A DNA stretch of 38,246 nucleotides. Source: a bacterium. Its GTDB lineage: Bacteria; B130-G9. Where the stretch lies: the NCBI GenBank assembly GCA_035527515.1, contig DATLAJ010000085.1, positions 1 to 38,246 on the forward strand, given 5' to 3'. The translations under genes and the position numbers were made by a program. Under the pieces are notes generated by a model. The model saw nothing but the letters and a program-made list of their open reading frames with translations, had not been told where the DNA came from and searched no databases. Shown here piece after piece: positions 1 through 38,246 of the stretch; within the stretch, counting starts at the first letter, position 1; every line of letters starts with the position of its first letter.

Positions 1-434
1 CCCTTGAACGGAATATCGGACACCATGAGCGCTGCCGACGCCGCGTTGATCGCCATCACGTCCGTGTCGTTCTCAATGTCCGCCGATAGGACAAAGGCAA
101 TCACTTGCGTCTCGAAGTGATAATGGTCGGGAAACAGCGGCCTGAGCGGCCTGTCAATGAGGCGCGATGTCAATATCTCTTTCTCGTGAGGTCTGCCCTC
201 TCGTTTATAGAACCCGCCCGGTATCTTGCCCGCCGCGTATGTCTTCTCGATGTAATCGACCACCAAGGGCAGAAAATCCGCCCCCTCTCGAGGCTTCTTG
301 TCGGATACCGCCGTCGCGAGAACCACCGACTCCCCATAGACGGCTAACGCCGCACCGTCCGCTTGCCTGGCATATTTGCCTGTCTCAAATGATAAAAGTC
401 TTCCGCCGATCTCTACGTGTGTTTTGTGGAACAT
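1..434 (-). CDS. pnp: polyribonucleotide nucleotidyltransferase (PNPase), N-terminal part
   Basis: This is the first 144 codons of PNPase, the phosphorolytic 3'-5' exoribonuclease of the RNA degradosome; the rest lies beyond the left edge. The translation has the typical first RNase PH domain: [13 protein letters not shown] near the start, then [25 protein letters not shown], split by nothing and in the expected order, followed by [13 protein letters not shown] and a [20 protein letters not shown] stretch. The chosen ATG at 434 gives [11 protein letters not shown] and is preceded by a GGAAAGGG-like ribosome site; an ATG at 457 is out of frame. It follows rpsO by 47 bases, the classical rpsO-pnp order, so co-transcription is likely. 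Truncation is by the window edge only. Confidence 0.95.
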
Positions 435-481
435 ATCCCTTTCCAATTTTGGAGCATGGAATTGATGTGGAGCACCAGATG

Positions 482-751
482 CTACTTACGAAGGCCAAGC
501 TTCTCGATAAGCTCACGATACTTGACAACATCCTGCGCCTTCAGGTAATTGAGATGTCTCCGTCTGGCGCCGACGAGCTTCAATAGCCCGCGCCTCGAAT
601 GATGGTCCTTCTTGTGCTCCTGGAAATGCCCAGTTAGCTGTTCGATGCGGCGCGTTAAAATCGCCACCTGCACCTCAGGAGAACCTGTGTCCCTATCGTG
701 GAGCCTGAACTCTCGTATTACTGCTCGTTTGCTTTCCCTGTCCAGAACCAT
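482..751 (-). CDS. rpsO: 30S ribosomal protein S15
   Basis: An 89-residue protein of exactly the usual S15 length. S15 binds the central domain of 16S rRNA early in small-subunit assembly. Hallmarks visible are [19 protein letters not shown] near residues 18-36, the [15 protein letters not shown] segment that contacts rRNA, and RRHLNYLK near the C-terminus. It ends in GLRK. The gene lies 35 bases after a glycosyltransferase gene and 47 bases before pnp, all on the minus strand. The upstream gap is AT-rich and has no strong Shine-Dalgarno sequence. Whether a separate promoter serves rpsO-pnp cannot be decided. Confidence 0.97.
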
Positions 752-786
752 GCTGTGTTGCTCTAACCTATAATTGTTAATCTTTC

Positions 787-2028
787 CTATTCTTTCTCAC
801 TGCCACTTTCGTGCAACTTTAGACCCTTGTCAAGATATTTCGCCAGAAACGCCGGAGGCCGCCTACGTGCAGGGCCAACTGTAACCCCCCTCGAGAACGC
901 CCTGACCATGTTTTGTGCGGTCGAATCCCAATTGTAAACATCCTCAGCTCGCCGACGTGCCAAGACCGAAAGCTCGGCCCGCAACTCGTCAGCCGCCAGC
1001 AGCTTTGATACGCCCTGGGCTACCGCATCAGCGCTGTCCGGCTCCACCACAATCCCTGCGTCCCCGACCATTCTACGAACATCTCCCACGTCGCTAGCAA
1101 TAATGGGCCGCCCCGCGGCCAGATACTCTACTATCTTGAGCGGACTCTTGCAAACAGTTGTCTCGTTCCGAGCAAACGTGGCCACTACCACGTCCGCTGC
1201 CGCCAAGTACTCGGGAACCTCCTCATGAGGCACGTAATTGCTAAACCGAAGCCTTGAACCCAGGCCCAAAGCCCTCGCCGCAGACCTCAACATGCCAAGA
1301 CGCTCGCCGCCGCCGACAAACATGAAATAAGCATCCGGCCGCAGCTTGTTCGCAACTTGGGCAGCTCTTAGAAAAAGGTCTCCGTAGCTAGCTCCCTGCA
1401 ACTGCCCCATGTATAACACTAAAGGCCCATCGATTCCATATTGTCTTTTGATACGCTCGCCTCGCTCATCGGGATTGAACCGATCGAGCCTCGCTCCGAC
1501 CGGCGCATCGAAGATGTTCTCTTGGGGCACGCCAAGTTTGACTGCTTTGTCTCGTAACGCCTGACTAGAAACAGTTATGGTGCTACAAAGCCTCGGCAGC
1601 ACTCGCTCCAGCGCATAAACCAAGGCCCCAAACGTCTCTGTCGGCAGATACTCCTTCACTATCGAGGTCTCGTTGTCATCCCAGTCATAGCAAACTGGCT
1701 TGCCTAGAATCCACGCACAAACAATGGAGACAATCGAACAGGGAGGGAGGCACTTCTGAAACTGAATGATGTCGGCATCCCTTCCGATGCTAATCAACCT
1801 CCTCAGGTTCTCCAGCGTCTCGAATCTACTCCTGACCCCGGCAACGACTCTCACGCCCTCCGATACCGAGACCCGCGTCCTCGGAAACTTCCGATCTGCC
1901 ACACGAAGAGGCCAGTAGAACAAAGTCACCTCGTGCCCCATCCTCGAAAGCGCCGCCGCCAGCTCAACAGGCCGGGTCGCAGACGGAACGTAATAGATGT
2001 CTTGAGGATTGGCCATTACTACTCTCAC
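787..2028 (-). CDS. family 4 type glycosyltransferase
   Basis: A 413-residue GT-B fold glycosyltransferase that probably transfers a sugar from a nucleotide donor to a cell-surface glycan at the cytoplasmic side of the membrane. The N-terminal half has the acceptor-domain pattern ([18 protein letters not shown]). The C-terminal half has the donor-site pattern: [20 protein letters not shown], then [20 protein letters not shown], and the E-x7-E type segment [22 protein letters not shown]. The GTG start at 2028 overlaps the stop of the upstream glycosyltransferase gene by four bases (GTGA) and has a GAGG about 8 bases before it, so the two are translationally coupled. An internal ATG at 2016 is a possible alternative. 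Substrates are unknown. Confidence 0.88.
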
Positions 2029-3353
2029 TGTAGCGCCTCAAGAATCCCTTTTAGCATCTGCTCCGACATCTGCTCCCACGAACGCCTCTTGGCGACATCT
2101 ATGTATGTCTGTGCACTGAACTGCCCGCTGCCTCTCATCCGAAGTATGGCCTCCGCCTTCGTGATGAACTCGTCAGCATCGTCGGCCACCCAAACCAGGC
2201 TCTCGTAGAACCGAAGCACGTCCGGGATGCGCGTGGTTATTACGGGTTTACCCGCTGCGAAATACTCTAAGAGCTTCACAGGGCTGATTTTCTTGGTCGC
2301 CTCAGTAACCTTATACGGCATCATACAGATGTCGAAGAACGCCAGATACGCTGGAAGAGACCTATACGCCTTAAGGCCCAAGTAGTGGATGTTTCCAAAA
2401 TCTCTGCGCCCCGAGTAGCTGCGCTGAAATGGCCCAAGCAAGACGAAAGTCCATCCCGGCCGGCGCCTGGCCACGCTCTCGATCAGAGCCGAGTCGATGC
2501 GCTCGTTCAAACTGCCGAAGTAACCTAATACCGGCCCCCGTGACGTGGGGAAGTCATGCGGCTGCTCCGGACTGCGCCTGGCGACAGCATTGAACAGCTC
2601 GAAATCGACGCCACAAGGTATGTATTCCACATTGTCGTGAAGCCCACTCATTCTCTCGGACAGCGAGTAGGTTCCGGTTGAGACGAACGCCGCTGCCTCA
2701 AGCACTTTCGTCTCCCTCTTGACCGCACCTTTCGGAGCGATCGAGAACTCGACGAACTCGTCCATGACGTCGTAGATCACCTCGCGATATGGCATGGCCC
2801 GGACGAGCCGATCGTTGAACGGAAAGTTGAGCCATAAGACGGGCTTCGCCATCCGCAGCTTGATCACTGCCTCTCTCAGATACGAGACCCAGAGCAGGCG
2901 GTTCATGGCCCGGATGAGCGCGACCTTGTTCTCGCCCGGCAGGAGAAGCGGGGCGAAGACGGTCAGGCTTCCGGTTACCTGCTTGATCCTACGTTCAAGC
3001 CAAAGCCGCGACTCGCCCACGATGTGGTGCACGGGCACGGGAGAGAGAAAACAGACCTCGAACTTGCTCGAAAGGCGCGATGCGAAGTGCTGTGGGCGCT
3101 GCCACACGTCGTACCATTGAAGGATTGAGGCCAATATGAACTGAGGCGGCGCCTTATCGTTCGGGTTGCTCCTGCGGACAAAGAGCCGAACACGCACGGC
3201 ATCGATCGGACACATGAACAATAGGTGCAAAAGCGGCCTGACCGACAGAACGAGCATTGAAAGCACCCCACGCAGGCCAAGCGTCCGCCTAACATTATCC
3301 TGCAACTGGTCTAATCCCCGGTTTCGATAGCCTAATAGTCTCTTCAAAAGCAC
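2025..3353 (-). CDS. glycosyltransferase, TuaH-like
   Basis: A 442-residue predicted glycosyltransferase. After a basic, partly hydrophobic N-terminus (roughly residues 28-50) it has WQRPQHFASRLS near residue 86, a signature of the TuaH-type glycosyltransferases of teichuronic acid and related pathways. The C-terminal half has a donor-binding domain: VLGYFGSLNERIDSALI, then YLGLKAYRSLPAYLAFFDICMMP, and KISPVKLLEYFAAGKPVITT. It is coupled to the downstream glycosyltransferase by a four-base overlap, so the two probably act on the same glycan. The GTG at 3353 has no clear Shine-Dalgarno sequence, and TTG at 3347 is equally possible. The family resemblance is from motif recognition, and the substrate is unknown. 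Confidence 0.82.
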   Translation of the reverse strand: MLLKRLLGYRNRGLDQLQDNVRRTLGLRGVLSMLVLSVRPLLHLLFMCPIDAVRVRLFVRRSNPNDKAPPQFILASILQWYDVWQRPQHFASRLSSKFEVCFLSPVPVHHIVGESRLWLERRIKQVTGSLTVFAPLLLPGENKVALIRAMNRLLWVSYLREAVIKLRMAKPVLWLNFPFNDRLVRAMPYREVIYDVMDEFVEFSIAPKGAVKRETKVLEAAAFVSTGTYSLSERMSGLHDNVEYIPCGVDFELFNAVARRSPEQPHDFPTSRGPVLGYFGSLNERIDSALIESVARRRPGWTFVLLGPFQRSYSGRRDFGNIHYLGLKAYRSLPAYLAFFDICMMPYKVTEATKKISPVKLLEYFAAGKPVITTRIPDVLRFYESLVWVADDADEFITKAEAILRMRGSGQFSAQTYIDVAKRRSWEQMSEQMLKGILEALQ

Positions 3354-3451
3354 CGTTAGTATCTTGACTGCGTAGCATTAGGTCAAGCACCTGAACACGC
3401 CAGTAGTGCTAGATGTATTGAAGGTCAGGCGCCATTCAGACGTGTCCGACG

Positions 3452-3490
3452 GGTCAGACTGGTCGGGCCGACCCGGCGCTGGGTCTGACC
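3452..3490 (-). repeat. GC-rich inverted repeat across the glyQ stop codon
   Basis: GGTCAGAC at 3452-3459 is the exact reverse complement of GTCTGACC at 3483-3490, and the space between holds a second nested dyad (GGTCGG at 3461-3466, CCGACC at 3468-3473). It overlaps the last codons and stop of glyQ. No T-run follows on the minus strand, so it is not a typical intrinsic terminator. It may act as an mRNA 3' structure between glyQ and the glycosyltransferase genes. Confidence 0.45.
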
Positions 3491-4389
3491 TGCTCTCCAG
3501 CAACCCTCTGGCAATACATGGTGGCGCAAGCTTTGGCCATCTTCCTGACGCGGGCGATGTATGCGACTCTCTCCGCGACGGAGATAGCGGACCTTGCGTC
3601 CAAAATGTTAAAGAAATGCGAGCAGGCAATGCAGAAATCGTAAGCCGGCTGTTCCAGCTTCCGCTCGAGCAGGTTGAGGCATTCGGACTCGAACAGGTCA
3701 AAGAGGCGCCTCATGGAATCGACGTTGGCCTCCTCAAAGCTGAACTTCGAGAACTGGACCTCGCGCTCGTGGTATATGTCTCCGTATTTGACATCGTTGC
3801 CCCAGTCAAGATCATACACGCTTCTTGCGCCCTGAACCGAGTTGCATATCCGCTCCATGCCGTATGTAATCTCGACGGAGACGGGGTCGAGCTCTACCCC
3901 TCCCAACTGCTGAAAGTATGTGAACTGCGTGATCTCCTGCCCGTCAAGCCAGACCTGCCACCCGACGCCAGCCGCACCAAGCGTGGGCGACTCCCAGTCG
4001 TCATGCACGAGCCGGACGTCGTGGTTTTGGGGCGCAAGGCCAAGCGCCCGGAGGCTGTTTAGGTATATGTCCTGGATGTTCTCCGGCGGCGGCTTGATGA
4101 TCACCTGGAACTGAAAGTAGTGGCCGAGCCGGTTGGGATTTTCCCCGTATCTGCCGTCAGTTGGCCTTCTGCAAGGCTGGACGTAACCAATCCTCGCCGG
4201 TTTCGGGCCCAGAACCGAGAAGAACGTCGCCGGGCAGAATGTGCCAGCGCCCAGCTGCATGTCGTAAGGCTGAACGATTACGCAGCCATTTTTTGCCCAG
4301 AAGCGCTGAAGCGCGAAGATTGAGTCTTGGAAGTTCAAGCGATCACCAGTTAGAAAAAGGGCGGCGAGCCCACCGTTGATGTGAACCAA
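3454..4389 (-). CDS. glyQ: glycyl-tRNA synthetase alpha subunit
   Basis: This is the catalytic alpha chain of the bacterial two-subunit (alpha2-beta2) glycyl-tRNA synthetase, a class II enzyme that activates glycine and charges tRNA-Gly. Family hallmarks include [41 protein letters not shown] in the expected order, then [18 protein letters not shown], the ITYGMERI segment and [16 protein letters not shown]. The TTG at 4389 follows GAGGGG by about 3-4 bases and gives 311 residues; a second TTG at 4338 would give the more usual 294 residues beginning [10 protein letters not shown]. The gene lies 27 bases after kbl. The beta subunit gene glyS, often adjacent, is absent: the next genes are glycosyltransferases. 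The last ten residues are encoded by a GC-rich dyad. Confidence 0.96.
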
Positions 4390-4416
4390 CCGCCCCTCAT
4401 TTCGCCACTTGTGAGA

Positions 4417-5604
4417 TTAAACTACGCCGTATTTCTTGCCGACCTGAGTGAAGGCGTCTATCGCTTTGTCGATCTGCTCCCTCGTGTGGGCGGCGGATAA
4501 CTGGACACGTATTCTCGCCAGACCCTTCGCCACAACGGGATAGAAGAACCCAATCACGTAGATACCGAGAGCGAGCAGGTCACGCGACATATCCTGCGAC
4601 AGCTTCGCGTCCCCGAGCATGATCGGCACGATCGGGTGATCGCCCGGCTTGATGTCGAACCCGGCCGCGGTCATCTTCTCGCGGAAGTAGATAGTGCTCT
4701 CCTCAAGTATGTCGCGGAGCTTGGTCGTGCGGCTGAGCATCTTGAACACCTCGTTCTCGGTGTAGGCAATGGTAGGCGCCAGCGAATTGGAGAACAGATA
4801 CGGCCTTGAACGTTGCCTGAGATACTCGACGATCTCCTTCCGGGCCGCTGTAAAGCCACCGCTTGCGCCGCCCAGCGCCTTGCCCAGGGTGCTCGTGATG
4901 ATGTCAACGCGATCGAGGACGCCGCGATACTCCGGCGACCCGCGCCCGGTCTTGCCAACGAAACCGGTGGCGTGAGCATCATCCAGCATCACCAACGCGT
5001 CATACTTCTCAGCCAGGTCGCAGATGCCGTCCAGTGGAGCAATGTCGCCGTCCATGCTGAATACGCCATCAGTAGAGACCATCCGAACCCTCGCGCCTTG
5101 CGCCTCTTTGAGCTTCGCCTCCAGGTCGTTCATATCCATGTGCTTGAAAATGTAGCGCTTCGCCTTGCACAGCCTGATCCCATCGATGATGCTGGCGTGG
5201 TTAAGCGCGTCCGTGATAATCGCACAATCGTCGTTCAGCAAACACTCAAAAAGGCCTCCGTTGGCGTCAAAGCAGGACGAATAAAGGATCGTGTCATCCT
5301 TCCTAAGAAACTTCGAGATCGTCGCCTCGAGCTCCTTGTGTATGTCCTGTGTGCCGCAGATGAACCTTACGGACGACAACCCATACGCATACTTGTCAAG
5401 CCCATCCTTGGCGTGTTTCACCACCTCGGGGCTGTTGCAGAGCCCAAGATAGTTGTTGGCGCAGAAGTTGATTACCTTCTTGCCGCCCTTCACCGTGATG
5501 GCCGAATACTGGGCCGAGGTGATGATCCTCTCCTCTTTGTAAAGGCCCGCACTCTTGATCTCGTCCAGCTCCTTCCGAAGCTGGTCTCTAAACGCTCCGA
5601 ACAT
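4417..5604 (-). CDS. kbl: 2-amino-3-ketobutyrate CoA ligase (glycine C-acetyltransferase)
   Basis: A 395-residue PLP-dependent enzyme of the alpha-oxoamine synthase family that cleaves 2-amino-3-ketobutyrate with CoA to glycine and acetyl-CoA, the second step of threonine breakdown. Length matches E. coli Kbl. Visible features are [10 protein letters not shown], the HASIIDG segment, [15 protein letters not shown] with the PLP-contacting Asp and His, and [13 protein letters not shown] containing the PLP lysine. ATG at 5604 was chosen because GGAGG lies 6 bases upstream; a start 27 bases further out would add nine residues lacking in the family. No threonine dehydrogenase gene is in the window. 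It heads the minus-strand run leading into glyQ. Related synthases (BioF, HemA, Spt) are less likely given the close Kbl-type match. Confidence 0.93.
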
Positions 5605-5919
5605 GCCAATTCCTCCATTCGAGAACAACAATAAACAGAGCTACTTTTCTCTTATATCACGCAATCCTAATGAAGCGTTAGCCCAGCTGTCAAGGACACA
5701 ATTGACCCCACGTTCGACCCGATTGTGGCTAGTCTGGCGCCTCGCCTAGCTACGCTGCAAAGGCTCCTCGCCTCACCATTCTTGGGGAGTCCCCGGCACT
5801 CGCCAAACTCACGGGTTCCTTGCTTGTTGGCAATCCTGAAGTTGTGCATTGGCACTTCATACGAGATACTTATGCCGATCAGTCTTCGAGTCAGACCACA
5901 ACGAAGGGAGACAATAGTT
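5605..5919. other. divergent intergenic region between kbl and the lipoprotein gene
   Basis: 315 bases between two outward-facing genes. It holds the kbl promoter candidate on the minus strand. On the plus strand TTGGCA at 5849-5854 has only a poor -10 partner, so the lipoprotein promoter is unresolved. An open frame runs through it into the lipoprotein gene, but it lacks family-like sequence and a ribosome site. Confidence 0.6.
5664..5693 (-). promoter_or_regulatory. candidate sigma-70 type promoter for kbl
   Basis: On the minus strand a perfect TTGACA (5688-5693) is followed after 18 bases by TAGGAT (5664-5669), four of six matches to the -10 consensus. It lies about 60 bases upstream of the kbl ATG. 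A second -10-like TGATATAAG (extended -10 type) lies at 5651-5659 without a matching -35. Computed by eye. Confidence 0.45.
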
Positions 5920-6693
5920 ATGATGAGACGCGCTCTTGTTGCAGTGTCATTGATTCTGTTGTGCATAACCATCTCTTGCCGGGACGAGGAAAGGCCAATT
6001 CCGCCGCCGGCTGACCTTACGCAGCTGGCGCTGCAATTCGTTAATTCGATGGCGGCAGGTGCTTTCGGTGAAGCGGTTGTGGGTTTCACGAGCGAAATGA
6101 AGGAGGCGCTGCCGGCGAAGGAGCTTGCGGACACCTGGGCGTCGATCACCTCGGCAAACGGCCGCCTTCGCGGTCTTGCCGGCGTTCGAGCGGCGGAATG
6201 CGGGAGGTTCATCTGTGTCTTCGTCAAGTGTGAGTTTAAGCTGGCGAAGCTCGACGCCAAGGTGGTCTTCGATCGGAATAAGAGCATATCCGGACTGTGG
6301 TTCGTGAGGCCAGACCCGACCAAAAACTACGAACCGGTCGCCCAAACAACGCCTAAACCTGCCGAAGAGCAGCGGGTTGACACCGAGACCACCAAGGAGC
6401 TGGTCCACCTCGCCAAAGGCTTCGTTGAGCAGATGTCGGGCAAGGATTACGATGCCGCGGTGGCGTGCTTCGACGAGCGGCTCAGGGCTGCATTGACGGC
6501 AAAAGAGCTCAAGAAGACCTGGGAGAAGATGCTCTCGGCGCACGGCCGTTTCATCGGGCAGATCAAGACCCGCACAGAGAAGTCTGGCGAGTTCGACATA
6601 GTCTATGTAACGGTCCAGTTCAAAAAATCGATACTCGACGTCAAGGTCGTTTTCAACCAAGACCGCAGAGTCTCTGGCCTGTGGTTTGAGTAA
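5920..6693 (+). CDS. putative lipoprotein with two DUF3887-like repeats
   Basis: A 257-residue exported protein. The start MMRRALVAVSLILLCITISC gives a basic end, hydrophobic core and a cysteine at residue 20 in a lipobox-like setting (TISC), so lipid anchoring is probable. The mature part has two similar halves. Residues about 32-128 and 158-257 both contain A-x-F-V, K-E-A/R-x-L-x-A-K-E-L, T-W, G-R and end in SGLWF. This layout resembles the DUF3887 / NTF2-like family seen in secreted hydrolases and transporters. The function of a stand-alone pair is unknown. GAAGGGAG 10 bases upstream supports the ATG at 5920. The gene ends 50 bases from the convergent M23 peptidase gene. Confidence 0.75.
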   Translation: MMRRALVAVSLILLCITISCRDEERPIPPPADLTQLALQFVNSMAAGAFGEAVVGFTSEMKEALPAKELADTWASITSANGRLRGLAGVRAAECGRFICVFVKCEFKLAKLDAKVVFDRNKSISGLWFVRPDPTKNYEPVAQTTPKPAEEQRVDTETTKELVHLAKGFVEQMSGKDYDAAVACFDERLRAALTAKELKKTWEKMLSAHGRFIGQIKTRTEKSGEFDIVYVTVQFKKSILDVKVVFNQDRRVSGLWFE

Positions 6694-6743
6694 CTGGCGA
6701 GGGCGCAACACGCGGCGCCTCTTCAGGATTGCTCCGTGGGCAC

Positions 6744-8831
6744 CTACGGGAGCGGAGGCCCTCCGTGAAGCGTTACGTCGAGCGGCTTGGCGGGATTGCC
6801 GGCCTTGTCGGACGCCCTTATCGACAGCTTGTGAGCGCCGCGGGCGCGACTCAGGTTGAACTTGCCTTTGAGCAGCTTCCGGTCGGGGTCGTATTCAGCG
6901 TCGATCTCGACACCATCGATCGTGGCGACGACCGCCCTGTAATCGATGCCCGAGCCAACGTCGGTTATTCTCGCCACCAGGCGGTTGCCCCTTCTCCCAA
7001 GCCGAGCGCCCGGCTTCGGCTCCAAGAGCTCGATCTTGGGCCCCGCCCTATCGACAAGCAGCCCGAAGGTCGAGAGGTATCGCACGCCGTAGCCGACTGA
7101 GCTATCGCCCTTGCGAGCGTTGCCTCGATATTTCCACTTCGAGGTTTTGTTGTTGTACTCGTAGAGTCCGCATCGGACGACGTCCTCCTGAGGCATCTGC
7201 CCGGGGCACTCAAACGAGACGAATACCTCTTTGTCGAGCGGGATGCCCTCTGGGACGACCTTTCGGACGAGCTGCGAAACGATGGGCACACCGGGCAACT
7301 CCTTGGCCGGGACAGAGATAACCTTGAAGACCTGGTCTGAGTAGAGCGCATCGGCAGGGAGCTCAACCCTCAGCCCATTCATCTCCAGGACGCCGCCGGC
7401 CTTCGGCACGATCTGGACGGCCGAATCGAGCGTCCTCGGCGCGATTGCGTTGCCCTGTGTGGCTGAGCTGATCGAGATGGTAATTGGCCCACGAAGTCGC
7501 CCGTCCACGGGGATGTTCGCTGACAGCCATCCCAGGCAGCGCTCGACAGGCTTCAGCCGGAGCCTCTGGCCAGAGGCAGCGTTCGCCGTCAACAAAACGG
7601 CTCGAGGAACGTCCGAGGTCGCGGCCTTCGGAATGGGGACCCAGACCTCAGCGAAGTCATCCCAAACCTGAACCAACGGCGCTTGTTTGCTGTGCTCTTT
7701 TATCAGGAACGCCTCCTGTGGCCTGGTCTGCCGAGGCTGTTGACGTGCAGACTTGACCTGTGCCGTTGCCGTGGAACAGTTGGCCGCGTCGTCCCACGCC
7801 TTGACAGTGAGGGTGTGCAGCCCCGGCTCGCTAGAGAGGTCGAGTATTCCGCGGTCCTTGCATGTGATGGTCCACGGGTCTGCGACCCCATATCTGTTGT
7901 GCAGATTATAGACGTAGCTTGACGGCGGGAAGTAAGCGTATTTGTGGTCAAAAACGAGGCCACCTCGGTAGAAGCTCGAGCCGTAGTCCAGCTTGTCGAA
8001 ACACATCGAATAGACAAGTTCATTGTCGAGCCATAGTGCAATCTTATGCACTCCGCAGTGGTTGTCGGCGTCGATTGTGTCGAACGCGTTGGCGAGGACG
8101 AGGAACTTTCCTGACACCCTGGGCGCCTTGCTGCTGCGATAGCCGCCATTGGCATCCTTGAGCCATATCACGAGATCGCCGTGCCGGCCTTCAGCGAGCG
8201 AATCGGGGCCGAGCGGGCGAATGATTAACCTCTTGATGACAGGGGCGCTATTGTCCTTCTGTTTGAAGATGGAAAGCGGGTTAATCGGCTCGGTCTCGCC
8301 GCGACGGAGCTCGAAGTGAAGATGAGGCAGCCCGTAGCCAGTTTCGCCGGAATAGCCGATCGACTGCCCTTTCCTGACCCGCACTGAGATGAAGATGTCG
8401 CCAGGGTATCTCTCCCCGCTCTCCTTCCTTTTTGCGGACACGATGTTCTCGAGGCCGAGGCGCCGGTTCTCGAACTCATCAAGGTGCCCATAGACCGAGA
8501 CCAGCCCGTCGGGGTGGCGAATATAAAGCGCCTTCCCAAAGCCGCGATACCTCACAGAAAGGCGATAGATGACTCCATCTGCGATCGCCCGAACGCTGAG
8601 CCCGGTAACCATGGCCGTCTTCAGGTCGAGGCCAGTGTGCAGCCTTGCCGCGCGATACTCGCCGAATACGCTGCTCAGCCCCAAACGTTTCGTCAGCGGC
8701 CAGACATACTTGCCGTTGGCCCTGGCGCAGGGCGAGAGAAGCGCAAATGTGAGAAGCCCTGCGAAGAAGAGTGAGATGGCTCTCAATTGTGATGTCTCCC
8801 CGAATCCACCGGGCAAAATCTCAGAAGACAT
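6744..8831 (-). CDS. secreted M23 family metallopeptidase
   Basis: A 695-residue exported protein. After a hydrophobic signal segment (residues 17-38, ending CARA) comes an M23 (LytM/lysostaphin-type) domain, a zinc endopeptidase fold that cuts peptide cross-links in cell wall. All usual zinc-binding and active residues are visible: H65 and D69 in HTGLD, YGH at 114-116, and HLH at 170-172. The remaining 500 residues are beta-rich, and the last 90 residues look like an Ig-like module (AGPKIELLEPKPGARL and RASDKAGNP). The ATG at 8831 has AAGGG only 3-4 bases away. A TTG at 8786 with GGGGAG upstream would make a more conventional signal peptide beginning at RAISLFF. The gene stands alone. Confidence 0.87.
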   Translation of the reverse strand: MSSEILPGGFGETSQLRAISLFFAGLLTFALLSPCARANGKYVWPLTKRLGLSSVFGEYRAARLHTGLDLKTAMVTGLSVRAIADGVIYRLSVRYRGFGKALYIRHPDGLVSVYGHLDEFENRRLGLENIVSAKRKESGERYPGDIFISVRVRKGQSIGYSGETGYGLPHLHFELRRGETEPINPLSIFKQKDNSAPVIKRLIIRPLGPDSLAEGRHGDLVIWLKDANGGYRSSKAPRVSGKFLVLANAFDTIDADNHCGVHKIALWLDNELVYSMCFDKLDYGSSFYRGGLVFDHKYAYFPPSSYVYNLHNRYGVADPWTITCKDRGILDLSSEPGLHTLTVKAWDDAANCSTATAQVKSARQQPRQTRPQEAFLIKEHSKQAPLVQVWDDFAEVWVPIPKAATSDVPRAVLLTANAASGQRLRLKPVERCLGWLSANIPVDGRLRGPITISISSATQGNAIAPRTLDSAVQIVPKAGGVLEMNGLRVELPADALYSDQVFKVISVPAKELPGVPIVSQLVRKVVPEGIPLDKEVFVSFECPGQMPQEDVVRCGLYEYNNKTSKWKYRGNARKGDSSVGYGVRYLSTFGLLVDRAGPKIELLEPKPGARLGRRGNRLVARITDVGSGIDYRAVVATIDGVEIDAEYDPDRKLLKGKFNLSRARGAHKLSIRASDKAGNPAKPLDVTLHGGPPLP

Positions 8832-9415
8832 CTGCCCTTAGAATCACGCCGGCTAGTCTATTTGGCAAATCTCACGACCCCCAGATTTATTCTTAATGAT
8901 CGAGTGCACGGGCTCCAAGTTTCCCCGGTGCGCCGACCGGCAAGGGTTGGCGTCGGCGAAGCGCCCAGTACAAATTATGGGTTCGGCGCCCCCAAATCAC
9001 ATAACATCGCGCATGTTCTGTCAAGCAGATTCTGCTTTCCCAATAATCACATTGAGAGGCGCTCGACTAGTTTCCGGTTGGATTGCGGCGGCTTGGCCTT
9101 GCCGACATAGGAAAGGGTCCACAGATTCCACAGATTAAAATGGCGCATACTCCAACCGAACAGACGGCCTACGAAAAACACGAAGGGACGCCAAGTCTCT
9201 GCCACGAGGTTTGTCACCAAGCGCGTCGCCTCAACATAGTTCTTCTGGGGTATGGTTGCTACCAGGAGTTTCCCCAATGTCGAATACTCCGCCTGACGGT
9301 GAGGAGAAACTCCGCGTGGAAAGCTGTTGACATTGCCTCTCTAGTGTCTAACCTAATCTGGACCGCATAGCTGAGGGCAATGTAACACAGTTGGGAGCCC
9401 CCTCAAAGTCGGATT
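8832..9415. other. 584-base intergenic region with short repeats
   Basis: No convincing gene. CCACAGATT is repeated twice in tandem at 9119-9136, and GAAAAACACGAAGGGA-like sequence follows at about 9172. Short words of this kind recur in intergenic DNA of many unrelated bacteria. GGAGTTTC (9266-9273) and GAAACTCC (9306-9313) form an 8-base inverted repeat just before a promoter-like TTGACA. Short open frames here have no family-like sequence. Confidence 0.55.
9327..9354 (+). promoter_or_regulatory. possible promoter for the membrane glycosyltransferase gene
   Basis: A perfect -35 hexamer TTGACA (9327-9332) is followed after 16 bases by TAACCT (9349-9354), only three of six -10 matches. It lies about 60 bases upstream of the ATG at 9416. 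Confidence 0.3.
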
Positions 9416-10930
9416 ATGAAGACCTTATTCTCTGGCTTGATGAAGTCAAAAACCAGCCGACCGCTGCTGTGGCTGGCTATCATCTTTGTGTTTATCCAGG
9501 TGATATTCCATCTGTTGGGAATGCGTTTCAGTGACGCACTTCCTTACGGCGCATCACAGTTCTTAGATACTGAGCTTCTGAGGCACAGGCTGCTTGAGAG
9601 CGTGTTTTACATGCACAGTCAGCCACCTCTGTTCAATTTGTTCTTGGGACTCGCCCTGAAGCTATCCTCTGGGTACCCCAGGCTCGCATTTCACGCCATT
9701 TACGCGATCTGTGGTCTGATTCTTTACTGCTCTCTCTTCACTCTGCAGGTGAGGCTGGGAGTAGGGAAATGGCTTGCGTTCGTTCTGAGTACAATGTTCA
9801 TCGTCAGTCCGACGAACCTTATGCATCAGAATGACTTCAATTATCCTCTAATCCTCGCGTTGTTGCTACTGATCTCCGCGTTATTGCTGGACAGATTCCT
9901 TGTAGAGAAGAACGTCCGAACGGCCGTTGCCTTCTTCTTCTGTTTGTTTCTACTGTCAGGCATTCGGTCCCTGTATCATCTGTCCTACTTTGTTCTAATA
10001 CTTGTTGTCTTGCTCGCGCTCAACTGGGCCGACCGGAGAAAGCTTCTGCTTGCGGCCGCGTTGCCGGGCCTTCTGATTGTGGCTCTTCACGTCAAGAACC
10101 TGATTCTATTCAATGTGTTCGCGACTAGCTCATGGCTGGGAATGAACGCTTGGGCCGTTGTGGCCGATTATGTCCCACCGAGCGAGCGGGAACAGCTTGT
10201 GCGGGAGGGCACGCTCTCTGAATTGGCGCTTATCACAAGGTTCTCGCCTGTAAATTGTTATCCTGAGAAATACCGGAAGACTACCGATTATAGGCACATC
10301 CCAGTGTTGACGCAGACCGAGAAATCCAGCGGCGCAGCAAACTACAATCACCTTGCCTACGTGGGGATCTCAAAACAGTACTTCAAGGACTACTTGACTC
10401 TGTCGCGACAGCGCCCCAGGGCTTTGCTTAAGGGACTGACAAGGTCCTGCCTGCATTATCTCTCCCCGTGTGGGATTATGTTTCCTATGGAAGCAGAGTA
10501 TAACAGAATGCGGGATTATACTAATGCGTTCCAGGTGGTGTTCTATGCCAGAATACCCGCTGACATGTCAAGGACAGGCATACGTCCGTTTGGCGTTGTC
10601 CCACAGTATCGCGTGCATCTCTTTTTGTTTCTGGGGCTTCCCATTCTGTTTATCGGTGGACTAGCCCTTTCGCTGAGAAAGAGCTCGGCTCGGTTTCCGA
10701 TTGATAGAAGACAACGGATTGTGATACTATTCTTATGCCTTAACATAGCGTACGTAGCATTTGTTGGCAATGCGTTTGAATCAGGAGAACAGGCTCGCTT
10801 CAGATTCCAGACAGACCCGTTCTACGTTGTCCTGTTAGGCCTTCTGATACAGTCTCTTCTGATACCTCGCCTAACCAGGGTGCTGCACAGAATGCGCCCA
10901 GATAGTCCGACCCAAGTCCCGAGCCTATGA
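9416..10930 (+). CDS. polytopic membrane glycosyltransferase (GT-C / GT39-like)
   Basis: A 504-residue integral membrane protein with about ten hydrophobic segments. The first luminal-type loop has an aspartate (FLDTELL, near residue 50) followed by MHSQPPLFNLFLG, the Q-P-P-L pattern typical of PMT/ArnT-like (GT39/GT83) enzymes that use polyprenyl-phosphate sugars. It probably transfers a lipid-linked sugar on the outer face of the cytoplasmic membrane. The start MKTLFSGLMKSKTSRP is followed by the first membrane segment, LLWLAIIFVFIQVIFHLLG. An ATG 24 bases downstream is also possible. It is flanked by non-coding DNA and is not closely coupled to the flagellar genes that follow. Substrate is unknown. 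Confidence 0.75.
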   Translation: MKTLFSGLMKSKTSRPLLWLAIIFVFIQVIFHLLGMRFSDALPYGASQFLDTELLRHRLLESVFYMHSQPPLFNLFLGLALKLSSGYPRLAFHAIYAICGLILYCSLFTLQVRLGVGKWLAFVLSTMFIVSPTNLMHQNDFNYPLILALLLLISALLLDRFLVEKNVRTAVAFFFCLFLLSGIRSLYHLSYFVLILVVLLALNWADRRKLLLAAALPGLLIVALHVKNLILFNVFATSSWLGMNAWAVVADYVPPSEREQLVREGTLSELALITRFSPVNCYPEKYRKTTDYRHIPVLTQTEKSSGAANYNHLAYVGISKQYFKDYLTLSRQRPRALLKGLTRSCLHYLSPCGIMFPMEAEYNRMRDYTNAFQVVFYARIPADMSRTGIRPFGVVPQYRVHLFLFLGLPILFIGGLALSLRKSSARFPIDRRQRIVILFLCLNIAYVAFVGNAFESGEQARFRFQTDPFYVVLLGLLIQSLLIPRLTRVLHRMRPDSPTQVPSL

Positions 10931-11230
10931 GTGGATGGCCCGTTTATTTGCGTGGCAATTCCCGGGTCACTAGAGAGCGCTGCCGCCTGTATTCCACAAG
11001 TTGAATTGAGGCATCGAGTTACTCTGGACAGTGCGTTCCCTTTGCGGGGAGTTGCAGATTGCTGTCGCAAGGCCAAGCCGCCGATCCAGTTTGCCCAACA
11101 CAGCAAAACCTCCATCACTGGTTATCCTGCGTCCGTCAGACCGCGAACCTTGACTTTCGTGCATGCTGCTGCGAACATAAAGTTGCTAGGCTTGTGCTGC
11201 TGACATAGTTTGCTTACTTGGGAGAGAGTC
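10931..11230. other. intergenic region upstream of fliQ
   Basis: 300 bases with no convincing gene. It should hold the promoter for the flagellar operon. TTGACT occurs at about 11152 without a good -10. TAAAGTTG at 11178-11185 resembles a sigma-28 -35 box, but no good GCCGATAA-like element follows at the right distance. Confidence 0.4.
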
Positions 11231-11500
11231 ATGACGCTGACTTTTATTACTGGGTTCGCTTATAAGGCGATTAAGACTGCCCTTTTGGTCGCGCTGCCTC
11301 TTCTGTCTGCGGGGCTTTTGGTAGGCGTTTTGGTCTCGATTTTTCAGGCAGTAACCTCGATACAGGATATGAGCCTGACGTTCATCCCCAAGATAATCGC
11401 GGTAATGGTCACGCTCTTGTTCGTGCTGCCCTGGATCATGGGAACTCTGATCTCATTTACGACCGAGCTGTTCACAAACTTCCCCGTTTATGTCAGGTAG
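11231..11500 (+). CDS. fliQ: flagellar export apparatus protein FliQ
   Basis: An 89-residue protein with two membrane helices, the normal FliQ length. FliQ forms part of the FliP-FliQ-FliR export gate in the membrane at the centre of the flagellar basal body. Diagnostic sequence is VSIFQAVTSIQDMSLTFIPKIIAV, read in order across residues 34-57, and the C-terminal LFTNFPVYV. The ATG at 11231 follows GGGAGAG at a good distance; a TTG at 11210 is less likely. fliP and fliO, which usually precede fliQ, are not present upstream. fliR starts 103 bases downstream. Confidence 0.95.
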   Translation: MTLTFITGFAYKAIKTALLVALPLLSAGLLVGVLVSIFQAVTSIQDMSLTFIPKIIAVMVTLLFVLPWIMGTLISFTTELFTNFPVYVR

Positions 11501-11603
11501 AGTTCAAGAGTATGGCCGCCTGAGCGATTGTTGCAGGGCAAGATCAAATCTATAACTGGCATGGATGAGCTTATGGCGGTTTGGCCGGAGATGACCTGAG
11601 CGA

Positions 11604-12386
11604 ATGGAGCTTCTTGGTTTCAGCCTGAGGGAAGTCCAGATTTTCTTTCTGGTGCTGTTCCGAACGGCGGGCGTAATCGCTGTGGCGCCGGTCTTGGGAG
11701 GGGCGACCGTTCACCGGTCGGTGAAGATCGGGCTTTCGATACTGATTGCCCTGCTTCTGTTCCCTGTTGTTCCTGTTGGTTCGGTGGTGGTGCCGAAGGG
11801 TCTTATTTGGCTTTCGATTGGTTTCGTGGGAGAGCTTGCGGTTGGTATTGTGCTTGGCTTCGTTGCGCGAGCTGCTCTCACGGCGGTAGAGTTAGGGGCA
11901 GAGGTGGTTGCAACGCAGATGGGTTTGACGATGGCGAGGGTTTTTGATCCGCAATCCGGGTCGCAGATATCCGTGATCACGCTCTTTCAGAACCTGCTCG
12001 CGGTGCTCATCTTCGTTACTATCAATGCGCATCACTGGGTGCTTGAGGGGCTGGCGGAGAGTTTTCAGGTGGTGCGCCCGTTCGCCGTTGTTGTGCCGAG
12101 AAACGTGGGCCTGATGGGCGTCAACATCATGCAGGGGCTGTTCGTTGCTGCGATGAAGATTGCGGCGCCTGGGATGGTCATTCTCCTGATGGTTACGATT
12201 CTGATGGGGGTGATCGCAAGGACAGTGCCGCAGATCAACATCCTCATCGTTGGGTTTCCCCTGAAGATCGGAGTTGGCCTGCTCGTTGTAGGAGTCTCAA
12301 TGATTTATTTCGCGGACGAGGTCGTCAAGCTCCTCGACATAATGCATGCCGATCTCGCGGCGGCGCTCTCGTTGTTTGGGGGGTAG
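11604..12386 (+). CDS. fliR: flagellar export apparatus protein FliR
   Basis: A 260-residue membrane protein, normal length for FliR, with six or so hydrophobic segments. FliR joins FliP and FliQ in the helical export gate that passes flagellar rod, hook and filament subunits. Recognisable parts are FRTAGVIAVAPVLGG near residues 19-33, FVGELAVGIVLGF, then ATQMGLTMARVFDPQSGSQ, and the segment RTVPQINILIVGFPLKI. It ends three bases before the flhB start, indicating one transcript. The upstream 103-base gap contains no convincing gene. Confidence 0.95.
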   Translation: MELLGFSLREVQIFFLVLFRTAGVIAVAPVLGGATVHRSVKIGLSILIALLLFPVVPVGSVVVPKGLIWLSIGFVGELAVGIVLGFVARAALTAVELGAEVVATQMGLTMARVFDPQSGSQISVITLFQNLLAVLIFVTINAHHWVLEGLAESFQVVRPFAVVVPRNVGLMGVNIMQGLFVAAMKIAAPGMVILLMVTILMGVIARTVPQINILIVGFPLKIGVGLLVVGVSMIYFADEVVKLLDIMHADLAAALSLFGG

Positions 12387-12389
12387 ATT

Positions 12390-13499
12390 TTGTCCACTCC
12401 AAAGGACGAAAAGACTGAGGAAGCAACTCCTAGGCGTCTGAAAAAGGCGAAGGAGAAGGGTCAGGTTGCGAGGAGCAAAGAGCTTGCCTCTGCTCTCGTT
12501 CTCGGCGGTGCGCTCATGTATTTCTGGGCGATGGGCAGCAGCTTTCTCTCAGTGGTTTTGGGGAATATCAAGTCCGGCCTTCTGTCGGCGGCAACGCCGG
12601 GCGAGTTCACGCTCTCGACCATGCAGTTGCTCTCAAGAGGTGTGGTCTTGGCATTCGCCAAAGCCGTTCTGCCCTTCATGTTCTGCATTGTTGTAATCGT
12701 GACGCTTGCGAATCTCGCTCAGGGCGGGTTCATCTTGACCACTAAGCCCCTCGAGCCAAAGCTCACGAGGCTTAACCCGATAAGCGGCCTGAAGAGGGTG
12801 TTTGGCTCCATAAAAGCGCTCGCCGAAACAGCCACGAGCTCGCTGAAAATCATCATCGTAGCGCTGATCGGCTACATAACAATCAAGCCAGAGCTCTCCA
12901 GAATCCCTGGCGTCTTTAACCAGTCCGTGCCGGGCATAGTCATCTACTTCGGCCAGCTTGCATTCACGCTTCTGTTTCGCATCTTCATATTCCTGATGAT
13001 CCTCGCTATCTTCGACTTCTTCTACCGCAAGCACGAACACAAGAAAAGCCTCAAGATGACAAAGAAAGAGGTCAAGGATGAGTTCAAGGAGACCGAAGGC
13101 GACCCGCTGATCAAGAGGCGCATCAGGCAGAAGCAATACGAGATGGCGCGACGCCGAATGATTAGCGATGTGCCCAAGGCGGACGTTGTGATTACTAACC
13201 CAACGAGGATCGCGGTCGCGCTCAGCTACGTGGGGGCGGGCGTGCCGGCGCCGGTTCTGGTCGCCAAGGGTGCAGGCGCTATTGCGAGAAGGATTATATC
13301 AATTGCGGCGGAGCATGACGTCCCGGTCGTGGAGAATAAGCCTTTGGCACAGGTCCTGTTCAATAGTGTCGAGATTGGCGAGGTCATCCCTGAATCTCTT
13401 TACAAGGCTGTCGCAGAGGTGCTTGCTTACGTTTATAGGCTGAAAAACAGGACCAAAGAAGCGCTCGGCGGAGCACAGGCCGCTGCACGCGCCTCATAA
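12390..13499 (+). CDS. flhB: flagellar export switch protein FlhB, NPTR variant
   Basis: A 369-residue protein. FlhB switches flagellar export from rod/hook to filament substrates. The N-terminus EKTEEATPRRLKKAKEKGQV is characteristic, four membrane helices follow, and a cytoplasmic domain begins near residue 215. In most FlhB proteins the cytoplasmic domain cleaves itself at N-P within NPTH. Here N270-P271-T272 are kept, but the fourth residue is arginine (AGG codon, 13206-13208). The rest is orthodox (PKADVVITNPTRIAVALSY, VAKGAGAIARRI, EIGEVIPESLYKAVAEVLAYVY). It starts with TTG three bases after the fliR stop, behind a G-rich ribosome site. Confidence 0.95.
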   Translation: MSTPKDEKTEEATPRRLKKAKEKGQVARSKELASALVLGGALMYFWAMGSSFLSVVLGNIKSGLLSAATPGEFTLSTMQLLSRGVVLAFAKAVLPFMFCIVVIVTLANLAQGGFILTTKPLEPKLTRLNPISGLKRVFGSIKALAETATSSLKIIIVALIGYITIKPELSRIPGVFNQSVPGIVIYFGQLAFTLLFRIFIFLMILAIFDFFYRKHEHKKSLKMTKKEVKDEFKETEGDPLIKRRIRQKQYEMARRRMISDVPKADVVITNPTRIAVALSYVGAGVPAPVLVAKGAGAIARRIISIAAEHDVPVVENKPLAQVLFNSVEIGEVIPESLYKAVAEVLAYVYRLKNRTKEALGGAQAAARAS

Positions 13500-13542
13500 A
13501 CGGCGTGAGACGAGGAGTTCAGATTAGGAGCAAAAGGGCGTC

Positions 13543-15624
13543 TTGCAGTTCTTAGAATCGCTGATTGGCAGATACTACACCACAATCGTTAAGAGGCACA
13601 GCCACCTGGTCTTGCCGCTTGGCGTCATAATTGGGCTCATCGTTATCATTATTCCGCTGCCGACTCCAATTATGGACCTGCTGATCACGCTCAATATCAC
13701 CCTTTCGATCACGATTCTGCTCGTGTCGATGTACGTCGAGAATCCAACCAGTTTCTCGGTCTTTCCGTCGATCCTTTTGCTGTCATCCTTCTTTCGCCTG
13801 TCGCTGAACATCGCCTCGACGAGGCTGATTCTCACTCACGGGGACACAGGGGAGGCTGCGGCTGGCCAGGTCATAAAGGCCTTTGGTCAGTTTGTTGCTC
13901 AGGGTGGCTTTCAGGTCGGGATAGTCCTGTTTCTTATCATAATTGCAGTCCAGTTCGTCGTGATCAACCACGGCGCGGTGAGGACCTCTGAGGTTACGGC
14001 CAGGTTCACGCTCGACGCGTTGCCCGGCAAGCAGATGAGCATCGATGCAGACCTTTCAGCCGGCATCATCGATGAGAAGGAGGCCAAGACGCGGAGGCAG
14101 GAGCTGGTGCAAGAATCGGAGTTTTACGGCGCCATGGACGGCGCCATTCGGTTCACGGCCAGGGACGCTCTGGCGTCGCTTCTGATCACCCTCACCGACA
14201 TCATTGCGGGGCTGATCATCGGGGTGGCGTTCAAGGGGAAGGCGATTGGCTGGGCTGCTCAGAACTATACTATTCTGACGGTGGGCGACGGCCTGGTCAG
14301 TGCGATCCCGGCGCTGTTCATCTCGCTTGCAGGCGGCATAATATCGACTAGGGCCTCCGCCAAGTCCAATCTAGGCGAGGAGATCACGAGCCAGATTCTG
14401 TATGACCACAGACCCTGGGCTATTTCCTCTGCTACGCTTCTGGGCTTCTCTCTAGTTCCTGGCCTGCCAGGCATCCCGTTCGCCACGTTTGGCCTCTTGG
14501 CAGGAGCTCTGGCCTATATCACATACAAGCAGAAATCGCTCGAGGCAAATCGCATCGAAAAGAGGCCGCCCGAGGCAAAACCACCTGAACGCATCGAGAC
14601 GCTCATGCGACTGGACCCGCTGGAGCTCGAGGTCGGATACGGGCTGATCCGCCTGGTTGACGAATCTCAGGGAGGCGATCTCTTGTCCCGGATCAAGGCC
14701 ATTCGCAGGCAGTTTGCGCTGGAACTGGGCCTGATCGTGCCTCCGGTCAGGATCAGGGACAACCTGGAGCTCGGCCCGAACGAATACAAGATACTTCTGA
14801 GGGGGAGCGGGGTTGGCGGGTCGAAGGTGCTTCTCGAGCACTATCTGGCTATGAACCCGGGCAACGTGGTTGAGGAGGTTGAGGGGATGGATACCATCGA
14901 GCCGACGTTCGGACTTCCAGCGCTTTGGATATCGGAGGAGCAGCGAGAGCGTGCGCTTTTGGCGGGTTATACGGTGGTTGATCCTTCCACCATTATCGCG
15001 ACGCACATCTCTGAGATAATCAAGACGCACGCGGACGAGCTTTTGACTCGCCAAGACGTTCAGAACATGCTCGATCAGGTCTCCGAGACGCATCCCAAGC
15101 TGGTCGAGGAGCTGGGCGCGAGCAACATGGGGCTAGGTCTTCTATCGAAAGTTCTCAAGGGGCTTTTGAGTGAGCGGGTCTCGATTCGCGACAGGGTCTC
15201 CATTCTTGAGGCCGTGGCCGACGCAATCACCATGACGAGAGACCCTGTCATGATCGTAGAGCTTGTGAGGATGAAGCTTGGCAGAATGATCTGCATGCAA
15301 TATCGCACGCCCGAGGGTGAATTGCTCGTATTTGCCGTGTCACCGGATGTGGAGCAGCTAATAAGCAACTCCGTCCAGACGACCGACCAGAGGTCTTACC
15401 TTGCGCTCGAGCCGACTATGGCTGAGCAGCTTGTTGGGAAGGTTCGCGCGACCATCGAATCTGTCCAGAGCGAATCCATTCCTGTCGTGTTGTGTTCGGC
15501 GAGCATCAGGCGACACCTGCGGTATCTTATTGAGCGTTTCATACCTAATGTTGTAGTGTTATCCCACAACGAGATACCTAACGATCTCAAGATACAATCT
15601 CTTGGTGTTATCTCTTTGCAGTAG
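13543..15624 (+). CDS. flhA: flagellar export protein FlhA
   Basis: A 693-residue protein, normal for FlhA. FlhA forms a nine-subunit ring in the export gate, couples proton flow to export and docks chaperone-substrate complexes. The N-terminal half (to about residue 330) has some eight membrane helices and the family signature SEVTARFTLDALPGKQMSID followed by ADLSAGIIDEKEAKTRR. The C-terminal half is the soluble docking domain, including PEVxPVRIRDN-like IVPPVRIRDNLELGPNEYKI. It begins with TTG at 13543 behind an AGGAG-type ribosome site. The gene sits between flhB (43 bases) and flhF (12 bases), in the usual order. Confidence 0.97.
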   Translation: MQFLESLIGRYYTTIVKRHSHLVLPLGVIIGLIVIIIPLPTPIMDLLITLNITLSITILLVSMYVENPTSFSVFPSILLLSSFFRLSLNIASTRLILTHGDTGEAAAGQVIKAFGQFVAQGGFQVGIVLFLIIIAVQFVVINHGAVRTSEVTARFTLDALPGKQMSIDADLSAGIIDEKEAKTRRQELVQESEFYGAMDGAIRFTARDALASLLITLTDIIAGLIIGVAFKGKAIGWAAQNYTILTVGDGLVSAIPALFISLAGGIISTRASAKSNLGEEITSQILYDHRPWAISSATLLGFSLVPGLPGIPFATFGLLAGALAYITYKQKSLEANRIEKRPPEAKPPERIETLMRLDPLELEVGYGLIRLVDESQGGDLLSRIKAIRRQFALELGLIVPPVRIRDNLELGPNEYKILLRGSGVGGSKVLLEHYLAMNPGNVVEEVEGMDTIEPTFGLPALWISEEQRERALLAGYTVVDPSTIIATHISEIIKTHADELLTRQDVQNMLDQVSETHPKLVEELGASNMGLGLLSKVLKGLLSERVSIRDRVSILEAVADAITMTRDPVMIVELVRMKLGRMICMQYRTPEGELLVFAVSPDVEQLISNSVQTTDQRSYLALEPTMAEQLVGKVRATIESVQSESIPVVLCSASIRRHLRYLIERFIPNVVVLSHNEIPNDLKIQSLGVISLQ

Positions 15625-15636
15625 GGGAGCAAGAAC

Positions 15637-16866
15637 TTGCGCGTCAGGCGATATGAGGCAGAGAACATGGCCACCGCACTCAGGAACATCCGTGAGGACC
15701 TCGGGCCAAACGCCTTCGTTCTCTCGACCCGGCGCATCAAGAAAAAGGACAAGTTCGGGCAATTGAGGACGCTTATCGAGGTGAGCGCAGCCTCCGACGT
15801 TGTCGAGGTTAAGGCTACGAAGCCCAACATGGAGCCGGCTGCATCGGACCGCAAGGGTGATATGATCGCCTCGCTACAGAGTCAGGTCGATCAGCTGAAG
15901 ACCGAGCTTATCTCTTTCAGGACGAAGCAGCCGAACGGGTCTCTCGAGTCGATGAGAGAGGATCTATCGGAGATGAGAGATCTGGTTGAGTTGGCAACGG
16001 ACCAGTGGGCCGATGAGACTGTCAAGAATTACGGCCCCATCCTTAGCGCGCTCTTTCGCCGGCTGACGCGTTCCGATATTGACCGCAGGTTGGCCGCACA
16101 AGTGATAGCGATCGCATCAAGGGAGCTCGCCAACTGCTCGGCAATTGGCGAGAAAGAATCGCTGAAGGTTCTCTTCGATGTAATGAAGCGCCAGATGTTG
16201 ACATCGGGGCCGATCGAGCTGATGGAATCAGGACCAAAAACCGTCTTGCTAGTCGGCCCAACTGGAGTCGGTAAGACAACCACGCTCGCCAAGATCGCCG
16301 CCCGGTACTCGATGTTTGAGAAGAAGAAGGTCGGCCTGTTGACCATAGACACCTTCAGAATCGGGGCAGTCGAGCAGCTGAGGACCTATGCGAACATCCT
16401 CGAGCTGCCGCTCAAAGTTGCCAACACGCCGGAGCAGATGCAGAAGTTCATAGGGGAATACAGGGACATGGACCTCGTGCTCGTTGACACTGGCGGCAGG
16501 AGCCAGAAGGACAGGGTCAAGATGGCAGAGCTGGTAAACTTCGTCGGCGGCCGAGACGATATATATTGTGAGTTGCATCTTCTTTTGAGCTGCGCCACGA
16601 AGAATCGTGATTTGGTAGAGATAACCCGAGAGTTTGGGAAGCTTGCGATCGATTACGTGCTGTTTACCAAGCTCGATGAGTGCAACACCTTCGGTGGGAT
16701 ATTCAACGAGGTCTTGTGGACGCACAAGCCCGTGAGCTACCTCACGACGGGGCAGAATGTCCCTGACGATATTGAGGTGGCCGATGCGGGTCGAACAGTG
16801 GAGTTGGTCTTGATGAACAGCCTCACCAAGAGGCAGACCCGCTCCGTACGCAAGGGCAACGGATGA
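15637..16866 (+). CDS. flhF: flagellar biosynthesis GTPase FlhF
   Basis: A 409-residue SRP-type GTPase that recruits the first basal-body parts and sets where flagella form. The N-terminal B domain (MRVRRYEAENMATALRNIRE, LGPNAFVLSTRRIKKK) is followed by the N and G domains. P-loop GPTGVGKT is at residues 207-214; later motifs are LLTIDTFRIGAVEQLRTYA, DTGGRSQKD (the usual DTAGR motif, with glycine for alanine) and FTKLDE. The TTG at 15637 is 12 bases after flhA. Its stop overlaps the start of flhG (ATGATGA), indicating coupled translation of this partner pair. Confidence 0.96.
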   Translation: MRVRRYEAENMATALRNIREDLGPNAFVLSTRRIKKKDKFGQLRTLIEVSAASDVVEVKATKPNMEPAASDRKGDMIASLQSQVDQLKTELISFRTKQPNGSLESMREDLSEMRDLVELATDQWADETVKNYGPILSALFRRLTRSDIDRRLAAQVIAIASRELANCSAIGEKESLKVLFDVMKRQMLTSGPIELMESGPKTVLLVGPTGVGKTTTLAKIAARYSMFEKKKVGLLTIDTFRIGAVEQLRTYANILELPLKVANTPEQMQKFIGEYRDMDLVLVDTGGRSQKDRVKMAELVNFVGGRDDIYCELHLLLSCATKNRDLVEITREFGKLAIDYVLFTKLDECNTFGGIFNEVLWTHKPVSYLTTGQNVPDDIEVADAGRTVELVLMNSLTKRQTRSVRKGNG

Positions 16867-17801
16867 TGAGCGATCAGGCCTTGAGATTGCGGCAGATGGT
16901 GGCCCACGAACGCCGCAAGTCTGCGCTTGACAGTGGCTCCGAACTTGGGCCCCTTGCCAAGCTGGCTCTGCAAGAGAGCTCGCGTCGTGCCAGAGCAAGA
17001 GTGGTGGCAATAACGAGCGGAAAGGGCGGGGTTGGCAAGACTGTCATTACAGCGAATCTTGCCCTGTCATTCGCTATGGATGGCAAGCGAGTGATGCTGC
17101 TCGACGCGGACTTTGGGTTGGCGAACCTCGACGTTGTTCTGGGGGTTCGCGCCGAGCAAGACATTCGGGACGTGGTTTCGGGCAAGTCGAGCATTGCAGA
17201 TGTGATTGTTGAGGGCCCGGAGGGGCTGAGGCTGATCCCGGCCGGCTCTGGAATACGCTCCCTGGCGAACCTCACTCAGTCTCAAGTAACAAGCCTTCTA
17301 GACGAGGTTTTAGGCTATGACGAGCACGCTGATATGTTCTTCATCGACACGGCGGCCGGCATTGCAGCCGGGGTCGCCGGCATCCTCCTGTCGGCGGACG
17401 AGATTATCATTGTGGCCCAGCCCGAACCGACCGCGGTCCTTGACGCATACGCAGTCATAAAGACGCTCGTCGCCGACCGACCTGATGCGGATATATATAT
17501 TGTAGCCAACTGTGTCGCCTCTGACCAGCAAGGCTTGACGGTTTTCAACAACCTTCAGAACGTTTCGGAGAGATTCTTGAGCAAGAATCTGATTTACGCC
17601 GGCTCGATTCCGCTCGATGCGCGACTCAAGGACGCTGTCAAGATGCGCAGGCCCAGTCTGACTGAGTTTCCCAACTCTCCTTTCAGCATCGCGATACGAA
17701 AGTTGGCCAGGACACTCGATCGAGTGGATAATGGAGACAATCGGCTCAGTGGCGGTATCTCGGGCTTCTTCAGCCGCATGATCGGCACAGGCGCATCGTG
17801 A
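16863..17801 (+). CDS. flhG: flagellar number regulator FlhG (MinD-like ATPase)
   Basis: A 312-residue MinD/ParA-type ATPase, also called FleN or YlxH, that limits flagellar number and acts on FlhF. The N-terminus SDQALRLRQM fits the DQAxxLR helix by which FlhG stimulates FlhF GTPase activity. The deviant Walker A motif SGKGGVGKT spans residues 52-60, with signature lysine K54. DADFGLANLDVVLGV and the switch-like FFIDTAAGIA follow. The C-terminal part (residues 285-312) carries hydrophobic-basic sequence that could be a membrane-targeting helix. The gene overlaps flhF upstream and the next small membrane protein gene downstream (GTGA). Confidence 0.95.
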   Translation: MMSDQALRLRQMVAHERRKSALDSGSELGPLAKLALQESSRRARARVVAITSGKGGVGKTVITANLALSFAMDGKRVMLLDADFGLANLDVVLGVRAEQDIRDVVSGKSSIADVIVEGPEGLRLIPAGSGIRSLANLTQSQVTSLLDEVLGYDEHADMFFIDTAAGIAAGVAGILLSADEIIIVAQPEPTAVLDAYAVIKTLVADRPDADIYIVANCVASDQQGLTVFNNLQNVSERFLSKNLIYAGSIPLDARLKDAVKMRRPSLTEFPNSPFSIAIRKLARTLDRVDNGDNRLSGGISGFFSRMIGTGAS

Positions 17802-18178
17802 AAGATTCTCAGGTCAACGGCCCCGTAACTGGCTCCGAGAAGCGCGCAGTGAAGCCGGATGCAAAGGGACCGGTTAAGCTGGCTCAGGGCAAGATGGGTG
17901 CGCTTCTTTCGGCTGTCGCCGGGGCCATCGTGCTGGCGTTCTCAGTATCACAGCAAATGGACCTCATTGATACTGTGCGCTCTTTGGCAACGTCAGTGCT
18001 CGTCTTCTGGTTTCTGGGATGGTCCTGCGCTTTTGCCATAAACTGGCATCTTCGGACCGCCCACAAGCGGCAATTGGTCAATGAGCGTGAGAAAGAGGCC
18101 GAAGAGAAGAAGGCCGGGGACAAACAGGCCGCATCGCCCAATACGACTGTTGACCAGAACCAAGCCTCTCCTGCATAG
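17798..18178 (+). CDS. small membrane protein in the flagellar operon
   Basis: A 126-residue protein not recognised as a named family. It has a basic, polar N-terminus, two hydrophobic segments (about residues 34-50 and 61-82), and a charged C-terminus with a KRQLVNEREKEAEEKKAG helix likely to form a short coiled coil. The GTG start overlaps the flhG stop, so it is translated with the flagellar proteins. A sigma factor gene often occupies this position in other bacteria. Its place between flhG and fliM suggests a role in flagellar assembly or placement, but this is only inferred from position. Confidence 0.75.
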   Translation: MKDSQVNGPVTGSEKRAVKPDAKGPVKLAQGKMGALLSAVAGAIVLAFSVSQQMDLIDTVRSLATSVLVFWFLGWSCAFAINWHLRTAHKRQLVNEREKEAEEKKAGDKQAASPNTTVDQNQASPA

Positions 18179-18220
18179 TATTGGGTGGTGCAAGAGCAAG
18201 GAACATAGGGACACGCGATC

Positions 18221-19282
18221 ATGCCTCGGTTACTGTCGCAAGAAGAGATAGACGCGCTGCTAACGCAGATGCCGGAAGAGTCTGAAAGGGCACCCGGCGG
18301 CCCGAAGGGCGCAGCGATGATGCTGGGCAAGAAGGCCCAGCTTTACGATTTCAAACGCCCTGACCGCCTGTCTAAGGACAACATCCGCTCCCTGCACCTC
18401 ATACACGACAGGTTTGCAAGGAGCTGTTCGGCATCATTCTCTGCGTATCTCAGGACGATGTCAGACGTCAATCTGCTCTCCGTTGACCAGTTCACTTATT
18501 TCGAGTTCTTAATGTCCCTGCCCGACCCAACTTGCCTCAATATACTGAGCATGCGGCCTCTTGAGGGCAATGCGGCGCTGGAGATCAACCCCTCGGTCGT
18601 ATTCCCCGTTATTGACAAGCTTTTAGGTGGGCCAGGGCAGCCGCTGGCCGAGGTCCGTGAGATCACGGACATCGAGTTCGGTATAATAGAGGGAATGATT
18701 AAGCAGTCACTCAAAGACCTCCAGGACGCCTGGTCGCAGGCCATGAACATTGAGATAGCAATTGTCGAGAGAGAGACGACTCCGCAGTTGATGCAGATAG
18801 CGGCTCCGAACGAACCAGTTGTGCTTGTAACATTCGAGATCAAAATAGCCGAACTTTCGGGAATGATGAACCTGTGCATACCGTCGAGAATGCTCGAACC
18901 TGTCATGAATCGATTCACTCAGGATTGGTATTCTGTCTCCGTTTCAAGCCGGCCGGAGAAGGTTGGCCTCTGGATCAACGAGTTGCTGAACGAGGTCCCG
19001 CTGCCGGTCTCCGTGTTCTTGGGCGAGAGCAGGCTCGCGGTTCAAGACATAGTCGATCTTGAGAAGGGCGATGTTGTGGTCCTTGAGGGCCGCACAAGCA
19101 CCCCATTAACTGTTCGTGTTGGCGGCGTGCCGAAGTTCCGCGCCTCGATAGGGGAACACGACCGTAGAGCAGCGATCAAGGTTCTCTCCAGGATTGAGAG
19201 GCCAATCTCGCCGCTCGGTCAATCTGTAGAAGCGAAGCAACCAGACGGCGCAGCAGGCCAGCAGCCTGAGTCGGAGAAGTAA
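18221..19282 (+). CDS. fliM: flagellar motor switch protein FliM
   Basis: A 353-residue C-ring protein that binds phosphorylated CheY and sets rotation direction. The N-terminus LLSQEEIDALL is the classical CheY-binding peptide. After a linker, YDFKRPDRLSKDNIRSLHLI leads into the middle CheC-like domain, with DPTCLNILSMRPLEGNAAL and VIDKLLGGPG. The C-terminal SpoA/FliN-like domain is about residues 255-325 (LPVSVFLGESRLAVQDIVDL). It starts 42 bases after the small membrane protein gene. The presence of an intact EIDALL motif implies a chemotaxis input although no che gene is in the window. Confidence 0.96.
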   Translation: MPRLLSQEEIDALLTQMPEESERAPGGPKGAAMMLGKKAQLYDFKRPDRLSKDNIRSLHLIHDRFARSCSASFSAYLRTMSDVNLLSVDQFTYFEFLMSLPDPTCLNILSMRPLEGNAALEINPSVVFPVIDKLLGGPGQPLAEVREITDIEFGIIEGMIKQSLKDLQDAWSQAMNIEIAIVERETTPQLMQIAAPNEPVVLVTFEIKIAELSGMMNLCIPSRMLEPVMNRFTQDWYSVSVSSRPEKVGLWINELLNEVPLPVSVFLGESRLAVQDIVDLEKGDVVVLEGRTSTPLTVRVGGVPKFRASIGEHDRRAAIKVLSRIERPISPLGQSVEAKQPDGAAGQQPESEK

Positions 19283-19306
19283 CGTAACATATCAACGAGG
19301 AGTCAG

Positions 19307-19351
19307 ATGATCGACAGCAGGTCGTGCAACGTTTTCAAAGTAAGTGCGTAG
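19307..19351 (+). CDS. possible 14-codon leader ORF between fliM and fliN
   Basis: An ATG at 19307 follows GAGGAG (19297-19302) at a good distance and opens a 14-residue frame, MIDSRSCNVFKVSA, closing with TAG. It lies between the fliM stop and the fliN start, 16 bases before the latter. It may only be a translation-coupling or chance ORF. No family resemblance. Confidence 0.25.
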   Translation: MIDSRSCNVFKVSA

Positions 19352-19367
19352 CCACAAGGGATGAACA

Positions 19368-20369
19368 ATGACTGGGACAGAACCTGAGACAGCACAAGAC
19401 ACTCCTTTCGTAACGGTCCCGCTGACCCCGGCAGGCGAGCTTGGCGCTGAGTTCAGCATTGTGGCCGGTATTTTCAAGAAGCTGCCCGATTTGCTCAAGG
19501 AGACGATCGGCCAGATTCTCGACGCAGAGACCGATGTCTCGGAGCCGAGGATGGGCTCCTTCTCTAGGGACGACCTTGTCGCGGCGATCGACCCGACGCA
19601 GGTCTGCATCGTGCATGCAACGTTTACGAAAGGGATAGGCGGCGCATCCTTCTTTGTTGCCAAGAGCGACACTGCTAGGGCTTTCATTGAGCTTATCCCG
19701 AGCACGCCAGTGGAGGGCGAGAAAGAGGAACCTTCTGCCGAATCACTGGACGCGTTCCTTGAGCTCGCCAACCAGATATACGGTAAGGTGAACCTAATCT
19801 TATCTGAGGTTGCAGGTGGCACGGTCAGCACCGGCGCCTTGGGACTGTTTGACAAGGAATCCCAAGACCTTGCGGAGCTCGTTCCCCAGGGCGAGTCATT
19901 CTGCGCAGAGCTGAATGTCTCGGCGCCTGACAAGCTGGATGGCGCCGTTCTCTTCATTTATTCCGCGGACTCTGTTGAACAGCTGGCGGCAGCAGCGGAG
20001 TCGCCCCCGGAGCCTTTCAGCGACGAAATAACTGCTGAAGCACAGGCGTCAGAGGCCGAATCAGCCCCCGAGGCGCCCGCTCCCCCTGAGGCCGAATTGG
20101 AGACGGACGAGCGGCTCAAGGTCATCATGAGCATGGAGATCCCCATCCATGTCAGGTTCGGCGAGACGCAGATGTATATAAGAGACATCCTTCAGCTGGG
20201 CACCGGCTCGATTATCGAGCTCAACAAGGCCGTCGATACTCCTGTGGACCTTGTTGTGAACGAGGACCTCGTCATCGCCAGAGGTGAGGTCGTTGTGGTC
20301 GAATCCAACTTCGCGGTTCGGATTACCGAGGTCAAGAGCAAGACCTACCGGATCAAGGGCCTCGGATAG
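19368..20369 (+). CDS. fliN: flagellar motor switch protein FliN, FliY-like with CheC-type region
   Basis: A 333-residue protein, much longer than an ordinary FliN (about 100-140). The C-terminal SpoA domain (about residues 248-330) is typical FliN: MSMEIPIHVRFGETQMYI, then LGTGSIIELNKAVDTPVDL and VARGEVVV-like IARGEVVVV, and completes the C-ring below FliM. Residues about 25-205 form a separate region with D128-x3-E132-x2-N135, matching the [D/S]xxxExxN phosphatase signature of CheC and FliY. A second similar site at D41-x3-E45 has glycine in place of asparagine. An acidic, Pro/Ala-rich linker (about 205-248) joins the two parts. This suggests a FliY-like protein that may dephosphorylate CheY-P at the switch. 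It lacks an N-terminal EIDALL peptide. Confidence 0.92.
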   Translation: MTGTEPETAQDTPFVTVPLTPAGELGAEFSIVAGIFKKLPDLLKETIGQILDAETDVSEPRMGSFSRDDLVAAIDPTQVCIVHATFTKGIGGASFFVAKSDTARAFIELIPSTPVEGEKEEPSAESLDAFLELANQIYGKVNLILSEVAGGTVSTGALGLFDKESQDLAELVPQGESFCAELNVSAPDKLDGAVLFIYSADSVEQLAAAAESPPEPFSDEITAEAQASEAESAPEAPAPPEAELETDERLKVIMSMEIPIHVRFGETQMYIRDILQLGTGSIIELNKAVDTPVDLVVNEDLVIARGEVVVVESNFAVRITEVKSKTYRIKGLG

Positions 20370-20432
20370 AGCTTGTCCGCCATAGCTTTCTTGACCGACG
20401 TAGCTTCAGCGTAGTTGGTAGCGGAGGCGGAG

Positions 20433-22343
20433 ATGGCTGATGTGGCCTTGATTTTTGGCGCTAACGGTCCCCTTGCCAGGACCATTGCTAACTTCGAGCA
20501 ACGCCCTGACCAAGCGCAAATGGCTCGACTGGTGTGGGAAGCGATCCAAACCAAACGCCACCTAATCGTCGAGGCGGGCACCGGAATAGGTAAGAGCCTC
20601 GCCTACCTCGTCCCCGTAATCGCGTGCGGTAAGAAAACGATCATATCCACCAAGACCAAAACGCTTCAGGAACAGCTGCTCAACCACGACCTGCCGCTGC
20701 TCCGGAAGGCTTCGGGAACTCGTTTTACCGCAGTCTGCTTGAAGGGAAGAGCTAACTACCTCTGCCTCAAGAGGCTCAAGGACTTCAGCGCCCGGCCGTT
20801 GTTTGTATTTCCTCACGAGATCAAGTATTTCCGCAAGATACAAAACTGGGCGAGCCGCACCGCGACCGGCGACCGCGCGGAGCTGCACCAGCTGCCCGAC
20901 AGGCTGGCCCTATGGCATGACATCTGCTCTCAGCGTGACCTCTGCACCGGCCAGAAGTGCGAGTTCTCCAACGAGTGCTTCGTTTCTAAAGCCCGCGAGG
21001 CCGCGGACAAGGCCGGCATAGTCGTCATCAATCACTACCTCTTCTTCGCCAATCTTGCACTTCAATTGAGCTCGGACACCTCGATGCTGCCCGAGCGCAA
21101 GCTCCTCGTTTTCGACGAGGCGCACGACATTGAAGATGTCGCCTCGCAGTTCTTGGGCGCCTCAGTTGGGCTTGGGCAGGTCAACGACCTCGTGAACCGA
21201 ATCAGTCGGCAGATCGAACTCGAGAAAATTGAGATCAAGGGCCTCGCCTCTGCTCTTATTAAGGTTCAAAAAACTAGCAGCGAGTTCTTCGCGCATTTTG
21301 CCGCTCGGCGCGACGGCGCCTTCAAGCTGACCATGGATATGTTCGATGCGCGTGTTCTAGATGGTCGAGATGAGCTTTGCAGACAGCTAAAGAGGTTATC
21401 CAGACTCCTCTCCGATGCGGCCTCGGACGGGCTCGATGTCTTTGGTCCGATTTCGGAGCGATGCCAAGAGATGGCGAATTCTGTCCGCGACGTTTCCGAC
21501 CTCGAGAACCAAGAGCTCGTCCACTGGGCAGAAGCAAGGGATGGACACGTCCAGCTCAAGGCGACACCGATCTGTCTGGCAGATACGTTTGCAGAACATG
21601 TATTCGGGAAGGTCCCGACAGTGGTGCTTACCTCTGCAACGCTCTCGTCGGAACGCTCCTTCAAATACATCAAGAGCCGCCTCGGCACGCCGGAGCCTCT
21701 GGAGCTGATGCTCAAGCCCTGCTTCGACTACAAGAGGCAGACGCTTCTGTTCATCCCTCAACACCTGCCGCTGCCCGACGACCCTCGATTCGTCAGCATG
21801 GCCGCAGCGGAGATTGTCAAGATACTCAAGAGGACCAAGGGAAAAGCTTTCATTCTGTGCACCAGTATTGCCAATATGAACGCGCTGCACGAGCTTGTCA
21901 GCGGCAAGATCGACCAGCGATGCTTCCTACAGGGCGAGATGCCGAACGCGGCGTTGCTCAAAGAGTTCCGCCGAGACGTCAGCTCTGTCCTCTTCGCAAC
22001 CGCGAGCTTCTGGCAGGGCGTTGACGTGCAGGGAGAGGCGCTGAGCTGTGTCATAATCGACAAGCTTCCTTTTGCCGTTCCGAGCGACCCAATTATTGAG
22101 GCGCGCATCGAGCGGATACGGTCCGAAAATGGCAATCCGTTCTATGAGCTTCAGGTCCCGCAGGCGATAATCGCCCTCAAACAGGGCTTTGGCCGCCTGA
22201 TAAGGACTAAGACCGACCGAGGTGTGCTCTCGATACTTGATAAGAGGATTCTGCTGAAATCCTACGGCCGCAAGTTCCTTGAGAGCTTGCCACCCTGCCC
22301 CATCACCCACGACATCGAGGCGCTCGACCGATTCTTCGGGTAG
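20433..22343 (+). CDS. dinG: DinG/XPD-type ATP-dependent DNA helicase
   Basis: A 636-residue superfamily 2 helicase with the iron-sulfur type layout of DinG and XPD, which unwinds DNA 5'-3' and resolves R-loops or damaged structures. Walker A AGTGIGKS is at residues 48-55, followed by STKTKTLQEQLL; the DEAH box is DEAHDIEDVA. Cysteines for a 4Fe-4S cluster are visible in NYLC, DLC, KC and EC between the A and DEAH motifs. The late motif is QGFGRLIRTKTDRG. There is no N-terminal exonuclease domain. ATG at 20433 has GGAGG 6 bases upstream; a TTG six codons earlier is less likely. It begins 63 bases after fliN, so read-through from the flagellar operon is possible. Confidence 0.9.
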   Translation: MADVALIFGANGPLARTIANFEQRPDQAQMARLVWEAIQTKRHLIVEAGTGIGKSLAYLVPVIACGKKTIISTKTKTLQEQLLNHDLPLLRKASGTRFTAVCLKGRANYLCLKRLKDFSARPLFVFPHEIKYFRKIQNWASRTATGDRAELHQLPDRLALWHDICSQRDLCTGQKCEFSNECFVSKAREAADKAGIVVINHYLFFANLALQLSSDTSMLPERKLLVFDEAHDIEDVASQFLGASVGLGQVNDLVNRISRQIELEKIEIKGLASALIKVQKTSSEFFAHFAARRDGAFKLTMDMFDARVLDGRDELCRQLKRLSRLLSDAASDGLDVFGPISERCQEMANSVRDVSDLENQELVHWAEARDGHVQLKATPICLADTFAEHVFGKVPTVVLTSATLSSERSFKYIKSRLGTPEPLELMLKPCFDYKRQTLLFIPQHLPLPDDPRFVSMAAAEIVKILKRTKGKAFILCTSIANMNALHELVSGKIDQRCFLQGEMPNAALLKEFRRDVSSVLFATASFWQGVDVQGEALSCVIIDKLPFAVPSDPIIEARIERIRSENGNPFYELQVPQAIIALKQGFGRLIRTKTDRGVLSILDKRILLKSYGRKFLESLPPCPITHDIEALDRFFG

Positions 22344-22419
22344 GCCTCATGCCCGAACTCCCTCTTATTTGGCTCTTCATACAAAAATTTGAGTTGGACG
22401 GCTCATCTCACCCAAAATA

Positions 22420-22447
22420 TTGACGAATCGCAGCTTGCCGTGATAGT
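22420..22447 (+). promoter_or_regulatory. candidate sigma-70 type promoter for tatA
   Basis: TTGACG (22420-22425, five of six matches to TTGACA) is followed after 16 bases by GATAGT (22442-22447, four of six to TATAAT), 45 bases before the tatA ATG. Confidence 0.45.
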
Positions 22448-22492
22448 TTATGACTAAGCGTTGCAGAAGGATTAACCTAATGGAGAGAAGCG

Positions 22493-22684
22493 ATGTGGAC
22501 GCCGGGGCCGACTGAGCTGATCGTCATTCTCGTTATCGTGCTGATTATCTTCGGTGTGGGGAAGCTGCCAGGGATCGGAAAGGCGCTTGGCAAGGGGATC
22601 AAAGAGTTCAAAGACGGCTCGACCGGCAAGGGCGAGAAGACCGAGAAGCAGGACGACGAGAAAGAACCTGAGAAGACTGAGTAG
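22493..22684 (+). CDS. tatA: twin-arginine translocase subunit TatA
   Basis: A 63-residue TatA/E family protein. TatA oligomers with TatC move folded proteins with twin-arginine signals across the cytoplasmic membrane. It has a short N-terminus, [20 protein letters not shown] as a transmembrane helix with the conserved F-G hinge and KLP, then an amphipathic helix ([16 protein letters not shown]) and an acidic/lysine-rich tail. GGAG lies 8 bases before the ATG. tatC is not in the window. It is followed by a convergent glycosyltransferase gene 29 bases away. Confidence 0.93.
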
Positions 22685-22713
22685 CGAAAGCTCCGGTCAT
22701 TTTATCGAGGCAG

Positions 22714-23832
22714 TCAGCCCCGATTGCAGAGCGCAAGATAGAGCCGCTCGACCTCGTCAACGCTCCTGTGTAAGGCGAATCTATTTACGGCCGTCTCCCT
22801 TGCACCCCTGGCCAGCCGTGTTCGCATCTCATCGTCGTCAAGCAGGGCTCTGACCGCGTCCGCAATCCCTTCCGGAGAGCCTGGCTCCACAAGTAAACCG
22901 TCCCGACCATCGGTTACGATCTCGCACGAGGCGCCGGACCCAGTCGCCACAACGGCACAGCCGCAAGCCATCGCCTCGACCGTAACAAGGCCAAATGGCT
23001 CGGCCTCCGACGCCAGAACCATCACATCAAGCGAACGCATCGCGTCCGGCATGTCCAAGACGCGGTCAACGAGGCTTATCTGGCCTGAATAGCCGCTGCT
23101 CTCAACCATCGAGCGGAGATGCCCGCGATACGGAACGTTCTTATGCTTGGTGGGGCCCGCAACGACGAACGTCGCCTCGTAGCCCTGTTTGAGCAGTAAG
23201 AGGGCAGCTTTGACGAAGAGCTCCTGTCCTTTGTGGGGCGAGACCTCCCCCAGAATGCCGACTAGACGCTCGTCTTTGCCGACGTTAAGACTACTGCGGA
23301 GCGATCTTGAGCCTCGGGGGGCGAACTTGTCCGCGTCGATACCGTTTAGGATCGCTCTCACCTTGCCCGGATCAACGAAACGGTGCTGCAAAAGCACCCT
23401 CTTGACCGCGTCTGAGACCGCGATGATTGCGTCCGCAGAACCTAGAATCCACTTGTGAAGCGGCGATGCGCCAAGAGGCAGCAGGATATGCCGTGTGAAC
23501 ACCAGCTTCGGCTTTGACCGCGACAGCCGCTTCACTAGCGCAGCAAACATGTAGTCCGGCGGCGTGTGTGCGTTGATCAGCTCCCAGCCGCCAGCACCGA
23601 TGGTCCGCCCCAGCCGCCTTGCAGAAAGAAGGCACGGGCCGCAGTACTTTCGGGCCATCACAATCTCGACGCCCGCCTCGTTCAGCACGCCCGCCAGTTC
23701 CCCTCTTTTCCGCACAACTGCGCCCACTCGGTGCCCGCGAGACGCGAGGGCAGAGCAGAGATCGGCGAAGACACGCTCGCCGCCTCCGAATCCTGCTGCC
23801 GTGTTCACCTGTAGAATCGACAGCGTTCTCAT
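22714..23832 (-). CDS. family 4 type glycosyltransferase
   Basis: A 372-residue GT-B fold glycosyltransferase. The N-terminal domain begins MRTLSILQVNTAAGFGGGER, with FADLCSALASRGHRV after it. The C-terminal donor domain has VGILGEVSPHKGQELFVKAA, then a SLVDRVLDMPDAMRSLDVMV stretch and SEAEPFGLVTVEAMACGCAVV, the E-x7-E motif. The ATG at 23832 gives the usual start for this family; an in-frame ATG at 23865 adds eleven residues. It lies downstream of a family 2 glycosyltransferase gene in the same orientation, 106 bases away, so they may be co-transcribed and act on one polysaccharide or LPS core. Substrate is unknown. Confidence 0.88.
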   Translation of the reverse strand: MRTLSILQVNTAAGFGGGERVFADLCSALASRGHRVGAVVRKRGELAGVLNEAGVEIVMARKYCGPCLLSARRLGRTIGAGGWELINAHTPPDYMFAALVKRLSRSKPKLVFTRHILLPLGASPLHKWILGSADAIIAVSDAVKRVLLQHRFVDPGKVRAILNGIDADKFAPRGSRSLRSSLNVGKDERLVGILGEVSPHKGQELFVKAALLLLKQGYEATFVVAGPTKHKNVPYRGHLRSMVESSGYSGQISLVDRVLDMPDAMRSLDVMVLASEAEPFGLVTVEAMACGCAVVATGSGASCEIVTDGRDGLLVEPGSPEGIADAVRALLDDDEMRTRLARGARETAVNRFALHRSVDEVERLYLALCNRG

Positions 23833-23937
23833 CTTTTCAGCCAAGGTCGCACGGTGGTTCGGCATGGAGAAACTCTTGGGTGCGGGCGATGACTAGAGGG
23901 TGCAATGCAAGCCGCCCTCACACGACCTTCCCGCTGT

Positions 23938-24726
23938 TCAGACCGCGGTAGTAACATCGGCATCGGTTTCTCTCCGGAGCAAGAGCCAAGCCTTCAGATA
24001 TTTTGCAAAAGTATAAAAAGACGACGCTAAACAGAGTATGAGCCCGTGCAGACCATCGAGAAACCCAGCCTGAAAAAAGAACATCTTCACGAAAGTCATC
24101 GGCGGCCTGAACATCAACTCAAGGACGCTCACGTGCCTTCCGGCGGCCACGAGGTCTTTCGCGGCCCAAGTCGTATAGCGGTTCATCTTCGCAATATACT
24201 GCTCGAAAGTCCTATAGCTGTTGTGCAACAGCGGGGCGTTGAGCCGGCCTATGCAACCGTCGCAGATAACGTCCGCGTGAACCTCCTTCTCCTCATACTT
24301 ACATCTGTCCCGCATGAAAAGCCGCACGTTCCTGTCCCGCTCGGGCGACCAGCCGCAGTGCCGGATGCGCTTTCCAAGAAAAAAGTTCTCCCGCGGGATA
24401 GAGTAGCCAACACATTCGGCCTGCCCGGCAAGCACACCCTCCACCTCGCGCCTCAGCTCGTCCGTCACGCGTTCGTCCGCATCGCAAAGCAGTATCCAGT
24501 CATATTTGGCCTGTGGGATCGCCCAGTTCTTCTGCGCCGCCGAGCAGCTATATTCCCTCTGGATGATTCTTGCATTGAAGCCGCGGGCGATCTCGAGCGT
24601 CCTGTCGCTGCTTTCGCCGTCCACGACAAGTATCTCGTCAGCAAACATCAAGCGCTCAAGGCAGTCCTTGATGTTTGATTCCTCGTTAAAAGTCGGAACT
24701 ATTGCGGTAAGTCTTGCATTTGCCAT
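23938..24726 (-). CDS. family 2 glycosyltransferase, WaaE/KdtX-like
   Basis: A 262-residue GT-A fold glycosyltransferase. Hallmarks are TAIVPTFNEESNIKDCLERL, EILVVDGESSDRT, AAQKNWAIPQAKYDWILLCDADERV read in order with a DAD donor motif, and ENFFLGKRIRHCGW. This series matches the WaaE/KdtX group that adds hexose to the LPS inner core, though similar enzymes act elsewhere. The C-terminal part has hydrophobic stretches around residues 205-245 (FFFQAGFLDGLHGLILC), suggesting membrane association. ATG at 24726 was chosen by homology; TTG 24762 and ATG 24741 are open alternatives, none with a strong ribosome site. Confidence 0.85.
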   Translation of the reverse strand: MANARLTAIVPTFNEESNIKDCLERLMFADEILVVDGESSDRTLEIARGFNARIIQREYSCSAAQKNWAIPQAKYDWILLCDADERVTDELRREVEGVLAGQAECVGYSIPRENFFLGKRIRHCGWSPERDRNVRLFMRDRCKYEEKEVHADVICDGCIGRLNAPLLHNSYRTFEQYIAKMNRYTTWAAKDLVAAGRHVSVLELMFRPPMTFVKMFFFQAGFLDGLHGLILCLASSFYTFAKYLKAWLLLRRETDADVTTAV

Positions 24727-24839
24727 GTCAATATCATACATAAATAGACTGAATGCTCTCAACCTGATAAGGTCTTATTTGGTCTGATGGAGAAACCTTT
24801 CAGAATCTGGCACTGCATCCGAAGAGTAGTAATGTGTTG

Positions 24840-24871
24840 TGACCGGGCCGTTCTCGGGTTCAGCCCGGTCA
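24840..24871. repeat. 9-base inverted repeat upstream of the RDD gene
   Basis: TGACCGGGC (24840-24848) and GCCCGGTCA (24863-24871) are exact reverse complements separated by 14 bases. There is no T-run on the plus strand. It lies 43 bases before the RDD gene start and could be an operator or mRNA leader hairpin. Confidence 0.4.
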
Positions 24872-24914
24872 TGGGGAGATGTCATCAGACCTTGCTTAAG
24901 TAACAGGACAGAAA

Positions 24915-25442
24915 ATGATCTACGCAGGCTTCTGGCGCCGTTTCGTCGCGCTCATCATCGACTCGTTTGTGTTGCTTATCCCGATGGTTATCGTCATGTT
25001 TGCGCTCGGTATCCCTGCCTGTTCCACGGATTTTGTGGCCTCATTCTCTCCTGACAAGATACAGTCTCTCGACCCAAAAGAGATCCAAGAAATAATAATG
25101 CAGCAGGTAACTGCGGTCATGCCCTCCATCATTTTGATGGATTTGCTTAATCTTCTCGTGTGGTGGCTTTACTACGCGATAATGGAGAGCTCTTCATTGC
25201 AGGCGACGCTGGGCAAGCTCGCGGTGGGGAGCATCGTTACCGATCTAGATGGGGACAGAATCTCATTCCTCAAGGCCACCGGGAGGCACTTCGGAAAACT
25301 CATCTCCGCTCTTATCCTCTTGCTGGGCTACCTCATGGCTGGATTCACGGAGCGAAAGCAGGCGCTTCACGACTTGATGGCGGGCTGCCTCGTCATCCAA
25401 AAAGAGAGCAACATCAAGCCCCTTTACGACCTGCCAGAGTGA
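24915..25442 (+). CDS. RDD family membrane protein
   Basis: A 175-residue integral membrane protein of the RDD family. Residues 5-25 (AGFWRRFVALIIDSFVLLIP) carry the family's basic residues and the membrane aspartate. Further helices are at about 73-93 (PSIILMDLLNLLVWWLYYAI) and 135-150. The conserved central segment is seen in QATLGKLAVGSIVTDLDG, and the late ERKQALHDLMAGCLV is also typical. RDD proteins are suspected transporters, and some act in Na+/H+ exchange, but no specific role can be given. It starts behind CAGGACAGAAA. A family 2 glycosyltransferase gene follows 83 bases later. Confidence 0.85.
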   Translation: MIYAGFWRRFVALIIDSFVLLIPMVIVMFALGIPACSTDFVASFSPDKIQSLDPKEIQEIIMQQVTAVMPSIILMDLLNLLVWWLYYAIMESSSLQATLGKLAVGSIVTDLDGDRISFLKATGRHFGKLISALILLLGYLMAGFTERKQALHDLMAGCLVIQKESNIKPLYDLPE

Positions 25443-25525
25443 GATTTGGCCTGCTAGTCCGCCTCCTGCCGTGTTGGCTCGCAGCTATAGGGTGATCCTG
25501 CACCATAACGACAACATGATCTGAA

Positions 25526-26473
25526 ATGAGCAAGAAGGACGCCGCTCGTTGTTCGATCATCATCACTAACTACAACGGCAAGCATCTCCTAAAGGAATGC
25601 CTTCCGTCTGTGCTAGCGGCCGTAAAGCGCCGCGGCGGACTGGACGAGGTGATCCTGGTCGATGATCGCTCAACCGACGGCAGCTCGCGATTCGTGGCAG
25701 AGCACTTCCCCTCAGTGAGAATACAGGCCAATCTGGCCAACGTAGGGTTTCAGAGAGCCTCGAACATCGGTGCGATGATAGCTCACTTCCCAATCATCGT
25801 CCTTCTGAACAACGACGTCGCGGTCGAGCCAGACTCGATCACGAGGCTCTGCCACTGCTTCGAGCGTTACGACAATCTTTTCGCAGCGTCGGCGAAGCTC
25901 TTTGGCTGGGACAGGCGTTCATTCCTTGCGGGCCGGCGTGTGGCGAAGTTTGAACAGGGGCATTTCCGCATCCAGGACGTCAACGGGGACGAGAGCCGCC
26001 AGAGGTTGACACTGTTTGCGACTGGAGGCGCGGCGGCGTTCGACAGGGAGAAGTTTCTCGAGCTTGGGGGCTTCGACCCGATATATTACCCGCTCTACTG
26101 GGAGGACATTGACATCTGTTACAGGGCGCACAAGAGAGGATGGCCCGTGGTCTATGCGCCCGATGCGGTCATGTATCACAAGCACCGGGCCACTATTACC
26201 AAGACGACTGACCGCAAGAGGATACGACTCATCACGGCGCGTAACAGCTACATCTTCTTCTACAAGAACATTCTCGACAAAAGGATGCTAAGGCAGCACT
26301 TTCTGTGGACTCTCTGGTTCTTTGTGAGGGACACGCTTAACGGGAAGTTCAGGTTCCAAAGGGCTTTTTTGATGATGATTCCAAAGCTCCTCAAGACCCT
26401 CAAGAGAAGAAGAGCAGACAGGCTCGCACAACTGCTTGCCGACAGGCTCGTCATCGAAAGGGTCCTCGACTAG
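25526..26473 (+). CDS. family 2 glycosyltransferase
   Basis: A 315-residue GT-A fold glycosyltransferase. It begins CSIIITNYNGKHLLKECLPS, has EVILVDDRSTDGS, then IIVLLNNDVAVEPDSI with the donor/metal motif, GGFDPIYYPLYWEDIDICYR with the ED acid motif, and KRGWPVVYAPDAVMYHKHR. This is the rhamnosyltransferase-like GT2 pattern used in surface polysaccharide synthesis. The ATG at 25526 lacks a strong ribosome site but places the fold at the expected N-terminus. Upstream is the RDD protein; downstream after 127 bases is exbD. Sugar and acceptor are unknown. Confidence 0.88.
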   Translation: MSKKDAARCSIIITNYNGKHLLKECLPSVLAAVKRRGGLDEVILVDDRSTDGSSRFVAEHFPSVRIQANLANVGFQRASNIGAMIAHFPIIVLLNNDVAVEPDSITRLCHCFERYDNLFAASAKLFGWDRRSFLAGRRVAKFEQGHFRIQDVNGDESRQRLTLFATGGAAAFDREKFLELGGFDPIYYPLYWEDIDICYRAHKRGWPVVYAPDAVMYHKHRATITKTTDRKRIRLITARNSYIFFYKNILDKRMLRQHFLWTLWFFVRDTLNGKFRFQRAFLMMIPKLLKTLKRRRADRLAQLLADRLVIERVLD

Positions 26474-26600
26474 GCTAGACAGCAGTAGCTTTCTAGACTC
26501 AGTCGGCATGGCGCCGCACGCTAAGCGAATGCACATTTTGACCGTTGACACGGCTGGGTCATCGAAGCACAATCTCGGTGGCTAATTAGGAGGTTTTGGA

Positions 26601-27014
26601 TTGGACTTTGGCGCGAAGGGGCCGTCGAGCCCTGAGATCAACCTGACGCAGCTCATCGACGTTGTCCTGCTGCTGCTGATTTTTTTCATGATCTCCACCA
26701 GCTTCGTCTCACAGCCCGGCATCAACATAAAGCTGCCTCAGTCGAGGACCTCAGAGACCACCCCGGGCAACATGACGCGGGTGACGCTCACGGCGACCGG
26801 ACTGATTTTCGTTGGCGACCGGAAGCTCAACTGGGAGGGTCTGGCGCCGGCGCTGACCGCGGAGCGGAAGCGCAATGAACATAATCTTCTTGTCATAAAG
26901 GCGGACCAAAGCGTAAAGCACGGGGCAGTAGTTCGGGTGATGGATGTGGCCAAAGAGGTTGGATTCGACCGTATAGCCATCGCCACAAGGCCCTACTCTT
27001 CCCAGCCCAAGTGA
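26601..27014 (+). CDS. ExbD/TolR family biopolymer transport protein
   Basis: A 137-residue protein of normal ExbD/TolR length with one N-terminal membrane helix (about residues 18-36, LIDVVLLLLIFFMISTSFV). D20 in LID is the essential proton-path aspartate of the family. A periplasmic domain follows, ending with VMDVAKEVGFDRIAIATRP. With an ExbB/TolQ partner such proteins use the proton gradient to drive outer-membrane transport or envelope work. No partner is in the window. The TTG at 26601 has AGGAGG 9 bases upstream, so the start is well supported. It follows a glycosyltransferase gene after 127 bases and precedes a 525-base gap. Confidence 0.9.
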   Translation: MDFGAKGPSSPEINLTQLIDVVLLLLIFFMISTSFVSQPGINIKLPQSRTSETTPGNMTRVTLTATGLIFVGDRKLNWEGLAPALTAERKRNEHNLLVIKADQSVKHGAVVRVMDVAKEVGFDRIAIATRPYSSQPK

Positions 27015-27241
27015 GGCCGACATGCTCGCGGGCTTTGACCCGGTCTTCGCCGGGCGCTCTTCTGACCAGCTTTGCTCAGCTTGACCCTAACGCACCGGCC
27101 TTGCCCTTTGTAGGCTCCCCGGTAAAGCAGCCACGCTAACCGCATAGGGGAAGATTACCTCGTGAGTCTTCGTGTATATCACCCTCGGTTTGACCCTATA
27201 GTTGGTTGATTGCTCCTGTGAATAACGATGTCTAGGGTGAA

Positions 27242-27259
27242 TGGTCAAGAATTGACCCA
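27242..27259. repeat. dyad repeat D1
   Basis: TGGTCAAGAATTGACCCA: imperfect palindrome TGGTCAA / TTGACCCA. One of five related dyads in the window with the pattern TGGRTCA-N4-TGAYCCA. Confidence 0.55.
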
Positions 27260-27278
27260 GCGCGCCGCTGGTCAGGAG

Positions 27279-27297
27279 TGGGTCAAACATTGATCCA
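27279..27297. repeat. dyad repeat D2
   Basis: TGGGTCAAACATTGATCCA, with arms TGGGTCAA and TTGATCCA pairing except for one G/T. Belongs to the TGGRTCA dyad family. Confidence 0.55.
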
Positions 27298-27361
27298 CGC
27301 CGCAAGACCGACGTCCAGAGCATCAATCTAGGACCATTGCGGACTGAATCGGGGCGAGAGA

Positions 27362-27379
27362 TGGATCAGAATTGATCCA
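27362..27379. repeat. dyad repeat D3, overlapping a promoter
   Basis: TGGATCAGAATTGATCCA: perfect 7-base arms TGGATCA / TGATCCA around GAAT. Its right half contains the candidate -35 hexamer TTGATC (27372-27377). Confidence 0.65.
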
Positions 27380-27399
27380 CCTTGCGGAGATGTTAGAAT
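27372..27399 (+). promoter_or_regulatory. candidate promoter for the first propeller gene
   Basis: TTGATC (27372-27377, four of six) lies 16 bases before TAGAAT (27394-27399, five of six to TATAAT), about 140 bases upstream of the ATG at 27540. The D3 dyad covers the -35 hexamer and could be an operator. Confidence 0.4.
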
Positions 27400-27539
27400 A
27401 GTCTGATGCTGATGGGTGATTCTTCAAGAAGCTCTTCAGACCGTTGAGTAGGTAAGATGATGCAAGGAACTTTACTGGATTGGCACGTATTGTGCTTAGT
27501 ATATTAGCGAGATTGTATAGCGAATTGGAAAGGCGTGAA

Positions 27540-29822
27540 ATGTTCGACAGGATTCTGCAAATAGTGCTGACAGCGTTGGTTGCGTTGGGGCCATCTTGCG
27601 CTTGGTCGCAGGAGCTGCCAGTTGCCACGGTGCCATGGGCCCAGTTTGGGCAGGGTCCAGATAGGACCTTTTGCAGTCCATACGCGGGCCCATTGAACAA
27701 AGCGCACGAGCACATGCCTCTATTCCCTTTCAGCGACGAGGCGCTCACACTGATGTTGCTTGGTCGAGACGGTGTGCTCCAGACGGTATCGGAGGACGGC
27801 TGCCTCTACGGGTTTAGCGCTAAGTATCGTGCGGGTGACCTGGTCACCCGCATTCAGCTACCTTGGGTGCCGACGGACATGGCGATTGGTTATGATGGCA
27901 CGATATATATCTCGACAACGGATGATGGATACGCCCGGCTGGCAGCGTTAAAGAGCGATACAGCGCCCTGGGAGAAGAGCTTCCGCACTCAGGGCGAGAT
28001 ATACGTGGTGCCTCTGGAACTCAAGGTAGTCGTTCTCTTGTCAGACGGTCGGCTGTTCTGTCTCACGACTGATGGCGAAGAGGAGTGGAACTATACCGTG
28101 CCGGGCATTTTCGATCGGTGCACAATGCCGTCGATAGCGCGTTCTGGGATCATATACTTCTCGACTAACGGGGTAACCTTGCGATCACGGGGCTCCTTGA
28201 AAGATAGCTGTTTGTATGCTGTATCACGAGACGGGGTGCTCCTTTGGGACCTACCCGCTCCCGTTGAGAGCCTGAGCTATCCAGTTATCGACGAGAGCGA
28301 GAACGTTTACCTGATAGGTTCCGATGGCCTTCTGTATTCGTTCTGCTCATCCGGGCTTAATTGGGCTGAACCGGCGGCCAAGCCCGAGCAGGATGCATAT
28401 CTAGCCTATTATCCTGACATGATTGTAGTCCTTTCAAATGGAAGCGTTACAGCGTTTAGCAAGACTGGGCAACGTCAACCCCTCTGGTCAGTCTCCTTAG
28501 GAGACCCCTTCATCTCGGCCCCTGTGATTGGGAGCGATGGTATGACCTACGCACTCACGCGGCCCATCCTTCAGGAAGGCTTGCCTACCCTCACCGCGAT
28601 CGGGGCAGATGGCAACATCAGGTGGTCTGCCCCGGTCAACCATGACACGCAGACCCCGCCCATCATAACAATAGAAGGCGACCTCTGCTTGGGGACGTCA
28701 GAGGGGGTCCCAGTCTACTTCGGGTTCGGCAGGGGAGACATCACTCCGCCTCACCTTGCGGAGACGTTTCCGCCAAAGGACTCGATCGTGCCCCTCAAAG
28801 ATTTCAGCGTGATGATAGCGCTCATCGATGAGGGCGTCGGAATCATCAAGTCAAGCATATACGTCTCGGTCAACGATGAATTCGTTCACACCACCGCAGA
28901 CGATGTCGCAGGAGGCTACCAACTCTCCGCCTCACCACGTCAAATCCTCGCGCCGTTCCAGGATGTAACGATCGAGGTCTCTGCGGAGGACAAGAGGTTC
29001 AACAGCAAGATCGAGCCTTACCACCTCACAGCCGTTGACTATCGGAAGCGACCCACGATTCTCATGGCCGGCTTCGGATACAGCAGCGTCACTTCATCCC
29101 AAGGCGGTAAGTTCCGGACAGTGGCGCTCATGGACCCCTTAACAGATATCAAGAACGTGGTGGTGTATCACACGCCCTCAGGCTTCTCTGAAACGCTCCG
29201 GGACACTGGAGTTGACTTTGATCTGAAAGGCAGATGGTATTTGGCGGACTACACAGTTTCAGCCGGCCTTGCGCCAGGTAACTACAAGCTTGGGATAGTC
29301 GGAGAAGATACCACCGGCAAAACCGGCGGCATCTGGCCATATCTGACAGTAGAAAGAGGAGATGAAGCAGCCAAGCGCGGCCTCGTGCGGGGCACGGGAA
29401 CACCGCTTGAGCTGCCTGCCGGCACGTTCGCGATGAGGCCAGTCTCGTCCCCACCAACCCGGCCATACAAATCGGCAAGTATGCGCAACGGGACCCCCCC
29501 GTTCATACTCGCCGCCGGCTACACATATTCTTACATGACAACCTCAGGGGGCGTCGTCAGGATCGAGGCGCTAGTGGACGATCTGGATGGCGTTGATGAC
29601 GTTGAGACGGTCGAGGTATATGTTGACGGCTACCCGACGGGACTGCGTCTGCGCAATGACGGCATGGACGGAGACGGAGCGCCCGAAGATAACGTCTTTA
29701 CCTATCAGATATTCCTTGGCAGCGAGGTTTTCGCCACTGGCAGATACCTTTATGAGCTCAAGGCCTTTGATCGGGCAGGAAACGAAAGCAATATGTGGCC
29801 ATATCTGGAGATCAAAGAATGA
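27540..29822 (+). CDS. secreted PQQ-like beta-propeller protein
   Basis: A 760-residue protein with a signal peptide (MFDRILQIVLTALVALGPSC, then AWSQ as probable cleavage site). Residues about 25-410 hold repeated blades resembling PQQ/quinoprotein-like propellers (GYDGTIYISTTDDGYARLAA, LLSDGRLFCLTTDGEEEWNY, then ENVYLIGSDGLLYSF). After residue 410 come beta-rich Ig-like segments, one reading PPHLAETFPPKDSIVPLK and the last ending DRAGNESNMWPYLEI. It is probably an extracellular or periplasmic adhesive or sensing protein, with no enzyme motif. ATG 27540 has GGAAAGG 7-9 bases upstream; an in-frame start at 27480 is less likely. Its stop overlaps a tiny downstream ORF. No sorting tail was recognised. 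Confidence 0.8.
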   Translation: MFDRILQIVLTALVALGPSCAWSQELPVATVPWAQFGQGPDRTFCSPYAGPLNKAHEHMPLFPFSDEALTLMLLGRDGVLQTVSEDGCLYGFSAKYRAGDLVTRIQLPWVPTDMAIGYDGTIYISTTDDGYARLAALKSDTAPWEKSFRTQGEIYVVPLELKVVVLLSDGRLFCLTTDGEEEWNYTVPGIFDRCTMPSIARSGIIYFSTNGVTLRSRGSLKDSCLYAVSRDGVLLWDLPAPVESLSYPVIDESENVYLIGSDGLLYSFCSSGLNWAEPAAKPEQDAYLAYYPDMIVVLSNGSVTAFSKTGQRQPLWSVSLGDPFISAPVIGSDGMTYALTRPILQEGLPTLTAIGADGNIRWSAPVNHDTQTPPIITIEGDLCLGTSEGVPVYFGFGRGDITPPHLAETFPPKDSIVPLKDFSVMIALIDEGVGIIKSSIYVSVNDEFVHTTADDVAGGYQLSASPRQILAPFQDVTIEVSAEDKRFNSKIEPYHLTAVDYRKRPTILMAGFGYSSVTSSQGGKFRTVALMDPLTDIKNVVVYHTPSGFSETLRDTGVDFDLKGRWYLADYTVSAGLAPGNYKLGIVGEDTTGKTGGIWPYLTVERGDEAAKRGLVRGTGTPLELPAGTFAMRPVSSPPTRPYKSASMRNGTPPFILAAGYTYSYMTTSGGVVRIEALVDDLDGVDDVETVEVYVDGYPTGLRLRNDGMDGDGAPEDNVFTYQIFLGSEVFATGRYLYELKAFDRAGNESNMWPYLEIKE

Positions 29823-29902
29823 CGCTCGAACTTGGCGAGAACCCCTCGAGCTCTATCGAACTGAATCTTGGAGATGAGCAGCGATGGAACTGGAGCTCGT
29901 AG
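29819..29902 (+). CDS. possible 27-residue ORF
   Basis: A short frame, MTLELGENPSSSIELNLGDE then QRWNWSS, whose ATG overlaps the stop of the propeller gene by four bases (ATGA). It could be made by translational coupling and closes within the start of the next small gene. No hydrophobic segment or family resemblance. It may be a chance frame. Confidence 0.3.
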   Translation: MTLELGENPSSSIELNLGDEQRWNWSS

Positions 29903-30012
29903 GATACCTCTTTCTGGTTGTGGCTCTCCTGAGCTTGATTTGCCTCACGCTCACCGGGGTCTTTAACCAAGATGGGGTGGATGAGCATTCCAAGCTCGAC
30001 AGGAGGAATTAA
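29884..30012 (+). CDS. 42-residue single-span membrane protein
   Basis: A tiny protein, MELELVGYLFLVVALLSLIC followed by LTLTGVFNQDGVDEHSKLDRRN. Residues 5-25 form one hydrophobic helix, followed by a hydrophilic tail that is basic at the end, so it is probably an inner-membrane protein. GGAGATGAG lies upstream of the ATG, and the stop is two bases before the next small ORF's start. It is shorter than usual gene-finding cutoffs. No family was recognised. Its tight spacing with the next ORF, also single-span, supports a real pair made together. Confidence 0.6.
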   Translation: MELELVGYLFLVVALLSLICLTLTGVFNQDGVDEHSKLDRRN

Positions 30013-30014
30013 GG

Positions 30015-30161
30015 ATGAACAGCAAGAAAGGTCTGCTCGAGCTCCAAGGGCGCGGCGACAGAATGGAGAGCCCGCTGGCTGCGTTCGCTGTTCCTTTCAT
30101 CCTAGCGCTCGCAGTCGCGCTCTTCTTTGTGGCAGCAGAGATATTCAAACGTTTCCTCTGA
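30015..30161 (+). CDS. 48-residue single-span membrane protein
   Basis: A tiny protein. It begins with a basic stretch (MNSKKGLLELQGRGDRM), followed by one hydrophobic helix (PLAAFAVPFILALAVALFFV, about residues 20-39) and a short basic end (EIFKRFL). The ribosome site AGGAGG (30001-30006) lies eight bases before the ATG, the best evidence in this gap that it is translated. It starts two bases after the previous small ORF. No named family was recognised. The pair lies between two large secreted propeller genes. It could act as a membrane partner for these proteins, but this is only inferred from position. Confidence 0.65.
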   Translation: MNSKKGLLELQGRGDRMESPLAAFAVPFILALAVALFFVAAEIFKRFL

Positions 30162-30495
30162 TGACGAAATTGACAGCTTTGGCAGCTGTTAAACCCATGT
30201 ATGGGGTGAGGTCACGATTTTACCAACTGGGCCGGGTGGAGGCGCCTCACCCCATCATTCTACCCTGTCCCAGAATAATGGTGAAACCAGCCCGTGGCAA
30301 CATAACGCCCTTTCTCTGCACGGCAGGGGCACGCAGTCGGCAGCATTTTGTCAGATGCGGGCAGCGCCAGGTGGCCGAGGCATTCATTAAGACGGTCTTC
30401 TGGCCAGTATTGATCTGCATAGCCCATTGTGTTAGTCTCGCATAGGTCTGGGTTGATGTTTTCTATTTAACTTATGTTCGTGAGGAGGATTTGCG
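30162..30495. other. 334-base intergenic region with an 11-base inverted repeat
   Basis: ATGGGGTGAGG (30201-30211) is exactly complementary to CCTCACCCCAT (30245-30255), with a 33-base loop. No T-run follows. An open frame through here (to 30445) has no family-like sequence. No convincing promoter for the next gene was found. Confidence 0.5.
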
Positions 30496-33075
30496 GTGGG
30501 GAAATTGATGAGGCTCGTGGTTTTGTCAGTCGCTTTCGTGTGTTTCGGATCGTTTGCGACAGCAACAGCAGAGTGGTTCAACTACTCCAGCCCTGTGGCT
30601 GCCAGCGACTTTGCGTTCACTGGTGGACACGTGTGGATTCCTGCCCTGGGAGGCGTTGTTGACCTGAACCCTCAGACAGGTGATTTCACGGTCTATACCA
30701 GCTCGACAGGGCTTCCATGCTCTTGTGGGAACGGAGCAGCAGTTGATCAGGAGGGCGTGGTCTGGGTTGCCATGACCAAGGGGGTTGCGGCGATCCACCC
30801 CGACGGGACTATTGACAGATTCTATGCCGAGAACTCCGCGCTGGAGTCGGACTACGCTAGGGCGATTGCAGTTGGCGAGGACGGCCTTGTCTGGGTCGGA
30901 ACGGACGAGGGCGTTTACTCTTATGACGGCTCCGTCTGGGCCAAGCATCCATTCATGGGAATACCTTATCTCATCATCAACAACGTTATCAAAGTCGGCT
31001 CTGGAGGAACCGTTTGGATCGGGACAGAGGGCGGACTGCGCGTGTTCGACGGAACCAATTGGACGGACTACACTGAAATGTCGAGTGGCCTTCCCTCCGG
31101 AGGAGGCGGCAACGTTCGTGACATAGATTTTGCGCCCGATGGCAGGACATGGCTGGCGACCTATGGCGGAGTTGTCTCGTTTGACGGCGTCGTTTGGGAG
31201 GTATTCGATAGCAGCAACACGCCGATGACCACCAATATAGTAGAGGCGATCGCGGCCGCGCCCGATGGGACAATTTACGCCGGCTGCCCGAATGGTGTTT
31301 TTGTTTATGACGGTTCCGAGTGGGTTGTTTGGGACACGAGCAACTCCGGTATCCCAACTAACAACATCACGGCGCTGGACATCGCGCCGGACGAGGCGCT
31401 CTGGGTTGGGACATTTGCCGGGTCCGCTGCATTCAAGGATGATGTCTGGACTGGCTACAGTCACACCAACTATCCCGAGCTGAAGGGTCTGGTCCAGCGG
31501 CTCGCCGAAGATGCTGATGGGGTCATTTGGCTGGGGACGATGGGTGGTGGACTCTTTGCCAAGGACGGCGACAGCTTTACGGTTTATAGCGTTGCGAACA
31601 GCGGTCTGCTCTCGGACATGGTTTCGGCGATCAGCATCGCAACTGACAACACGTTGTGGCTCGCCACCCCAGGAGGCGTGAGCCACTTCGACAGGACCGA
31701 TTTTGAGAACTACTCGTTCTCTCTTGGCAACTTCCCCGCATCAGGCTCGGTAGTCGATATCTGCGTTGGCCCGGACGGGACGCCTTGGGCAGTTGTAGGG
31801 GGAGGCCTGATGGGCCCGCTCGGGAGGACGTCGCAGACCCCGGGCCAGGTCTGCTATTTCATCAATGGCGAATGGCAGACACTCCAGATGATGGCGCTTG
31901 CCGAGTTCTCCTGCATCACAGCGAGGGAGAACGGCGACATCTATATCGGCTCGAACGGCCAGGGCCTGTTCATCTGGAACCACGGGTCCGTCAAGCATAT
32001 CGATACCAGCCAGGGGCTGCCGAGCAACACTGTGTTATGCCTCGCGCGAGGCGCGGACGACAACGTCTGGGTCGGCACGGACAGCGGAGTCGGCATCACT
32101 GACGGCGTCCTGTGGCAAGTATATGGCATCCATAACACAATGCTCTTCTCGAACGAGATCAGGGATATATTCCCGGCCGAGGACGGAGCGGTATGGATTG
32201 CGTCATCTAACGGGCTTGTGTCGATCAATACCAACACCTCGGTCAGGTACTCCTCGCAATACAGCGGGCTTTTGATTGACAACACTAGTTCGGTTCTGAA
32301 GGCCTCAAACGGCGATATAGTCGTAGGGTCTATGGTGGGCCTTACGGAGCTGACCACCCCAAGCTTCCCGATATTGACGGACGGCTCAGTCGGACCGGAC
32401 ACTGGCACCCCAACAACCCCCTTCACTTACTCCGTCCACTACACAAACGCCGAGGCGTCACTCCCGCCGGCCATCTCGGTAGGGATTGACCTCAGCGAGT
32501 ATGAGCTACAACTGGCAGATGGCGAGCCCGACAATGGGACTTACAGCTTCAGCACTGTCCTCGATTTTGGCCTGCACGGCTACTACTTCCTGGCCACAGA
32601 TGAGAATGGAGCACGGACACGCATGCCCTTCGACTTCATTCTGTCCGGCCCGATAGTTACCGGCAAGCCAGCCGAGGTTATTATTCGGCCTGACAAAGTC
32701 ATCTACGTGCCTGGGGACCGCATGCAGGTTCTCCTGACGCTTTTCAACAGGGTAACGGACCCCCTGGAAATAACGCTCTATACAGCGCTCAAAATGCCGA
32801 GCGAGCAATTGATCTTCTTTGTGTATCCAGACCTGTTCACAATGAACACCACCGGACTGACACTTATTCTCTCGCCGCTCCAACTAATCCAGGACTTCCC
32901 AATACTGGACATTGTCTTGGACGAGGCAACCTTGCCTTACGGCGAGTACGCCTGGCTGGCCGCGTGCCAGGACCCCAATGCTCCTGGTTTCGAGCTATTG
33001 AGCGACGTCTCGGAAGCTACTTGGCAATTCATGGAGAGCCAGCCGGTTTCGACTAACCGTAATACAAGTGAATAG
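30496..33075 (+). CDS. secreted two-component-regulator-propeller type protein
   Basis: An 859-residue exported protein with a signal peptide (LMRLVVLSVAFVCFGSFATA). It contains about 13 repeats of the Reg_prop type (WVGTDEGVYSYDG, WIGTEGGLRVFDG, WLATYGGVVSFDG, WLGTMGGGLFAKDG and similar) spanning residues 45 to about 620, enough for two seven-bladed propellers. These blades usually form the periplasmic sensor of hybrid histidine kinases, but here no kinase or membrane helix follows. The C-terminal 240 residues are beta-rich, with a cluster of hydrophobic strands. GTG at 30496 has GAGGAGG seven bases upstream. A role in ligand binding or surface attachment is inferred. Confidence 0.82.
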   Translation: MGKLMRLVVLSVAFVCFGSFATATAEWFNYSSPVAASDFAFTGGHVWIPALGGVVDLNPQTGDFTVYTSSTGLPCSCGNGAAVDQEGVVWVAMTKGVAAIHPDGTIDRFYAENSALESDYARAIAVGEDGLVWVGTDEGVYSYDGSVWAKHPFMGIPYLIINNVIKVGSGGTVWIGTEGGLRVFDGTNWTDYTEMSSGLPSGGGGNVRDIDFAPDGRTWLATYGGVVSFDGVVWEVFDSSNTPMTTNIVEAIAAAPDGTIYAGCPNGVFVYDGSEWVVWDTSNSGIPTNNITALDIAPDEALWVGTFAGSAAFKDDVWTGYSHTNYPELKGLVQRLAEDADGVIWLGTMGGGLFAKDGDSFTVYSVANSGLLSDMVSAISIATDNTLWLATPGGVSHFDRTDFENYSFSLGNFPASGSVVDICVGPDGTPWAVVGGGLMGPLGRTSQTPGQVCYFINGEWQTLQMMALAEFSCITARENGDIYIGSNGQGLFIWNHGSVKHIDTSQGLPSNTVLCLARGADDNVWVGTDSGVGITDGVLWQVYGIHNTMLFSNEIRDIFPAEDGAVWIASSNGLVSINTNTSVRYSSQYSGLLIDNTSSVLKASNGDIVVGSMVGLTELTTPSFPILTDGSVGPDTGTPTTPFTYSVHYTNAEASLPPAISVGIDLSEYELQLADGEPDNGTYSFSTVLDFGLHGYYFLATDENGARTRMPFDFILSGPIVTGKPAEVIIRPDKVIYVPGDRMQVLLTLFNRVTDPLEITLYTALKMPSEQLIFFVYPDLFTMNTTGLTLILSPLQLIQDFPILDIVLDEATLPYGEYAWLAACQDPNAPGFELLSDVSEATWQFMESQPVSTNRNTSE

Positions 33076-33234
33076 ATAGACCCGGTCCAACTTTCCGAGA
33101 ACTGGCCGGTGGCTCATTCCCCTGGGCTGCCGGCCCATTGCCCTTCTGGCCATTATCTCACTCCCCTCTTACGCCACGGAATGCATATCAAGGGCCCTGG
33201 GAAGGAGGCTGTCCAATAAGCCTGTTTTGCCTGT

Positions 33235-33308
33235 GTAGTGGCGATTCACGAATCGCCCTGGTTTGATCCGATCGGGCGCCTCAAGGGCGGTTCGTGAACC
33301 GCCCCTAC
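33235..33308. repeat. inverted pair of REP-like hairpin repeats
   Basis: Two 25-base copies in opposite orientation (33235-33259 and 33284-33308), 24 bases apart. Each is a hairpin: GGCGATTC-AC-GAATCGCC in the first and GGGCGGTTC-GT-GAACCGCCC in the second. Read in the same sense they differ at three positions, two of which form a stem pair (A-T in one, G-C in the other). Confidence 0.7.
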
Positions 33309-33399
33309 ACGACGTCGATGTCCTTTTACAGGCACATTGAGCCGCCAGGCCCGGCTGAGCGCGGCGCCCCTACGGCGCCCGGCCTATGAGACAGCCCGG

Positions 33400-33417
33400 T
33401 GGGTCAATAATCGACCC
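33400..33417. repeat. dyad repeat D4
   Basis: TGGGTCAATAATCGACCC, with GGGTC / GACCC arms. Member of the TGGRTCA dyad family also found upstream of the first propeller gene. Confidence 0.5.
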
Positions 33418-33467
33418 GTTCTAAACTAGCCCTATTTAGTCTATCTCCCGGGGTAACACAGCCGCAG

Positions 33468-33487
33468 GTGGATCGATTCTGATCCAC
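33468..33487. repeat. dyad repeat D5
   Basis: GTGGATCGATTCTGATCCAC: 7-base arms GTGGATC / GATCCAC. Its reverse complement core matches D3 (27362-27379) at 17 of 18 positions. Confidence 0.6.
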
Positions 33488-33838
33488 TTCGGGCCGGAGA
33501 TTCCACCGAACCGCTTATGTTAAGAGCAGGCCGATTGGCCGGGATATGCTTCCTAGAGCGGAGCGAGATGCCTGTGAACGATATTGTCAGCGATATGGCA
33601 CGGACACTGCTAAGTACACCAGTGGACAACTTAACCTTATTTTCTATGTCCGGGCGCCTCGTCAGGCCGAAAGAAAATGGGAATGCTGCCGCGTGCCTCG
33701 TAATCCTGGCCGTCTGAGGCGCCCTGTCTGGTAAGATGAGGATTAACAGTCTTCGAGTTCCCGGCGAGCTGCTCGTGCCCGTTCAGCGATGGCGGGCGCT
33801 CCAGCCCCCGAGCGCCAGGGGAAGGGCAAGTCGCCTGC

Positions 33839-33886
33839 AAAAAAAGAAACAGCCGAGAAGCCGCCTTTTAAGCTGCTCCCCGGCTG
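33839..33886 (-). terminator. intrinsic terminator of the pseudopilin gene
   Basis: On the minus strand CAGCCGGGGAGC (33886-33875) pairs with GCTTCTCGGCTG (33861-33850) as a 12-base stem with two G-T pairs, a 13-base loop, then TTTCTTTTTTT (33849-33839). It begins 40 bases after the stop of the minus-strand pseudopilin gene. The pattern is a textbook rho-independent terminator. Confidence 0.88.
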
Positions 33887-33926
33887 AGAACGTCCAGATG
33901 ATCGGGGTTACATCTAACTAATAGTA

Positions 33927-35837
33927 TTAACCGCCGCCCAGCAGAGTGAACTCCAAGGAGATAGTCGAGATACCATTCTTGACACAGACTCGCTCGCCGT
34001 AAATCTGGGTCTGAGTTACGCCGGTCCACGCGACCTCTTCCCAACCGAGCCGCTGCTGCAAAGCCATGCAGTACCCGGTGTCCTGACTTCCGATGTCGCG
34101 ATGATGCACGACCTTGATGTAGAAGAACGCGTAACCCACAGGGATAAACTGATTGGTCTCAATCTGTGTGAACGAGTCCTTGTAGATGTGCTGGTTGGTC
34201 GGAGACATTATCGGGATTGGGAAGCCACTGCTCATCAGCTCTACGACATTGAAGCCGGGCGCCTCTTTGGGGTCGGGGTATATGACCGCGATCCCGGAAA
34301 CATAGTCTTGGACGCTTGGGAGCGTCTTGGTGTTGTATGCCATTTCAATGTCAACTGGCGTATTGATGGTACTGGGCTCATCCATCGCCTCGATGATCAC
34401 GTTCGGGGCTATGTTGGCCCACAAGTCGCGCTTATACAGGGGGACGAACACATCATCATCGTCCTGGCCTTCAGAGGAGATCGTCCCGCTGGGGTTGCCA
34501 CCCCTCATGAGGTTGGGGTCCAGCAGCATCCCTGTCATCCTGTCGAATATCCGGTTGGAGCCCGGGGACGCGATAAGCCCGGCCAAAGAGGCGTAGTTGT
34601 CCAGGTCCTCATCTCTATTGCCGAACCCGAGGTCCAGAACGGCGCCTGCGTAGGCATCGCCCTCGTTGTGGATGGCGAGCGGAGCCTTCCATCCGTCGAG
34701 GAAACAATCGTATGTCATGACCATGTCATCGTCTTCGTTTACGTAGGAGTTGCCAAAGTCCGAGGTCATATAGGGACCTCGCCAGCCCATCCAGGAATAG
34801 CCAAGGTCGTTTCCCTTTTGGACGTTGAACCTCGAAGAATCGCCCATCCTGTAAGGCGGCGGAACGTCCCGTGGCGCGCCATAGGAAAGGTCCTTCGATC
34901 CCGGATCGACAAATCGCATGATCAGCAGTTGCAGGGGGTTGTCAAAATCTCTGAAATCGTCAAGGTTGAGCGGAACAGCGGGCTTGACGGTCTCCGCGGC
35001 GCCCTTTGGTAATGCCAATCCGAGGTCCGCTGCGAAGCCCGCGATGCAGCCTCCGCCCTCGAGGTCCTCGGGCGAGCCGCAGATAGCCGTCCTGACCTCC
35101 TCGAAGCGTTTCTTGGTTTCCTCCGCCTTTGTCCGGTCGATGCTTGCGCAGCTAATGACCTTGATGACGTTATCCTTGAGGATGTGCTCATATTTGCCGC
35201 CAAAGAGCTCGCTGTATGGGATGAACATGCAGAGCTCCCGCCACGTAAGCATCCCCAGAGTCGGCCCGCCCGAATAGGACCCTGAGGCATCCCTGAAGCC
35301 CCAGCCCGGCGTCTTGCCCATGCTGGCAAGCAGAGCGGCGTTTGCCGGCAAGCCCTCCGCCCCTGCGTATTGCTGGCCGTCAGCCGACTCGGCTCGCGAC
35401 CGCCCATACTGAGGCTGATAATAGATCGCCCTGCCCCAAGCATCCTTCTTGTAGTCATCCTTGTGGAACGATGCGGTCAAATAGGGCCCATTCCAGCCAT
35501 AGCGCCTGACGGTGTCCTTTATACTCGTGCCCTTTTCCGGATAGGGGTTGTAAACCAGAAAGTCGATGCTGCTCCAGCTCTTGTCGTTAACCAGCTGTTT
35601 CCCATCGGCCGTAAGGTCGTTGACAGATGGATACTCACCCACATCCTCATAATAATTGTTGAGAGCTATCTCGAGGTTGTCCATCTTCTCCATTGTGGCC
35701 ACACGATCGTTTAGGTCCAACGTCGTAACGATTGACGGTATAGCAACGGCCGCAAGCGTCGCGATGATCGCGATCACAATGACCACCTCAATCAGGGTCA
35801 TACCTCTGCAAGCCATTAGTACCGATCTTCGCTTCAT
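33927..35837 (-). CDS. large tandem-module prepilin-like (GspG-type) protein
   Basis: A 636-residue pseudopilin-like protein. MKRRSVLMACRG precedes MTLIEVVIVIAIIATLAAVA: a class III prepilin leader with G12 before the cut, M13 at +1 and the E17 at +5. Module 1 (residues 13-140) has the GspG core LEIALNNYYEDVGEYPS then WNGPYLTASF and KDAWGRAIYY. Module 2 (about 242-390) has a second core, KKRFEEVRTAICGSPEDLEG then WRGPYMTSDF and DCFLDGWKAPLAI, with no helix of its own. Residues 390-636 are beta-rich and unassigned. Ordinary GspG is about 140 residues. GGAGGT lies 9 bases before ATG 35837. It has its own promoter and terminator, without other secretion genes nearby. Confidence 0.85.
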   Translation of the reverse strand: MKRRSVLMACRGMTLIEVVIVIAIIATLAAVAIPSIVTTLDLNDRVATMEKMDNLEIALNNYYEDVGEYPSVNDLTADGKQLVNDKSWSSIDFLVYNPYPEKGTSIKDTVRRYGWNGPYLTASFHKDDYKKDAWGRAIYYQPQYGRSRAESADGQQYAGAEGLPANAALLASMGKTPGWGFRDASGSYSGGPTLGMLTWRELCMFIPYSELFGGKYEHILKDNVIKVISCASIDRTKAEETKKRFEEVRTAICGSPEDLEGGGCIAGFAADLGLALPKGAAETVKPAVPLNLDDFRDFDNPLQLLIMRFVDPGSKDLSYGAPRDVPPPYRMGDSSRFNVQKGNDLGYSWMGWRGPYMTSDFGNSYVNEDDDMVMTYDCFLDGWKAPLAIHNEGDAYAGAVLDLGFGNRDEDLDNYASLAGLIASPGSNRIFDRMTGMLLDPNLMRGGNPSGTISSEGQDDDDVFVPLYKRDLWANIAPNVIIEAMDEPSTINTPVDIEMAYNTKTLPSVQDYVSGIAVIYPDPKEAPGFNVVELMSSGFPIPIMSPTNQHIYKDSFTQIETNQFIPVGYAFFYIKVVHHRDIGSQDTGYCMALQQRLGWEEVAWTGVTQTQIYGERVCVKNGISTISLEFTLLGGG

Positions 35838-35911
35838 TTTCCACTTACCTCCACTAAAAGCGCGATTACTGCACTAAACTTATCCCTTAAAGCCATACAT
35901 CTTGCGGTTAA

Positions 35912-35940
35912 AATATACCTAAATCAAACACTTTTGTCAA
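35912..35940 (-). promoter_or_regulatory. strong sigma-70 type promoter for the pseudopilin gene
   Basis: On the minus strand TTGACA (35940-35935, perfect) is followed after 17 bases by TATATT (35917-35912, five of six). Transcription would begin about 68 bases before the ATG. It is the best-matching promoter in the window, indicating strong, single-gene expression. Confidence 0.8.
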
Positions 35941-36536
35941 AGCTTGGCCAAAGGGATAACTGCCAGAAAAAACCCCACAGTAAGCACTGATCCCCACCAA
36001 AACAACACCGCTCGCGGGATGCCAGCGAGACAGGGCTGCTCATAACACCAGACTCAAGAATCGTTAGGATACCTTAGGTATTCTTACAGTCAAGCAGAAT
36101 CCCGAATCCCCAAAAATTGGATTGGAGGCAGGAGATTTCCTAGGATGAACATGTTTAGCGGCTGTTAGCAGGTGATGATTGGGACCGCGGTTGAATCGTG
36201 GGTCGCACCCGTTGGCTGATTTTGGAGTGCGGTGGCTTGACACCGCTTTGTCTCGCCGCGGCCCGACGCGGCCTGCGCTCTGTTAAGGAGGGTGTGGTTG
36301 TTTCGATGACGGCTTCCAGGTTCAAGATGGATATCTATCAGAGGGTGGTGTCAAGCCACCACCAATGAAAGCGGCGTCAAGCCGCCGCACTCCAAAAAAG
36401 CGGCCACCCACACGGTCAATCTGGTTCCTCGGGCGTCTGACGGCAGTATGGCATCTGAACAAGAGAAGTGCTAAGGTTCTGGCAGAAGCTCCTTGTGGGG
36501 CCTACTTTTCTTGAGCAACACAATTGGGCATATACC
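35941..36536. other. intergenic region upstream of the metallo-beta-lactamase gene
   Basis: About 600 bases without a convincing gene. A small dyad (GGATACC-TTA-GGTATTC) lies near 36068. A compound inverted repeat occupies 36220-36397 and is listed separately. Confidence 0.55.
36220..36397. repeat. MITE-like element with 30-base terminal inverted repeats
   Basis: The ends, 36220-36249 and 36368-36397, are inverted copies of a 30-base sequence starting TTTTGGAGTGCGG and match at 28 of 30 positions. Each contains a 6-base hairpin with loop GCTTGA or its complement TCAAGC. A third hairpin, GGTGGTG-TCAAGC-CACCACC, lies at 36344-36363. No transposase is inside the 178-base element. Confidence 0.7.
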
Positions 36537-37436
36537 ATGGATGTGCGGCAGACCATGCGAATCTTTTTGCTTCTTCTCGTGCTCGTCCAGGTCGGATGGG
36601 CTTCCGACGGCCTGATGACGGTGAGGTTCTTTGACGTTGGAACGGCGGACGCTGCCCTGGTCACGACGCCCGCTGGCGAGCACATCCTGATAGATGGCGG
36701 CACTCAGGAGGGGGGCAAGAAGGTCGCGAGCTTCTTGAAGGCCCACGGAATCGACTCGCTCGACGTCGTCATCGCAACCCACCCTCATCCTGACCACATA
36801 GGTGGGCTGGCACAGGTGCTGCGTGAGTTTAAGGTGCAGACGCTGTTCGATTCGGGCATGCAGTTTGAGTGTCCCGAATACGCGGCGTTCCACGATGCGC
36901 AGTCGAAGCTAAGCGGCACCCTAGTTACGGTGTGTGGGCAAATGGTGGTTACGCTGCCTTCGGGCGTGCGGCTTGAGTTCCTCAATCCGAAACGACTCGC
37001 AAGACGCATTCACACCGACTGCATTGTGGTGCGCATCTGTTACAGGGAAGTCGCAGTCCTTATGATGGGCGACGCAAATGACATCGCCGAAGGGGTGCTC
37101 CTATTCGACGAGGCGCCGCTTAAGAGCGACATCCTGAAGGTAGGGCATCACGGTGCATCTGACTCAACGACCGAGGCGTTTCTGAAATCCGTTGCGCCGC
37201 GATTCGCCGTCATCTCAGTGGGAACACCGAACCAATACGGTCGGCCTCACAAGGTCGTTCTGGACAAGCTTAAGGATTCCGGGGCTACGGTCTATCGCAC
37301 AGACCAGCGTGGCGATATAACGTTTGTTACGGACGGTAAGAGCCTAGCAACTCCGCGTTGCGAGCGGCAGAGCAGGGCGAATCCACCTGAGAAGGCAAGC
37401 GTGGCCGATGACAAGAAGGCAAGAAATGACGATTAG
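36537..37436 (+). CDS. secreted ComEC-like metallo-beta-lactamase fold protein
   Basis: A 299-residue protein. The N-terminus MDVRQTMRIFLLLLVLVQVG forms a probable signal peptide, ending WAS. The rest is a metallo-beta-lactamase fold with the ComEC/Rec2-type pattern: VRFFDVGTADAALVTTP, ILIDGGT, then ATHPHPDHIGG with H82, H84, D86 and H87, followed later by MMGDAND, LKVGHHGASDSTTEAFL and TPNQYGRPH. It lacks the ComEC membrane channel domain, so it is a free-standing hydrolase, perhaps nuclease-like. Substrate is unknown. Start ATG 36537 is a choice; GTG 36468 and ATG 36555 are open and ribosome sites are weak. The gene end overlaps the next gene by ten bases. Confidence 0.85.
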   Translation: MDVRQTMRIFLLLLVLVQVGWASDGLMTVRFFDVGTADAALVTTPAGEHILIDGGTQEGGKKVASFLKAHGIDSLDVVIATHPHPDHIGGLAQVLREFKVQTLFDSGMQFECPEYAAFHDAQSKLSGTLVTVCGQMVVTLPSGVRLEFLNPKRLARRIHTDCIVVRICYREVAVLMMGDANDIAEGVLLFDEAPLKSDILKVGHHGASDSTTEAFLKSVAPRFAVISVGTPNQYGRPHKVVLDKLKDSGATVYRTDQRGDITFVTDGKSLATPRCERQSRANPPEKASVADDKKARNDD

Positions 37437-38246
37437 CTCGGCGCCGAACGGCGCAAAAGCTGCGGCCCTTTGGGTTCCAGCGCTTCTCTTTGCCACGGCC
37501 TTTGCGCTCTTTGTTCAAACCGCCAACCCACTGTTCAGGTTCAGCGATGGAGGTGAGCTTGCCGCCGCATCCCACACACTCGGCGTGGCGCATCCGACCG
37601 GCTACCCGCTGTTTCTGATGAGCCAGAAGCTCTGGTCGTTTCTGGTTCCCATCGGCAATCCGTGCTTCCGCGCGAACGTCTTTTCCGCCGCGTGTGCAAG
37701 CGCTGCGCTCGTCATCGTCTATCTTCTGTGCTTCGAGTTTGCCGGGGCTGTCGCGGGGCTCGTCGCGGCCGGGTTACTTGCCTTCTCGCAGACGTTCTGG
37801 CTCCAGGCGACCCAGTCAACCGTCTATACCATGAACTTGATGCTCGCGGCGCTTCTGATGCTGCTAGCGTTTCGCGTGCTGGGGCCGATGTCGGCCGCCT
37901 CTGAACCCCCGGCCAGGCAGAACGATAGCAGCTCCGCCTTCATCCTTCATCCTTCATCCTTCATCCTTCCCAGTGGTGGACGCTCTATTCGGAGAACGAC
38001 GGCACTGTTCTTCTTCGTTCTCGGGCTGGGTCTTTGCAACCACATAACCCTAGCCATCGTCCCAGCTGCGCTGCTTCTTTCGCACCCGCGGCGCATCGGC
38101 AGGCTCCTCCGCAGCAGGGGCGTCGCAATCGCCGCGATACTGTTCCTCCTGGCGGGGCTTCTGGTCTATCTATACCTGCCCGTCCGCGCCGCCGCAAAGC
38201 CCTCGATCAACTGGGGCGATCCATCGATATCCGAGCGATTTTGGCA
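37427..38246 (+). CDS. DUF2723 family membrane protein, N-terminal part
   Basis: An open frame of 273 codons from ATG 37427, running off the right edge. After one hydrophobic segment (LWVPALLFATAFALFV) it has SDGGELAAASHTLGVAHPTG followed by YPLF, the signature of DUF2723 proteins, which are polytopic glycosyltransferase-like membrane proteins. Several more membrane segments follow, and the visible part ends in PSINWGDPSISERF, again typical. AAGAAGG lies upstream of the start, and the gene overlaps the previous one by ten bases. The loop near residues 171-182 (AFILHPSSFILP) is encoded by a heptanucleotide repeat. A glycan-transfer role is inferred from the family. Confidence 0.85.
37937..37964 (+). 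repeat. four tandem copies of CCTTCAT inside a coding region
   Basis: The 7-base unit CCTTCAT repeats four times exactly, plus a partial fifth (CCTTC to 37969), in the DUF2723 gene. Seven is not a multiple of three, so a gain or loss of one unit would shift the reading frame. Confidence 0.9.

Follow-up and report, generated by a model that had tools for sequence, protein, structure and literature searches.

A predicted sigma-54 regulon of secreted proteins and a structured RNA, marked by dyads at fixed spacing, in an uncultured bacterial group

A single enhancer-binding protein, acting together with sigma-54, probably switches on a programme of exported proteins in this bacterial group, of which we know no cultured member. 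The programme would include the propeller gene prop1, two tiny membrane-protein genes directly behind it (tiny1 and tiny2) and a gene for a structured RNA, with the neighbouring propeller gene prop2 outside the regulon. The window, i.e. the whole stretch of 38,246 nucleotides analysed, is the entire contig C85 of a 3.47 Mb genome in 183 contigs (G000), and the genes, the sites, their fixed spacing, their conservation and the RNA can all be read from its letters and those of its relatives. Among 60 genomes searched, three were members of the same family (G001 of the same genus, G002 and G003), and the counts of dyads, promoters and RNA copies cover these four family genomes, in which contig ends truncate several loci; G001 is 83% complete. 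When 84,980 genomes of named species were scanned, a set that may omit the window's own genome, two records matched, Candidatus Coatesbacteria bacterium B130_G9 and bacterium AUK292, presumably corresponding to G001/G002.

The prop1 operon and the RNA gene each lie behind a set of dyads and a candidate promoter, with dyad centres given relative to the sigma-54 element:

27241 to 27259, unstranded: most distal dyad before prop1, ATGGTCAAGAATTGACCCA, centre -230
27279 to 27297, unstranded: distal dyad, B type, TGGGTCAAACATTGATCCA, centre -192 (G001 -192, G002 -190)
27361 to 27380, unstranded: proximal dyad, A type, TGGATCAGAATTGATCCA within 27362-27379, centre -110 (G001 -110, G002 -109)
27481 to 27496, plus strand: predicted sigma-54 promoter of the prop1 operon, TGGCACGTATTGTGCT, a GG-N10-GC element with 1 mismatch to TGGCACGNNNNTTGCW
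33400 to 33418, unstranded: distal dyad of the RNA promoter, centre -186
33468 to 33487, unstranded: proximal dyad of the RNA promoter, centre -118 (same RNA in G003 -120, in G002 -118)
33596 to 33611, plus strand: predicted sigma-54 promoter of the RNA, TGGCACGGACACTGCT

The sigma-54 -24/-12 consensus is TGGCACGNNNNTTGCW, and a promoter element was defined as GG-N10-GC with at most three mismatches to it. Inspection of all 22 dyad loci in the four genomes revealed such an element at 20, the exceptions being G000:C62 and G003:C251. The spacing was constant at all 20, with the near dyad centred at -106 to -120 and the far dyad at -174 to -202. Since 101 elements occur in the 337,302 bases of these loci (both strands), fewer than 0.01 would be expected per locus in that interval. 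The 20 promoters share the consensus TGGCACg-n-A-t-n-c-TGCT, and a scan of the window at no more than one mismatch returned two elements only, both of them behind dyads. The architecture is moreover kept for each gene, at about -230/-191/-110 for prop1 and about -187/-119 for the RNA, in three genomes each; the third dyad before prop1 recurs at -226 to -230, with 3 mismatches in G001 and 2 in G002.

The patterns were also counted against chance. TGGGTCAATNATTGACCCA at up to three mismatches matched the window three times against 0.01 expected, and GTGGATCANNNTTGATCCAC was found at two places (four strand matches) against 0.12. Over G000 to G003, the B-type pattern GGRTCAANNNTTGAYCC at up to one mismatch gave 5, 1, 5 and 15 sites as compared with 0, 0, 1 and 1 for the reversed pattern, i.e. 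26 sites versus 2, which make up the 22 loci. Exact A-type dyads, TGGRTCANNNNTGAYCCA, numbered 2, 1, 0 and 6 with none in the reversed control, and all nine fall within the 20 promoter-bearing loci. The looser GGRTCANNNNTGAYCC at one mismatch was noisy (28, 16, 21 and 31 matches against 9, 7, 5 and 9 in the control). As palindromes in intergenic DNA on both sides of the gene set, a feature already picked out in the preliminary description and confirmed here (27241, 27279 and 27361 before prop1; 33400 and 33468 after prop2), the dyads could be taken for mobile or REP-like repeats, or for terminators, with no part in activation. Their fixed place relative to GG-N10-GC at 20 of 22 loci, kept gene by gene across genera, and the few copies per genome make this highly improbable, and it was rejected on the fixed spacing. 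The dyads instead fit enhancer sites of predicted sigma-54 promoters better than generic repeats, and what looks like repeats flanking genes may thus be readable as activator sites once the spacing to a promoter has been checked.

The products behind the 20 promoters are consistent with a regulon devoted to exported proteins: 16 are proteins with a signal-like N-terminus (judged by hydropathy rather than by a signal-peptide program), three are copies of the structured RNA and one is a protein without a signal. The prop1 operon stands behind the promoter in G000, G001 and G002. Pfam matches over the cut-off to right-handed beta-helix or related families were obtained for G003:C67, C331 and C339 and for G002:C94, while the Beta_helix match of the G000:C34 product was under the cut-off; the products of G003:C47, which has no Pfam match, and C415 are beta-helix-like by eye. 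The product at G002:C63 is a subtilase, and at G003:C210 a 59-aa membrane protein (L133 5590-5769) directly behind the regulon promoter precedes a subtilase-like protein that by eye resembles the G002:C63 product. G003:C326 and G002:C224 encode secreted proteins that appear propeller-like by eye, and further signal-like products are found at G003:C37 and at G003:C162 (36 residues before the contig end). The protein without a signal, at G003:C348, has 379 residues and TPR matches under the cut-offs. At G003:C210, G003:C415 and G002:C63, the secreted ORF begins 203-435 nt after the promoter. Elsewhere in the window, flagellar genes identified by Pfam occupy 11604-19282 on the plus strand (FliR-type at 11604, FlhA-type at 13543, FliM at 18221); no sigma-54 element at up to one mismatch precedes them within the window. 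Upstream of the prop1 control region, also on the plus strand, lie a family 2 glycosyltransferase gene (25526-26473) and a gene for an ExbD/TolR-type protein (26601-27014).

The operon in the window comprises the following features:

27540 to 29822, plus strand: prop1, ATG at 27540 and stop at 29822, a secreted PQQ-type propeller protein of 760 aa
29884 to 30012, plus strand: tiny1, a 42-aa single-pass membrane protein, after prop1 also in G001 and G002
30015 to 30161, plus strand: tiny2, preceded by AGGAGG, for a 48-aa single-pass membrane protein whose N-terminal tail is charged
30199 to 30258, plus strand: conserved 3' hairpin directly after tiny2, core GGGCCRGGYGGWGGCGC

The prop1 product matches Pfam PQQ_2 at 33.9 bits (cut-off 27.6) and consists of a signal-like start, a propeller at about residues 110-400 and a C-terminal region resembling a beta-sandwich; the N-termini of prop1 and prop2 each contain a hydrophobic, signal-like segment. 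The propeller has the fold of YxaL, BamB and other PQQ-type propellers. It differs from proteins of the YxaL/BamB type in its extra C-terminal region, of a kind present in many other proteins of G000, and many of the 45 matches of prop1 in its own genome (E ≤0.001) are to such shared C-terminal domains only. Propellers of the prop1 and prop2 kinds are frequent in G000. The BamB model TIGR03300 (cut-off 285.2) gave no match for prop1 of G000 and 34.6 bits for the G002 orthologue. The AlphaFold2 model, built on a 3-sequence alignment, was poor (mean pLDDT 43.8). Full-length orthologues of prop1 were found in G001 (82%) and G002 (46%), and the match in G003 covers the C-terminal domain only.

In both genomes with a full-length orthologue, tiny1 and tiny2 follow prop1 in the same order and with the membrane segment kept, so that the prop1-tiny1-tiny2 unit is common to G000, G001 and G002. 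Each tiny protein contains a single segment of strong hydrophobicity, with a 19-residue mean hydropathy of 2.7-2.8, and comparison of G000 with G001 gave dN of 0.11 and 0.12 and dS of 0.24 and 0.57 for tiny1 and tiny2, values that are rough for such short sequences. Matches to tiny2 at E 1.1e-17 (G001) and 1.2e-7 (G002) both adjoin prop1; those in eight further genomes of the 60 searched, at E 0.19-0.72, were taken as chance. These data support tiny1 and tiny2 as genuine genes. The original picture of two secreted propeller proteins with two tiny membrane proteins between them thus holds, given the Pfam matches and the conservation in G001 and G002; of the three very short ORFs proposed there, two are supported as genes, and the third found no support when conserved ORFs between the propellers were sought by eye.

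Judging solely from position and hydrophobicity, tiny1 and tiny2 may be membrane partners of prop1 that aid its export or its retention at the membrane. Small single-pass proteins often regulate larger membrane complexes, and it is a serious, if minority, possibility that this pair acts independently of prop1 in the inner membrane; it might, for example, regulate a transporter or a protease, or consist of membrane-active peptides under the control of the 3' hairpin. The hairpin is indeed conserved in all three genomes that have tiny2; against independent action, the tiny proteins are found only beside prop1, in a search made with tiny2. The 17-nt hairpin core GGGCCRGGYGGWGGCGC occurs as one exact copy in each of G000, G001 and G002, always after tiny2 and within a stem of some 12 base pairs, and no exact copy was found in G003. 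By eye there is no U-run after it, and it is therefore not a standard intrinsic terminator; comparison with Rfam gave chance-level matches only. A copy with one mismatch lies on G002:C101, before a putative seryl-tRNA synthetase gene and without tiny genes. Within 18 regulon loci, tiny membrane ORFs were seen in the three prop1 operons and at G003:C210, with one more inside a long ORF of G003:C67, and such proteins are consequently not general to the regulon.

Downstream of the operon, the second propeller gene has a candidate promoter of a different type:

30410 to 30438, plus strand: possible sigma-70-type promoter of prop2, TTGATC-17-TAGTCT, by eye, with the same elements at the G001 contig end
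30496 to 33075, plus strand: prop2, GTG at 30496 after GGAGG and stop at 33075, a secreted double Reg_prop propeller protein of 859 aa

The preliminary description suggested that both propellers and the tiny proteins might form an envelope module. As one sensing or adhesion complex anchored by the tiny proteins, such a module would fit the common orientation of the propellers in the window, an order that may be kept in G001. Synteny speaks against it. The G002 prop1-tiny1-tiny2 unit lies on a 7.1-kb contig and is followed by a gene for a secreted repeat protein, with prop2 on a different contig and flanked there by glycosyltransferase-like and acyltransferase-like ORFs. G003 carries a prop2 orthologue without a full-length prop1 and without a tiny2 match, and the full set expected to co-occur in relatives thus splits. 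G001 contains weaker prop2 paralogues only, and its contig ends inside the prop2 leader, where prop2 would begin. In addition, the window scan at up to one mismatch found no sigma-54 element before prop2, and 335 bases, including the conserved hairpin, separate it from tiny2. The two-propeller module was consequently rejected on synteny, and a single complex is very unlikely; what stands of the proposed module is the conserved unit of prop1 with its two tiny proteins, from which prop2, apart in G002 and G003, drops out. It is likely that prop2 is transcribed separately, outside the predicted sigma-54 regulon.

The prop2 product matches Pfam Reg_prop at 96.7 bits and has 98 matches in its own genome at E ≤0.001, many to shared C-terminal domains only; its orthologues in G003 (59% identity) and G002 (49%) both lie away from prop1. 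It shares a double Reg_prop propeller with the sensor domains of HTCS proteins (BT4663, BT3049, BT4673), with profile matches to 3v9f (1.8e-37) and 4a2l (1.6e-34). Its AlphaFold2 model (3-sequence alignment) was better than that of prop1 (mean pLDDT 65.7), and the best Foldseek matches were BT4663 domains, with PorZ 5m11 giving the highest TM among these (0.43/0.48). Unlike HTCS proteins, prop2 and its two orthologues contain no Pfam histidine kinase or regulator domains; relative to PorZ of type IX secretion, NF052228 scored 75.1 bits, under the cut-off of 260. A Reg_prop sensor standing without its kinase, as the preliminary description had proposed, was also recovered in the five own-genome Reg_prop paralogues scanned (four whole, one cut), none of which has a kinase domain, and the kinase-free form appears to be common in this group. 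Between prop2 and the RNA promoter, positions 33233-33310 form a near-perfect inverted repeat with 27-nt arms that are 89% complementary, of the form GTGTAGnGGCG...CGCCCCTACAC, which looks like a mobile intergenic repeat.

The second promoter in the window would drive an RNA gene:

33622 to 33840, plus strand: predicted small RNA, both ends approximate and inferred, the start from the -12 element
33652 to 33724, plus strand: conserved structured core of the RNA, covariance model of three sequences

The conserved stretch reaches about 33775. The core is present as one copy each in G000, G003 (C288) and G002 (C191), each behind its own dyad pair, and the covariance model recovers these, its own three source sequences, at E 1.0e-14, 3.5e-17 and 4.4e-11, respectively. 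With stricter filters no further match was found in the 60 genomes, and none in the 83% complete G001. Comparison with 4227 Rfam families gave no match at gathering level, and a chance-level match elsewhere in the stretch only. Predicted folding energies were -48 to -58 kcal/mol for 126-154 nt, without a shuffle control, and covariation among the three sequences, with one pair changed on both sides, was no better than in shuffles. The neighbours of the RNA differ in the three genomes, indicating that it is conserved on its own. The core could alternatively be a cis element, a leader or 3' element, of a transcript running towards the convergent pseudopilin gene, the next gene being on the other strand (33927-35837). 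The cores in G002 and G003 have their own dyad pair and promoter and different neighbours, and no conserved ORF follows there within 492 and 586 bases after the promoter, where the contigs end, which makes a cis element improbable beside a free-standing small RNA. The product of the convergent gene itself (minus strand) has a type IV pilin/GspG-like N-terminus and, at 636 aa, greatly exceeds the usual pseudopilin in length.

As for what the RNA might act upon, a regulator pairing with the regulon leaders was considered and rejected, as 16 leaders behaved much like random stretches (mean percentile 0.53). Positions 30328-30347, between tiny2 and prop2, are complementary to 16 nt of the RNA core with a 4-nt bulge, and this pairing of -34.6 kcal/mol is the best on the plus strand of the window. 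Other places reach -33.0 and -32.2 kcal/mol, however, and the pairing is thus not distinctive.

Candidate activators are present in all four genomes, where the enhancer-binding-protein domain PF00158 gave 10, 7, 7 and 9 matches above 200 bits in G000 to G003. A GAFTGA-type motif was found in 14 of the 21 loci examined in the four genomes. On G002:C63 and G003:C210 an activator gene shares the contig with a regulon member, which is no proof of identity. The PrsR model TIGR02915 gave 301-436 bits, under its cut-off of 502.6, for six activators, namely five of the ten strong ones of G000 (two of them cut) and one of G002. Several enhancer-binding proteins are encoded in ORFs that, at 1745-1841 residues, are several times as long as usual:

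G000:C58, G000:C81, G001:C89, G002:C86, G003:C43, G003:C210 and G003:C234: long enhancer-binding-protein ORFs

In the model that we infer for enhancer binding and transcription, an enhancer-binding protein, activated by some signal, would bind the dyads at about -110 and -190, often with a third site further out, and would loop to the sigma-54 polymerase to activate the GG-N10-GC promoters. The regulon would then consist of secreted propellers, beta-helix and subtilase-like proteins together with one structured small RNA. In the window, this switch would drive the prop1-tiny1-tiny2 operon and the RNA gene downstream of prop2; prop1 would be exported, tiny1 and tiny2, translated from the prop1 message, would sit in the inner membrane, and prop2, a secreted double propeller of the HTCS/PorZ-like type, would have a promoter of its own that is not of the sigma-54 kind. 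A bolder version, which we regard as somewhat unlikely in its entirety, is a group-specific programme under one activator, which would induce a whole set of secreted beta-propeller and beta-helix proteins together; the new RNA would tune these or their export, and a dedicated microprotein pair would dock or export one propeller. If true, this would be a surface coat under regulation, with an RNA and microproteins as accessories of its own. At the least, the sites, promoter, operon and RNA gene, which could be cloned into a heterologous sigma-54 host, offer a testable control circuit for surface proteins.

The layout of this regulon is known in kind. Small RNAs behind sigma-54 promoters with enhancer sites include Qrr, GlmY/GlmZ and CrcZ, which the RNA in the window resembles in its predicted promoter type, differing in having no Rfam family match. 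A search of a limited literature collection on the letters of the site and on Coatesbacteria returned nothing on such a regulon. The sigma-54 survey of Francke et al. 2011 (PMC3162934) describes control of the bacterial exterior, including exopolysaccharide, flagella, lipids and lipoproteins, a view also expressed in PMC4641369 and PMC9850573; the link to the surface is alike here, with secreted propeller and beta-helix proteins of an uncultured group as the products. The closest precedent appears to be the sigma-54 PEP-CTERM box with its PrsR-PrsK regulon (Haft et al. 2006, PMC1569441), which controls a secreted family mostly in single transcription units with long upstream regions, a common and sometimes repeated activator site preceding a -24/-12 sigma-54 element. 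The two are alike in their secreted products and in an activator site upstream of the sigma-54 element, and differ in the site itself, PEP-CTERM motif 1 ending in TTTACA about 63 nt before motif 2, as compared with TGGRTCA...TGAYCCA dyads, two per promoter, here. No PEP-CTERM tag was evident by eye in the last 35 residues of the dyad-regulon products, many of which are cut by contig ends, and the tag model TIGR02595 had no match in prop1 of G000 and G002. The dyad regulon also includes a structured RNA, unlike that of the PEP-CTERM box. Site, spacing, products and RNA thus set it apart from these precedents, and it may represent a second case, built independently of the PEP-CTERM box, of a sigma-54 regulon for secreted proteins, RNA included.
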